Origin: Nannochloropsis salina CCMP1776
Taxonomy: Eukaryota > Sar > Eustigmatophyceae > Eustigmatales > Monodopsidaceae
DNA: 64,000 nt
NCBI GenBank assembly: GCA_004565275.1
Contig: SDOX01000010.1
Span: 753,446 to 817,445 of the forward strand
Direction: 5' to 3'
This document shows, piece by piece, positions 1 through 64,000 of this stretch. Within the stretch, counting starts at the first letter, position 1. Each line of letters starts with the position of its first letter. Under the pieces are notes generated by a model. That model made no database searches, was not told the DNA's origin, and worked only from the letters and a program-made list of their open reading frames with translations. Made by a program: the position numbers and the translations under genes.

Positions 1-506
1 TGTCGACCGTCCTCCTACCCAGCGGGAGGTGGTGACGAAGGCCTTGCTACCGTCCACCCCTTCGATGCCGAGCATTCCATCCCTGTCGACGCCGCTGAGC
101 CGCCAGTCTCTTTCGTTCTTGGCCTCCCCCGCCCCACACGTTGTGCCACTCTTTCCCTCGGCCTCGCGGCGTTTTGTCTCCATCACCAGCTGCAGTACCG
201 GAAGGGCGAAAGCAGCAGTTTTACCGCTCCCCGTCTCCGCCGCTGCCATCACGTCCCCCCCCCCCAAAATCAAGGGGATTGCCTCGTCTTGCACATCCGT
301 TGGCAACAACCAATTCAAGTCGCCCTCGATGGCCTCCAGAAGAGGAGTCAAATGGAGTAATGGAATCGATGAAATGAGCGAAGAATCAAGACATTCTTGT
401 CAGTGGCCCCAAATGTTTTTAAAAATCCAGGTTTTATGAGGGCTAGCTTGTTGCGTACCTGAATGAGCTCCTCCCCGAGGCCCAAGGACTCGAAACCACC
501 CGCCAT
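1..506 (-). CDS. DDX1: DDX1-type DEAD-box RNA helicase, N-terminal part (runs off the left edge)
   Basis: ATP-dependent RNA helicase; the DDX1 family acts in tRNA ligase complexes, RNA clearance at breaks and RNA export. Exon 1 is 459-506 (16 codons, starting [16 protein letters not shown]), the intron is 334-458 (GTACGC...GGAG), and exon 2 runs from 333 past base 1 with 111 open codons. Joined, it reads the Q-motif region ([20 protein letters not shown]) and Walker [10 protein letters not shown], then leaves the helicase core into [17 protein letters not shown]...SRWVGGRST. That switch matches the SPRY insertion DDX1 alone carries between motifs I and Ia. Motifs Ia-VI lie outside the window. 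It is divergent from the SNF2 gene, sharing under 400 bp of upstream DNA. Family identity is confident; the first exon rests on splice consensus plus its match to the DDX1 N-terminus. Confidence 0.88.
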
Positions 507-893
507 CTACTTGGCTTCGTCTGTGAACCAACAAAGTGTTGTTAGATACAATTAATTGCCGCCTCAGTTGCCATAAGACTCATGGGATGGACTATTTGGC
601 AATCACGAGGGCAGATGCTTGGTATAGGGACAGGGGAGGTGAAAGTGGAAAGGCAGATAAGTGATCGACGAGCGAGTGAAACCAGCGACAGGACTCGAGA
701 CTTGCAGTCACTCGCTACGTCAACAAAAGAAAACACGCGTAGGTCTTGGGGCCGTATTCGACGACTGAGTGGCTACTTATATGTGCTTGTATCGAACATG
801 GACATGTTACCACTGATATAAGCGCTTGTCCAAGCCCGTGGCTGCTTACACAGTAAACCATACCCCTCGCTACTTCCTACAGGTTGGAGGAGC
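507..893. promoter_or_regulatory. Divergent intergenic region between DDX1 and the SNF2/RING gene
   Basis: 387 bp between two start codons facing away from each other, so it should hold both promoters. I see no clear TATA box, tandem motif or conserved element. Short reading frames here have no recognisable content. Confidence 0.5.
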
Positions 894-3800
894 ATGGAGG
901 CAAGCACGAGCAGCACGAGTCTTGCCGAGTTCACTTCATCATATGCTGCTGGTCCAACCGCGAAACGTGGTCGAAAGAGGGTTTTTGCCTTACCGTTGGA
1001 GGAGCAATGGTCGTGGCTCAGCCTAGGTTCAGTACAGACAGAGGTTCGTGTCGGAGCAACGGACGTTTTCGGCCCTCGCCCTTCTTGTCCCTCAGCTATA
1101 TCCTTGACCAACCTGGTCAAGAAGGGTGATACTTGTGAATGGGGTACTGACGGAGAAAAGACGTGTGAGAAAGCGGGCGACGTCGAGGATACTGGTCAGC
1201 ACTCCCACGAGAGCGAACCCGAGGGTTTGCCACGGCGGACATTAACACTTATGGATGGAAAGCTCAAAAGAGGAAGCGTGCTTGTGCTTCGAAGCTGCAA
1301 AGTTTGCGATTTGGTGCACGAGTTGTCGAGCAAGTCCCTGGTATCTCTCGGGCTGTGGAAAGTAATGGCGAGGAAAGTTATTAGACCTCGGGCTGAACTA
1401 CTTGGGCGATCGTCCCCGCTAACCATGACGCTCAGTTTGAGCGTCACTGTGCGGCTTTGTATAAACCGTGCTTCTCCCCACCTTTGCGTAAGACAACGCC
1501 GCATATACTTGCCAAAGCTTCTCGCACTTTGTAATCTTCTCCGCACATCGCAATTGAGAGCCTCTGGGAATGCAAGCGTGCCAGCGAGTCAGCAAAACGA
1601 GCATAGCAGGCTCAGGCATGAGGAAAACGGACGAGGGCGTCTGGCACAAATTTTCGAAGAAGCTTCAAGAGCCCCTCAGTCCACGCCGGGGTATGCCGGT
1701 ACAGGATGTTGGCAGCGGCAGCAACAACGCGAGCAACAGCCACTGCGGGCCCCCGAGAGGCGCCACCTGCTCTCCCCAAACGGAAGTTCCGCAAAGCAAT
1801 CGAGAGCAAGCATTACCGTGCTAGGTGACGACGTGCTCGGCCTTGTCTTCTCCTTCTTCGACTCTGTGGCCTTGCACGCCCTGGGCGACACCTGCCGCTA
1901 CATGAGAGCAGCCACAGCCAGCATCGTGCCCGGCCTGAAGGCCCGCTTGTTTGCCCATCAACTTCGGGACCTGACGTGGATGTGGCAGAGAGAGAATGCG
2001 TCCTGGACGGCCCGGCAATACCCTGACCCGGCATGGGAAGCGTTGCTCGTGGAGGAGGACGCGAGTTGGGAAGGAGAGCATGCAGATCAGAGAAAGCCGG
2101 AGGACAGGAGGAGGCTCATGTATGTCAATATGTTGACGGGGGATCTATTTTTGGGCAAAAAGGAGGTGCCTCTGCTGACAGATGTGCGGGGAGGCTTCCT
2201 GTGTGACGAGCCAGGGCTGGGTAAGACGGTCACGGCCTTGGCCTTGATCCTGAAGACTGCGGGAAGGTTGCCCGGGCCGGTTGAGGAGGAGGGAGGCATG
2301 GAGATGGTGATGGGACACAACGCCCGTCGGTGGCACCGGCGACGGACTGCTGACACAGTATGCGATACAGGTGGGATGGAGCGAGAGGGCCGTCGGTGTC
2401 GTTCCACTCACCGCCGTCGAGACCTGGATCCGCGACTTTTGCGCCCGTCAGGAGCGACCTTGATCATCTGCCCGGGCCCTCTGATGGGGCACTGGAGGGA
2501 ACAGATCGAGAGGCACGCAGAAGGGTGGGCGTTGGGAGAGGGCCAAGTCTTCTATGACCATGCCACGGGGATGGGAACCGGGGGCTGGCGGGCCTTGCCC
2601 CCGCCGGAGCCTTTGGCTTTGTACAAGGTCGTGGTCGTGACGAGGGAGCGGCTCAGGCAGGAGTGGATCAGTGGCGGGCCGACGCACATGATGGATAGCA
2701 TACCTCCACGGTACGCGGGTGATCAGGAGGGGACAGAGGCAGAGGAAGGGGACCTTGGCAATCGACGGCTCAGTCCCCTTCTAGGCGTGCGCTGGCTGCG
2801 AGTGCTTGTGGACGAAGGGCACTCCCTAGGCTCAGTGGCCATCACCAACGAGGGCCTCATGTCGAAGCGCTTGGAAGCAGAACGCCGCTGGGTGATGACA
2901 GGAACGCCCCATCGGCACGATGCCGCGGATCTGGCCTCCCTGCACGCCCTCCTCTCTTTCCTGCGCCAAGCACCGTACGGCTCCTCGCACAACGAGTACT
3001 GGTACAAGCTCATAAGTGGACGAGGGACAGGCGCAGCGACTTCCGAATTGCGTCGGAAGCGCTTGGTCCAACTCTTGCGACGAATCATGGTGCGGCATAC
3101 AAAAGAAAGCATCCCTGAGATCCCGGCTCCACACTGGAGAGTGACACGCTTGCGCATGTCGCGTTTGGAAGCCACCACCTACAACACTCTGGTGTCGTTG
3201 GTCCACGCAAACCTGGTCACGACTGACATGGTGGGGGGCACCCACGCACCAGGGGCGCTCCATCCGGACAGCATGTTGAACCCGATCAATCGGGTGTCGG
3301 CGAACACCCTGCTCGGGAACCTGCGCCTGGCTTGTTGTGGAGGTGGTGCTCAGGTCGTGTCTATCGAGCAGCAATCCATCGTCATGACCCTTCAGTTGGC
3401 GCGGCGGTTGTTCTTGGAGTTTCAGGAGGCTCGCCGCCGAGGAAGGGAGCAGACGGTTGTGGAGGAAGAGGAGTATGAGGAGGCAGTCTCGGTCGGTGTG
3501 GCGCGGGTGGCCGCTTTTTTGAACCGCCTCAGGGCGTACGTGAACACTCCCTGCGATGCGTGCGGGACTCTTTTGATCATCCTCATGGTAACCCCGTGTT
3601 TGCATTTGCTTTGTTGCCAGTGTATGAAAGGGAAAAACAATCTGTGTCCGGCCTGCGGATGCACATTTTCGGTGGACGCCTTTCAATTGCTGCAGCCGGG
3701 CCTGTCAGTGCACTGGCACGAGGAAGATTTAGTGGTGCTGCCGGACCGGGTGGATAAACCTCTGGACGAGGACGTTGCAAATCACAAGGGTTTTGGTAAT

Positions 3801-5270
3801 ATTGTCAATGTTGACACGAATTCCTCTACTGTGCCTGTGCAGTCGCCATCATCTGTGCCTTATCAGTTCGATCCAGGACATTCGCAAATTAACTACCACG
3901 TGACGTCCAGGGTCCTTTACACTGGCAAGAAAGCAGATGAACGAGGCGAAAATCAGGTCGGAGGAAAGGAGAGTCGGGGACTAATTGGACATGGTACATT
4001 GGGTGCTGGTCGCGGGCCTCTGACTTTAGAGAAGGAGCCCCCTCCTAACAGTACAATTGGCCGGGTGAGCGACCACACTGATGTTAATGAGGAACACTTC
4101 TCTGAAAAGATGGACGGCAATGCTGACGACGGCTCATGGCAAGTAGTTAGCAAAGCTTGGCATATGATAACTCATTTGCACGCCTATCTCGAGAACCAAT
4201 CAAGCAATCCTACGTCGCATGACCACAGTCTCCCCTTGAAGGCTGTCGTCTTCAGCCAATTTCGAGTGTATCTGAATGGCCTGAAAGTGGCGCTGGAGAA
4301 CCACGGTTTCCGCGTGGGGAAATTCTACGATAAGACGAGGCTTGCTGATCTCTCGAGATTCAAGGCCACTTTTGCGAGTGATGGCGACGAAGGTTTACAG
4401 GTTCTTCTGATTGGAAAAGAGGGAAGCCATGGCCTGGACCTGAGTTTGGCGACACATGTTTTCCTCATGGACCAAATTTGGGACGAAAATTTGCAGAACC
4501 AAGTGGTATCAAGGGCCTATAGGATGGGAGCGCAGGCATCGGTGCGTGTTGAACGGCTTGTCATGCAAGACACGGTGGAAGAAGCCATGGAGACCTTGGC
4601 GTCAGGAAGATTAGGAGGGCCTCAGTTCGAGACAAATACCCAAGGGGATGACTCAGATGAGGAGCAAGACGAGGATAGCGTGCCAGACAGCGACTCGGAA
4701 GCACCCTTGCCTCTGGAAAGACGTTCAGAAAGCGATATACTAGAGTCGTCCTCATCTTCACTCTCGGCCATGGGGCATGGGTCTTGGGAACCAGAGAGCT
4801 ACGGAATACAACAAAGTCTGGTCGATCGAAATGAATATACAGATGTCAGCCCAGTCCCCACCACGAAGGCAATGTCGAAACGTAAAACTTCAAAGCGAGG
4901 CACGGGAAGTGCGCATTTTCGAAGCGGTCAGAAGAGCGGCCGCTCAAAACTGTCGGGCTGTACAAGCAGATGTACTGGGGCACCGGATGCGAGGAAGATG
5001 AACATTTTATTGCGATCTCTCCGTGTGGTGGAGGTCAACCCTTCTCCATCAGCCGTAAAGTTGAGCCGTGCTACAATTATCACTCCTGTTGAAACTACCT
5101 CCACCCCTGAGACCGGTAGCGGTCGGCAAAATAGTGAAACTGTGCATGATGCACGCGGTGTCTTAAGTCGTGCCGATTTTAATTTTGCACACGGGGCAGA
5201 CAAAATTCGCGAAATAAATTCGGGTGATGCATGTGCCAAAGAGCCTGTTCGACGCGTGCGCTTCGAATAG
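894..5270 (+). CDS. F-box / SNF2 helicase / RING-finger protein (Rad5/Rad16-like)
   Basis: Single-exon, 1,458 residues. Order of domains: poorly conserved N-terminus (1-300); F-box-like segment at about 306-345 (LGDDVLGLVFSFFDS...); SNF2 N-lobe with Walker A DEPGLGKT near 437 and motif II DEGH near 638; RING C3HC4 at about 887-925 (CDAC, CLH, CCQC, CPAC all present); SNF2 C-lobe at about 1115-1232 with motif VI-like QVVSRAYRMGAQ; acidic, Ser-rich tail ending RVRFE. A RING between the SNF2 lobes is typical of Rad5/Rad16/HLTF-class chromatin translocases. The extra F-box is the architecture of a plant family typified by Arabidopsis At3g54460. Expected role: nuclear ATP-driven remodeller with ubiquitin-ligase activity, possibly linked to SCF through the F-box. 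Substrate unknown. The ATG at 894 is the first in the frame; the first 300 residues are the least certain part. Confidence 0.88.
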   Translation: MEASTSSTSLAEFTSSYAAGPTAKRGRKRVFALPLEEQWSWLSLGSVQTEVRVGATDVFGPRPSCPSAISLTNLVKKGDTCEWGTDGEKTCEKAGDVEDTGQHSHESEPEGLPRRTLTLMDGKLKRGSVLVLRSCKVCDLVHELSSKSLVSLGLWKVMARKVIRPRAELLGRSSPLTMTLSLSVTVRLCINRASPHLCVRQRRIYLPKLLALCNLLRTSQLRASGNASVPASQQNEHSRLRHEENGRGRLAQIFEEASRAPQSTPGYAGTGCWQRQQQREQQPLRAPERRHLLSPNGSSAKQSRASITVLGDDVLGLVFSFFDSVALHALGDTCRYMRAATASIVPGLKARLFAHQLRDLTWMWQRENASWTARQYPDPAWEALLVEEDASWEGEHADQRKPEDRRRLMYVNMLTGDLFLGKKEVPLLTDVRGGFLCDEPGLGKTVTALALILKTAGRLPGPVEEEGGMEMVMGHNARRWHRRRTADTVCDTGGMEREGRRCRSTHRRRDLDPRLLRPSGATLIICPGPLMGHWREQIERHAEGWALGEGQVFYDHATGMGTGGWRALPPPEPLALYKVVVVTRERLRQEWISGGPTHMMDSIPPRYAGDQEGTEAEEGDLGNRRLSPLLGVRWLRVLVDEGHSLGSVAITNEGLMSKRLEAERRWVMTGTPHRHDAADLASLHALLSFLRQAPYGSSHNEYWYKLISGRGTGAATSELRRKRLVQLLRRIMVRHTKESIPEIPAPHWRVTRLRMSRLEATTYNTLVSLVHANLVTTDMVGGTHAPGALHPDSMLNPINRVSANTLLGNLRLACCGGGAQVVSIEQQSIVMTLQLARRLFLEFQEARRRGREQTVVEEEEYEEAVSVGVARVAAFLNRLRAYVNTPCDACGTLLIILMVTPCLHLLCCQCMKGKNNLCPACGCTFSVDAFQLLQPGLSVHWHEEDLVVLPDRVDKPLDEDVANHKGFGNIVNVDTNSSTVPVQSPSSVPYQFDPGHSQINYHVTSRVLYTGKKADERGENQVGGKESRGLIGHGTLGAGRGPLTLEKEPPPNSTIGRVSDHTDVNEEHFSEKMDGNADDGSWQVVSKAWHMITHLHAYLENQSSNPTSHDHSLPLKAVVFSQFRVYLNGLKVALENHGFRVGKFYDKTRLADLSRFKATFASDGDEGLQVLLIGKEGSHGLDLSLATHVFLMDQIWDENLQNQVVSRAYRMGAQASVRVERLVMQDTVEEAMETLASGRLGGPQFETNTQGDDSDEEQDEDSVPDSDSEAPLPLERRSESDILESSSSSLSAMGHGSWEPESYGIQQSLVDRNEYTDVSPVPTTKAMSKRKTSKRGTGSAHFRSGQKSGRSKLSGCTSRCTGAPDARKMNILLRSLRVVEVNPSPSAVKLSRATIITPVETTSTPETGSGRQNSETVHDARGVLSRADFNFAHGADKIREINSGDACAKEPVRRVRFE

Positions 5271-5708
5271 ACTTGTGAAAAAATAACCTTGCGATACTTT
5301 TTTAAAGCAAAAGTCTTACAAAGATAAAAAATGTAAAAAGCATACAGATATTGAAATGGCAATCTCACATTTTGCTTGCAGTCGCGTGCAACGTTTCCAA
5401 GATATATACGTCAAATCTTAATTGTTACGTATTTACTTCTCCTGCTTCTATGCATGGGTGAGTATTATTAAAGCCCGCGATTGAGCGCTCAAAAAATGAG
5501 TCTGAATGTGTCCACAGTCTTTGCGGGTCTTGTTTTGCCGCATTCGAGTTTGTATTAGATGCTACGCGAAGGGCCACGATATCCACCGAGCAAGAGAAGT
5601 TAACGGAAATTCAAACTGGCGCAAGAGGGACGTCAGAAATATTAGTCTCTAAAATCAACGTCCCTGTCCACTACGTGAAACACTTTCATCGCGCGCTTTT
5701 TTGATGTG
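5271..5708. other. Intergenic region between the SNF2/RING and RPEL genes
   Basis: AT-richer than the flanking genes, with A-runs just after the SNF2 stop that could serve polyadenylation. No gene or repeat seen. Confidence 0.4.
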
Positions 5709-5715
5709 TATAAAA
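5709..5715 (+). promoter_or_regulatory. TATA box of the RPEL gene
   Basis: TATAAAA lies 78 bp upstream of the preferred start codon at 5793. It falls inside an N-terminal extension of the reading frame, an argument for starting translation at the later ATG. Recognised by sequence only. Confidence 0.5.
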
Positions 5716-5792
5716 TGTTAATTTTCTGCCGAAACGATCTCGCGGCGGCGATTTTATTACCTCGCGTTATATTTATTCGCATTCTTCTTACA

Positions 5793-6179
5793 ATGCCAAA
5801 TCAGGAAGTGATACCACACCTCAACATGTCTCTCGAACCGACTTTTCTTACGAACCGCCCGACTGAGGCCGATATGCAAGAACGTGGACTTTTAAGTCCC
5901 AATAGCATTGCACCTGCTCTGCAAGGCAAAGCCAGGACTTTGCAAAAGGCCATGGTCAAAGATGCGATAGCGCTCCAACTTGCCTCACGGCCGGATGCCG
6001 AATCCCTCCATGACAAGGGCGTGCATTCCCCTGGAAGCAATATTTCCCCGTCCTTACTTCCTGCGGCTCATAACCTAGAAAAATGTCTGAAAAAGGACGC
6101 CGTGGCTAAGTCATTGCGAGAGCGTCCAACTAAGGATGAACTGATTACGGATGGTATCCTGTCACCACCCATGGCTTAA
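5793..6179 (+). CDS. Small RPEL-repeat protein, predicted G-actin binder
   Basis: 128 residues from MPNQEVIPHLN. Almost the whole protein is three RPEL motifs spaced by about 40 residues: NRPTEADMQERGLLSP, SRPDAESLHDKGVHSP and ERPTKDELITDGILSP, each preceded by a short basic or amphipathic stretch (LQKAMVKDAIALQLA; LEKCLKKDAVAKSLR). In animal MRTF and Phactr proteins each RPEL binds one actin monomer, and tandem RPELs form multivalent actin assemblies and gate nuclear import. Here there is no SAP, bZIP-like or phosphatase-binding domain, so it looks like a free-standing actin-monomer buffer or sensor. The RP pair is intact in all three; the Glu-Leu pair is strict only in repeat 3. An ATG at 5715 and a GTG at 5706 would add residues, but these overlap the TATA box. 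Single exon. Family assignment strong, function inferred. Confidence 0.85.
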   Translation: MPNQEVIPHLNMSLEPTFLTNRPTEADMQERGLLSPNSIAPALQGKARTLQKAMVKDAIALQLASRPDAESLHDKGVHSPGSNISPSLLPAAHNLEKCLKKDAVAKSLRERPTKDELITDGILSPPMA

Positions 6180-6646
6180 AGAACGAGCAAGGACCCAGTT
6201 ACCTTTTCGATGGGAAGTAGAGCTCCAGAATTTCACTGATTTTAGAAGATAAGATACTCACAAGGTGTATGAGCAATCTCTGTCATACAAAGTGCATTTC
6301 GTGGGGAACATCATTTTGTACATCATTGTTAATGAAGTCCTCGGATCTTACCATGTACCTTGTACACATCACCACACGACTCATCCTTTTCAAAGAAAAA
6401 ATCGGATATCACTATGTAAGAGCATATATCGCAGTATAATAACTGTTAAAAGTTAGATAGTGTTGCCTTCCTGGAAGGGCTTTTTTAGGTTACTATTTTA
6501 ACCTGTCCTTCTTCTTTCATTCGGAAAAAAAGTCTCCAGTATTGCCTCAGTCATTACTAATAAATGTGCTCGTGTACAAAGTCTGCATTTGTTAACCCAT
6601 TTAAGTGAGGCCTTGCGCATTGCCTCCTACCACCCTCTAGATGCCT
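6180..6646. other. Intergenic region between the RPEL gene and the M1 pseudogene
   Basis: AT-rich stretch between a + gene end and a - pseudogene end. Nothing recognisable beyond A/T runs that may include polyadenylation signals. Confidence 0.4.
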
Positions 6647-9103
6647 CTAGGTGTGACGATTTTGTCGTGTTGCTTCGATGAAATTGTTGTGCAATGCAGT
6701 ACACAAATCTAATTCGAGGCTGCGACCGACGCGAAGGCGTAAGGGGATCTGGAATGTCTCGTGTCTACAATCGCACATATTTCGCGGCGACCTGCTGAAA
6801 GGTCTCTGAGAAAAATGCATATGGAGGCTGCTGTAAGAATCGTTTTTCGCTGACATAGGGTTAGGGTTAGGGTTAGTAGTCTGCCCGCACATGCAAGGCT
6901 GGAAAGCCAACACGGCGGGTCCATGGCCTTATGAGATCGTGTACGCGCACTCTATCTGTCCTTCGCGTAGGCGTGTTTTCGGCCAGCTCGAAAGGGGTGC
7001 CCTTATGGCTTGATAAGTCCTGTTCCCGAGATTTCAAGCGCCATTGACGTTTGCCATCATTTCCCTCATCCACTTCTGCATAATTACTCGTGCTTAGGGG
7101 GTCTTCTTGTACTCCATGTGCTCTCAGAAGGCCATCTGCCTCTCGGATCGCTGATACCTCATCGTTAATGGCACCCCACAGATCTGCCTCGGTCATGCAC
7201 CCGTACTGGTATCGAAGAACATAGCGCTGGATTCCCCGAAGAAATGTAGAAATACCCACGTGTGACGCCAGCATTCTCAATAATGCTGCCCCTTTACCAT
7301 AGGTGATGACGTCGAACGACTTGACGACGGCTCTGAGGTGCTGTTGTCGGAGTGGGTGAGAATCAGAGTTTGGATCTGCAAGCATGGCGGCGAGCATAAC
7401 GTCATTTATGAAATTGCCTCATACGTGTGAATTCACATGATTTAAGGCCTCCAGAGCTATGAATTCAAAAAAGCGTGCCGCTGACTCCTTCAGCCATAAC
7501 TCTCCCATCGACCCGGGAGTCATCAGGTTTCCCAGCCATTGATGCACTATCTCATGGCCAAGAAGACGGGCGATCCGTCGTCTTCTGAAGAATCTAATGG
7601 TGGGAGAGATGAGGAAGTAGTCTTTTAAGATGGCAATCGCCTCGCAGCCCTCCATTCCCATGCCGTGCACCTGCGGGAAACAGATGATATCCAGTTTTGG
7701 CAGTGGATACAGGGCATTTCCTTCCCCTACGGCTAGCTTCGACTCTCGAAATGGTAGAAGTACGTCCCTTACATTCGTTAAACTGTGTAAAATGCCCGAA
7801 AAAAAATGAAAGCACATGCATGCGCAATGGATGGCGTATTGTCCCTCCTCCAAAGGGCAGAGGGCAGAGAGGGGGCAGAAAGAGGGTCAACCGCATAGAG
7901 TGTGGAAGAGCAGAGGCCAAGCTGCCGTCATTACGCTCACGTAGTTCTTTGATGTCATCCTTTCGGTTGATAGTTTGGACAGTGCGTCCTCCCTCTGCCA
8001 TCGACACTGTTGTCGTCCTTACACTAGCTGCCTCGCTGGGGACCCTCCAGGCTGCACAAGTCAAGTTGTGCGTTGATTGATTAGAAATGACCCACCCAAA
8101 ACCCCAGTGTTTACAAAGACATTGGAGGTGTTGCGAAAAAACGGGTCAAGTACCATGTTTTTCGATGGTGGAATCCAGGCTCCGTTGGCCTGTAGGAGTT
8201 GGTGCTGCTCGCGTACGAATCCTGCAGAGTCCGACGTCCCGTATCGTTCTGCTTTTGGGTGCGGTTATGCTCAGATGGACTATTAAAACGTTGTCCGACG
8301 TCAGATTGTAGTGATTGCAGAGTCCTTGTCGTGACACTCTCATGTCTACGGGCCGCTCCCCGAAAAACCACCGAGGCAGCTGCCGCACACCCAAGCTTTA
8401 TGGCCCCAGACGAGGCGGCATAACCGCTGATGGACACCGCTTGTTGAGCCGAGCTCTCTCTTACCACCAAAAGGGTGAGGCGGATGCGAGCTTTGAAATG
8501 GGCCGTGTCAAAGCACGGAAAAGCCCGGCGGCAGTATGACGGTTCAAAATGCGTTGCCAAAATCCAAGCGTACGACGAGTCATGGGTCTCAGCAGCACCG
8601 CAGTGATTGCACTTGTCTTTGATATCTTTAACACTGGAGTAGTCGCCTGAACTCCACCGACAGGCGTAAATACCTTCGCTTCTAAGTCAGTAGGAGAGAC
8701 GTACGATGTACTGACCAATCGACAAGGGTGATTTTACGTCGATGGCGACTATTTGCGGAGAGGTAGAATATATTTCCGCTGCGGTAAAAGTATCATCTGG
8801 AAACCCTACGCTTGCTGAGTTCATACTCAATCCGACTGAATGCAGCCGGACGACTGCCGTGGGCTGCTTTACCACGATCGTGACATCGACCATTCCCTTT
8901 GTGGCCAAATCGAGAGGTCCCGCAAGCGCCAGGTGCACATCGTAGGCAAGTGGTGCGCCAACGTCACTTGGCAAGAGGCCTTGCTCGTCCCACTCGTGGT
9001 GCATGGAGGCTAGTCTCTGAAGCGGGAGCAGGAACAAAAAAAGCACGAGGGGGCAGGAGGTTTTGCTCAATATCCTCAAGGCACATCGAAAACCATAACA
9101 CAC
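6647..9103 (-). pseudogene. Decayed M1-family zinc aminopeptidase
   Basis: Recognisable from end to end but broken. N-terminal hydrophobic leader (LVLFLFLLPL); M1 N-domain; THFEPSYCRRAFPCFDTAHFKA; YPLPKLD; zinc site HEIVH plus Glu 18 residues later (LWLKESAA); transition-state Tyr in DVITYGKGA; WTRRVGFPALHV. Two of three long segments (starting 9103 and 8560) share a frame split only by a TGA at 8687-8689. A TAA at 8111-8113 interrupts TPPMSL/LGFWVGHF, the frame then changes before 7853, and another TGA at 7419-7421 sits where the family has Trp. A telomere-type insert adds stops at 6856-6876, and the last part (FQIPLRLRVG) is in another frame. The GAMEN exopeptidase motif is eroded to MGMEG. 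Two TGAs could be read as selenocysteine or introns, but the TAA, frame changes and eroded motif favour a pseudogene. It is otherwise close to full M1 length to the end of the catalytic domain. Confidence 0.8.
6856..6876 (+). repeat. Interstitial telomere-type repeat (TTAGGG, 3.5 copies)
   Basis: 21 bases of perfect TTAGGG periodicity inside the decayed aminopeptidase, between the part encoding GFPALHVRADY and the part encoding SEKRFLQQ. Read on the coding (minus) strand it is CCCTAA-type and supplies three TAA stops. The flanking aminopeptidase segments remain in one frame across it, as expected for an insertion of a multiple of three. It is far too short for a telomere and lies between intact genes. 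Confidence 0.75.
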
Positions 9104-9345
9104 CCGCGGCGGCAGCGTATGGCCCTAATGAAGGGACAGGACAAGAGTTTCGTGGATGAGGGTGAAGTGCGAGCGCGATAACTCCCATGCCATGCTGCTT
9201 CGTGGCCCGCAACCTCAGACCTTTGGGCTGACCGGGCGTCCCTGTTGTTCCCCCTCACTGTTCAGCGACAAGAGCGAGGTGCGGTCGAAAAATGCATTGC
9301 AGTCCAAACCTTACCCCTTAAGCACCTGTTCTCATTACCTCAGAC

Positions 9346-11913
9346 ATGCTTTCGCGGTGCGCCAGATGGGGCAGTGCAGAGCTAGCGGCGGCTATCATCT
9401 ACGTCTGCTTGGTCGTTGTTTTTGCCTCAAGCGTTGAAGCCAAGCCAGCGTCACATAGATGGAGCGGTACCGCAAGCAGGTAGGGGAAGTTGGAAGCGAA
9501 CAAAAGACAAAGCGTGCGAAGAGGCTTAGTTGCACGAATTATCACGACGCAAGGTGGATCGCGGATTTTTTGATGCGCATGATCATACCTTTACAGGAAT
9601 TTGGCCTTCTTACCCAGATTCAGTGGACAAAGATCCTCCGTAGTAATGCCTCGTACGACGACGCCTCCCATGACGATGCCTGACGGCGCCTCTCGGTTCT
9701 CTGGATCGACTGGACTACATGCAAACCTTATCACAACCTTTTTAGACAGTCTTTTTGGACCCTCCAAGTCCAGCAAAGGGGGACTCAACATCACCGAGAC
9801 TCACGAAGTGGTTGTAATCGGCGCCGGGGTCGCCGGGTTGGTGGCGGCCAAGACTTTGGCGGCGGAAGGTAAAGATGTGGTGGTTGTAGAAGCGGCCAAT
9901 CAAGTGGGTGGACGGGTGCAAACGGATGAGTACAAAGGCTTTCTCCTGGACCGGGGGTTCCAAGTCTTCATAGAGGCCTATCCCGCAGTCAAACGGCAGC
10001 TAGACTACCAGGCGCTCGACCTTCAGTCTTTCTGGCCGGGCGCGCTGGTACGCGCTGACGGAGGCTTTCACACCGTAGCAGACCCTTTCCGGCGCCCGCA
10101 GGACTTGATCAAAGGCTTGCTGGCTCCAGTGGGTTCCTTGGGCGATAAATTTAAGGTGGGGCTCCTTCGGGTCCAGGCCACCCTCACACCGCTGCGAGCC
10201 ATCTTCGACAGTGCCGAAACAGACACGCTGACCCATCTAAGCAAAACCAAAGGCCTGAGCCCCGCGATTATCGAGCGCTTCTTCACGCCCTTCTACCAAG
10301 GCATCTACCTGGCCCCCTTGGCAGAGCAGTCCTCCCGCATGTTCGACTTCGTCTTCCGAATGTTCGCCGAAGGAGGCATTTCCCTCCCCGCTCGCGGCAT
10401 TCGGGCCGTGCCGGAGCAACTAGCCGCAACCCTGCCCAAGGGGAGCCTGCAGCTGGGCGTGGCGGCCCTGCGCGTGGGGAGAGGCTTTGTGGAGCTCTCG
10501 GACGGCCGGGTCCTGGGTGCGGAGGCCGTGGTCGTAGCCACGGAGGAAGAGACGGCCCGCAAGCTCTTGAAGAAGGAGCTGGTGCGGGAGCGGCCCAAGC
10601 CGCTGGGAGGGAGAGGGTCTACTTGTCTCTACTACGCCGTCCCAGGCCCGGCTCCCATCCGAGAACCGCTCTTGGTCCTGAACGGGGAAAGCGCCGCGTT
10701 GGGAGGGAGGCCGGGCACAACAAGCGGGGGCGCGGGGGGCGGCACGGCTGGAGTGGCCAAGACTGCAGGCATCCGAACGGGCAGGGCGTCGGCGAGAGGC
10801 GCCAAGAAAGCGGACACGGCCTCCCCTTCCCCATCTCCCTCGTCCTCCCGGCCCGCGTCGCGTTATCCCGTGAACAACGTGGTTTTTCTCAGTAATATAG
10901 CCCCAACCTACGCTCCCCCCGGCCAGACACTGGTCAGTGTCACCGTCGTCGGCACGCCCGCGGTCACCGATGCCGTCCTGGACAAGGCGGTCAAGGAGCA
11001 GCTTGGGGACTGGTTCGGACGGGAGGCAGTGCTGGGGCAATGGGAGCTATTGCGCATCTACCGCATCCCCTACGCCCAGCCTCGACAGGTGCCCCCCACG
11101 GGCCCGAGCTTCGTCCTTCCTGCCGCCGTCGACTGGGCGCAGGCCGGGGAGGGCGGGGAGGGGCTCTTCGTAGCGGGGGACTACAGGAACACGGCTACCT
11201 TGAACGGGGCATGCGAGAGTGGCGAGCGGGCAGCCAAGGCAGTGCTGGCACATTTGGCGGCCCACCCCCCGGGGGAGGAGCGACGGCAGGGCATAGAGGG
11301 AGGGACCTTGCGGAAGGAGACTTGGGAGGAGGGAGATGGGAGAGGCGGGAAAAGAATACCCGACGCGGAGGCGCAACCCTCCCTGGCTGCGTCGTCCTCC
11401 TCCACGAGCACGTCTGCCCTCCCCAGCCGTCCCTCCATGCCTAGACGGAGCCACCGAGGCCAAGACGCGACGGAGGCCTTCGCGCGCTTCCGTCAAGAGA
11501 ACGAGAGGGGCCGGAGCACCATCCAGGGCGTGGTTTCTGGTATGGAGGGCCGCCGCGGCAGTCCAATAGTGTCGCGTTTCAGAGAGGTCAGTGAGGCCCG
11601 CCAGTCGCCCGTGGTGGCTGAAAAGGATATGGCGAGAGCGCGCGCAGCTGCCTTGCGGGTTGTAGCGCCACAGCCGGCGTCGAGTGTGGTGGACGAGGGA
11701 TTCAACCTGTCACGGTTTAGAAGCGACCCTGACGAGAGGAAACGCATCATCATGGACAAAGCTGCATTTACCGCGCCCAAAGAGGGAATGAGGCAAATGA
11801 CATCATCTTCAGCCTTAACTCCGTCACCTGCCGCGTCGACCAGTGCTACATTACGAAGCAGTGGAGTCCGCAGCGATGCAAGTAGCGGTCGAGAATCACG
11901 CTTTCGAGATTAG
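9346..11913 (+). CDS. FAD-dependent amine oxidase / phytoene-desaturase-like oxidoreductase with leader peptide
   Basis: Exon 1 is 9346-9479, the intron 9480-9596 (GTAGGG...TTACAG), exon 2 runs from 9597; the phase-2 junction gives ASR/NLAF and 816 residues. Exon 1 encodes a secretory-type leader (AAAIIYVCLVVVFASSVEA), followed by a basic, Ser/Thr-rich stretch suited to a bipartite plastid signal. The FAD dinucleotide fold follows: VVVIGAGVAGLVAAKTLAAE, then VVVVEAANQVGGR, and near the end of the catalytic part FVAGDYRNTATLNGACESG, the second FAD contact. The segment LDRGFQVFIEAYPAVKR is typical of the cyanobacterial/plant amine-oxidase-fold group near phytoene desaturases and protoporphyrinogen oxidase. 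Substrate unknown; carotenoid or tetrapyrrole chemistry is a guess. Odd points: a Gly/Ala/Ser-rich insertion of about 70 residues before RYPVNNVVFLSN, and a C-terminal extension of over 200 residues without recognisable domain. Without the leader exon the first ATG would be 9646. Confidence 0.8.
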
Positions 11914-12500
11914 TTTGGAGTGATCAGTTCTTGATGCGAATGAATTCGAAGTGTTCTATGATTTGTTCTTAAATGTTGTGGTATTTGAAAGAATTACATT
12001 TATGCCACAGTTGTGCATTTCGCTTCGATAAACATTCATACCAACCGCATGATACGCGTACAAATTCTACCCCTTGAGCAGTAGGGCCGTTCCTTACATG
12101 CTCTTGACGACAAGAAAGGGTTTCTTTAACCCTGTGCCCCCAGTCACCCTGATCAGACTCGACCTGCATGGGCCGTACACCACGGTACCAGCGCACAGAG
12201 CCATCAATATACCTTCGTACACAAGACCTTTTGAAGAGAAAAACGGCTAGTTCTAGCAGCAGCATGCGCCTCAGTGAAAAAATATATGAAGTCATTCGAC
12301 AGGATATAATTTATGAAGAGTCTTTGCCGTAGGTCGAGGATGACTGTAACCTCCCGGCTTCGCACGTCGGGGTCCTGGTCTGCAAAGGCGCTGGGCTTGC
12401 CAACTCGGTGGATTAGTGTAGCCGTCACAAAAACAGAAATCACGCTAATAGTCTACTGGACACACGAATACAGCTCCAGAAAAGAAGCATACCCAGTGGC
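11914..12500. other. Intergenic region upstream of DNAJC21
   Basis: 587 bp, AT-rich at its left end (likely 3' UTR of the oxidoreductase). No convincing coding frame, RNA gene or repeat; it should contain the DNAJC21 promoter, but I see no clear core element. Confidence 0.4.
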
Positions 12501-14236
12501 ATGGCCGCGAATGGGAAGGAATGCTACTACTCCGTGCTGGGATTGGAAAGGTAAATGTGTGGGAGGGTATCCGGTGTTCCTATGGTACTCCTATTTGGTT
12601 TCCTGACAAGCGTGATATAAAGTAATTTTTGGGTGTTACTTTCTGCACAAGCATGAAGAGATAATGCTCCTCTTACGATGTGTGTTACAGGCCAAGTCTT
12701 TGTGAGATGCCGGCATCACTGAGCTCTCTCACGTACTGTATTACCTTGGAACGCTCCAACCCGAACAGGACGGCCTCAGAGACGGATGTCAAAGTCGCAT
12801 ACAGAAAGGTGCGTGCTACGATTATGTCTCCTCTGTTACCTTATTCGTTGAGGGAGTGGCTCAGATGTTAAGAGGTCCATTCACGTTTTGGGGGATCAAT
12901 CCAATTCCTCTCACGCTTGCTTTCCATCTTGGCAACTTCCTGGCTGTAGCTTGCCCTGAAGCACCACCCGGATAAAAACGTCGGCAACGAGGCAGCAACT
13001 GCGATTTTTCAGCTTATTCAAGAAGCGCATGCCGTCCTGAGCGACGCCCGTGAGCGCTCGTGGTACGACTCGCACCGGGACGAAATCCTGCGTGGGGAGG
13101 ATGAGGAAGAGGAGGACGAGCCTCGAGGTGGACGTCCAAGGTCAGGAAAGGGGGGAAAGAAGCGAGGCAGCCGCTACGTGGTGAACGTCTGGCCTTTTTT
13201 TAGCGCCTCTGCCTTCAACGGGTATGGGGACAGGGACGAGGGGTTCTACGCGGTCTACCGGCGTGTCTTTGAGCGAGTCGATGCGAGGGAGAGGGAGGGT
13301 GCCGTGGCGACGGCCCAGTATCCCCCCTCCCCGGGATTCGGGGGCCCCAAGACGGTGTGGGCTGACGTGGCGGCGTTTTACGGATACTGGGGCGACTTCG
13401 TCTCCCGCCTCTCCTTCGGGTGGGAAGACGAATACCGGGAGCAGGACGCGCCGTCGCGGCAAGTGCGGCGGGCGATGGAGAAGGAGAACAGGAAAAGCCG
13501 GGAGGCCGGCCGAAAGGAGTACCAGGAGGCGGTGCGGGCGTTGGTGGAGTTTGTGAAGAGGAGGGACAAGCGCGTCATGCAGCGGCAGGTGCAGGGGAAG
13601 AGGGAGGAAGCGGCGCGGATACAGGCGGAGGCGGAGGAGGCGAAGGTGAAGGCGGAGAAATTTCGTCGGGAGAGGGAGATTTGGCTGCAGGAACAGACGC
13701 GGCTATGGGAGGAGGAAGAAGTGCGGCGGGTGGAGGAGGGGGAAGAGGGCAGGTCTGCTTCCGTGCGGCTCGCCGACGAGGAGAGTAGCGGGGAGAGCGA
13801 GGAGGAGCAGGCAGGGGCCGGGGGGGGGCGCGAGAGCCGGCGGTGGAAGCCGAGGAAAGGCAAAAAGAAAGGGGGGAGGAAGGACGTGGTGTACGAGTGT
13901 GTGGTGTGTGCGAAGACCTTCAAGTCGGAGAAGCAGCTGAACAACCACAAGCAAAGCCGCGCGCATCGGAAGATGGTGGAGACTCTACAGGCGGAGTTTG
14001 GGGACTTGGAGGGGTTGGAGGAGGAGGAGGAGATGGAGGGTGAGATGGAGGAGGGGGAAGGGGGGAGGGGGTGGGGAAGGAGGAGGGAGGGGCAGAGAGC
14101 GGGGCCGACGAGAGAGTGGCGGGAGACGGGCCCAGGAGAGAGAGGGGGCGGGGACCCGACGTGGGGGAGGAAGAGGAAGACGCGAACGGGGCTTCTCATG
14201 CGGGAGCTGCGACTTCCGAGCACGCTTCCGATGTGA
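12501..14236 (+). CDS. DNAJC21: DNAJC21/JJJ1-type J-domain and zinc-finger protein (60S ribosome biogenesis)
   Basis: Three exons: 12501-12550, 12769-12808, and 12950 onwards, with introns GTAAAT...ACAG and GTGCGT...GTAG. The 458-residue product opens with a J-domain (CYYSVLGLER/TASETDVKVAYRK/LALKHHPDKN; HPD at 36-38), where both splice joins fall within conserved text. Then comes the JJJ1-specific WPFFSASAFNGYGDRDEGFYAVY region, a long charged coiled coil, and one C2H2 zinc finger near residue 345 (YECVVCAKTFKSEKQLNNHKQSRAH). Yeast JJJ1/human DNAJC21 stimulate Hsp70 to release shuttling factors from cytosolic pre-60S particles. The annotated end (MRELRLPSTLPM) looks unnatural: after G-rich runs near 14050-14085 another frame reads an acidic Ser/Glu tail ending SSSEEEDRD at about 14373. 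A one-base slip in the G-runs, real or from assembly, would explain this. No second C-terminal zinc finger is seen. Confidence 0.87.
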
Positions 14237-14595
14237 GTACTTCGAGCGTAAGCAGGGAGGGAGAGAGGGGAAGCAGCGGCAGTGAGGACTCGGACGTAGA
14301 ACGCGTCACTTGCCAAGCTAACCGCTTCTCCTTTGTCGAGGAGTCCTCCTCCGAGGAGGAAGATAGAGACTGAACGAGGCTGATGAATGGGAAGAGTAGG
14401 CTTGGGCTCGAAAAACATTGTTGCACAGGACACCAATGTAAACACAGTACTTCACAGTGCTCGGCGCCCTAAGAGGCCGTCCGTCTGACCCGGCGCGGGA
14501 TCTGCCCAATCTCCTGTTTTCCTTTTACATCGCCTATTTCTGTCACTAGAAAGTGTCTCACACACTTTATGCACACTCTTCATCTCATTGCATCT
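14237..14595. other. Region between DNAJC21 and the downstream - strand gene
   Basis: The first 137 bases probably encode the true acidic C-terminus of DNAJC21 in a shifted frame (to about 14373). The rest is likely the two facing 3' UTRs. No other feature seen. Confidence 0.4.
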
Positions 14596-15301
14596 TCAAA
14601 ATCGCTCGGCTAGGCCGCATCCCGGACTCAAACCCTCCTCCAAAATGTACATGTCTTCCGCTTCCTCCCCGTGCGGATTGATTTTCCTGTCCTCGATGCA
14701 CCGTTGCTGGTACCACACTTGATTGATGACACGCACTACGATATCATATGCATCCTCTTCAAGTGCGTCCTGCTCTTCGTCGAAAAAGAGTTCGGGAGCG
14801 CCAGGGCTTCGACGGCACAAGGGATGGATACGCATGAACTGATTGACCACGCCTACCCCCAACGTCCGCGTGTCTAGCGCTGGAAGTTGGCCTTTCCGAC
14901 GCTGCTCCTCCGTAATACGGTACTCGACGACGTCACCCTCCAATAAATGAAGTTCTATGGGAGAAGAGGGAGGGAAATCGGTGGCAGGCGGCGCGCTTGT
15001 CGTCGGGACGTTCGAGCCTGATTCTCGACGGACGCGACAGGCAGCACCAGGTGTTAGAATGTGCTGCTCGGAAGCAATAATCGAAAAGTATCTTGCAGAT
15101 ATTGCTCGATCGCCGCAACACTGCCGCCTCCCCGTTGAGAAAATCAATCGATGGCAAAAGCTGTGACATGGGATGTTGCATGCTGGTGTAATCGGGACAG
15201 AAATGGCCAATACATTACGAAAGCACTTACCCTTCACACGAAACGAGCCATGATGTGAGAAGCAGCAGTGTTATCAACCTCGGCGTCCTGAAGTACAACA
15301 T
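14596..15301 (-). CDS. Signal-peptide-bearing protein of unknown function
   Basis: No family recognised. Exon 1 (15231-15301) encodes MLYFRTPRLITLLLLTSWLV and then SCEG, a textbook signal peptide, and ends at a GGTAAGT donor. A 48-base intron ends TTACACCAG, and exon 2 starts at 15182. The strongest coding block is the 3' part: SEQHILTPGAACRVRRE, LLEGDVVEYRITEEQRRKGQ, FFDEEQDALEEDAYDIVVRV, VWYQQRCIEDRKINPHGEEA, ending GLAERF. Reaching this frame from exon 2 needs one more junction around 15060-15130. A 57-base intron from GTGTTGCGG to CCGAG fits by phase but has a weak acceptor. The mature part is acidic, with three cysteines and no membrane segment, so a secreted or ER-lumenal protein is likely. 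The leader and the C-terminal block are well supported; the joining is not. Confidence 0.5.
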
Positions 15302-15813
15302 GCTTGTGGGAGGAGATACAATACATGAGACAACGTCTGATATATTCTAGTTGGCAGCTCCAACCTCCTCCCTCCCCTCGCCTGCAATCCGTCTCGCTTG
15401 TTCAATTATCACTTGTTTATTATCCATACGCTATGAACAAGCGTTAGCGGACTCTAGGAAAGTTTCATTATAGACACTGGAAGAAGCAAGCGAGATCCTC
15501 TTTCTCCTTCCGGCTGAAAGTGTTGAACGCTTCTTGTCAAAGAAATCGCTACGACTGCTCCTTGTGCTTCGCATTCAAATGGCACCCACGAAATTAAGAA
15601 ATGTCAATGTTTTAGAGGGAAAGCGAGGGGCGGTTGGTTACTTAAAAACAAGAGCAACAGGGGAAGGGGAGAGAAGAAGCAATGAGACTACTGTAAATAA
15701 CAATTTGCTTTGTGTACGAACTACAGCTTTTCACAAAGGTAGCGCCGAACATACCTCCGTCTAATGTACAAAGTGCACGCGTCTTTCCATGCATTCCCTG
15801 CCTTCCTTTCCCC
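15302..15813. other. Intergenic region downstream of FAN1
   Basis: 512 bp between the FAN1 stop and the start of the next - strand gene. It holds the FAN1 3' UTR and the promoter of the signal-peptide gene. Pyrimidine-rich patches only; nothing recognisable. Confidence 0.4.
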
Positions 15814-18800
15814 CTACGCTTTCCTCCTCTGTGCTCCCGGTCGGAAACCCCTCTCATTACCCTCCACTACCCTGGCCACTTCCACCCTTACCCCCACCCG
15901 TACCAGCTTGTCGATCCAGTACTTCTGAGCCCAACTCAGGCTGTCCCCAGGGCCTTTCACTTCCACGAACCTGACCATGGCTGGCATTCCTCCGTGCGGA
16001 CCTGCATCCCGCCAGAGCAATAAATCCGGAAAGCCATGGCTGAGCAAGGAGTAATCTCTTATCAAGGTCTCGCAGAGCAACATCAATGCCGATGAGCCGA
16101 GGGCCTCCGCCACCGTCTGTAGCACAGGTAAGGAGAACGTCGTCCAATCGATCCCCAGACAGATAGTGCCGTGATAGCGGGCGTGGTTCTCCGCCAGCAG
16201 GGCCCCCGATTCCCCCCGTTGAATACGGGCTAGCACCTGCTCCAGGGCGCTAACTCTCCCAGGACATGACTTCAGGAAGCCTCGATTATGCTGCAAGTCA
16301 CAAGGGGCATGTTGATACCGACAGCTTTGGGTGCTGCGTGTACCAGGACTGCTCCTTGTGCGACAGTCAGGTCTGCCGCCGTTGGCACCCTGGGAGGACA
16401 TCTCGACGATGCTCTCGTTCTCCGAGTGGGCCGGTTGCGCCGACCACAGCACGTCCCAGCACAGGACTCCAAAGAGACTGAGCATGAGCCCGTTCTCCCA
16501 GTGCGCCCCCCGCCAATGCCCGGCCTGCTGGGGGTCTTCCTCGCGTATGCCCGGGAAACACCTCTCCCGCCCAGCCATCCCACCGCCTTCCCTCTGCAGC
16601 AAGCACGCAAGCACGCTGTCCTCCAGACTCTTCCCCTTCTGCCGCCACCCCTGTACTTCAGCCATCTTCAACTCGAGCTCAGGCGCCGTTTGTAATGCAG
16701 GAAAGGCGGGCTTCTTCCAGCGCCTGGGGGCTACGGCCAAGGACAGGCACTTGGCCTGGAGAAAGAGACGATCTTCTCCGTCCACGCGAGGGTCGGCGAG
16801 GGCGAGTTCGCAGGCTGCCAAGGCCTCCCCCGGGCGATTGCAGTGCACCAGGTCCAGGACCAGCCGTGAATGAAAATGGCCGCGGAGGGACCATGGCAAT
16901 GGCTCGCTCCCATCCAAGATGATCTTCAGGTAGTGGACCGCCTGGGCGTGCTTCCGGTCGCGCTCCAGGAGCCCGATCCCCCGGCCCATGACCCGGGCCA
17001 ACACCTTGAAGAGGATACCTGGCAGCTCTTCCAGTCCTCGGTACTCCGCGGGCACATCCAGCCGGAACCGGTGCGTTCCGGTGTTGACCTGGGTGACTTC
17101 CAGCGCCGCCAGCGACGTGCAACCTGGGTCCGAGACGACCGACCCGGATGCGTGGGCCGGGCGCATCGGCCGGGGAAGGAAGAGGTCGGACACCGTGTGC
17201 AAGCAGGCGTAGGCAGTCGCCGAGTCTCCAGAGGCCACAGCCGCTTCGAAGGCATCCGACAGGGAAAGGGTCGTGTCCGCAAATTGTATGTAGGCGCACG
17301 GGATCTCGGGGCTGCCCAGCCCCGGCCAAGCCACAGGCAGCTCCGAGCGAGGCGGACGCTCAGTCTTTTGGATGGTCGCCTCCGCCTCTTGGTCCTCGTC
17401 GTCTGCGCTCGACTCGGTGGACGTAGAGGGTCCTGGGGAAGCCAAAGGCAGCAGACCTTCCCCACGCCTGCCCTGACCCGCGCCGTCCACGTCACCTCTG
17501 CCGGCGAATCGTAATGTCTCCAAGTCGTTCCACCAGAGAACCACGGCGTCCTCTGCGTCGTACCCATTCGTCATGAAAAAGAGGGCGAATAGCCGCTGCA
17601 GCAACTTAGCAAGGCGGGGGGCGAGACAAACCAGTCGGAAGGACTGCTGCTGCTGCTGCTCTCCTCTCACCTGCAGCGGCGCCTGGGTCTCCTTCGCCAG
17701 CCACTTGACCAAGTCGTGCCCGAGCTTTCGCCGCACCCTCTCCGGGCTTCCTTCTTTCTGACACCTTTCCAGGAACGTGCTCAAGCTCTTCAAGGAGGCC
17801 TCCCGACTCGCGTTTCGACGGCCCCTCCAAGAGCAAGAGAGGCTCGAGGACGCGGCAGATGTGGCAGCAGCCGCGGAACCGAACAAGCACAGAGTCATTC
17901 GCGCCATTTCGTCGGCTCTCAAGGCGGCGAAAACGTCGTAGAGGTGCATCAATAAGGCGCCTTGGTCCCCCGTTACGTCTCTCACAACCTGCTGCTTCAC
18001 AAGCTCTTCGAGAGCGCCGGTGTCGTTCCGGTCGCTACTCTTTCCCTTCACAATCGTTTTCTTTCCTTCACGTTGCACGTGGACCCGGCAAATGGCCCTT
18101 GGGCTGTGAAAGCATTGCCAGAGCAAAGTCGCCGCTTCGGGAGAGAGGCCGACACGCAATTTTTGCAAGTCCTGCACGTCTTGCCGACAGCTTTTCAGGA
18201 CCTCACAACTTTCCAAAGCCCAGTTCAAAATGAATTTAAAATTTCGGTGAGATTTATCCCAAAATTTGGCGCCTTGAGCATTCCCATTCGGCAGAGATAA
18301 GACATCGTCGTCCTCCTCTCCCTCCACGTCCTGGATCACCTCGGGGTTTAAGATTGCCTGCCCGCCGCTCCTACCTTGATCTCTAACCAGGCCTTCGGCA
18401 TCTTCAACACTTCGACTAGACGAAGTTGAACAACCTGAAACATTCAAAATGCTACGGACGCCGGAGCCGTAGCGTCCAAAAATTGACGCGATACCCATCC
18501 CCGGCACGGCATTAAAGCGGTCATTGAATACCCCTCGATAGCACGCTGTGTATGCATGTCGTAACAGAGGTGGCGAAAAGCCCAGAAAGCGCTGCAATGC
18601 CACCTTTGCTGTGCTTTGCTCGTCTATGAGTCTCCCCCATGCTGGCACTGGAGGTAGGGGAGGCAAGGAGGGCAGAGTCTTGGTAGGATGGAGACTGTTG
18701 AGGGTGCTGCTGCCAAAGCCGTAGCCGTAGAGCGTGCTCGACTTCACCCGTTTTGAGCGTACTGTAAGGACCTCAATAATCTCCACTTCGTCGTCCTCTT

Positions 18801-18843
18801 CTTGTTCCCTTTTTTCTGTCTTGCTCCTTCCGTCACAAGGCAT
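15814..18843 (-). CDS. FAN1: FAN1-type structure-specific nuclease (VRR-NUC)
   Basis: Single exon, 1,009 residues, close to the 1,017 of human FAN1. The C-terminal VRR-NUC domain is clear: HGFPDLLLWRDAG..., then VRFVEVKGPGDSLSWAQKYW and KLVRVGVRVEVARV. The catalytic Asp of PD and the E-V-K triad are intact, and HWENGLMLSLFGVLCWDVLW fits the conserved upstream acidic residue. The middle shows the helical/TPR-like region (KHAQAVHYLKIILDG; LVLDLVHCNRPGEALAACELAL) and a winged-helix/SAP-like part. FAN1 unhooks DNA interstrand crosslinks and trims 5' flaps in the nucleus. No N-terminal UBZ zinc finger is visible; instead there is an acidic stretch (EEDDEVEIIEVL), so recruitment through ubiquitinated FANCD2 cannot be assumed. 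A PPLPPVPAWGRL proline stretch follows. It starts at the first ATG, with no competing upstream ATG. Confidence 0.9.
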   Translation of the reverse strand: MPCDGRSKTEKREQEEDDEVEIIEVLTVRSKRVKSSTLYGYGFGSSTLNSLHPTKTLPSLPPLPPVPAWGRLIDEQSTAKVALQRFLGFSPPLLRHAYTACYRGVFNDRFNAVPGMGIASIFGRYGSGVRSILNVSGCSTSSSRSVEDAEGLVRDQGRSGGQAILNPEVIQDVEGEEDDDVLSLPNGNAQGAKFWDKSHRNFKFILNWALESCEVLKSCRQDVQDLQKLRVGLSPEAATLLWQCFHSPRAICRVHVQREGKKTIVKGKSSDRNDTGALEELVKQQVVRDVTGDQGALLMHLYDVFAALRADEMARMTLCLFGSAAAATSAASSSLSCSWRGRRNASREASLKSLSTFLERCQKEGSPERVRRKLGHDLVKWLAKETQAPLQVRGEQQQQQSFRLVCLAPRLAKLLQRLFALFFMTNGYDAEDAVVLWWNDLETLRFAGRGDVDGAGQGRRGEGLLPLASPGPSTSTESSADDEDQEAEATIQKTERPPRSELPVAWPGLGSPEIPCAYIQFADTTLSLSDAFEAAVASGDSATAYACLHTVSDLFLPRPMRPAHASGSVVSDPGCTSLAALEVTQVNTGTHRFRLDVPAEYRGLEELPGILFKVLARVMGRGIGLLERDRKHAQAVHYLKIILDGSEPLPWSLRGHFHSRLVLDLVHCNRPGEALAACELALADPRVDGEDRLFLQAKCLSLAVAPRRWKKPAFPALQTAPELELKMAEVQGWRQKGKSLEDSVLACLLQREGGGMAGRERCFPGIREEDPQQAGHWRGAHWENGLMLSLFGVLCWDVLWSAQPAHSENESIVEMSSQGANGGRPDCRTRSSPGTRSTQSCRYQHAPCDLQHNRGFLKSCPGRVSALEQVLARIQRGESGALLAENHARYHGTICLGIDWTTFSLPVLQTVAEALGSSALMLLCETLIRDYSLLSHGFPDLLLWRDAGPHGGMPAMVRFVEVKGPGDSLSWAQKYWIDKLVRVGVRVEVARVVEGNERGFRPGAQRRKA

Positions 18844-19499
18844 GGTAAATATACCCCTTCGGGGTTTCTGACGTTGTTTTCACCCTATCATCTGATATGC
18901 GTGAGCGTGCAAATCAATGGTCATTCTGTTGCTTCAAGTGCATTGAAATTCACAAATTAGATCCACGCCATGGGCGTCGTCGTTCCTTAATTGACCAGCA
19001 AATCAAATCGCGGGACGTACGTGAAGGTTGTCCGCCGAGCGTTCCTGTGCCTTTCCATCCTCCGGGTAGATTTCTCCGGAATCGGAAGATGACGGTTCCG
19101 TGTTGCTTCGACTGAAAATGCACAGACAGCGGGGTATCCTTGATCTCGGAGATTTTGTAGAAGCTAATAAAAGGCATACTGGAAAAAGGTCTCTTGATGT
19201 TTACAAGAATAAGTATGACGCTTCTATGGCATTTGCCCATAACCTGAAGAACTACGCTTAAGCGATGAGCGACAAGTGCTGGCGTCGCTCGTTGCCTCCT
19301 CCCTTTATTCCATGATCCGGTGTAATATTTTCTGCATGCACAAATCAATTATAAGCTATACCTTTTAAAAGTATGCCTGACAAAACGCCTTCTTGCAACT
19401 TTGGAATCGACCATCAACTCCAAAAATCATTTTTTTTTCGTTCAATTATTTTTTAAAAAATCGCACAGGGTTCTCATATTCTGGTGCATCTCCATTCAT
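18844..19499. other. Intergenic region between FAN1 and the DUF4336 gene
   Basis: 656 bp including the FAN1 promoter and the DUF4336 3' UTR. AT-rich with T-runs around 19425-19450. The longest frames have no domain-like content. No RNA gene recognised. Confidence 0.4.
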
Positions 19500-20709
19500 T
19501 CACCTTAAAATGAAGTCAAAAGATTGTAAGAAAATGCGCTTGACCTCTACAGCTGTCTGCTCCTCACCGACGGCCGCCGCAGGAATGGCATCCAAATGAC
19601 CGGGCAGACAGCGCTCAATTTCGCCCCATGCCTGCACTTGATCCACAAATTTTTGCACCTGCGCCCGCTTTCGTCGAGGAAAATAAAACCAATATGGAAA
19701 CCGGGACACGCCACTTACTCCGAACAACTTCCATCCAGTGGCTGCTACTATGTTGGGCGAGAAAGTCGGAGAAACCACCCGCCAAATAGCATCTGCACAT
19801 AATAGGGTCTTACTGGGCTTGTGAAATAGTACAATCTCACGGAAGAAAGGCTCAATGTCAAGCAAAGCTGCTTCAACAATCGGCTGATTTCCCCGCTGAA
19901 AAGGTAGAGGCAAAATTATCGCAGTTTCCCCGCCTGAAGAAGGATCTTTAAGCATCGGCAAGTCTCCTTCTCTTGGTGAAATGTTCAAAATTTGCGCTGA
20001 AGGCACTGCTCGACGCCAACCATTTAAGAAAATTGTGTGGTCTATTGCATTGCTCTTTTACGGCAAACACCATTTAAAAGGGCGAAGGGAGGATAGGAGA
20101 TGAATCAAGTTCATGAAGCCATGACGTGTACCTCTCGTCCTTCAAAATTTGCCATACCTGCATGATTATGTGAGTGGGCATGCCACCGACAATATTTCGG
20201 ACCATGTCACAACACTCGGGGGTCGCGGCTATGGGCGAATACATGACAATTGATGTCTCACTTTTAAAGACACTCATCCTATGGGCGTGTACGAGACGTT
20301 CAATGCGTCACATCTCCAAAACATGGACGTAAGGTATACAATACAACAAAAAATTTAAAAAAGCATATAGAACATATTCTGGCGCTCCTTACCTTGTCTT
20401 TATATTGGTTGTTGTGATGAAGGGTTGCTCAAACGTCCACAGCTTATGCCGTGCATCACTGAAAACAAGGGATGTGGGTCGTACAGAAGGGGGAAATGGC
20501 AGGAAAAGCTTCTGTCTTTGGATACTTGAAGTCTCATCGATTTCACTCGACATTTGGGGGGTGCCGGCTCTCAGCGCCGCGCATTGACACGAAAGCCGGC
20601 GTCGATGGCACTGATGATGAAGGAAGGCAGAGGCTCTGGCTACGAACAGGAGCACGAGCACAATTGCCCCTGTACAAATAGGCCATGAAAGCAGGCCAGT
20701 TCTCGGCAT
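19500..20709 (-). CDS. Plastid-targeted DUF4336 protein (metallo-beta-lactamase-like)
   Basis: Three exons (20393-20709, 20158-20278, 19500-20054), introns GTAAGG...CATAG and GTATGG...AAAAG, all phases consistent, 330 residues. Residues 1-30 form a signal peptide ending VARASA/FLHHQ: the ASA-F cleavage site followed by a basic, Ser-rich stretch is the bipartite signal for heterokont complex plastids. The body follows DUF4336: LWTFEQPF, then MSVFKSETSIVMYSPIAATP, THIIMQ/SNAIDHTIFLNGWRRA, EIVLFHKPSKTLLCADAIW, and a C-terminal IPAAAVGEE region. Both junctions fall within conserved text, which validates the model. DUF4336 occurs in cyanobacteria, plants and algae and resembles the metallo-beta-lactamase fold with weakened metal ligands; no reaction is established. 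It probably acts in the stroma. The gene stands alone, tail to the promoter of FAN1. Confidence 0.85.
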
Positions 20710-21096
20710 TTGTTATCTTTATCCACCTGTGTGCGTTATCATTCGCACAGGTATAAAACAAGTTTGATTGAGCGCAAGTTTTGTGTGTAAGGACTTCGGG
20801 CCCGGGCTTGGACCGGTGCGATAGCCATAACGGCCACAAGCAAAACTTCAACTCGACCTACATGTGACGAAGTTCTACGTGCCACCGTTGCAAGCCTACA
20901 TGCCGAAACAAAAAAGTGCCTTTTTTTAGCAGATAATATCATATAAAGCCATGTTGGCCATAACGTTGCTTAATGAATCCTCAGTGCGGATTGCTCATCT
21001 TCACCAAGGCGTGGCAAGCTTTTTACGACAGCAGGTAGAGCGCTATGTTAATAGTTCCTTGATCTTTTTGACACTTTATATACATTGGAAAATTAC
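20710..21096. other. Intergenic region between the DUF4336 and VPS13 genes
   Basis: 387 bp holding the DUF4336 promoter and the VPS13 3' end. No TATA box or repeat identified with confidence. Confidence 0.4.
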
Positions 21097-24000
21097 CTAT
21101 TCACCAGTACCATTGGCCCATCGGCTCAAAAAACCTTTCAGGAGGCGTACTTGCTCCTCATTAACCAGCCACAACTTCAACGGAGAAAAATGATCAATCA
21201 CTCCCCTTTCCCCGCCGTCTACATGCATCTCAATCAAGTGCCACCACCAGGCTTCTCCGTGCTCTTTACCATCAATTATTGAAGACTCGTATTTTGCCAA
21301 CCCTCTATGAATGGTAATGCCATCCATTGAGCCCAATGATGATGGCGAAGCCTCCACTTGTACGTGGCGCCATTTCAGCGCGCCAGCATTCGAGAGACGA
21401 AGGTTGAAGACCGGAGTCTCCGCCCCATGCGAGTGAGCGATAATATAAATCGCGTCTTCCTCGGCCAGTACTACACGGACAGGGAGAATAGTCGTTTGTC
21501 CGCTCTCAAAATGATCGTTGCTACTTGGCCCACTATTCGAGGAGTCCCTGGCGCTATCACCTCCACCAATAAAGCGCCCAAACCACCCTCTAGTCCCTCC
21601 TTGCTCGCTTTCGTCCGTGATTTCCGCATACAATTTTTCCCTCTTCTGCTCCATGTACGCATGTATCACAGCCTTCAATGTCCCCTTGCGAAATCTTAAA
21701 CCGCAGGAGTGACGATAGTACGCATCCCAATGCACAGAGCAAGAGGCACCCGCTCCAGCTGGACCATAATCTAGTCGCTCCCTTCCTTCCTCTAGCCCTC
21801 GATTCACGCCCGTACTCGTTATAAGACGATCAGAGGTCCACCAGATCACACCCATGGCCCCACTGATTGGGAAAGTCACCGCCTTGTACAATCCTCGACC
21901 GACCCCAGCCAGCAGATTCCCACTCCCACCGCTCGTACCGCCGTCTTTGGAACTCCCCTCCGCGCTCCCGCCGACATCAAGTCCAGCCGGTAGTGACAAT
22001 CGCCTTCCCTCCTCTCCTTTCCACGCTCTTGTGCCTCCACTCCCAGAAAATTCAACGCTTCCACTGCGGCGGTGAAAATGCACGTCGTGGTTGCCATGCG
22101 GCTGCCCTCCCCGCACTCGCTCTCCGGGTTCTAGGTTCCGACGCACGGAGGATGAAAACCCGGCCAGACTAGCAAGTGTTCCTCCCACAACGTGCCTTGT
22201 AAGCGACAGGAGTCCTCGGCCGGCCCCCGTTAATGATCCGCTGGCTGAAAGCAATACTAAGTCTTTCAACCCGCTCACCACGCGAGAGACTAAAATTGCA
22301 GGGCTGCCGATGATCTCTAATGAGCCAAGAAGGGCAGGGGAGCGGAAGATGGCATCTGCGACATAATTGGACAGGATACCTTTAAGGAAGGCTTGAGGAG
22401 TGGAGAATACATCGGTCAAGCGAACCCCTTCGAAGAAAAGAGGGGAGCCGTCCAGGCCTAGGAAGACTCGCGATCCAGGAACAAAAACACGGGCGTCAAG
22501 AAGTACGGACAGGGGACTGAAAGTGACGCTTTGGAAAAAAGTGCTTGGTGTCGGATCGTTCTCAGTCAGGACAGCGGGGCCCACTTTGTTAGAAAGGATA
22601 CGAGGCACTCCAAGCCTATCATCCCATCCAGCCGAAGCATCGCTGTCCTCTCCTTTCTCCGTGGCCGTCAAATTTTCTTGGAAGAAACGAATCGTGTGAA
22701 GGAGAGCACCGTCCACGCCTACGCGAACTCGGGAGGAGGATATTTCTAACCTTTCCACGTAGGAAAGCGGCCGCCCTTCCCCCATCACGATGGGATTCAG
22801 AAACACTTCCTTGAAAGTGAAGTCGAGCACAGAGTTTCCATTATGATCACGCCGCTGGCGTTGCTTGTCAAAAAAATACAAAACCACCGGAAATTCTGCT
22901 CCATTTGCAAGATGGTCAACCTGCAGACCATCGAGACTCACATTCAATGTACGGGACCCCTTTAAAAAGGCGTCCCCGCTGGCAACCGAGCAATCGTACC
23001 GAGTCTTGGCGCCCGAGAAACGAATGAAGAGTAAAGCGGGTAAACGCAAGGCTCCCGGAGGCACGGCCTCGTCCACGTTCTCTCTAGCTCCATTACTCCG
23101 AGTGCTTGTACCAGCGTAGCCACCCAATTTTTGTATCGCGACTTCGTCCTCCAAAAGTTGCAGATCGAGTACACGAGCCCCGACTGTCAAGGTAGTCAGC
23201 CTGTCTCGCTGCGATTCAACCTTAAGTTGTGGGGCCAAAGGAAAGCCTGGAATATTGCCAACGTCGGTGGCCGTTTTGTGTGGCTGCTCTAGACAATCAT
23301 CTATGACAAGGCAACTTATTCCTGCGGCGGTAGACAAGGTAGCAGTCACCGCAGCAAGAGAAGTTCGCCGGAAAGCACGTAACAGTTCCTCGCCGTCGCC
23401 CTCCATCTCTTCCTCTGCACTGCTCTTCGGAATAGTCGATCGAATGGTGCTATCTTCACAGGTAATCGAGCCGCTTGCTTTCCAAAATGACATATTCAAA
23501 CGGTGACATCCATCACTACAGCTTTTTCCAGTATGCAGAAGGGAAGACCATGTCGAGACAAGCACCTTTGAGGTAATGTTGTCCTCCCATTCCCCTTCTT
23601 CACCCCTTTCCCTTTCCACCGTACGGATTCCTGCTTTCCCTGCGGCCAAAGCACAACGTAGACGGCAGTCAAAAATTGGCGTCTTCTTCGTGGAGAACGT
23701 ACTCCGGCGAAACGCAGCTCCGGACGCCCCTTCGTCATTTTTGATGGCCCCACCTTCGGTGATTCCCGGTGTGTACCCGTCTAGATCCTGGCGATCGACG
23801 TCAGTATCTGAGAGAGGATTGCTTGCATCTAATATTGACGTTGCGATAGCTGATAGATACAAATCCGGGCGTGAAGGATTCCACTCGACTCGTGCTCCAG
23901 GAGGGACACAAAGCGTGTGCTGCATCGGCAACAGGGCACCATTTTTAGATCCGTACTCCTCCTTTTTCGAGTCACGCACATCACTTCGTCTCTTTCGCAT

Positions 24001-27000
24001 TTCTTTCTGTCGTTCTATCGACCATCGCTCGATTCCTACGTGAATGTCATACAGACTACTGCGGTTCAGCATGACAAGAGGAATGCTTGGCTCGGCAGAA
24101 ATTTGTACGTAAAACGTCCCCTCATGATACTTTAGGTGCGGTCGGATCGCCATGATATCTTTTCCATTGGGCCCCACGAGGCCTGCCCCGGGCCGCGGGC
24201 AACGGAGATGGATCTCGCGTGCATCTTCGCCGAGCGCTTCTATTTCCAAGACACGGTAGTGGTAATCAGACGAATCAAGAATGCCGGTGCCCGCCCCCGG
24301 GACAGGGTGGGAAGGAGTTGTGAAGGTAGTGGGCTTAAAATTAGAAAGTACGGCTGCTGTTGAGAGAGGGCGACCAGGGGCGACGATGCACAGGCCGAAT
24401 GTTTGCCGGTATGTCACATTTTCAACATATGTGGGGTCAGTCACCTTGTTTGCGCGTACTTGATGTTCCGTCCTCCCTGCTTCATCGTCAGAATCATTCT
24501 CTTCATTGCTTCCCGAAGGCCGCCGGCTTGCCCGGCACCAGACTCGTCGAAGCATCGTAGGGGAAGACGTGGAGGACATACGAGACCGAGGAGGGAGCGA
24601 GGAGTAAGGTACCGTAGACGATGAAAAGGGGGAGGGCGACAAATCAAAGCCACCAGTACTGTCATCGAGAATGTCGCTGGATGGCAGCGGTAAATCTGAC
24701 ATGCCGCCTTTCATGGTGGTGAGAGACGACCCTTCCTGGGGCACCATCGATTTTCTATCGTGCTTTGGTGAGAAAGCGTCCTTGCTACGCCGGAGCAGAA
24801 TAATTTGCCAGTCTGCTTTCGAAACCTTCGTTGGGCTCCCCGTTTGCCCGTGGTCATTATTAAACGCCGTGTGAAATTTCCCGTCGGGATAGTATACGGC
24901 CAAGCAGTCTCGTGCGGGCAATCTCATGGAGTTCTGGAGGACCAAACGCGGACGAATCTCGAGGCGATGCATACCAAGTCCATGAGCATTGCTAAACGCT
25001 TCCTTTCTTTCTGTCGACTTATGGTCATGACACTCTCCAATCCCAACGCTTTCTCTCCGTCCCCCTGCCCGCACGCTCCGAGAGATCAAGCGAAGCGTCA
25101 AAGGGAGCCATTTATCACCTTGGACAGGGACAAACAAGGAAATGTCCGCGATGCCGCGTCTTATACCAGTCCGTTCTTCATCGCTCTTACTCGTGACGGG
25201 TAGCATAGAGGCGACCAGAGCATCCAGCCCAACAGGCTTGCTCCAGCATTGCTTGGCAGGTGCCGTCGTCAGTTGAGCATCTTGCAATTTCAACTCTCCT
25301 GTGACCGAGTCCTCCATTACTTTTACTCCTAAGGCAAACGCAGGCACACCCGTTGAGCCGTTAGGTCCAACACTCCGTTCACTCTTGTTCCAATCTGTGA
25401 ATGGCCAGGCAGAGTTATTGAGCGGCACCACCTTTCCGTCCGGTGGCAATACCTGAAAGCCAGCGTCATTGAAGTCCCCAAAGCCAGCTGTCATTGAGGC
25501 CACGTTGTTGGATGCTCCAGTAGGGTCCATAGGGCGGCGAGGAACCAAAGCGAGGAGAGACAAGGGGAAAGGGCAGTGATTGGCGACTGTCCAAAGCGGT
25601 GTGACATCCACGAGTAACGACGGTCCCAGATGGGCAGGTCGGCGGACAGCGTAGGGAATGAGACGCTGTCCTAAAAAGCACCCAGGTCTGTCCGTCCAAA
25701 TATTTCCATGCTCTCCCGCAGGACCCAACAAGCCAATATTAAGAAGAGGTTGTGGGCATTCATCAAGCGCCGCATTTCCATCGACATGGCCCATATTTCC
25801 GCTTCGAACCCATGCCAGCAAGTCGGAACTTGACATAGAAAAGTCCGTTTGACTATTGGATATCAAAGTAGCACCTATCCAGCAATCATCGCCATCGGTA
25901 GTCTTATTGGTGCCATTGGTGCTAAGTGTGGACGTACTCGGCCTGACGCTAAATGCCAGCCCATATCGTGGATCGGTGCGGCAAACCGCGATTGCCGCAG
26001 GCGCGCCGGGAGAAAGAGGTGACCACACACGGTCATTTTGAGGTGCATATAAAGACAATGCAGCAGAATTCGCGGAGGGCTTGGGGCCACCTTCCTCCTT
26101 GATTGATAGATCCTCATTTTGATGGTCTCCTCTTCCATCAGTATAGCTGGGAGCGGAGACTTCTCTGGTCATACCCATCTTTTTTTGCAGTCGTTTTTGA
26201 GAAAGCAGCTGGATTTTATCTTGAATGGCTCGTTTGGCCGCGTCTACATCGCGGGCAGAAGCCCGTACCTTACCGCTTTCGCTATCATTTGCGCTCATGC
26301 TGAGACTACTATTACGTCTCCGGTCATCGATGTCCCTTGCAACCATATCTTGCTCCAAATAAGGTGTAGGTGCCGGCATGGACGACATGGACTCACAGGG
26401 AAGAGTGGGATGCAGTGGGATCGGTGCTCTATTTCGAGAGACCGGAGTAAGCGGAGATGCTGCTACAGGTTGCGGGTGCTTCCCAGGCAGTACACGGTGG
26501 TCAAGGGGCAGCCCTAAGTTCATAAGGTAGGCCAATGGCCATAACTCAAGAGAAAGCCACCCCCACATGTATCTACCATCACTGTGGGTAGGACATGCTG
26601 AGGAAATGGATTTCTGGGAATTAAGGATCACACGTCGTAGATGGCATAGGAACCAGACAGTTGGTTCGTCTGGACTAGCAGGCGGCGCTTGTCCCAAAAC
26701 GGTGCAACTTGTCATAGGATGTCGGTGTGGGGAAGTCAAATTGACTTTGCAGGCTTGATCGGGCTGAACAATCTCTGGAAGTGTCAAAATCATTGTTTGT
26801 CCGAAAGCGGTGTCACTCTTGGGGTAAGGATCAGATGAAGAGGACCCGCACGTCGATATTTGCCGAGAAGAGACACGCGCTTGTACCATCATCAACTTCT
26901 GAAGCATATACGTCGAGTCAACTGGAGGTGCAGTCATCGCATCTCCGGAAAGACCACCCGAAATGTTATCACCATCGCTGCCTAGGATTGTGGTAGAAAA

Positions 27001-30000
27001 AGTGTTGCTGTCTGTTGTATTCCGATTGTGGCTCGGCTCTTTTCTGGTGCCAGATGTTCTGTTATTGCCACCTCTGATTCGAGAACGTGGCGCCATGAAG
27101 CCCTCATCGAGAAGCAAACTGAGGACTTCGTGACTAGGCGGGATGGCCAAAGGCAAGCCTCCCGGGCCCGCTTTGACATTTACTACGGCCTCACTTCTCT
27201 TTTTCGAAGCGGATGGTCCTGAAGAAGCGAAGGGTGAGGGAGAAATGGTACCTTCCGAGTTCGGAGAGCAGATACGGATATCGAGCCCGACGGGCAAGTA
27301 ATTGCGAATGTCGCATCCGCCGTGCAGAGAGATGCGAGTTTCCAATCCCTTCTTCTCCACCACCACCCACATCAAGACTTCTCGGTTTCCAGGCGAGGTC
27401 TGCCGCTGACGGCTGATTTTCGGCTTGTCTCTCGTGTTTGTCCCTGACAGCACTTTATCCAAGAGAAGGAAAACATCGTGATGACCCTGCCCGCTCGTCC
27501 GCAAAGGAAGGCAGCGTGCTCCCAGTAAATCAATGTCGACAGGTTCCGACCACACGGATGGTTCGTCGACACCTGCGATCATTTCATTCCTCGTTGTCAT
27601 GGTACTTGCTACAGTCGTTGCCGAGTGCTCTTTTTCCGACGTTGTTGTCATATTAAGCGCAAAACGCAGAAGCAAGGATGAGGGCTGTCGTCCAGCTTCT
27701 TTGGCCCATGCCCTTGCGGTGTACTCTTGGCTGGAGCACGGAGCCGCCCGGATAATTTCGTTAGTCAAGTGCTGGCCCAACCAGAGAGAATGCTGCGTGT
27801 GGTTTACAATTTTATAGCGATAGCATCTAGCCGCAGAGGATGGGGGTGTTGTATCGGTTATCGATGCTTTTCTGGCCTTGAAATCTTGTCGCAGAACGTC
27901 GATAGATTGAATGATACGTCTTGATAGGTTTATGCGACACCAATCCACCGATATTCCCAAAGACTGCCGGACATGATGACCTGTCTTATCTTCCTCCCCC
28001 AACCCTGGCGTGGACATATATCTTGGAGCAGAAGAATCGTGCGAAAGACCAGGAGATGGGCAAGTATGATCCCTAGACGTCGGCTCAGATCCTTCATTTC
28101 CAGCACTGTATCGAGCTGTTAAGAATTTTCCCCGCAAAGCAGGCAATAGTGTCCAACGGGACACGTCCACAACATCCATTTCCAGATCTCGCACTGTCAG
28201 CAATCCGCTTTTGACCCCTTGCTCCTTCATACTATATCTCACATGCAAATCACGCATAGATACTACCGCCAATTCTCCTCTATCTTCTATTTCGCCTCTC
28301 CCCGGCGCAACCGTAATCCCTTCTGCCCCTCTCTTTGGATACAGTTGTAAAAAGGCATGAGGGATTGTTACTTGCAAGATGGACTTGATCTGGTCCATCG
28401 GAGACAAAAAAACTTCTAGCGAGATTAGATTGGCAAGGGAGAGTACCATAGGTCGCCAGACGCACTCCAGTGAGAGGATGTTGGGTGGCCAAAGGTGCTG
28501 CAACACATGCTCGTGCTGTTGTTGATGGTGATGTTCGTGTGTTCTGTCCCAATACAGATTGAGCTGCCACCGACGTCCTCCAATCCCTTGATCACATTCA
28601 ATCAAATGTAGCTCCTTGTCTTTCTCCTTGGCTCCGACTTCTCTTTCTGATCTGGCTTCCGTCGTAGCAACAACCCCATCTTCGTCTCCTCCTGCTTGAA
28701 ATCGCACCTTCCAGCGTACCACAACGTTTGATTCCCGACCGTTTCCCGTTTCGCATCGATTCATCTCTTCGCTTTCAAAAATTTCCCCCTCTGGGACCAC
28801 AGCAAGTTCTAAAATGGTAGGGAAATCGGCAGGCGGACTATATTTGACACTCTGTAGAATTATATGATCCGGACAACGGACATTTCTGGCGCGTACTGGC
28901 AATGGAAACTGCCATTTCAACGCGGTAAGGCATGCCAATTTCCCCGTGTCACCAGGCTGGGCAGGTCGATATGTTGAGTGAGTCTTATCGACGGCAGGAG
29001 CAGAGGAACAAGAGGGAGCCAGAGCGGGGTGGCAACGCATGAGGAGTGCGCCAGGTTCAGGCTCGGGAAGAGGCCCTTCAAATGCAGTCATTTCTAGCGC
29101 ACTAAGGGCCACCCATGTCGTTAAAGGTTGACAACAAGACCCTGGTATGAAGGGACTTTGCTCACGAGTGGTGGCAACTTGGGGTAGTGAAGCTCCTGGT
29201 GATACCGCTCCAACTGTTCGCGTGCTGGAGTAAGACGGCGTGGTAGACACCAAGCATGAGGAGAACGCTTGGACCAATGTCTGTAAATGGTCTAATACAG
29301 GAACACAGAAATGAAACTGGAGCGGCTCTATTTGTATAGATACACTAGGAGGTAATGGGGTGGCTGCAGCAAAGAGCGAGTTGATGTGACTTAAAGGTTG
29401 TCGTAGACAACGGCGCATATCCTCTTGAGTCACGAAGACATTTGCCCCAATCAATAATGGCCATTGAAATTCGGTGGCCTGCTTGCATCTCTCAAGATTC
29501 GTCGTCATCTTTCTCTCCTCTGTCATCAATATGGAAATACGTGTCTGCACCATATTGAGGTAGTGATCCACATTGTATCCCGCCGTGCGCAAGCTAGCCA
29601 GTACCTGGTCCGCTTCAATCTCCAATGTTGGGAGTAATCCGGCATGACGACTGTCACTGCTCAATACGACCTTCAAATGATCAGTGACAAGTTTCGTCGT
29701 TTCCGTACGTCCTAGCAAAAAGGAAGACAATCGCGTCCCTCGCCTCGAACGTCGGGCTGCCGCAACAGCCACAGCACGTGCTTCTATCGCATCCTTGGCC
29801 GCGAGCATCTTCAGGTCCAAATCCATAAAACCGCCAAGGGATCTCAACGTCGAACACGAGTGAGGATCGAGATAAAGGATTGAGGGTTGAAGCTGAATAG
29901 TCATCTCTGAGGCATTACCATCGGCGGGCTTATGCCACGCAAAAGTGAGGGCAGATGTGCCCGAAAACAGGGAGAGGAATTCAGGCCGGGGAAGAAGAGC

Positions 30001-33000
30001 CAACCCTCGATGATGGGTTAGGGAATCGCCCGTATGAGTCGCCCGTCTGTTCTCAATCACCACCCGTGCTACGTCAAAGTGGCCTCCGTGAGTGCCTAGG
30101 CTTAGTGTACAGTCCTCCAGTTTCAAGTGGAAGGCTACCTTTTCCATATCCACCGCCTGACTGATGGTGCACGTTGGCGGCATTTCCGCACAGAAGTCCC
30201 GGGAAGAAGGGCGGGGACTCTTGAAGGACACGTATAGGTAAGGACATGCCAACCGCAAGTTAGGCAGCTCCTTACCCTCATCTTTATCATCGTTTCGCAA
30301 TCTCGCCAATGTTGATGCGTGTCCGTCGTTGCCATATTTACGACAAGCGATGGCGTGATTACCACTGCATTGCACGAGCGGCGCCCGTGTCACATTTCGA
30401 CCGAAAACGCCGACCACCCGCCACAGCACCGCCATTTCCAAGGTCCCCAGTGTCAATGCTAGGGGCGAGACAAGCACGGTCCGGGCAGTCTCTCGGGATA
30501 CTTCCTCTTTAGTGAAAGCACCTTTGCCACCTTCCACCTCGAAGTCCACTCTCTCTATCAAATTCCATGCGTGAAGTAGTTCGAGCCCTTGATTGGCGTC
30601 AACCCGCCATTGGCCCATCTGAGCTCCAAAGCCCAAACGGCGTATCTCCATGGGCATGGCTGGGGCGGTCACTTCTGTTTCCTCACCCGGTCTGCCGTGT
30701 CCGTTTTCGCCCCGACGCCACAGCACCAAATTATCCAGGTCAATGGAGACGCCGAAACGGGCGTCTTGCAAAGTCCCTCCAAGAAGGAGGACCCGTGAAG
30801 TTTGAGCCGTTAACAGGAGGGTAGGACAAGGGGGCGCAACGTCTTCCTCATCATCAGTCTTCGCCATTCGTTCTTCTCTATCCTGAATCTTTCCAGCGTG
30901 GAGGGAAGATGACTTTGTCATTGGCTTGCTGGCGAGGGTGCCCAAGCGAAGGAGAGCATAAAGGAAGGGGCAGTACAAGATACACTGACAAGGTTCGAAG
31001 GCAACCTCCATATGCACCATTGCCCTGGTCTTCCGTTCCGACTGCCATGAAATCTCAAAGAACGCCTTTTTTGCCACGCGTTCCATGCAATCCTCGTCTG
31101 GCACGAGAAGTGGCACAACCACCATTTCCTCCCCTTCAAATTCTGATCTCTGGTGACGAGCTTGTTGCAGGGCGGCTTCGAGGCTTTCTTCCTCAACTGG
31201 AAGCAAGAACGGTAAGAGCTTCTTGTAAATGATTTCCATGTGTCTATTCGAGAAAGAGTTTTCTGACCCTCTGGCGGCATTGTGTGTAGGGACGTGCCCC
31301 TCTGCCCTTACATGTGCAATGCCCAAGTGGTTGTGGATTAATGCTTCTGCACGACCTTCATTTGATACAACCCATTCACCCCCGCGACATGCAAAGACTG
31401 CGCGGGGCAATTCACCTGCCAACCACGGCAGGTCGATCATGATAGTGAATGTATCAACGCATAATCGCATTTTCTCTCGCGTGCTTGCACCCACAATCCT
31501 TGGCGAGGACGGTAAAGCAGCCATTAGACGAGTGATCTCCAAAGCAGCCGTCCGCAATGCCCAGATGTTTAGTGGGCTCACATAAAAAGTGAATTGTTGG
31601 GGGACTGAGATTTCCGTATCGCGCCCTTCTTGTACAGAAGTTATCGTTTTGACGGAAACCACAGGTGTTTGCAAAATGAGAAAACTTCCCTTGGTCGTTT
31701 CAGGAAGGTTTTGAATGCAAGGACCGCTTGTCTTCTCCTTGTCGATCACATCCCTACTGGCGTGGGAATTCTTTTGCGAGACAGAGAACTCTTTCATCAC
31801 CATTTCTAGCATATCCCGGGAGTCCCTTGTTGGAGTGTGGTCGTCAACACTGCCGGAGATGGGGTCGATTGCCGTCTTGTTCATGGCTAGCTCCAAGCAT
31901 TCGCACGTCATGCACACGAAAGAATTCGGGGGATGGACCAATGGAAGGCCAGCGATAGTTGCATCCAAGGCGTTCCCGTCGTTCCTACGGAGGAAAGTAG
32001 AGATAGCCAAACCGAAGCGCCAATAGGCAGGAATGACGGAAAGAGATACACCAAGGGGCATGCTCATTTTCCCACACTGGTGCATTTCCTCGTCCAAACT
32101 GCTTTTCCTTCCGTTCCAAATGCCCGTCTGGTGTATTTGTTTGATGCTACTCTCAAGAGAAAAACTCATATTTTCCGCCTCAAAAAGGGTCAGCACATCG
32201 TCTGTGCCAAGACGGGATGCGGAAGTCGAGTCAATGGGTACATTCTTCATGCCGATAGCTAGGCGCGCCATTCTGCAAGAGCGATGGTGGGAGGTCGGCC
32301 CCTGTTGGCAATGCTTCAAATCTAGATCTTCTAGCTGTAGCATACATTCAGGCCGCTGGTTCCCACCCGGCCCATTACACGCAAACGCGACTTGAAGGGA
32401 GTCAATTCGGATATTGCAAGTCGTTTGCCAAGGCCGGTACGCGTTGGGCGCGGGAGAGACGGAGCTTGCCCTTAATGGAGTGGAAACGAAGCATGCCAGA
32501 CCTAGGACCACCGCCGGCGTCAGACGGCACCGAAGCGCCTCGGAGAAAAGAACATCAACGACGATTCTTTGAGAATCAGCTTCACCGGTTTCGCGGTCTC
32601 CGCCACCCCAAGGCCTATCTCCCATATCCCGACCTCTCAATTCGCTATGGCGCTCTTGAAAATGCCTTACAACGAGTACGGTCGAACGGAGTGGCCGTAG
32701 CCCCCCTTCCGCCCCCTGCAGTACCTTCTCCACATACTCTTCACTCCGATTTGAGGCCTTGACCAACAAGGTGCGTTTAAAAAGAGCTTCCAACAATATA
32801 GGCGCCGAGGCCGTGGGTCCCTCTTCCTTTTCGCCTTCCTTTGTCTCTCCCCACTGCAAAAGCATGGGCATCGTAGACGAGAATCCCCCCCCCTGTTCCC
32901 CCCATCCCGCTTCAGCTGCCTCCGGTGTGTCTTCTCCGGCACAAGCCACCTCTAAAGCTCTCATAGCACCCCGCACGTCCCGTGTGCGGGAGCATGTCTT

Positions 33001-34788
33001 TGTCGCTCCGGTTCCTCGAAGCTCCTGAGAGTCGACGGATAGGCCCAAGGCACGCAGACGCAGGAAGACCCAGGAGGTTTGCGCTTGGAGGGGTACGCGG
33101 AGGCTGTCATGTTCTCCGGAGCCACCGACGCTCGGCGCCTTCCCAGAGCAAGACGACTGTCCGCTGGACCGGAGCAAAGCGAGATAAAAGGCGTGGAGGC
33201 GAAAGCTTGTAATGTGCATCCGTGAGTACCAGGAGACGGCCGGCTGTCCCTCCTTCTGGCAGAAATCTGAGGTTGCTGCGAACTCTTGTCCATCCTGGTG
33301 TCGCACCGCTCCCGAGTCGTCTGTACATTCCCTTGCCCTTCCCTTCGTCTTTTGTCGGTCTGATTGCGTTCGACCGTCCTGCCCCGTTCTTGTATTGGCT
33401 CGAGCCCACAGCTCGCACAGTAGACTGGCTTGATTCTCGCTGAAGGAGACACGCAAGCGGTCGCACTCCGCGTCCACCACCAGGGCTGCGTGCACGCAGG
33501 AGTCCCATCGACCGCCAGCCTGCCCTCCTTCCTTTACCCCTCTTTCCCTTCCACCTTTGGCGCTCCGTGCCTCTCTTTCCATTTCCTTCTTCTCCACAAA
33601 CAATCTACTTAATTTTGTTTGCCATGGCGTCGCCGTGGGGCGGGGCAGCTCAGCTTTCCTGCTGTCCTCCTCTCCTCTCTCCACCCTGGCTAGTACAGGG
33701 CATAGGGCGCCAAATGTGGGAGGCAGGTGCCCGTCATAGAAGTCAGCCGCCACCAGCTCCATCTCCCGGTTGGCGGCTGTCCCGGTGGGAGGAGAGGAGA
33801 CGACGTAGGGACTGTCCAGGAAGAGTCCATCCATCGACATGGGCGAGAAGTGGTCCTCCTGGAAAAAGGACGGTTTGCTCGACGCCGGTTCATGCCGTGG
33901 CGATGGCGGAGATAAGGAGGAGACTTGCGAAGGCGGCGCCTCCCATCCCCAGAAATTGAAAGCGTCGCGGACGTCGAGGGCCAAGCGGAACCGGAGGGTC
34001 GTGCGGTCCACCAAGGGGGCCTCGTGCCGTCGTCTACCACGACTGCTTCCGCTCATGCTGATGTCTCCCGGGCTGTGTCCGTCCAGGCAAATCGTTAGGT
34101 CCTGGATCTGGAGCATTTTGAACAGCCAGGGAGAGCTGGGAGGGTCGCAGTCGTTGAAGGCCGGCTCCCACTCCCGGCCCGGGTCCGCCGAGTGCATGGT
34201 TACGTTACATATGTAGGCAGCTGCCGCAATGCTTCCATCGTGCTCCTCGTAGCGAACGGCGAGGTTCTCAACTCGAACCGCGACATTCATCAGCATCTTC
34301 TTCCCCAAGGCGTGCAGCCAGCCCGTAGGCTTCTCAGAGCCCACGACTTTCGTGCTTTCTTGCTCTTCTGGAGTGACGATGCTGCCTCTTTGCCTTCTCG
34401 AAGCGCGTGTGGGAGGATGAAGCTCGAGGTCAGAGCTGTCAGGAGACAAGTCAGGGGACGCGGCGGGACTGTCTGCATCCTCAGAACCGGTGCCGGCACG
34501 CTTGACCACAATCTCCACCGTTTTTAAGGTCACCTGCACCACAGGCTGGGACTGGGCAATAATGCGCGCCCACGGAATAGAAAGGCGGAGTTCTTTTGCC
34601 GTGCCTCGGGCTATGTCGTACTCCAAGGGCAGGTTGAGCAAATTGCGAAGCAAATTTTTGCGGAGGGACAAGTTGTCCAGAACAACATCCCCGGTAATGC
34701 CAGACACAATCCCACCCTCGATGAGATGGTCCAACGATTCCTGAATCTGACGCGTCAGGTAGCTTCTTATCCCCTGCGTGAAATCCAT
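21097..34788 (-). CDS. VPS13: VPS13-family bridge-like lipid transfer protein (giant, single exon)
   Basis: 4,563 residues in one uninterrupted frame. It starts MDFTQGIRSYLTRQIQESLD, the chorein N-terminus, followed by GDVVLDNLSLRKNLLRNLLN and LRLSIPWARI, the hallmark start of the VPS13 lipid groove. An upstream in-frame extension lacks an ATG. The middle has the long beta-rich repeating-groove composition with acidic/Ser-rich linkers. The C-terminal third has VAB-like segments (SIPLVMLNRSSLYDIHVGIE), then the SHR/ATG2-C-like helices (SNYVADAIFRSPALLGSLEI; SLTGAGRGLLSLTRHVVGGT; GVNRGLEEGRERLDYGPAGA) and a PH-like end (LVNEEQVRLLKGFLSRW). VPS13 proteins sit at organelle contact sites and move bulk phospholipid between membranes. 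It is longer than yeast VPS13 (about 3,100). Which contact site it serves cannot be read from the sequence. Divergent from FKGP across 486 bp. Confidence 0.92.
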   Translation of the reverse strand: MDFTQGIRSYLTRQIQESLDHLIEGGIVSGITGDVVLDNLSLRKNLLRNLLNLPLEYDIARGTAKELRLSIPWARIIAQSQPVVQVTLKTVEIVVKRAGTGSEDADSPAASPDLSPDSSDLELHPPTRASRRQRGSIVTPEEQESTKVVGSEKPTGWLHALGKKMLMNVAVRVENLAVRYEEHDGSIAAAAYICNVTMHSADPGREWEPAFNDCDPPSSPWLFKMLQIQDLTICLDGHSPGDISMSGSSRGRRRHEAPLVDRTTLRFRLALDVRDAFNFWGWEAPPSQVSSLSPPSPRHEPASSKPSFFQEDHFSPMSMDGLFLDSPYVVSSPPTGTAANREMELVAADFYDGHLPPTFGALCPVLARVERGEEDSRKAELPRPTATPWQTKLSRLFVEKKEMEREARSAKGGRERGVKEGGQAGGRWDSCVHAALVVDAECDRLRVSFSENQASLLCELWARANTRTGQDGRTQSDRQKTKGRARECTDDSGAVRHQDGQEFAATSDFCQKEGQPAVSWYSRMHITSFRLHAFYLALLRSSGQSSCSGKAPSVGGSGEHDSLRVPLQAQTSWVFLRLRALGLSVDSQELRGTGATKTCSRTRDVRGAMRALEVACAGEDTPEAAEAGWGEQGGGFSSTMPMLLQWGETKEGEKEEGPTASAPILLEALFKRTLLVKASNRSEEYVEKVLQGAEGGLRPLRSTVLVVRHFQERHSELRGRDMGDRPWGGGDRETGEADSQRIVVDVLFSEALRCRLTPAVVLGLACFVSTPLRASSVSPAPNAYRPWQTTCNIRIDSLQVAFACNGPGGNQRPECMLQLEDLDLKHCQQGPTSHHRSCRMARLAIGMKNVPIDSTSASRLGTDDVLTLFEAENMSFSLESSIKQIHQTGIWNGRKSSLDEEMHQCGKMSMPLGVSLSVIPAYWRFGLAISTFLRRNDGNALDATIAGLPLVHPPNSFVCMTCECLELAMNKTAIDPISGSVDDHTPTRDSRDMLEMVMKEFSVSQKNSHASRDVIDKEKTSGPCIQNLPETTKGSFLILQTPVVSVKTITSVQEGRDTEISVPQQFTFYVSPLNIWALRTAALEITRLMAALPSSPRIVGASTREKMRLCVDTFTIMIDLPWLAGELPRAVFACRGGEWVVSNEGRAEALIHNHLGIAHVRAEGHVPTHNAARGSENSFSNRHMEIIYKKLLPFLLPVEEESLEAALQQARHQRSEFEGEEMVVVPLLVPDEDCMERVAKKAFFEISWQSERKTRAMVHMEVAFEPCQCILYCPFLYALLRLGTLASKPMTKSSSLHAGKIQDREERMAKTDDEEDVAPPCPTLLLTAQTSRVLLLGGTLQDARFGVSIDLDNLVLWRRGENGHGRPGEETEVTAPAMPMEIRRLGFGAQMGQWRVDANQGLELLHAWNLIERVDFEVEGGKGAFTKEEVSRETARTVLVSPLALTLGTLEMAVLWRVVGVFGRNVTRAPLVQCSGNHAIACRKYGNDGHASTLARLRNDDKDEGKELPNLRLACPYLYVSFKSPRPSSRDFCAEMPPTCTISQAVDMEKVAFHLKLEDCTLSLGTHGGHFDVARVVIENRRATHTGDSLTHHRGLALLPRPEFLSLFSGTSALTFAWHKPADGNASEMTIQLQPSILYLDPHSCSTLRSLGGFMDLDLKMLAAKDAIEARAVAVAAARRSRRGTRLSSFLLGRTETTKLVTDHLKVVLSSDSRHAGLLPTLEIEADQVLASLRTAGYNVDHYLNMVQTRISILMTEERKMTTNLERCKQATEFQWPLLIGANVFVTQEDMRRCLRQPLSHINSLFAAATPLPPSVSIQIEPLQFHFCVPVLDHLQTLVQAFSSCLVSTTPSYSSTRTVGAVSPGASLPQVATTREQSPFIPGSCCQPLTTWVALSALEMTAFEGPLPEPEPGALLMRCHPALAPSCSSAPAVDKTHSTYRPAQPGDTGKLACLTALKWQFPLPVRARNVRCPDHIILQSVKYSPPADFPTILELAVVPEGEIFESEEMNRCETGNGRESNVVVRWKVRFQAGGDEDGVVATTEARSEREVGAKEKDKELHLIECDQGIGGRRWQLNLYWDRTHEHHHQQQHEHVLQHLWPPNILSLECVWRPMVLSLANLISLEVFLSPMDQIKSILQVTIPHAFLQLYPKRGAEGITVAPGRGEIEDRGELAVVSMRDLHVRYSMKEQGVKSGLLTVRDLEMDVVDVSRWTLLPALRGKFLTARYSAGNEGSEPTSRDHTCPSPGLSHDSSAPRYMSTPGLGEEDKTGHHVRQSLGISVDWCRINLSRRIIQSIDVLRQDFKARKASITDTTPPSSAARCYRYKIVNHTQHSLWLGQHLTNEIIRAAPCSSQEYTARAWAKEAGRQPSSLLLRFALNMTTTSEKEHSATTVASTMTTRNEMIAGVDEPSVWSEPVDIDLLGARCLPLRTSGQGHHDVFLLLDKVLSGTNTRDKPKISRQRQTSPGNREVLMWVVVEKKGLETRISLHGGCDIRNYLPVGLDIRICSPNSEGTISPSPFASSGPSASKKRSEAVVNVKAGPGGLPLAIPPSHEVLSLLLDEGFMAPRSRIRGGNNRTSGTRKEPSHNRNTTDSNTFSTTILGSDGDNISGGLSGDAMTAPPVDSTYMLQKLMMVQARVSSRQISTCGSSSSDPYPKSDTAFGQTMILTLPEIVQPDQACKVNLTSPHRHPMTSCTVLGQAPPASPDEPTVWFLCHLRRVILNSQKSISSACPTHSDGRYMWGWLSLELWPLAYLMNLGLPLDHRVLPGKHPQPVAASPLTPVSRNRAPIPLHPTLPCESMSSMPAPTPYLEQDMVARDIDDRRRNSSLSMSANDSESGKVRASARDVDAAKRAIQDKIQLLSQKRLQKKMGMTREVSAPSYTDGRGDHQNEDLSIKEEGGPKPSANSAALSLYAPQNDRVWSPLSPGAPAAIAVCRTDPRYGLAFSVRPSTSTLSTNGTNKTTDGDDCWIGATLISNSQTDFSMSSSDLLAWVRSGNMGHVDGNAALDECPQPLLNIGLLGPAGEHGNIWTDRPGCFLGQRLIPYAVRRPAHLGPSLLVDVTPLWTVANHCPFPLSLLALVPRRPMDPTGASNNVASMTAGFGDFNDAGFQVLPPDGKVVPLNNSAWPFTDWNKSERSVGPNGSTGVPAFALGVKVMEDSVTGELKLQDAQLTTAPAKQCWSKPVGLDALVASMLPVTSKSDEERTGIRRGIADISLFVPVQGDKWLPLTLRLISRSVRAGGRRESVGIGECHDHKSTERKEAFSNAHGLGMHRLEIRPRLVLQNSMRLPARDCLAVYYPDGKFHTAFNNDHGQTGSPTKVSKADWQIILLRRSKDAFSPKHDRKSMVPQEGSSLTTMKGGMSDLPLPSSDILDDSTGGFDLSPSPFSSSTVPYSSLPPRSRMSSTSSPTMLRRVWCRASRRPSGSNEENDSDDEAGRTEHQVRANKVTDPTYVENVTYRQTFGLCIVAPGRPLSTAAVLSNFKPTTFTTPSHPVPGAGTGILDSSDYHYRVLEIEALGEDAREIHLRCPRPGAGLVGPNGKDIMAIRPHLKYHEGTFYVQISAEPSIPLVMLNRSSLYDIHVGIERWSIERQKEMRKRRSDVRDSKKEEYGSKNGALLPMQHTLCVPPGARVEWNPSRPDLYLSAIATSILDASNPLSDTDVDRQDLDGYTPGITEGGAIKNDEGASGAAFRRSTFSTKKTPIFDCRLRCALAAGKAGIRTVERERGEEGEWEDNITSKVLVSTWSSLLHTGKSCSDGCHRLNMSFWKASGSITCEDSTIRSTIPKSSAEEEMEGDGEELLRAFRRTSLAAVTATLSTAAGISCLVIDDCLEQPHKTATDVGNIPGFPLAPQLKVESQRDRLTTLTVGARVLDLQLLEDEVAIQKLGGYAGTSTRSNGARENVDEAVPPGALRLPALLFIRFSGAKTRYDCSVASGDAFLKGSRTLNVSLDGLQVDHLANGAEFPVVLYFFDKQRQRRDHNGNSVLDFTFKEVFLNPIVMGEGRPLSYVERLEISSSRVRVGVDGALLHTIRFFQENLTATEKGEDSDASAGWDDRLGVPRILSNKVGPAVLTENDPTPSTFFQSVTFSPLSVLLDARVFVPGSRVFLGLDGSPLFFEGVRLTDVFSTPQAFLKGILSNYVADAIFRSPALLGSLEIIGSPAILVSRVVSGLKDLVLLSASGSLTGAGRGLLSLTRHVVGGTLASLAGFSSSVRRNLEPGERVRGGQPHGNHDVHFHRRSGSVEFSGSGGTRAWKGEEGRRLSLPAGLDVGGSAEGSSKDGGTSGGSGNLLAGVGRGLYKAVTFPISGAMGVIWWTSDRLITSTGVNRGLEEGRERLDYGPAGAGASCSVHWDAYYRHSCGLRFRKGTLKAVIHAYMEQKREKLYAEITDESEQGGTRGWFGRFIGGGDSARDSSNSGPSSNDHFESGQTTILPVRVVLAEEDAIYIIAHSHGAETPVFNLRLSNAGALKWRHVQVEASPSSLGSMDGITIHRGLAKYESSIIDGKEHGEAWWWHLIEMHVDGGERGVIDHFSPLKLWLVNEEQVRLLKGFLSRWANGTGE

Positions 34789-35274
34789 GGCAGCGCAATC
34801 CGGGCCCTGTGTCCGATATGTCCATGGTGGATAGGCAACCAGGATGGGGCGTACGCAGGTCGTGGGGGACTCTTCATGCAAGGCTCAAGAGCGACAGTCA
34901 CACACATCCATACTGACACCGCGCGATGCATGTGCGCATTCTCTGACGCTGTGACACGCCAGATAATCAAAGTCGCCCCTGTACGTGGGCAAAGGGATTG
35001 GCCTCCCGAGTACAGGCGGGGGCTTGCCACCACCTGAACGTGATGTTGGCTTGCACTTCTTACGGCGATGACGGGCGAGCGCCCAGCTTACGGTCCGGCC
35101 CAGGGCGCAGCGTGGCAAAAACAACCCTGCCGAGACATTTCCTTCTTATCCGCGCACCTAAGACAGGTTTTGACTGCATTCGTCCCCTCCCGTGGCAGCT
35201 GGATTTTTTTCCTGGTGACTCATCACGCTATTCGAAAAGCCCTTTCCAAGTACACTCCCACATTGTAACTGCCG
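34789..35274. promoter_or_regulatory. Divergent promoter region of VPS13 and FKGP
   Basis: 486 bp between two start codons facing away from each other. It must contain both promoters. No TATA box, E2F-like site or tandem element stands out. Confidence 0.5.
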
Positions 35275-38200
35275 ATGCCAAGAATACCATTCCCCTTTCC
35301 TGTTGTGGTGGTGACAGCTCCAACGGAGCGCTCAGCGGAAGCATATCAAGAGGAACTACAGGCTCGATTGTCCGAGCGCTATTTTGCCGTCTGTCCGGGA
35401 CTGAACAATGACGAAAGTAGTAAAGAGGAAAACGAGCAAGAACTTATTCTGCTTGCTGTCGCGGACCCGCTCGGCAAACGTGTGGGAAGTGGCGGAGGGA
35501 CTTTGAATGCGCTCGTTCATGTACATAGCTACCTACACAGGCACCACTTTGTGAGCAGCGCCGGACAATGGCCAGCAATATTGATGGTACATTCGGGGGG
35601 CGATTCTCAACGTTCACCTACCAATTCAGTGTGCGGAAAGGCGTGGTCGTGTCTCAATTCCCACCGAAACGGGGACGGCGGAAGCAACACCCCCATCGAC
35701 CTCCTGCTAGAGCAGTTCACGCAGCTTTTTGCCGGTGGCGTGCCTTCTGGGGCACTGGTGGTGGCGTCCTCCGATGTCCTCCTTGTCTTGCCCCCGTGGC
35801 TTGTGGACTGGGCTTCACAAAGGGGAGTGGTGGGGCTGGCTGCGAGTGTGCCTGCGGCTCTCGGTCCCAATCATGGCGTGTATGTCACATCTACCTCCGC
35901 GATAGCTTGCGCCCGGCGTGGTCGTGACGTGGAGGAAAGAAGCGAAGGCAGGAAGGTCATGACCCAACGCGTGATGCAGTACCTCCAGAAAGCTAGCCTG
36001 GTCGATCTGATCGCAAAAGGAGCCGTATCCACTGAGGGCAATGTTCTGATAGACACAGGCGTCCTCTTTTTCTGTCCCCAAATCACCAGAGAACTCGTGT
36101 CGTTGCCGAAAGCGCATGCGGTCTTTCGCCGCTGCTGCAGCCGGGGAGAGACGGAGGGAGGGACTGCGGGAGGAAGCGTCGAGGAGGCTTTGCGTTTGGA
36201 ACTCTACACAGACCTGCTCCTCGCTTTGAGTGACGGCTTGGGGCAAGATCGGGCCAGTTACGTGGGCATGGACGGCGCGAGCAGCGAGAAGGAGGCGGTA
36301 GAAAGGGCCGGCCAGGGCCCAGGGGCGGTGTCCGCCCTGCGGGAAGCAAGGGGGGTGCTGTGGGAGTGTCTGGGGCGGTGGCCTTTTTCGGCCCTAGCTC
36401 CCCGGGGAGCCCTCTTTGGCCATCTGGGCACCACTCAAGAGCTCCAGGCGATGATGACCTTGAAGATGACGCCCTTCTCTTCCGCCTTTCGCCTCGCCCG
36501 CCGAGTGTGTTGCGTGGTCGAGGGGGAGGAAAAAGACAGTGCGGGCGCACAAAGTGGAGAACAAGCATACAAAAAGAAGGAGGGTGCTGTTGTGCTGAAT
36601 TCCATCCTGACCCCTTCAGGCGGGCTCTGTTTGGGTGACGGCTCGATCGTCGAGCATTCCGTGGTAGAGGGCGAGAGCCGTTTGGAGGTGGGCGCCGGGA
36701 CCCTGGTGAGTGGCCTATGCCACGCCCCCGCCCAGCAGGCAAATACCTGCATTGGCCCTGGTGTGGTTGTGCAAGAAGTGCGGCTGGGTGCCGTGGAGAG
36801 CACAGGCCAACCGGGGCGGTCCCTCGCCTCCCCCTATGTCGTCTCGGTCCTTTCTCTCCACGACAACGTCAAGGCCACTTATGGAAAGGAGCCTCAGGCG
36901 GGTGTTTGGAACCGGCCGTGGGGGGTCGTTCTCGACATGCTCCAAGTCGACGCCGGAGTCATCTGGCCACACTCCCGCCTGCCTGTCGACAGCAACGTTT
37001 CCACCACAGAAGGCATTTCCGCTGTCAAAGACTCAAATTTTCAGCCGAGGCCGCGCACCTTATGGCATGCCTGTCTCTTTCCGGCAGTGGGGGAAGCTGG
37101 GACGCCAGCAAGGGGCACGGGTTGTCAAGGGGCATGGTGCTGGCAACAAGCGTACGCCAGCCAGGGAAAAATTCCATCCCGGGAGGCCGTGGTTGCGTGG
37201 CGACAAGCGCGCCGGTTGTCCCTGAGTGATATCCTGGCTCAGGCCGAGCCGCGGGCGGAGTTTCGATGGCGACGGGCGTTGGAGGCGCGGATCCTGACTA
37301 GGACCATCAGAGAGACGTCACATGGGGAGGGAGGGTTGAAAGGGGCAAGTCTCGCCAAGTCCGCACCCAGGAACATAGAGACAGCAGACGGGCGCCACGT
37401 TTTGAAAGCGCCAGGACGGCTGGAAGGCGATGGGCGCCGCAACCTGGTTTTGGAATCGCTGAAGGAGGCGTTGAGGACAGGCCCGAGCCTCGAGGATTTA
37501 CATACAAAGCCTTTGGACGCAGTATGGCGGGACAGCTTGCCTTCGTACGAGGAGAAGCTATGGTTGGTGGTTGCTTTGGAAGAGTGGGCTGAAGATCACG
37601 TTTTGAATCGAGCGGAAGGCGCGAAGGGGAGTGATGTTAGGAAGGCCGAAGAAGACAGTGCTTTTGACGCCGGGCGATTGTCTAGGTCGGAGTTGTGCGC
37701 TGGGGATGAGGCTCCTCTCTCGGTCTTGGCATCGACATGCGCTTTGCTAGCGCGCGTCTTGGAGGCACTCGCCCAACAGATAGACAAGGAGATAAACGGC
37801 ACAGAGCAGACGGTCTACAATGCCCAGTGGACACAAGCAGTACTGCAGTTGACGGTCGGAGGAACAGGGGCGGTTGAAAGCCGGCGGGAGGCTTTCAAGG
37901 AAATGAGGGCAATGCGGGTTGCTTGGATGGCGGACGAGAAATGGCGCGTGCGGGAGGTGGCCGCTCATTACGATATGACCACCTTCGCGCTAATCAAGCG
38001 GCAAGTTGCATCCGTGCATCGGGCTGTCTCGTGCGGCTCTGCTTCCAAGGTGCAGGTGGGAAGAAGCGTCGTAGCCGAGGCTCCTGCCCGGATCGATCTG
38101 AGCGGCGGGTGGTCAGACACCCCGCCCATCTCCTTCGAGCTGGGAGGGGAGGTTACCAATCTCGCCGTTCAATTGAAGGGACAGCGACCTATAGGAGCCC

Positions 38201-39318
38201 GTGTGACGATCTTAAAGGACCATGTGCTGGTGCTGCAGGCTCGGCAGGCCGACGGGGACGTGACTGAGCGCGTGTGCAGGACTATGGCAGACTTGAGGGA
38301 GGGCAAGGACGAAGAGGGCAAAGGGCAGGAAGGACGACAAGCTGCAAAAATGGACAAAAAGGCTGCAGCGTGCCCCACGGCTTTGGTTCGGTGGTGCCTC
38401 GTGTACTTTGGCGTTCTGCCGAACGAGGGCGAGAGATCATTCACGCAGATCGATCAGTCATGCCACGACCAGGCAGAGGCCGATGGTGCTTCGCGAGGAA
38501 AGGAGCGGCTTTCGACCTTGCTTGCTCAGCACGTCGGCGGTGGCCTCCGCGTCGAGACATGGTCCATGCTGCCCACAGGCTCCGGGCTGGGAACCAGCAG
38601 CATCCTGGTAGGCACCGTGCTCGCGGCCCTGGGTCGGGCGTGCGGACGGGCGTACAGCGTGTGCGCCCTCAACCACGCTGTATTGGAGGTTGAACAACTC
38701 ATGGACGTTGGCGGCGGGTGGCAGGATCAAGTCGGAGGCCTGGTCGGGGGTGCGAAGCGGGCGTACTCGGCACCTGGCCTTCCACTGCGTGTGAAGTATG
38801 AGACACTGCCCCTCTGTCCCGCAGTACGCGCGCGCTGGGAGAGGCATCTTCTGCTAATCTACACCGGTCGGGCACGCTTGGCTTCAAATATTGTACGGTC
38901 TGTCGTGCGACGGTACTATGCGCAAAGCCCTGAAGTACTCGTCACCCTCCAGGGCCTTGTCCACGGCGCACGTTCCGCGGCCGACGCCTTACAAGAGGGC
39001 GACGTGAAAGCTTTAGGAAAATGCCTGAACAAGTACCGGAAGCAAAAGCTGACAATGGCTCCGTCAAGCGAACCTGAGCACGTGCGGCGTCTCATAAAGA
39101 TTTTAGAGATGAGGGCACTCGGAATGGTGACATGTGGAGCGGGGGGAGGGGGCTTCTTACTAATGTTGACACGCTTGCCGGATGATGCAGACAAGGTACA
39201 GAGCATAGTGGAGGGTCATCACATCGACGCATATGTAGCAACGCTGAATATAGACGAAGAAGGGTTGCGAATAAGAGTTGAAGAGGCCGTTGGGCTTTTG
39301 GGAGTCGGTGGAGCGTAA
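35275..39318 (+). CDS. FKGP: Bifunctional L-fucokinase / GDP-L-fucose pyrophosphorylase
   Basis: Single exon, 1,347 residues. The N-terminal half is the fucose-1-phosphate guanylyltransferase with the nucleotide-binding loop GSGGGTLNAL near residue 73 and ALVVASSDVLLVLPP. The C-terminal part is a GHMP kinase with its three motifs: PARIDLSGGWSDTPP (about 938), the ATP loop LPTGSGLGTSSIL (about 1098) and CGAGGGGFLLML (about 1287). The enzyme salvages free L-fucose to fucose-1-phosphate and then GDP-L-fucose in the cytosol, supplying fucosyltransferases for glycoproteins and fucosylated wall polysaccharide. The domain order is that of plant FKGP and Bacteroides Fkp. It is longer than the plant enzyme (about 1,055) because of extra loops, for example between the two GHMP strands and in the central linker. 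All catalytic motifs look intact. The start is the first ATG, immediately followed by the conserved hydrophobic strand PFPVVVVTAP. Confidence 0.93.
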   Translation: MPRIPFPFPVVVVTAPTERSAEAYQEELQARLSERYFAVCPGLNNDESSKEENEQELILLAVADPLGKRVGSGGGTLNALVHVHSYLHRHHFVSSAGQWPAILMVHSGGDSQRSPTNSVCGKAWSCLNSHRNGDGGSNTPIDLLLEQFTQLFAGGVPSGALVVASSDVLLVLPPWLVDWASQRGVVGLAASVPAALGPNHGVYVTSTSAIACARRGRDVEERSEGRKVMTQRVMQYLQKASLVDLIAKGAVSTEGNVLIDTGVLFFCPQITRELVSLPKAHAVFRRCCSRGETEGGTAGGSVEEALRLELYTDLLLALSDGLGQDRASYVGMDGASSEKEAVERAGQGPGAVSALREARGVLWECLGRWPFSALAPRGALFGHLGTTQELQAMMTLKMTPFSSAFRLARRVCCVVEGEEKDSAGAQSGEQAYKKKEGAVVLNSILTPSGGLCLGDGSIVEHSVVEGESRLEVGAGTLVSGLCHAPAQQANTCIGPGVVVQEVRLGAVESTGQPGRSLASPYVVSVLSLHDNVKATYGKEPQAGVWNRPWGVVLDMLQVDAGVIWPHSRLPVDSNVSTTEGISAVKDSNFQPRPRTLWHACLFPAVGEAGTPARGTGCQGAWCWQQAYASQGKIPSREAVVAWRQARRLSLSDILAQAEPRAEFRWRRALEARILTRTIRETSHGEGGLKGASLAKSAPRNIETADGRHVLKAPGRLEGDGRRNLVLESLKEALRTGPSLEDLHTKPLDAVWRDSLPSYEEKLWLVVALEEWAEDHVLNRAEGAKGSDVRKAEEDSAFDAGRLSRSELCAGDEAPLSVLASTCALLARVLEALAQQIDKEINGTEQTVYNAQWTQAVLQLTVGGTGAVESRREAFKEMRAMRVAWMADEKWRVREVAAHYDMTTFALIKRQVASVHRAVSCGSASKVQVGRSVVAEAPARIDLSGGWSDTPPISFELGGEVTNLAVQLKGQRPIGARVTILKDHVLVLQARQADGDVTERVCRTMADLREGKDEEGKGQEGRQAAKMDKKAAACPTALVRWCLVYFGVLPNEGERSFTQIDQSCHDQAEADGASRGKERLSTLLAQHVGGGLRVETWSMLPTGSGLGTSSILVGTVLAALGRACGRAYSVCALNHAVLEVEQLMDVGGGWQDQVGGLVGGAKRAYSAPGLPLRVKYETLPLCPAVRARWERHLLLIYTGRARLASNIVRSVVRRYYAQSPEVLVTLQGLVHGARSAADALQEGDVKALGKCLNKYRKQKLTMAPSSEPEHVRRLIKILEMRALGMVTCGAGGGGFLLMLTRLPDDADKVQSIVEGHHIDAYVATLNIDEEGLRIRVEEAVGLLGVGGA

Positions 39319-39662
39319 CGGCGTGAATTGTGCGACGGACGTACGAGTTGAGAGTATATACAGGCGTGCTGGTGCTGTTGTGCCATAAAGTTACAGGAGT
39401 ACAACCAAATCATCAAATCAATCAACTGAGTGTAACTGTGCGGATTTTAACTCAAGATAAACAGTTGTCTTGTAATTTGACTCCGGCATGAATTGCTACG
39501 GTCGGGTAGGCGACGCCGTGGTTGCCCTTGGTCCCCGCTCACTGATGAGAGTGCGGGGTATTTCAATCTGCCGTGCATACTTTTGTGCGTTTCTTCATGC
39601 TTGTTCACGCTTGTCGACTCGGGTCGTCATTTTCAAAAGTGTCGACGCTGGCTGCGGACTCT
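39319..39662. other. Intergenic region upstream of the Orc1/Cdc6-like gene
   Basis: FKGP 3' UTR and distal promoter of the next gene. Nothing else recognised. Confidence 0.4.
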
Positions 39663-39705
39663 AGAAACATTATTTTTCCCGCCCAGAAACATTGTTTTTC
39701 CCGCC
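39663..39705 (+). promoter_or_regulatory. Tandem pair of E2F-type sites in a 21-bp direct repeat
   Basis: Two near-identical 21-base units (39663-39683 and 39685-39705, one mismatch) start exactly 22 bp apart, about two helical turns. Each ends in TTTTTCCCGCC, matching the E2F/DP consensus TTTSSCGC. They lie about 80-120 bp upstream of the TATA box of the Orc1/Cdc6-like gene, where E2F sites drive G1/S genes in animals and plants. Recognised by eye. Confidence 0.7.
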
Positions 39706-39784
39706 TACACATCAGCTTGATTCTTCGTTGGCGAAGGGAGGCCGCGAAAAGGAGCGAAGGAGGCAAGTAGGGGCATTTTTTGTG

Positions 39785-39792
39785 TATATAAA
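39785..39792 (+). promoter_or_regulatory. TATA box of the Orc1/Cdc6-like gene
   Basis: TATATAAA, 48 bp upstream of the ATG at 39840, which would give a very short 5' UTR of roughly 20-25 bases. Confidence 0.6.
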
Positions 39793-39839
39793 CGCGCCGA
39801 AATCCCCTTTTGATTCCCTGCACAGAGACTACGAGCGCC

Positions 39840-42800
39840 ATGAGCAGGATAGAGGTTACGGAAGAACTCTTAATGAGTCTGGGCTGGAAAATCACAGTCA
39901 AGAAAGGTCGCACTGTCTCCGTCGAACCGCCTCAGGATGGTAAGTTCGCGACCGCGTCTTGCTTTCCCGCCCGAGTGCTTATTCCTAAGCTCCTCCACGT
40001 GATATACGATATACATGCGCACTCACACTTTGACATCCTTTGATTTGCATTATCAGGTGGACTTGGGCTGGAAAATTTTCCAATATGCTTCGCCACGGTG
40101 TCAGAGGTCGTCGCATACTTTACGGCAGAGGCTCGGCATCTGGACCCCGCTTTGGCTGACAAAATCATAAAAACTGCGGCAGCTGAAGCCTTCAAATGTT
40201 ACCTCAGGGCCAAGGGATGGGAGATTCGTCCAGCAAATCGCAGGCAAGGCCCGCTCATCGGAAGCTTCCCTCGACGTGTCGCGGTTTTCTTCGTCCCCCC
40301 CGGGTCCCGCTTTCCCGATGCAGGCGTGGAGGGCAAGGACTTCTTCTCGCACCGAAGCTTGTTCGAGGCTCTCCTGGAAACAGAGGCAGGCAATCGCGTT
40401 CTCACCGGTGTGTCCAGTGAAGAGGCGGGCGAAATGGTGCTGGAAAGCATTTTTGCAGAAGCTTGGCGATGCCTGGAGGAAGCTGGAGGCTGGAAAGTAG
40501 ATTGCGGTGACGACCTGGCGACGATTGAATACGCGCCAGCAGGAGAGTCGCGGCCTTTGTCTGTCTTCAAAGGCAAGCGTGAATTTCTCCGCGCCTGCTA
40601 CAGCATCGCGACCACGCGTGGCTTGCCTCCCCTGCCTGTGGCGGCCCTGAGAACCGAGGACACGCTCGAGGAGAGGAGTGAAGCCTTGTGGTGTAAAATG
40701 ACCAGCCCCCGGTACAACTACACCTGGGCGTACCAAATCGATGGTCGACCTTACATCGTGCCACGCGAGATGCGGGACCTGGAAGAGGCCGTGCGGGACG
40801 AGACTGCCTTCGAGAGTGGGTCTCATTTGGTCTCTTGCTTACTAGGCGGAGCCTCCAGCGCCCCCGCGGCCACATTCGCTAGTGCGTCACACTCCCCTGT
40901 TTGCTCCCCCTCTATCTTGCCCGCCTCTCGGGCACTGTCGTCGTCCCTGGATCCGCCGCGACCGCCTCTCGAAGAGAAAGTGAGCCACAGGAACGTGCTC
41001 GCGGCGACCCTTGGGAGAGGTACTCGTTGCTATGAAGCCTCTTCATGCCCCGCTCTGTCGGTGGCTGATCCTCGCTCTGCATCTCGCCCATCCTCCACTC
41101 AGCCCTCGGCCGAGACTGGCAGAGCGGGTGGAAGTCGAGGGGCGAGTGGGGAGGGAAGGCCCTCACGAGGCACCCCGGGCGCGGGCATCATCGACATCTC
41201 CCAGGGCGACCACGCCCTGTCTATCGACGACGATTGGCCCCGTTTCGTGGAGGTCCTCCCCAGGCACGGCTTTGGATATGCCTACCGGACAAGTCGCTCC
41301 GACGCCAACGGTGGCGTGGCCCTCCTGTTGCCTCAGCACGCGGGGAAGAACGTTGAGTCCTGGATGGTGGAGGGCCGGGACTGGTTCCGTAACAAGGAGC
41401 AGATCGTTCCCTACATACAGGCGCGCTACAAGACGAGCCACCACCGCACGGACTATCAGAGTCCCAGAGGGGCCCGGGCTTTGAATCGAAAGACCAGGAA
41501 CGCAGCCGGCGCGTCCAAGATTGCAGGCGCCAGCGTGGCCTCGTCCTGTGACAGTCGTAGTGCGAAGGAGAACATCGACTTTTCTTCCACGTCTTCATTA
41601 TCTTCGACGGCTGGGCCTCCTGCTCCCTCCCGGACCGCAACGATGAATGCAGCCTCGGCTTCCTCGCGAAACTCAAGTTTCCAGAAAAGAAAGGCCGGCC
41701 GAATGCGGAACGTGTTTGAGCTGGAGAGAGATGAGACGGACGGCGCGGAAGAGGTGGCGCAGGGACCGATAGTCAAAAAAGAGTCTGGAGCCCGGAGGGT
41801 TGTCGGCAAGAAGAAGCAGAAGCTGGGCGGGCGGACAGGGACTGCTGAAAATGACGGCGACGGAGAGGAGGAGGGGGAGGTGGGGGTAGGCAAGGCGAAA
41901 CCGACTACGCGCGCGCACAAAAAGAGGGAGAAAGCCTTGGATGGGCGCCGTGGTGGTGGCGGCTCGCGCACACATATTATCAAAGTAGAAGTACCGGGGT
42001 GCCAGAAGGGCCTGTCGAAGGCCAAGGGAAAGCAAAGCAGAGCAAGAGGGAGCCCGGAGGGGGGGGACGCTTCGGACTATCGGTACTATATCGACGTATC
42101 CGAGAACGAGAACTGGGTGTACCGATACTTAAAGGACTGGCACGGGTGGTGCACCAAAAGTGGCTTCCGTAAGCAGGACGGGACGGACAGTGGCTATCGG
42201 TACTGTACCCCTCGTTACAGCGAGGCGCATCAGGAGGAAGGGAAGCATTGGTTCCGGTCCCTGGCCGACGTGAAGGAGTACGTCTCGCGGCACGTGGAGG
42301 CGGGCTGCCTTCCCTTTGCCTCCATCTTGAACGACAGCGAGAGCACGGGCGATGGCAGCCCTTCGGTGGGGGGAGCGGCGGCCGTGATGACGGCCGAGGG
42401 GGAGGGAATGGAGGAAGGGGCGGGGGAAGAGGGGAGGAGCTCGGCAGAAGTGACGGGCTTCGAGTCCCTGGAAGAAATGACCCGCAAGCTGGTCACGTTC
42501 CACGGCTTTGTCACGGAGGGCCGTAAGGTCATCCCGCCGGGAGGGTCGGCCCGGGGCCAGCGTGGGGAGGATTACCTTGAAGGCTTGGACGATTTGCAAG
42601 CCTACGTGCTCGAGAAGATACAGGGTCTCCTGCCCACGCAGGACAACCCCTCTTTCAACGCCTCCTCCAGCCCGAACTGGGGTCCCATGGGCCGCCCTGT
42701 GGGAGCGTCCTCTTCCATAGGGGAGCCGGACATGGGGAATGGCAAGGCGGGACAGGGGATGGGAGCGGGGAGGAACAAGGGAAAGAGGGGTCCGGGTCGG

Positions 42801-45800
42801 CCGAGCAGCAACAAAGCGGTGGTGGCGCGGCCCTCGGAGGGAAACGGAAGAGCCTATGGCGGTGACGGCTTGTCCGGCGAAATTGGCAAAGTCCTGCAAC
42901 CGACAGACCTGCTTGATCAAACGGTCTTGCTCCAGAAACTCATTCGGTACTACGGGTGGAAGAAACAGTGGCCTGAGGCGCGGAGTCTGATTCAAGAGTC
43001 CATTTATATTCCTCCTGGAGGGAAGCGGCCAAGCGCCGGTGGAGTAGCGGGCGTGGATTTTGCCATCTCATTCGAGCACTTGCGACAACTGGTTGTACGG
43101 AAATACTTCAAGGGAGAGGATTTGCTGACAGAACATGCGGTGCCAGTTGTAGAGGAGATTGATTTGGATCTGACGAAAGAGAGACACTTTTCCATGATTC
43201 GCGCGGGGCGGGAAAAAGACGGGGAAGAGGAGGAAGAGGAGGATGATGATGATGAAGAGGATGAGGAAGATGATGATGATGAGGAGGAGGAGGAGAAGGA
43301 GGAGGAGAAGGAGGAGGAGGAGGACGCCGAGGAGAGGGAGAAGGCGGAGGGAAAAGTCGGGGAAATGGAGGGGGAGACATGGTCGGGCCAAAGAGAAGAC
43401 TGCATGGAAATCGATCTTCACCCTGCCCTCAGTGAGGATCAAGAGCGTCGCGAGGAACGGGACAGGGAGGAAAGGATGGAGGAAATGTCTCCCGAGACGG
43501 GGACGTCCAGGGATGAGAGGACCAAAGGTCATATCAGAGGGGTAGCGGGGGAAAAGGATGCACACGACCAATCACAGCCCACAGAATCTGGAGGAGGTAA
43601 AACATATTCTTCCCCTCAAAGTCCCCTGTCCGGTGCAAGAGAGGAAGTCCTCCACAGCCATGCTCGAAGCAATAGCCGCCTCGAAAGCCACTTCAGCGTC
43701 TTGGCGCCCGGCGAATGGTTTCAGCGAGACCATCTCGTTGCGTGGTTGCGAGACGGCAAGACTTTCAATGCCGCGTTGGACGTCCTAATGAAGACGCACG
43801 AATGGCAAGTCCTTCCTTCGCAGGGGAAGTTTACGTCGACCTCAGGAAAATTCTACGTGGCCCCAGGGGGCCGAACGCCGTGGGAAGGGGGAACGCACGG
43901 GGTGGACTATCTCACGGATCACGAGGAGCTGATTGAGTACGTCACCAACGGCTTTGGGTTGCTGACGAACCAATTTGCCCCCGTCACTGCCGCCTTAAGG
44001 CCAGACCGTCTGTATCGCAAAATTATCTCTCCACTGCACGATCGGAGCCGCCATTCCACACGATCGGGGCGTACCTACCCCCCAATTCCCTCCGACGAGC
44101 CAGCGAGCACGCAGATGGAGGAGTCACCATCGGCTTTGCGGCTTGACGGGGAGGTAGAGGAGGAGGAAGACGGCCGGGGACGGGAGAGACGCGGCGACAC
44201 GAGTATCGGGCCCTTCATTGAGAACGCCGGGAAGCAGTCGGCTGGAGGAGAGAGAAGCGACAGAGAGGCGTCAGGGGGGGTTGGTGACAGGGTGGGGGGG
44301 GGCGGGCTCCGGGGCAATACCCGTGATTCATTGCGTGGCGATTCGAAAGGGGCTGGGCGCCTTTTCTCCAGCAATTTTCCTTCCTTGGATACGGACGCCG
44401 AGGTCGCGTCGCCTGCGGGGGGCGGGGACGTCTGTCAGGGGCCAGGACGGCCAGAAGATGAGGAGAGCGCGCGGCGTCTGTCGACGGAATCCGTGCACGG
44501 ACCCGGCTCTTCCCTCTCCTACCAGACTCCCAGCCTCTCCCGAAGCACAGCGAAGCGTAGATGCTTAGAGAAGTCCGCGGAGGCCTTGGCTTCGGCCGTC
44601 TCGAGCGTGCCCTTGCTCACGCCTATGGAGGTGGACCGGTACACTTACAGCGTCTTGAAGGCCAAGCGATGGACCCTCGCTCTGCGACCCCCCGCCCCGT
44701 CCTCCTCGAACCATGCAATGTACGAGCTCATCCCTCCCCAGGAAGAGGGGCTCCCGACGCGGCCGTTCAACAGCGAGAAGGATGCCTTGCTATGGGCCAG
44801 GGACGAAGGAGGCTTGGTCAGCTCTCAGGAGCTCCAGACGCACGCGGAGGCGTGTCCCTACCAACCTATCATCGCCGAGATGGAGGTCGCTCGCAGCCGC
44901 CTGGGTCAGGCAGGCTCGGGGGATTGCCACGTGTCTGCGGTGCGGGAGGTGGAAAGCCGGCGTTTGCTCGACTTCTACATGGCGTATCTGCTGGACCCAA
45001 CGGGCGCCTGGCTCCGCGTGGGAGGGCTCCCGGGGACAGGGAAAACCTTGGCGGTGCAGCATTCAGAAGCCCTACTGGCCCATGCCTTGGCCTCGCGGGG
45101 CGTCAGCGCCAGACCGACCTTTGTGCGCCTGAACTGCGCCGCCTACTCGGCCCCCAAGAGCTTCCTCGAAGCCTTAGCAGCTCAATTGCATCTGACGGGC
45201 GGGACAGGCTCCTTTGCTTCCGCCTCTTCGCGCCGCATGAGCCTTGGCGCTGTAAGAGAGCCGCTGACCGAAGACGCGCTGTGGGCTAAGCTGGAGGAAC
45301 GCTTACGCTCGGTGAAAAGGCCGGACATGAACGGGCGAGGGACCGGGGGCACGCTTTCGGACGTCCTCAGCAGCCCGCTCATCAAGTCGATGACCTCCTG
45401 GTTCCGAGGAGGGGGGGCTGGGGCGGCGACCAAGGCGGCAGAGGAGACGACACGGGAGGTCTCGGAGGAGCAGGAGGCAGCAGGCGGAGACCGAAGGCTA
45501 GACTCGTCGGTGGTGAAGGCGAACGAGCTGGTGGGTCGCACGGTGGTGTTGGTGCTTGATGAGCTGGATCAATTCATCGCTACGAACAGGGAGACGATCG
45601 GGTGCGTGGCCCGCCTGATCAGCAACGTGATCATGGTCGCGGGCTCTCGGGCGTTGCTGGTGACGGTTTCCAACACGATTGACGACCACACGGCCCTGGG
45701 CGCCTTGTGGTCGAAAGTCAAGACAGGCCGGTCGCCGGCCTGCTGGATAGACTATGCGGGTCACGACGAGGACCGCGCACTCGCAGCAGGCATCGGTGAG

Positions 45801-46484
45801 GACAAGCTCGAGCCCATCATATTCCGCCCCTTTCAGGACGCGGAACTCGTGCAGATCCTGAAAGTCTGCGTCGGGGACACCTTTCAAGCCCCGGCTCTGG
45901 CCATGATCGCAAAGCGCGTCACTTCTTCCAGGGGGGACGCGCGCGTGGCCGTCGACACGTGTCGGCGGGCCTTGGAGCGCCACGTGCGGACGCTGGATGA
46001 GAAGGCAAAGACGTGGTGCCCCGCCAGCTTGATGGAAGGCGAAAAGGACAACGGAGACAAGTCTGTGGAGGTGCGGGACTCAGAGAGGCAGGTCACGGCC
46101 GCCGAAGCGAATGCCGCCTCCAAAGAAATGGATGTAGACGTGGGGAAAGACATTGGGAAGCTCCCCCAGCACGCTCGCTTCCTTCTCCTGGTTCTCCTGC
46201 ACATGACCACGACGAGAGGGGGAGGAAAGGGCGGGAATCAGGTGAAGCTAGCTGACCTGCAGAACGAGTACACGCAACAGGCAAAAGCCATCCTTGGGGC
46301 CAGCCAACTGGGCGCGTCCTCCAATTTTGAGGACAACTTGGAGTGGATTGATGAGAACGGGTTGGTGGAGAAAGGGAAAGGAGGCAAGGCGAAGGTTGTG
46401 AGCCCGAGGGTGGATTGGGCGACGGTGCTTCCGAAGCTGACAGTACAAGACAAAACGCATTTCAAGGCCTTGTTACCCAAATGA
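39840..46484 (+). CDS. Orc1/Cdc6-family AAA+ protein with about ten N-terminal repeat modules
   Basis: Two exons (39840-39939; 40057-46484), intron GTAAGT...TATCAG, 2,175 residues. The C-terminus is an Orc1/Cdc6 ATPase: Walker A GLPGTGKT at 1690-1697, Walker B VLDELD with Asp1868/Glu1869, sensor 1 in VTVSNTIDD, sensor 2 in SSRGDARVAVDTCRRALE, then a winged-helix end (about 2060-2175). Such proteins load MCM helicase at origins. The N-terminal 1,620 residues hold about ten diverged copies of a 45-65-residue module with an aromatic GW/GF start, Y-x-x-P-P/G-G, then G-x-D-Y/F/W-F/L, and ending L-x-x-Y-V. Approximate positions: 12-56, 85-142, 170-215, 242-286, 425-492, 719-784, 837-888, 987-1050, 1269-1335 and 1562-1620. 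They are separated by low-complexity linkers, including a long Asp/Glu tract (43219-43350). The modules faintly resemble MBD-type DNA-binding domains. No BAH domain is visible, so Orc1 versus Cdc6 is open. E2F-type promoter sites agree with a replication role. Confidence 0.85.
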
Positions 46485-47070
46485 AGGAGAAGTTTAGAGG
46501 ACAAAATAGCACTAGAGAGTCTCTGGAAAGTGACAGAGGATGGGGTGGACGAAGGTACAGGGTCAGGCAACACTGCCCTGATGAAGGCCTAGCCCCCTCC
46601 GGCCCACCTCATCCATCAACCATGATTATATGGGAGGGGACGAAGGAAAGAGCCAAAATTCAGCCGGCGAGTGAGTGATGAAGATACAGAGCTCGCGAGA
46701 GGTGTAAGTACGAACAGGGGGGGGGGGAAGTAGGAGAAATTAAGGGAAAGGAATGGAGGCATACGGATAGACAGGGCCTCATCGCCCTGCTGAATTAGTC
46801 AAGAAGGGCTGACAGGCCCTGTCTCTCACGCCGTGATGCGCTCTAAGAGAGGCATCAACTATCACAGCCCCAAAACAATGATTCTGAACCGCCGATTGCT
46901 CCTTTGCCCACATGTTCCATCGACACCGCCTTGAAAAATGAGTTCCTTTCTCCCTTCCTTCCATGCGTTCACGGTCGTTGGGCCGTCTGCGCGTATGCTC
47001 GCACTCTGCGACACCCACAAGCCTCTACCCACCCCCACCAGAGCCCTTCACCTCCCGCTGACTCGCCGCG
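46485..47070. other. Convergent intergenic region between the Orc1/Cdc6-like and eIF3g genes
   Basis: 586 bp between two 3' ends, with a G-run at 46719-46728. No gene seen. Confidence 0.4.
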
Positions 47071-48163
47071 TTATCTTTCCGTCCCATGCGTCAGGTTCGA
47101 CGCCGTCGAGTAAGCCATGGTCGTGTCCTGCGCCAAGCGCTGCCCGTAGCCGGACACGAACCCCCCGGCAAGCCCATCCCTTTCCTCCCGCCGTTGCGTC
47201 GGAGGGTTCGCCCACTCCAAGCGAAGGATCAGGTGGTCGTAACCATACCCCTGCAGGCTGTCCATTGCCTTCTGTGCGTCCTCCTTCTTCAGAAAGGAGA
47301 CGAAGGCGAACCCCCGCGAGGTGTTCCGCTCCTTGTCCTTGGCCAAAAACACCCGATGCAAGACGCCGAATCGGCCGAAGAGGTTCTTCAAGTCGTCATC
47401 CGTCGTGTCTTCCGAAACGTTTGTCACTCGGATCGTTGGGAACTTGTCCTCTTCCCGCCCGCCCGGCCCCGTCTGGGGCCCTGGCCCTCCACCACCAAAC
47501 CGCTCGCCCATCGTCCGGCGCGGAGCCCCTTCCTCTCCACCATTCATTCCTCCCATCCCACTACCGCCATCGTATTCGGCGAAAGACTCTCCGGGGGTTG
47601 TCGACGGCAGCAGACCCGCTTTTCGTGCTGCAAGCTTTTGTTGGATTAAGCCCAAGTTCTTCAAATCTGCGGCCGGTTCATCTTCCGCCAGGCTGTGAGG
47701 ATCTTCAATCGCAATACTTTGCTCCTCGGCTCGGACATGAGCATCGCGGGCGTCCCCAAATCGGGCCCAGGTCTTGCGCACGAATGTTCGTTTCGGAACG
47801 TGGGTCGTGATTTCTTCCACTTTGAATTTCTGAACGTATCGAACTTTCCGCTGGTCTTTCCATGCCCACTCTGTCCGCGTCACTACGCCATTTTCGTCAG
47901 GTTTTCCCTATATAAAACGACGTTGTATGGCAAAAGGGATGTGTGATGGCAGAGTGTGAGCGTGGTGGGGGGAGGAGGAGGCTTGGCGAACGTGTGTGTG
48001 CCGACAGGCTCACATCTGCGTTATGGAAGCTTGTGCACGGCATCACGATATTGATAAGACGCCTCAAGCCGTGACTCTACGCTGTCGGGTCACTCACCTC
48101 GACTGGTTGGGGGAGCTCCTCATCATCTTCATAGTCTCCCCAGTCCTGCACCTCGCGCGACAT
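47071..48163 (-). CDS. EIF3G: Translation initiation factor eIF3 subunit g
   Basis: Exon 1 is 48098-48163 (22 codons, MSREVQDWGDYEDDEELPQP); the intron is 47908-48097 (GTGAGT...TATAG); exon 2 is 47071-47907; 300 residues. N-terminal eIF3g region: NGVVTRTEWAWKDQRKVRYV, then VPKRTFVRKTWARFGDA. C-terminal RRM at about 178-255 with RNP2 IRVTNVSEDT and RNP1 RGFAFVSF, then the family signature YGYDHLILRLEWANP. eIF3g sits at the mRNA-entry side of the 40S subunit and aids scanning and reinitiation. The usual CCHC zinc knuckle between the two parts is missing; the linker (LAEDEPAADLKNLG...) has no cysteines, while the rest is collinear. The acidic first exon agrees with other eIF3g starts. Confidence 0.92.
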
Positions 48164-48461
48164 GACAACAACGATCGGTGGCTCCGCGACCTGCAAGCGG
48201 CAGTAAAAGGAGATAAGCGTCAAAAGTGTAGGGACACGACATGTCAATAATAGGAGCAGCTAGGATAAGACGTACAACTCTTGGTTTATGTCCAACAAAG
48301 CGAGCATGTGCACCACCGCAAAGTCGGAAGAAAGAAAGGATGCACACACACCACAAAACAAGGGGGGAGGTTGCAGCCGTGGATTGCTCTCGTTCACACA
48401 CACTACTCTGGCATTGCTTACTTTTGTGTCATTTGTCACGATGCAGACCATTGAAGCTCTG
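48164..48461. other. Intergenic region between eIF3g and the FKBP-CS gene
   Basis: 298 bp holding the eIF3g promoter and the FKBP-CS 3' UTR. No element recognised. Confidence 0.4.
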
Positions 48462-49717
48462 TCATTGGTCTTTGAATACTGTGCTCCATATCCTGCGCAT
48501 GGGCTCTTTTTTCTCCAGCCTCACTTCGACGCATGTTTTGCCCTCTGTTAACTCGTCCGTGTAATCCTTACTCAACACCCAAAACGAGGATTCCAGCTCG
48601 ATGGGCCCGAAGAGGTCACCGCCAATTATCCAGCTTTCCTTCTTCTCCGGGGTCTTGAAGCCCACTGTCAAGACGCGATTGGTCAGGTGCACTAAAACAT
48701 CTTCTTTCTTCACCTCCTCGGGGACTGGTACCACCACTTCCATGTAGCCCGCCCTTTCCTTCCACTTATACTGCGGTGCCGTTCCTATCACGACCTGATT
48801 CGGATTGAGCTTATTCTTCATGGCCATGTCATCTATGTCTACCTTCATGCCCTTGTTGGCGTCCTCAGGGATCGCCTCCACGCGCGGGGTCGAGGGCGGG
48901 GAGAACCCATCAATGCCTTCCCCTTGCTGCTGCTCCTCCTCGCGTTGCTCCTTCTCCATCGCTGCCTTGGCCTCTGCCAAAGGTCCGCTACCCCCACCGT
49001 TTTCTCCATTTACCTCGGCTGTTGCCTCTCCGATACTGTCTTTGCGGACAGTGGGGGGGGCGGCCCAGGTGGTCATGGGCGACGTGCCTTCGTCGATCTC
49101 TTCGCGCCATTTCTTGGTCAGATCCCGAGTATCCTCCACGTCCGTCGAGCCCGCTCCTTGGAGGGTCCGCCAGTTCAAGAGCTGCAAGCGCGTGACGATG
49201 ATGGCGCCGGGGGGAATCTTGTCTTGGTATCCCTCTGCCGAGCCGAAGGCATACTCGGGACTGCACGTGATCTCGGCAACCTCGTTGGGCTTCATGGTCG
49301 CCACGGCCATCTCCCAGCCGCGGATCACTTCCGGGTTTGCCAGGCCCTGTGAGAGGATTAGAGGGGGAGAGGGGAGGCGATCGTGGGGTGAGCGCAATCC
49401 ATCGGCCATGCTGGTCTGATGGCCCCAGAAAAGACTTTTGGCACATCGGTAAGGTTCCGTGCCCTGTTCTGAGTGAGCTTCTTAAGTGATCTTACCAGCA
49501 TAAATTCCATCGGTTTCTTCATTCGGTCCGCTATCACCTGCCCCGTGGATGTTTTCATGACAAAAGCTACCTTGCAGTAGGAATGAGGCGGTGGAGTTTG
49601 CTGGTTGTACCCGTAGCCGGGCCGTAGCACGGTTTTTAACACCCCCCCGTCTCCGGACAAGTCGACAGGCTCCTCACTGGGACGAGGTCCACTCCGCCAA
49701 CCAGAATTCATGGACAT
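48462..49717 (-). CDS. FKBP-type prolyl isomerase fused to a CS (p23/NudC-like) domain
   Basis: Exon 1 is 49496-49717, exon 2 48462-49346, intron GTAAGA...TCACAG, phase 0; 368 residues. Residues about 15-110 are an FKBP fold: GDGGVLKTVLRPGYGYNQQT, PMEFML/GLANPEVIRGWEMA, MKPNEVAEITCSPEYAFG, then IPPGAIIVTRLQLLNW. The splice junction lies in the conserved F-x-L-G...V-I-x-G-W-E segment, which supports it. An acidic/Gln-rich linker follows (EEEQQQGEGIDGF). The last 100 residues are a CS domain: APQYKWKERAGYMEVVVPVP, VLVHLTNRVLTVGFKTPEKK, then FGPIELESSFWVL. CS domains commonly dock on Hsp90, so an Hsp90-linked cytosolic folding role is likely, with CS standing in for the TPR of classical co-chaperone FKBPs. 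Upstream in-frame sequence exists, but MSMNSGW is the natural first Met. Confidence 0.87.
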
Positions 49718-50792
49718 TATTGGACTTGAGATCAAGGGGGAGGGGGGTGAGGGGACAAGGCAATAAAACGCGGCATTCGGGTGGAGAGGCAGGCCCGCCT
49801 GGGATCTACGCGGTAGCTTAGGCGCTATGGACATGAATGCGTAAGAAAGTTTGAGGCTGAAGAAGAAGGAGACAAATACTGCGAGGTTACAGGCTCCTGA
49901 AAGCCGTAGTCGAGTGGCTAGAAGACATAGGGGCAAGCCCGATGTTCTGCTTCGTTTCCCTGTCCTGCTGCCCTGCGCTGCCATCACCGGCCAGTTGATC
50001 AAAGCACGTGGATGGATGCCAAACGCTCTTGATCTAGGGTTAGGAATAGGCACGTGAAACCATGTTGTGTAATAAGCTTGAGTAATACTATAAAGCGCTC
50101 TGGTTCGACCGCACTTTTCTCGCGGCACTCGACGTGCATGATACTAGTAGAGCTGGCTACCTGCGAGAGAAAGACAACCCGCTAGATCCCATCCGTATCC
50201 CTCCCCATCCAACGACCCATTGGAACCCTGCTTTCCCATGGTTGTGCGTATAAATTCTGTATTGACCATAGCGCACGTCTTTACGCGCTCATTTAGCAGT
50301 GCATGCGTTCGTCTAATTGCCTTTTCAGCGTCACCTCCTGGAGGAGGGAGTAGGACATAGCCCCTAGGCCGACTCAAGATCATGGATTGTTCCATGGTCA
50401 TTCTAACAGCCTGCCCTTTCCTCGACACTTACAGAGCACCACTGCTCGGTGGTGGCATTGTATCAGCTCTGGCGCGTGTCACGGACGCTCGTGACGGGCA
50501 TAACTGGTACGTTCTTCTAATATAAGGAAAGATCGTATTCGAGTCCGCCAGCATAACCGCCTTAAAAAGTTGCTTCGACGTTGTTGATCTGAAAGCCCCC
50601 CGTGCCCGCACGGCTTGATCATCGTTGCAGTGCAGAGAAGCATCTGAGTGTGAAGCTAGGTGCTTGTCTGCTCTGCCACAATATGCCGCTGGTTTGCTCC
50701 CCTTCCCATACCATCGACGCAAGCCCCAGTGGTCGGGTCGTAGAACAATTCCTCCTCGCTCTCATATGTTTCATCATCACGACCACAGATCA
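49718..50792. other. Intergenic region between the FKBP-CS gene and the J-domain gene
   Basis: About 1.1 kb between divergent genes. On the - strand around 50144-50410 an 85-residue frame (MTMEQSMILSRPRGYVLLPP...) could be a small gene, but it has no recognised domain and no sensible upstream exon. A single TTAGGGTTAGG-like stretch near 50036 is too short to call. Otherwise promoter DNA. Confidence 0.35.
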
Positions 50793-52781
50793 ATGACCGG
50801 CACCGCCACGCCTGACGTTTCGCGTTGGCGGTCTCGCCCAGCCGTTGTGCCCTTCCTCTTTTCCTTCCTCCTCGCCGTCTTCTCCCTACTCCCCTCCGTC
50901 CTGGATGCCTTCCACCACCACATCTCTCCCACCTCCCATGTCCCAGTTTCAACCGTCAGTCCGAGCCAAGGACACAAACCACACACCACCCGCTTCATCC
51001 CTCGTCTCTCCGCCAGCAAGACAGACTACTATTCTGTGCTCGGCCTCTCCCCGGGGGCCTCGCCCGCCGAGGTCAAGCGCGCCTTCCGGGAGCGGGCCAA
51101 GACTACTCATCCGGACTCAAGCCGCACCGCGGACACCATGCAAGAATTTTTGGCCATCAAGGAGGCTTACGAAACGCTGTACGATGCCCGCCGACGCGCA
51201 GAGTTCGACCGACGGCGGCAGTTGGCTGAAGTGGCCGACTTGGCTGTGAGCGTCGGCGAGATCTTGACCCGCGACGTGGCGGTCCCACTGGGTAAGGAGT
51301 GGGGAGGAAGGCGCTGGTCGTCAAGCGAGTCGCCCTCGTGATGCCCTGCACACTGCCATCTCACGCTTGACGAAACTCTTCCCCCTCATCCAGCCCGGGA
51401 CGTCGCCCTCCCCCTCATCAAAAGCGCTTTCGAGGGACTCGACCAGACCGTGATCAAGCAGTTCGCCACCCCGATCCTCAAACGCACGCTCCAGCAGTCA
51501 GCGGCCGCCGTGGAGGCCGTGCGGCAGGTGGCGCAAGACCGGGCGCAGTACTTCACGCAGGTGCAAGCCTCGTGGCGCTCGGAGGAGATCCGATCTTTGA
51601 CGCAGCAGCTGGAAGAGATGACGGCCAAGGCGAAGGACGCGCGCGCGCAGGTCAAGGAGGCAGCCGGCTTGGTCTCGGAGGCAGTAGACCGGGAAGGGGC
51701 CATCCAGGCCCGTTTGGAGGCGGTGGAGGGCGCGAGTGAGTCCTCGGCGGCTGCCATGCAAGGGTTGCGGGAGGAGAGCAGGCGGGCCCTATCCGATTTC
51801 CAGGAGAGGGTGGCAGAGGAAGCAGAGCGTCGACAGGCGGCACGCCGGCTGAAGACTGAGGAAACGCGGGTGCTGGCCGCCAACAAGCGCTTGGAGGCCT
51901 TCGCCCTGACCGCGGACGCGGAGGTGGCGGAGGCGGAGGAGGTCCTGCGCCGGGCCCAAACGCGGATGGATAAGGCCAGGCAAGCGCGGGAAAGGGCGCA
52001 GGGCCTGTTGAAGACGAGTCAAGAGGAGGCGGACGGTGTGCGAGAACGGCTCTCACAGACCAGCCTGGACCTTCAGGAGGCTTTGGCCGCGGTGGCCCCA
52101 TCTCGGAGGGTCTGGCAGGAAGCTCAGGCGCGCGAGGCGTCGTTGCTCGCTCAATTGAAAAGCCAGAGCAAGGAGGAGGTGGCCCTGCGACAGGAAGTGG
52201 CCATGGCCGTCCGAAGACGCGAGATGGCGCGCCGGGAATTCCTGGCGGCCGAGCGGCGTACGGGCTTGTTCCAGAAGGGCGTGATGGAGCTAGCCGGTCA
52301 GATAGAGCGCAAGTACAACGAGGCTCTGGCAGGCTCCGGGATAACGAGCACGTCGGGCGCTACGTCCGCCGCGGCAGCGTCGGAAGCAGGGCAGGACCTG
52401 GGAAGGAGGACGGGGCCAGAGACAGGAGCAGGAAAAGAAGTGTCGGGAGAGACGCGCAAGCGGCGGCAACGCGAGGCGTTTGACCTCGTCTTTGGGAGCA
52501 TACGGAGGCGGTCGCGGGGCCCGACACAGTGGGAAAAGACAGACATAGCGGTGGAGGAGGGCGTGGGCCCGAGCAGCAACGATATTCCAGCGACGCCTGG
52601 AGATTGGGACTCCTCCGAGGAACCAGGAGAGCCACTGGAGGAGGTGTCTGGCGTGCAAGCACCTGCTGCGTCGACGGCTGCGGCCCCCCGGGCGGAGCCC
52701 GAAAACCCAGTAGAGGGGGGAGGGGCTCAGGAAATGGAACGTGATCCCGCGCAGCAGGAGCTGCAAGGCGTGGGAAGATGA
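50793..52781 (+). CDS. J-domain protein with leader peptide and long coiled coil, probably plastid or ER
   Basis: Exon 1 is 50793-51291, exon 2 51394-52781, intron GTAAGG...ATCCAG, phase 1 (PL/ARDVALPLIKSAFEGLDQ), 628 residues. A hydrophobic leader (VVPFLFSFLLAVFSLLPSVL) ends LDA/FHHH, an A-F junction like that used by heterokont plastid preproteins, followed by a Ser/Thr/His-rich, acid-poor stretch. The J-domain starts TDYYSVLGLSPGASPAEVKR, keeps the HPD in KTTHPDSS and ends EAYETLYDARRRAEFDRRR, so it should activate an Hsp70. The remainder is an Ala/Glu/Arg-rich coiled coil of nearly 300 residues (for example IRSLTQQLEEMTAKAKDARA) and a Ser/Gly/Glu-rich tail. No substrate-binding zinc or CTD domain of DnaJ type A/B, so it is a type C J protein. 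The coiled coil suggests a scaffold or tether. Plastid versus ER lumen is undecided. Confidence 0.8.
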
Positions 52782-53394
52782 CATCGGTTGCGTCAAGTCC
52801 TCGGAACTCGCGGCGGGTGTGACGGTTAGGGAACTGAAGAGTGTGAGAGTGGTCAGCTTACTGGGTATGGGGCGTTCTCAGAGGCTTTTGGGCTCCAGTG
52901 CCAGATAAGCGAGCTTTCCAGGTGAAAAGCGACGAGCAAGACCTTTGTTGTGGGTGCGTTCGTGTATGTAGATTGTGTACTGAATAGATGTAGCCCCTCG
53001 CCGTACCGGGTGGGCGCTCATAGGCTTCCAGGACGGAAGAACTTTGCTAGAAGAGCAGAAAGGGGGGAAAGAAGGGAAAAAACTGCGTGCCGCGGGCAGT
53101 AGCTTTGTATGAGGGCTTTGAGGTGCATGCGTGGAAATAGTAGCAACGAGGGAGACGCGGTCCGCTTGTTGAATTGGGAATTCTCCACTCTCAAGGAGGG
53201 GGGGGGGCGGAGGAGTAAGGTGTAGGCAGGCAAGTAACAACGAGAAAGGTGAGATGGCCAACCTGGTCTCTTCCCCCCCGTCGCACACCACATAGTGAAT
53301 CAAGGCATAGATAAATTTTGGAGGTTCGATGAGTACATGATCCGTTACGTTTTACATGTTATTGCCGTGCTCGGTGCTAGGTCCGTGCGGCGTC
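52782..53394. other. Convergent intergenic region between the J-domain and SHQ1 genes
   Basis: 613 bp between two 3' ends; contains a short G-run near 53201-53210. No gene recognised. Confidence 0.4.
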
Positions 53395-53821
53395 TCAGAG
53401 CTCCTCGACTAATGGCTTTTCCCTCTTCTGCCCTGCGCATGCGCCCCCTCTCCCCCTTCCCTCCCCTCCGCCAGGGCCCATCGGCACGTTCAGTAGCCGC
53501 GAAAGCGTCGATGACCCACTCTCGATCTCTAGCCTCTGCCTCTTGGGGTCCATGGAGAGGGACGCGAGTCCTTCAGTCAGGCCTCCGTCCGTCTCGTTTG
53601 GCCCATCCCCTAAGGAGAGACCTTCCAAGCGCCGCTCAAGGGCAACTCTTCTTTCTCCATCGCCCACTAATGCTACCTTTCCCCCGCCCCTCGCATCCTG
53701 CTCAGCACCTGCCTTGCCTTCCTCCTCTTCCTCCCCCTCGCTTTCTTCTTCCTCTTCGCTGTCCTCCTCCGCACTTTCACCACTCTCTGTCTCTTCTTCC
53801 TCCTCCTGTTCGCTACTTTTC

Positions 53822-53863
<42 letters not shown>

Positions 53864-53864
53864 A

Positions 53865-53900
<36 letters not shown>

Positions 53901-55647
53901 CCTCCTCCTCCTCCTCCTCCTCCTCAGCCCCCCCCTGCGCAGCCAATGCCTCCAATTCAATCAGCCCCAAACCCACCTCCGCCTTTTCTACCCCCTTCGC
54001 CCCCTCTCGCCAGGCCTCCGCCAGCTCCCCCACGATTTTGTCGCCCTCCGGCAACTGCAAACATACGCAGTAATCGTCCACGAACAAACGATTCAGCAAG
54101 TAATGCGTTTCCGTGAGTCGGAAGACTCTCCGCATCCGTAATAAGCACCGGAGCAACATCCGCTTCCTTCGGCCGGTCCCTCCCTCCCTCCCTCCCTCCC
54201 TCCCTCCCTCCCTCCCAACCACCATCCCGTACACGTCGTCCACGCACTTCTCCAACAGGCTCCATACCCGGAGGTAGGGATAGCTGACCACCCGCCGGGC
54301 AAACGTCCGCAGCACCTCCGCCACCGAGGCCTCTTTTCGCGCGTAGGTCTCCAAATAGGCGAGGGAGGGGGAGAGGACGGTCAGCGTCCAGGCAGACTCC
54401 ACCGTCGGCTCCCCCCCCGTGGTTCGGTGATCGTAGGCGAAGGCCAGCAATAAGTCCAAGAGCCCCAGGCCCACGGCCCGACGTTCCGCACGCGCCGCCC
54501 CCTCGCTCTCCCCCCACAAGAACTCTCGGTTCTTGAGCAAGGCCAGCTCCTCCTCCTCCGCCTCCTCCCACCGCCCCTCCCCCGCTCCCTCCCAGAAGGG
54601 GTGGAGGCCCGTCGCTTCCTCAAAGACCGGGTCTTCCTTCGCACCGAGCAGGTCGCCCAGGTACCTGTCCTCGTCGAAGTCCTCCGCCTCGTCCGCTTCT
54701 CGCATGGCCCCCCTCGCTCCCTCGGGCGTCCGCTCTGGATCTCTCAGACGGAGCACCTCCAGCACCACCGTCTCCCCCCCCAGGTCGCCGAACACACCCT
54801 GGTACTGCCGGTTGAACCCGTACTGCGTGCGGCCCAGCAAGCCGCTTCCTTCTACCCATGTGCCCGCTGCATGACAAATCTCGCCCTCCTCTCCATCGGG
54901 GGCGCCGCCGGCTCGGGCGGTGGGGAGGGACGGGCAAGAGGAAGGAAGGGGGCTCTCCGTGTCTGAGGTGCTGCCGGAGGGGAAGTCTTGGGAGCGTAGC
55001 ACCTCGATGGTGGGGGGGGCGGGGCAGGGCGCGGTGGTACTCCCGCGGCCCTTTGCCACCGTGCTGATCGGCGTGGACGGGGCACAGAAGGAGCGCGTGG
55101 GCTGCAGGAGCGTGGTCTTCAAGTCCAGGTCCTCGAAGACACGCCCCGGTTCCTCCTTGGTGAGATGCACTGTCATGGTGCCGTGGTCCTGAAGCGGGAT
55201 GGAAATCGAGGACGAGTCCCGCATCGTGAGCAAGTACGCAAGCATGCAGAGCAAAGGATCAGGCTTGCTTGGAGGGATGCGTGAGTTGTGTTCGCTAGGC
55301 AAGGAAGGGCTATCGGCCTGTGCAAGGGGACGGGAGGCCTGCTCCACTCACCAAACTAGCATCATAGACCGCGCGGCAATGACTCTCTTCGTCTTCATTG
55401 TTCTTGAGGGCGTGTGGGAACTGAAGCTTTAAGAGGTAGGGCCTGCAATAAAATACAAAGTCACGGCCATCCTGCAACAAACGATGTGGGAGCCGTAGGC
55501 GAGAGTTAAAATAAATGACAAACCCCCCGTACCAGAAGGGAAACCTACCGCAGAGACTTCCGCGTCACCTACACGGATGTAAGGCAACTTAATGGTCACT
55601 ATGACGGTATTCGGGGTTTGCTCAAGGGAAAAACGTGGCACCAACAT
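53395..55647 (-). CDS. SHQ1: SHQ1 homologue, H/ACA snoRNP assembly chaperone
   Basis: Three exons (55549-55647, 55352-55471, 53395-55188), all phase 0, 670 residues. Exons 1-2 make the N-terminal CS domain: MLVPRFSLEQTPNTVIVTIK and LPYIRVGDAEVSA, then GRDFVFYCRPYLLKLQFP, continuing in exon 3 as GTMTVHLTKEEPGRVFEDLD. Each junction falls in text that matches SHQ1. The C-terminal SHQ1 domain is clear: LLLAFAYDHRTTGGEPTVES, LAYLETYARKEASVAEVLRT, then LLRCLLRMRRVFRLTETHYL and LFVDDYCVCLQLP. SHQ1 holds dyskerin/Cbf5 away from RNA until H/ACA RNP assembly, so it supports rRNA pseudouridylation and telomerase RNP biogenesis. Odd features: a Gly-Arg-Glu-Gly repeat inserted within the SHQ1 domain, and an Asp/Glu tail tract of over 60 residues, both encoded by simple repeats. 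Confidence 0.92.
53821..53926. repeat. (TCA)n/(TCC)n microsatellite encoding poly-Asp/Glu in SHQ1
   Basis: Almost pure TCA triplets interrupted by one AACA, then TCC triplets. On the - strand it reads as a run of Asp codons broken by a Val, next to Glu codons, within the SHQ1 acidic tail. The periodicity of three preserves frame, so length can vary without breaking the gene. Confidence 0.85.
54178..54215. repeat. (CCCT)n tetranucleotide repeat inside SHQ1
   Basis: About nine copies of CCCT, read on the coding strand as GGGA repeats giving Gly-Arg-Glu-Gly units between VYGMVVG and RKRMLLRCLL. Because the unit is four bases, gain or loss of a single copy would shift the frame, unusual inside a conserved domain. 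The G-rich strand could fold as a quadruplex. Confidence 0.8.
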
Positions 55648-56688
55648 TGCTAGCGGGGGAGGTGGTGAAGAAGGGGGATGGGCCTGCATGGGGAGGGTAA
55701 AGAAAGCCTCAAGCTTGAACGACGAACGTGCGACTCTCCCGAAAATGACAAACGGCAAAGATTTATGTGTGGAAAAGTGGCAACAATGTCAAGGACATGC
55801 TGGCGGGCATGTCAGCCAACACACGCCACAAAAGCTCGGCTACAGGGAGCGTACGAGCAGCAGGAGAGGCGAGATGCGAGTCGGTCCAGGAGGTGGGAGA
55901 GACGGGCCCACGCGAATACATGGCAGACTGATAGAAATCCTTCACCATGCCCACCCAACTCACGTGTCTTAATTAAGTCATTTTTCTGCACTCCCCCTCT
56001 CTGCCCTGTTTTGGGATTTAGACTTGCTGCCCTGACCGCTTTATTATTCCCCTCCTCCTTCCCGTATCCACACCAGGAGGGACAGCCCAAATTCCCGGCG
56101 ACAATATTCAGGCTGGGCTGCGCACAAAATCGTTCCCAGAGTTCACAGGTATGTTCATGTTCCACTGGACCCGAAGCAGTCTACGGTTCTTTTCAAGTCT
56201 TGGGAGCACGGGGGGTAGAAGGGAGGAAGGTCGAGACCTGAAGGCGCGCCCCTGCAACGCGTAACGCGTCGAAAATGGCGGGGCCTGCTGCTTTTTGAAA
56301 TGGACATGAGGGTGGTATTGATGGTCTGTGATCAATGGTCGCGTGGGCATGAGAGATGTTTCTGCAGCCGTCTCGCTTTACTCCGCGTATCAAAACATTC
56401 TGCACTCCATTTCCTCTCATGTCCTTTTATCTGCGAAGTAGGCGGCGGCCGTCTGTCCGCTGAAAAGCCTGGAGTCCTTTTGGAAAAGTCTCGGACTCCA
56501 GTGACCGAGTTCAACGCCCCCTCGCAAAGATTTGGTCCGCCAGCGCCCCCGGTTCTGCCCTCTCTTCCGCGGCCACCCTGCCCTCCCCCTCCGCGCCGAG
56601 CCTGGCCGCCCGTCAGAGCCTGCAAGGTGGGAAGGCGACGACAAGCCGCACCTCGTCCTCCAGGCGCGGCAAGAGAAAGGCGCTCGCG
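55648..56688. promoter_or_regulatory. Divergent region between SHQ1 and the double-UBC E2 gene
   Basis: About 1 kb between two start regions; presumably both promoters and 5' UTRs. No TATA box or repeat identified. An ATGGCG in good context near 56275 opens only a six-codon frame. Confidence 0.4.
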
Positions 56689-59495
56689 ATGCAGAATGGG
56701 CTGAGCACGTGCGAGTCGTCCTCCGCCACCCCCCCGCCGTCGCTGGACTCCGAGGAGCTTCGGTCGCCGAAGCGAGGAGACCGGGAGCCTCAGGTGGAGC
56801 AGGGGGCCTCAGAGGCAGAGGGATCGTGCGAAGACATGGCTGTGGACAAGGGGGGGGGAATGACGTCCGATGCGACGTGGGGGAGGAGGAGGAGGAGGGG
56901 CTGGAGGAGATGGATTCAGACGGCTACGAGTATGTGTACGAAGACAGCGAGGAGGAGGGGGAGGGGCAGGAGGTGGGCGGCAAGCCCGAGGGCAGCCGGT
57001 CGAGAAATGCAGGGAGGAAGGCGCAGCACGTGGTGTTCTCGGGGCTGGACCGCATCGGCTGCACGAAGGACATGCTTTTGAAGAAGGAGCTGACCCGCCT
57101 CAAGGCCGACGTGGAGTTTGGGAAGCGGGGCTGGAACGTGAATCTGACGTGGGCGGAGGCGACCCGGATGTTGGGCGTGCGCCTGGAGCACGAGGGCTTC
57201 GTCAAGGCGGAGCTGGAGCTGACCTTTCCCGCCACCTACCCCCAGGAGCCCCCCCTCTTCCACTACAAGGGGCCGCGCTTCGATGACGCGGTCGACTTCG
57301 TTCTCGGCGCCGACACCCTGGAGCCGTGCCGGAAGGAGAACTGGAACGACACCTTCTCCTGCTCCTCCCTCCTGACGCTCGTGATGGAGCTCGTCAAGGT
57401 GCTTCCCCCCCCCCTCCTCTTTCCCCTCCCTCTCGCCCTCCCTCCCCTTTTCGTCCTTCCCCCCATAACCAGCCCCCTTCTTTCTCCAGGACAAGTACCC
57501 AATCACAGAGAGCCTGGTCTTCGACGAGTGGGAGAGCACTCTGGTGCAGCTCTGCCGCTCCCGTCTTCCTGGTGTCCCGCAGCGGGTGAAGGAGGGCATG
57601 ATATACTTCGGCGTCCGGCTTGCGCCAGGCAGCGGCGGGGACACGGGCTTGTTGAAGCCCACGGCCGGCGTGGGATACTCGGACAGCAGCCGCGCCAGCG
57701 CCTTCCACGACTTCTCCGTCCCCGATGCCCGCTTCAAGAAGCACGTGGAGACTTTCGCGCGCTTTTTGCATTTGGCGAAAACGGCCACGTCGGTCATGCT
57801 CCAGAGGATCCAGCATGTGGAGATGAGCGCCTGGCTTTGGCAGTACGTGGAGGAGGAGCTGCCCATTTTCCGATACGAGGAAGTGCACGACATGGTGGGG
57901 GAGGCGCTTCGGCTGATCCGGGAGGCCGGAGGGGGGGAGGAGGAGGGGCTCCGGCGGTGTGGAGGAGATCTACAATGAGCGGGCGCGGTTGCTCAGGCCG
58001 GAGAGGGAGGGGAAGGAGGGAGGCTTGAGGAGCAAAGGAGGAAGGGAACGGGGGGGGCGGGTTGTGTTCGGGGGAGGCACTGGGAGGAGGGGGAGGAGGG
58101 GGAGGGAGGAGGAAGAGGGGGAGGAGGGGGAGGAGGGGCTGGTGCGAAGGCGAGGCCGTGGGAAGGAGTACGTGTTCTCGGTGGAGGAAGACTTCGTCTC
58201 GCACTACTTCATGACGCCGGCGCACGGGCAAGGAGGAGGAGGGGAAGCCGGGGGGGGAGGGGGAGGGGCTGGAGGGGGGCCAGGGACGTCCGGAGGAGGG
58301 ACAGGGGCAGCAGCCTCCACCTCCAGCGCCCCCTCCGGCCCGGCCTCGCCGCCCCTCTCCCGCGCGGTTATGAAGCGGATCATGCTGGAGGTGGAGAACC
58401 TGAAGGACCACCTGCGGAACATGACGGACGGCCAGATCTTCGTCTGCTTCTCGGAGGCCTCCCTCCTCCTCTGGAAGGTCCTCTTCCTCCCCTCCTCTGG
58501 CACGCCCTACTACGGGGGCTGCTTCGAGTTCCACCTGAGCATTCCCCCTGACTACCCCAACCACCCGCCCAAGTGCGTCTTCGTCACCACCGGGGGGGGG
58601 GAGGTCCGCTTCAACCCGAACCTGTACCACAACGGAAAAGGTGACGAGGGCGGGAGGGAGGGCGGGAGGGAGGGCGGGAGGGAGGGCGGGAGGGGAGGGG
58701 GTCTTGGGGTGTCGTACTCGCTGTCCTCTCCATCGCCGCGGGGCCATGGCCCCTCCTTGTCCCCATTAGAATGCTTACCCTTCCCTTTTCCTCCCTCCCT
58801 CCCTTCCCCCTCTCTCCCTGGCCCTAGTCTGCCTCTCCCTCCTTGGCACCTGGTCGGGCGAGCCTTGGGACCCCGCGCACTCGAACCTCTCGCAGCTCTT
58901 CATCTCCATCCTCGCCTTCATCTTCACCACGGAGCCGCTGCGCAACGAGCCCGGCCTGGAGGCCTCCTCCCCGGCCACGGTCGCCCTGTACAACGCCTAC
59001 CTCCGACTGGAGACCCTGCGGACCGCCATGATCGGGACCCTCGCCCGCCCGCCCGCCCTTCCGCCCTCCGAGTTCGAAGGAGTGGTCAAGCAGCATTTCC
59101 GGGAAGCGTGGGCGCGGGCGATCCGTCCAGATTTGATGCAGTGGGGGGAGAGGGAGGTGCTGGGGGAGGAAGGGAGGGAGGGAGGGAAGGAAGGGGGGAA
59201 GGAGTGCTGGGCGGCAATCTCCGGGCAGATAACCCGGATGGGCTGGTTCCAGCAGGCAGTGGGAAAAAAGAGGTACAAGGCGATGATGAAGGCGCTGGTG
59301 GAGAGCATGGACGCGCTGGTGGCGGGTCTGGAGGGGGAAGGGGGGGAAGGAGGCGGAGGCGGGGGGGGCGACCGAGGCAGTTTGCAGACAGGGGCCTCTG
59401 GAATGCGGGACGGAAGCGCAGGGGCGGTGGCGTCGGAGGCGTCGGGGGGGGGAAGAGGAAGTCTCGGGGGGGGCGGGCACAGGCTGGAAGGCTGA
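56689..59495 (+). CDS. UBE2Z-like ubiquitin-conjugating enzyme with a second, inactive-looking UBC domain
   Basis: Exons about 56689-57398, 57490-58640 and 58828-59495; introns GTGCTT...CTCCAG and GTGACG...CCTAG. First module: [60 protein letters not shown], a UBC/UEV-like fold without a normal catalytic Cys. Second module: [11 protein letters not shown], then [55 protein letters not shown] and [10 protein letters not shown], very close to UBE2Z, with the active-site Cys right at the exon 3 junction. UBE2Z is charged by UBA6 in animals; the E1 here is unknown. The reading frame is broken twice in G-rich DNA: at the 56850-56858 G-run (upstream text [19 protein letters not shown] fits one frame, [17 protein letters not shown] from 56910 another) and near 57930-57960. 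These look like assembly slips; otherwise translation starts at 56910. C-terminal Gly-rich tail. Confidence 0.75.
58648..58705 (+). repeat. G-rich minisatellite at the start of E2 intron 2
   Basis: About four copies of a 12-base unit made of GGGAGGGAGGGC, starting eight bases after the 5' splice site at 58641. Every unit has three GGG tracts on the sense strand, so the nascent intron RNA could form stable G-quadruplexes. Confidence 0.75.
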
Positions 59496-60054
59496 CGGGG
59501 ATCGCAGGCAGGAGGGGGAAGAAAAGAAGGAGAGCGGGTCGGGGGAAGGAAAGAAGGAGAGCGGGTCGAGGGAGAGCGCCGGTGAGGAGGGAAGAGGGGC
59601 AGACGGGTGGGGCTGTGGGAGGAGTGAGGCTGCAGGTAGTAGGCATTTCGCATGGACACGGCAGAGAGCGAGTGAGAAGAGAGCCACGGGCTGGGGGGGG
59701 CACAGGGAGGCTCGCGAGTGGAGATAGATGGGGGTTAGAGGGAGGGAAAGGCCCTAACGAGAGCTCAACGGGGCAGTACAAGGCAGGAGAGTGTAGGGGA
59801 AGGGGAGGGAGGGCGGGGTGGGAGCTTCCCCACCCAGGGGCCAAGGAGGTGAGAAAGGTTGTTGAGGGTGGGATGGGGGAAGGGAGAGCGGGATAATACC
59901 CGCACATGTAAAGGCAGCGGAGAGGACGCTCAGTTTGAATTATCTATCTCGTGCATCCGTCGCGGGTTGTCAGGCCCCCGTTGTTGCTTTCTCCCACCAT
60001 CCCCCTCTTGATTGAGTGCCTTGTCTTCACCACTCCCCTTCACAACCCTCCTTT
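59496..60054. other. G-rich convergent intergenic region
   Basis: 559 bp between the E2 stop and the 3' end of the - strand gene. Purine-rich on the + strand with many GGGAAG/GAGCGGG runs. Long open frames here arise from base composition only. Confidence 0.4.
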
Positions 60055-61287
60055 TCATGCGTCGCTCCCTCCCTCCCCATCAACCACGTCCTCCCTCCCC
60101 ATCAACCGCACTGACGCCCCCAGCGACACCGGCGTCCTCACACCCGCAACCCCCGAAGCCCTTCCTCCCCCCCTTCCACCCTCCCCCTTGCACGTCTCAC
60201 CTCTCCTCGGTACCACGAGCAGGGGCAAGCACACCGTTTCCACGTACTCCGCGCGCACTTTCACCCACTCCGCCTCCAGACCCTCGTCGTAAACCACGTA
60301 GGACGTGGCCGTCCGAAGCCGAGCACGCACGCCCCACCCAAAGGCCCTTTCCGCCTTCCCGCTTGCAACCTCTCTCTCAGACGGGCTGGAAGGAGGGATG
60401 GAGGGATGGAGGGAGGAAGGGGGGGAGGGAGGGAGAGGGAAGGCGCCCGTGTCCACGTCGATTTCGAGAGGCTCGGCTGCTTTCGAGTCCGGGACCGTAG
60501 CCACCACCCCCTCCACGCCCAAACGCCGGACCAGCAAGTCGTACGCCGACCCTGCCGAGTTCGTCCTATTAATTTGCCGGAGGATGTGTCGGATGAAGGT
60601 ATCCACCTCCTCTCCCAAAGCATGCGGGCACCCTGTGCTTCCCAGCTGCGCCTGCACCACGTGTTTCAACCAGGACAAGACGCGCATGTGCCCGCCGACG
60701 CCACCAGGCTTGTAGGGTGCGCCGTTGACTACCAGGCTGTCCCGCTCAATGTCCCTCATGCTCTGATGTTCGCTCTCATCGCTGCTTGTGCGGGCGGTGT
60801 CGCTCTGATAGCAGGAGGAGGGGGGCGAGATGGGGAGAGAGAGGCACACGGGAAGGAGCTCGTGCCTTTTTAACAATGTCAAATACCGGTCCTTTGTCCC
60901 CCTATTCTCCTGTGCCGCCCCATCTTCTTCGACTTCATCCTGCTCCTCCCATAGGACAGCCATCAGGGGCCCGTCCTCCCGCCGCCACTTGCCCTCTTCA
61001 TGCGTCGAGACCGATAGAGCCATCGTCGCCTCAACCAAGGCTCGGATGGTGCTTCCATGCTCCGATTTCAGCGCCTGGACAAAGTGCTCGTCTACACTGT
61101 CAATGCCGGCGAAGTGGTAATTGCTGATTCTTTTTTGTAGGCCTAGTTGCTGCTGAAAGAGCAGACACAGGGCCAAGTCACGTAGACTGGCATGGCATTC
61201 ATCCGCCGAGATGGTTGAGGGCTCAGGCGGCGGTTTTCGGGCAAGATCTTGCCGTATATGCTCCATCGTGAGTACAGGGGCAGCCAT
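60055..61287 (-). CDS. Protein of unknown function, 410 residues
   Basis: No family recognised. The frame is open from MAAPVLTMEHIRQDLARKPP. N-terminal third: DECHASLRDLALCLLFQQQL, GLQKRISNYHFAGIDSVDEH, then STIRALVEATMALSVST, with helical, hydrophobic periodicity. Middle: RYLTLLKRHELLPVCLSLPI, then a Ser/Asp-rich linker, then LSWLKHVVQAQLGSTGCPHA, TFIRHILRQINRTNSAGSAY and DLLVRRLGVEGVVATVP. C-terminal third: a Pro/Ser-rich insertion (SLHPSIPPSSPSE), GVRARLRTATSYVVYDEGLE, and a Gly-rich end. No signal peptide, membrane segment or zinc motif. The ordered hydrophobic pattern and codon phase argue for a real gene despite the G-rich surroundings. The last 50 residues may be uncertain because the G-runs near 60160 could shift the frame. 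Confidence 0.6.
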   Translation of the reverse strand: MAAPVLTMEHIRQDLARKPPPEPSTISADECHASLRDLALCLLFQQQLGLQKRISNYHFAGIDSVDEHFVQALKSEHGSTIRALVEATMALSVSTHEEGKWRREDGPLMAVLWEEQDEVEEDGAAQENRGTKDRYLTLLKRHELLPVCLSLPISPPSSCYQSDTARTSSDESEHQSMRDIERDSLVVNGAPYKPGGVGGHMRVLSWLKHVVQAQLGSTGCPHALGEEVDTFIRHILRQINRTNSAGSAYDLLVRRLGVEGVVATVPDSKAAEPLEIDVDTGAFPLPPSPPSSLHPSIPPSSPSEREVASGKAERAFGWGVRARLRTATSYVVYDEGLEAEWVKVRAEYVETVCLPLLVVPRRGETCKGEGGRGGGRASGVAGVRTPVSLGASVRLMGREDVVDGEGGSDA

Positions 61288-61967
61288 TGTTTCCGATGTG
61301 TGCCTGGAGGGAGGGTGTGTTGAGCATCTGCTACATTAGATTGTTTTTTGCGGGCTTGTTACAGAGGGCCCGTTGCGGAGGGAAGCCAGGCGCTTGGCGA
61401 GTCAACGTCCCGTACGTGCCTCAACTCACCCTCCCTCGAAACTCTACCCATCTGGACAAAGGAAACCTCGAAAACGGAACTAGTACATCCAAGTTGGGCC
61501 TGAGAGGCGTCCGTAAGCTGTGCCTGCGGCTTCTCAGCACGTGGCTGGCCGAAAGACGCTGAGAAGCGCGTGGAGATTGATGGAATTGCCTCGGGGGGGC
61601 CGCCGACAGCCATCATGGAGAAAAGGTCGCATGGCACAAAATAATCTGCCGACCATGCCTCCCTTGGAATGCATTACACTCATTCTAAGCATTCTCTGCA
61701 GCAGTCTAGGTAGGTAATTCAGAATGAAAGAGACGGACAAGATCTTGAAAAGCACAGGCTGCTGTGCGTCACTCCAACCATGGCACTTGCTTCTCAGAGA
61801 AATTATTCGACTTTGCTCAAGGAAATACATGAGTTAGGTTTCTCATCTCGACACCAATAATAGTCTCACTTCAGGCTTTTGGTGTGCCGTGCCCCCCTGT
61901 GCTGGGAAGTAAAGCTCAACCTTGTGCACCCTGCTACCCTCGCGGTCAGGGAGTTACGAAACCTTTG
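61288..61967. other. Region upstream of the carrier gene, with a possible leader exon
   Basis: Divergent promoter region. A frame from the ATG at 61631 reads MAQNNLPTMPPLECITLILS then ILCSSL and meets a GTAGGT donor near 61710; a good acceptor (CACTTCAG) lies just before 61875. Together they resemble a signal-peptide exon joined to the carrier, but the phases do not match, so I do not include it in the gene. Confidence 0.35.
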
Positions 61968-63293
61968 ATGATGACGCGCCGCTGGAACCCCCAAACGGTA
62001 GAAGGTAGCCATGAACCTCTACCTGCGGCAGCGTCTGTCCTACGCCTAACCGATCGCAACAGTAGCGACGACAAAGGTCCCCTCGGTCGTTCAAATTACA
62101 CGCTCTCCACCCCTGTCGACCGGACCCGCGCCCCATGTCGCGACAAGAGTCAGCACGAGATGGAGTATTTCCACGGCGAACAGAGGCCAGGAATCTCCAT
62201 GAAGCACGCGCGAGTGCTTCAAGGGATCGCCGTGCTGGGGCTGGTTGTGGGCGGCATCGTGCTTGTAGGGGCGACTGAGAACTTTCAGCACGCCCCCGAA
62301 ACGGCGCTCTTGCTGCCTCCCTCGTACTCCTTTCAGAAGAGCTTGCTGGCCGGTGCAGCCGCGGGCGTGAGTCGAGGACTTTCTCGTATTGTCACCTTCC
62401 CATTGGATACCATCAAGACCAGGCAGCAGGCCGTTCTCCTTCGCCAAGACTCCGAAGGAGAAGGGGGCCGGGGGGAGGGGCAGGGGGCGGAAGGGGCATC
62501 GAGAGAGGGGGATCGCTTCGAGGCGGTGGCAAAACGCGCGAGCAACGTGAAGAAAGGCAATCTCTTCGACGGCTTGCTGCCCATGCTGCTGATCGCTGGG
62601 CCCGCGAACGCCGCCTTCTTTGTCACCTACGACTACCTGGGAGCTTTGGCCACCGCCCTGGGGGCCCCGCCCAAAGGCCACCTCTTCATCGAGCTGGCCG
62701 CCTCGCTCTTGGCATCCTTGCCGTCCAATTTGATCCGGATCCCCGCCGAGGTGACCAAGCAACGAGTGCAAGCTGGGCAGGCTCCGAAGGCGGTGGTGGC
62801 CGCAGCCACGATTTTGAAGACGGAGGGCCCCCTGGGGCTCTATGTCGGCGGAGGTGCGCATCTCCTTCGAGAGATTCCCTTCAATGCCGTCCAGTTCTTG
62901 GCCTACCGCAACCTCAAGGACGTCCTGGTGGCCACTCAGGGGGGAACTCCTGCCTCGGTTTCTGCGAAAGCCATTCTGGGGGCGGTGGCCGCGGGGCTCG
63001 CGAGCCTGTGCACACAGCCGCTTGACACGGTCAAGACTGCTCAAATGCTGAACGTGAAGAAAAGAAGAGCCTTGGAAGGGGAGCTGCGGGAAAAAGAAGA
63101 AGTTGAGGAGACGTACTGGGGGAGCGCGTCGCGAATCTATCGCTTGTTTGGCCTGCCCGGACTTTACTTGGGGTCGGCTCCCAGATTCTCCTTGTGCGCG
63201 GTGGGAGGTGCGTTCTATTTCTTTGCAAATGAGTGGGCAAAGAATGTCCTAAGCACGGGCGGTGTGCATTTCCCGGACATGTGGCCCAAGTAG
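61968..63293 (+). CDS. Mitochondrial-carrier-family transporter, S-adenosylmethionine-carrier-like (SLC25A26 type)
   Basis: 441 residues from the first ATG (MMTRRWNPQ). The three carrier repeats keep their signatures: FPLDTIKTRQQ, IPAEVTKQRVQAG and QPLDTVKTAQM. Repeat features match SAM carriers: FDGLLPMLLIAGPANAAFFV and TYDYL, then SNLIRIPAEVTKQRVQAGQ, LREIPFNAVQFLAYRNLK and LASLCTQPLDTVKTAQML. SAM carriers exchange SAM for SAH across the mitochondrial or plastid envelope to feed organellar methylation. The six expected helices are present. In addition there is an N-terminal extension of about 115 residues with another hydrophobic segment (VLQGIAVLGLVVGGIVLVGA), and the frame is open upstream of the ATG to an apparent splice acceptor, so a leader exon may be missing. 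The extension and possible leader suggest the plastid rather than the mitochondrion, but this is inference. A Gly/Glu-rich loop expands repeat 1. Confidence 0.85.
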   Translation: MMTRRWNPQTVEGSHEPLPAAASVLRLTDRNSSDDKGPLGRSNYTLSTPVDRTRAPCRDKSQHEMEYFHGEQRPGISMKHARVLQGIAVLGLVVGGIVLVGATENFQHAPETALLLPPSYSFQKSLLAGAAAGVSRGLSRIVTFPLDTIKTRQQAVLLRQDSEGEGGRGEGQGAEGASREGDRFEAVAKRASNVKKGNLFDGLLPMLLIAGPANAAFFVTYDYLGALATALGAPPKGHLFIELAASLLASLPSNLIRIPAEVTKQRVQAGQAPKAVVAAATILKTEGPLGLYVGGGAHLLREIPFNAVQFLAYRNLKDVLVATQGGTPASVSAKAILGAVAAGLASLCTQPLDTVKTAQMLNVKKRRALEGELREKEEVEETYWGSASRIYRLFGLPGLYLGSAPRFSLCAVGGAFYFFANEWAKNVLSTGGVHFPDMWPK

Positions 63294-64000
63294 TAGTCCG
63301 AGCGCTGCGGCGCAAGTCGACACAGAGGTGGGCTGCGGCAGGGGCGGCGGCTGGAATGGCCGTTGACGGCACACGGTTGTAATTGTACAATACGGACATG
63401 TGTAGGCGATGTGTGTGAAAAAGAGGAGCGTAGGAGGCCTTTCCGAGACGGTCATGTAAAAATAATTTGTCGGAACGTAAGAATTTCGATGACTCGTGCG
63501 ATGAACCAGAACTCACCCACAAGGTGCTTGCTGGAAACATAAAAAGCAGAGTGCAAGGTTGCGGATCGAACTTGCAATGCATAAATTAAATTATAAGGGC
63601 GACGCAAACTGCGCGATACACCGCTGGAGGCGGACTAAGACGTATGTTCGCCCTTATGCCGGATGTTGTCATTTACTTCGCTCGCGCGTCCACTGTTCAC
63701 GTTTACTGCCATGCCAGGGCGCCTTCGACGCATCGCACACATGCTGCCTGGAAAGAGGCCTTTAGTTAATAGCTTTTGCGAAGTGATCCCGCACGTTCAA
63801 GGCTGTCCACTTCAGAATGAATATCACATCATGCATACATAAATACAATGTCTTGGTACAGTATATGTGGATATGCGCTCTAGGCACTCTAACTGCAGAG
63901 TTTTCGCAAAGGCTCATCGCGTCTCCAATGACTCAGGTCGAGAGCACTGAGCGGAAACACTACCTCAGATTTGTCTGTCACTTTCTCCCTCTTCCAACCC
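63294..64000. other. Right-hand intergenic end of the window
   Basis: 707 bp downstream of the carrier. AT content rises after 63440. I see no gene start, repeat or RNA gene; a neighbouring gene may begin beyond the edge. Confidence 0.4.

Follow-up and report, generated by a model that had tools for sequence, protein, structure and literature searches.

In many eukaryotes it is an open question how ORC selects sites when no DNA consensus guides it, and the question arises here in the form of a single algal gene: what is the ∼1,640-residue N-terminal tail of an Orc1/Cdc6 protein, with its copies of an unnamed module, for? The gene lies in the window that we analyzed, a 64,000-nt stretch of the Nannochloropsis salina CCMP1776 assembly GCA_004565275.1 (SDOX01000010.1:753,446-817,445, forward strand). 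Our gene model, made from sequence alone, runs from an ATG at 39840 to a stop codon ending at 46484 and encodes 2,175 aa; these coordinates and the order of motifs are as given in a preliminary description of this DNA. The features of the gene and its core are as follows, with core motifs located by alignment to ORC1 structures:

39840..39939, plus strand: exon 1, 100 bases, with the ATG and the first half of module 1; GT donor at 39940
39940..40056, plus strand: intron, 117 bases, GT..AG, with an in-frame stop inside; the exons join in frame
40057..46484, plus strand: exon 2, the remainder of the 2,175-aa Orc1/Cdc6 protein including the stop
44874..46481, plus strand: Orc1/Cdc6 AAA+ core and C-terminal region, with PDB and NCBIfam matches; 54% identical in the relative P0002
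45024..45047, plus strand: Walker A, GLPGTGKT
45546..45575, plus strand: Walker B, VLVLDELDQF
45666..45683, plus strand: sensor-1 region, VSNTID
45927..45944, plus strand: sensor-2 region, SRGDAR

The core, which makes up the final ∼535 residues, matched NCBIfam TIGR02928 with an E-value of 3.7e-12 (45.8 bits, under the curated cut-off of 181.3), and its top match in PDB was an ORC1 structure (3.8e-9), with Cdc6 lower (1.5e-7). Pfam matches of the window protein to AAA and lid families were sub-threshold. Walker A and B and sensors 1 and 2, a feature of Orc1/Cdc6 membership, were all in place, while the C-terminal winged helix (Cdc6_C) was marginal in P0002 (E 0.04, under cut-off) and had no match in the window protein. 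Pfam matched no BAH domain in the window protein from residue 48 onward, and none was found in the genome at E ≤ 1 by a search that returned 22 bromodomain matches and was thus able to find small chromatin domains. Given that BAH is patchy among ORC1 proteins, its absence does not rule out ORC1 identity. The window protein is an Orc1/Cdc6-type initiator ATPase of the alga, and the AAA+ core named in the preliminary description stands.

Genome searches covered 26.5 Mb in 103 contigs in six frames and exon by exon, which limits the absences they return. This gene was the sole genome match to the Cdc6/ORC-like lid family. TIGR02928 gave 25 rows, seven of which were assigned: four fell on this gene, the best on an ORC4 gene (ORC4_C, 36 bits against a cut-off of 25.3), one on a NACHT/CHAT/SH2 protein and one, assigned by eye, on a RuvB-like protein. 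ORC2 was present, and Cdc6_C matched nothing in the genome, this gene being missed as well. The protein is probably the only Orc1/Cdc6-type initiator of this alga. Separately, CHAT, NACHT and SH2 stood together in one protein at L009:82-2781 on the minus strand, to our knowledge an unusual combination.

The tail holds the following proposed modules and short linker features:

39840..40142, plus strand: module 1, residues 1–62, spanning the intron; moderate support; score reached by 6 of 1,000 shuffles; missed in the whole-protein scan
40164..40394, plus strand: module 2; strong support from the P0003 profile, leave-one-out and fragment shuffles
40428..40634, plus strand: module 3; moderate support for its first part only (21 columns aligned); 0 of 1,000 shuffles; 3.1 bits in leave-one-out
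40650..40868, plus strand: proposed module 4; unsupported; score reached by 303 of 1,000 shuffles
41211..41447, plus strand: module 5; strong support from the P0003 profile, leave-one-out and fragment shuffles
42087..42305, plus strand: module 6; strong support; 52% identical in P0002
42441..42638, plus strand: module 7; strong support; modeled, pLDDT 79.4; 70% identical in P0002
42897..43127, plus strand: module 8; strong support; modeled, pLDDT 82.9; 57% identical in P0002
43137..43163, plus strand: AVPVVEEID, right behind module 8; identical in P0002, with similar surroundings
43223..43350, plus strand: GGA repeat within the module 8–9 linker, translated as a run of Glu/Asp
43767..44006, plus strand: module 9; strong support; 60% identical in P0002
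44055..44072, plus strand: STRSGR, within a basic stretch behind module 9; kept in P0002
44610..44831, plus strand: proposed module 10; 54% identical in P0002; score reached by 269 of 1,000 shuffles; module membership unsupported

A module comprises 55–80 residues: its opening helix finishes on [H]GW/GF, two strands follow, the latter of them running out in xx[P]PG, and GxD[YFW][FL] and a closing helix come last. In A3, a 16-sequence module alignment with window and P0003 modules among its members, the GW position was aromatic (W, F or Y) in 16/16, one proline was kept in 15/16 and the aspartate in 15/16. Two modules were modeled, 7 and 8, and their predicted structures had the same order of elements. 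At the DNA level the gene showed no tandem repeat apart from the GGA run, which indicates that the module copies are not recent. Net charge was negative in seven of the ten proposed window modules (five of the eight supported ones) and acidic in 5/7 modules of P0003, whereas modules 2, 5, and 8 were basic; the linkers were net acidic as well (−34 over 910 residues).

That these units form one repeat family is borne out by profiles made from one protein and scored on the other. A profile built from the seven P0003 modules alone gave the window protein 92 bits, where the best of 300 shuffles of 20-residue blocks reached 3.0, and picked out modules 2, 5, 6, 7, 8, and 9; in reverse, the ten window modules scored 63.6 bits on P0003, and none of 300 shuffles exceeded 9.6. 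In a leave-one-out test, with each module's own copy and its P0002 counterpart removed from the profile, modules 2, 5, 6, 7, 8, and 9 scored 13.6, 6.7, 5.7, 22.2, 16.7, and 25.4 bits (for module 5, the second half alone was recovered). The shuffle maximum was 4.8 bits, taken from a single set of 500 to which two of the ten profiles were applied. Module 3 stayed under the best shuffle in this test, and modules 1, 4, and 10 scored nothing. When modules 1–6 and 10 were cut out and scored singly, each beside 1,000 shuffles, no shuffle reached the scores of modules 2, 3, 5, and 6, and for modules 1, 4, and 10 the counts were those listed above; five pieces taken from this protein as controls all failed, as expected. 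Eight copies are therefore supported, six strongly (2 and 5–9) and two moderately (1 and 3), and copies 4 and 10 are unproven. The earlier count of about ten thus shrinks to eight.

The array recurs in other proteins, and the number of relatives is a lower bound, since each search scored the ∼8,000 candidates with the largest word overlap within one length band. P0001 (2,124 aa, 94% identical) and P0002 (1,256 aa, 45% identical) are orthologue-like, the former with the array and the latter starting at module 6 and holding modules 6–10 and the core. P0003 (1,202 aa, JGI) is distant (E 3.1e-5) and has no Pfam match; we picked seven modules in it by eye, and it ends shortly behind the last of them, before any AAA+ core, so that the proteins seen to combine array and core are three: the window protein, P0001, and P0002. 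A further candidate, P0004, was dropped at an E-value of 7.5. Modules 7 and 6 of P0003 best matched window modules 9 and 7 (scores 81 and 83), and the likeness of its last module to window module 9 extended beyond the module proper. P0003 module 2 also matched window module 7 (71), and collinearity of the two arrays is accordingly not established.

Between the window protein and P0002, identity was 52–70% in modules 6–10, 54% in the core, and 24–44% in the four linkers between these modules, a comparison that covers modules 6–10 because P0002 begins at module 6. These five are, judging from sequence conservation, constrained domains, kept like the ATPase core and above the linkers. This pattern counts against reading the modules as leftovers of ancient duplications that do little by themselves, in a protein where only the core and a disordered tail matter. 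Such decay would agree with the strong divergence between copies and with the two proposed copies that have drifted past recognition, but we consider it quite improbable.

No entry in Pfam, NCBIfam, PHROGs, or PDB named the module, and its appearance as an undescribed unit is upheld within these libraries. From residue 48 onward, the N-terminal part gave chance-level Pfam rows only (E 0.05 or worse). The best PDB match of a module profile, A2, was a V-ATPase subunit (E 0.16), taken as chance; a viral structure library held nothing at E ≤ 0.001, and viral contigs searched with P0002 gave none. In the genome, a query of modules 7–9 found itself and five further rows, none better than E 0.28 and all within query positions 237–387, where the low-complexity linker joins modules 8 and 9, and the module profile reached E 0.92 at best on 15 genome loci. 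Other ORFs of the window were without the module (best 7.5 bits, E 0.2).

Other known families were compared with the module. DUF7028 (PF22970), which we take to sit in plant PHD/acetyltransferase proteins, matched one of 16 modules (P0002 module 8) over 32 residues at E 0.011, with 16.1 bits against a cut-off of 27; it had no match in the genome, where its control search was silent too, and one weak sub-cut-off match among 16 modules does not make an identity. A dsRBD identity was without profile support, and for the fold both dsRBD and the RecA C-terminal domain are candidates. Modules 1, 3, and 10 and P0003 module 1, which lie outside A3, matched neither DUF7028 nor MBD. Among the open-licence titles listed, none concerned the module array or ORC of Nannochloropsis. 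So far as these libraries and this literature were searched, such a domain array in an Orc1/Cdc6 protein is undescribed.

The preliminary description had compared the modules to MBD/TAM-type DNA-binding domains. The likeness lies in the order of GW, strand, YxxPxG, F-x-S and L-x-x-Y helix, which the modules share with MBD (PF01429), but they differ in having some ten residues inserted ahead of the final motif, in an extra N-terminal helix, in not keeping the MBD arginine finger, and in having no profile match. Pfam MBD matched 0/16 modules at E ≤ 10, with filters that drop most matches above 0.1, and an HMM of five MBD sequences, of which MBD2 was checked, did not single them out, giving −0.8 bits or less, under other ORFs of the window. 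Profile–profile comparison aligned MBD with A3 in the register that was expected (score 14.7; 200 column shuffles reached no more than 12.5, and the reversed profile 3.6), with a probability of 2–7% for A3, 53% for its six window modules alone, and 0.26% for modules of P0003 only. Structure comparison of the predicted models returned MBD rows of weak resemblance for module 8, whose place in the ranking speaks for MBD, and no MBD row for module 7. Membership of the modules in MBD/TAM, given the 0/16, the low A3 probability, the seven acidic modules of ten and the lost arginine, is not supported. A distant MBD-like fold is possible, and on such a reading the modules would be highly diverged MBD/TAM-fold domains acting independently of methylation, with the tail as a string of DNA clamps; we regard this as unlikely.

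A role in reading methylated DNA fares worse still. The arginine finger after the conserved aromatic is presumably the residue of MBD that contacts methyl-CpG, and at that position, taken from the MBD profile alignment, Arg occurred in 2/16 modules and Lys in 1/16. The genome had no match to DNA cytosine methyltransferase PF00145 at E ≤ 1, with the control found in 10/14, so the tail is probably no reader of methylated DNA; MBD itself was not matched in the genome either, a weak absence with a control found nowhere. The available part of PMC10943562 relays from another paper that the genus Nannochloropsis lacks 5mC for want of methylating enzymes, and it reports 6mA in N. oceanica (PMC10943562). 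Only two things speak for a methyl-CpG reader that places origins, a motif order like that of MBD and a weak likeness in structure, yet a mostly acidic array with two arginines in 16, in a genus described as without 5mC (PMC10943562, in part) and a genome without a PF00145 match, brings that proposal close to refutation, and we hold it to be very probably wrong.

What the preliminary description had proposed as a multivalent chromatin reader we keep, apart from its methylated-DNA element, as a multivalent tether for chromatin or partners. We infer that the AAA+ core belongs to the ORC ring and assists in loading the MCM helicase. Each module, in the position that BAH or PHD occupies in other ORC1 proteins, would bind weakly, and to histones or chromatin proteins in preference to naked DNA. 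Summed over the array, such contacts would keep ORC on chromatin or gather replication partners. The mostly acidic character of the modules suggests protein rather than DNA contacts, and about eight constrained, mostly acidic modules joined by loose acidic linkers would fit a tether of this kind, which we favor tentatively, at a little short of an even chance. Several observations weigh against it: the modules have diverged from each other, so that ligands may differ or some copies may be scaffold; modules 2, 5, and 8 are basic and might make some DNA contact; P0003 stops before the AAA+ core; and two of ten copies fail the statistics.

The array might also bind another protein, such as MCM, Cdt1, or a kinase, and have no chromatin role. 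The tail would then be a platform on which replication or cell-cycle proteins (MCM, Cdt1, kinases) dock, rather than a chromatin tether, and this reading competes seriously with ours. The acidity of most modules would suit it, as would short stretches conserved in the linkers, among them AVPVVEEID, which from its conservation in a 45% identical orthologue is a possible linear binding motif. Against it, S/T-P sites in the linkers numbered 14 where 9.4 were expected (71 of 1,000 shuffles reached this count), no clear enrichment of CDK sites, and S/TPxK/R was absent from the linkers, with RxL at 5 against 4.0. We give docking alone roughly one chance in four, and return to the multivalent tether below.

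A tether in this position would have partial parallels. Chromatin-contacting parts of ORC1 named in the accessible portions of two sources are BAH, PHD, and disordered regions (PMC12719912; PMC7058166): the Orc1 BAH binds nucleosomes, and in Drosophila a disordered Orc1 region is needed to localize ORC (PMC12719912), while ORC1 tails vary by lineage, with BAH patchy and PHD inserted in Chloroplastida (PMC7058166). Animal and fungal ORC1 resembles the window protein in its AAA+ motifs and long N-terminal tail, but combines BAH, AAA+, and winged helix, whereas the window protein has no BAH match and unnamed modules instead. Green algal and land plant ORC1 (BAH-PHD) likewise has a lineage-specific domain placed in ORC1, according to the same partial source (PMC7058166), and this PHD insertion is a precedent for exchange of readers; it is, however, one finger of a known family and not an array of an unnamed module. 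Trypanosomatids and other protists with a single ORC1/CDC6 apparently use, like this alga, one gene for both roles, and the parts of PMC7058166 and PMC7052976 at hand mention no such N-terminal array in them; a single CDC6/ORC1 was kept by 20 taxa of the former study (PMC7058166, in part).

The module family was seen here only in an algal Orc1/Cdc6 and its relatives and is perhaps confined to ochrophytes. It could be a new chromatin-binding domain family, amplified inside a single Orc1/Cdc6, that replaced BAH or PHD in the finding of chromatin by ORC, although we think this bolder version somewhat unlikely. An apparently single Orc1/Cdc6 with about eight unnamed modules, in an alga that can be transformed, offers a natural test of multivalent tethering. 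Modules that bind nucleosomes would constitute a new reader family, and modules that bind replication proteins would point to a different licensing solution with one Orc1/Cdc6.

Four other genes of the window were recognized. Upstream of the Orc1/Cdc6 gene, at 35275-39318, lies a fused fucose pyrophosphorylase/GHMP kinase gene, and on the minus strand at 21100-34881 a 4,594-residue open frame whose N-terminus is VPS13-like (E 1.6e-14, under the Pfam cut-off). The minus-strand gene at 15817-18843 encodes a VRR-NUC nuclease that also matches the FAN1 TPR weakly, and the gene at 894-5270 encodes an SNF2-type helicase whose motor halves lie far apart (SNF2 at 355–777, Helicase_C at 1116–1212).
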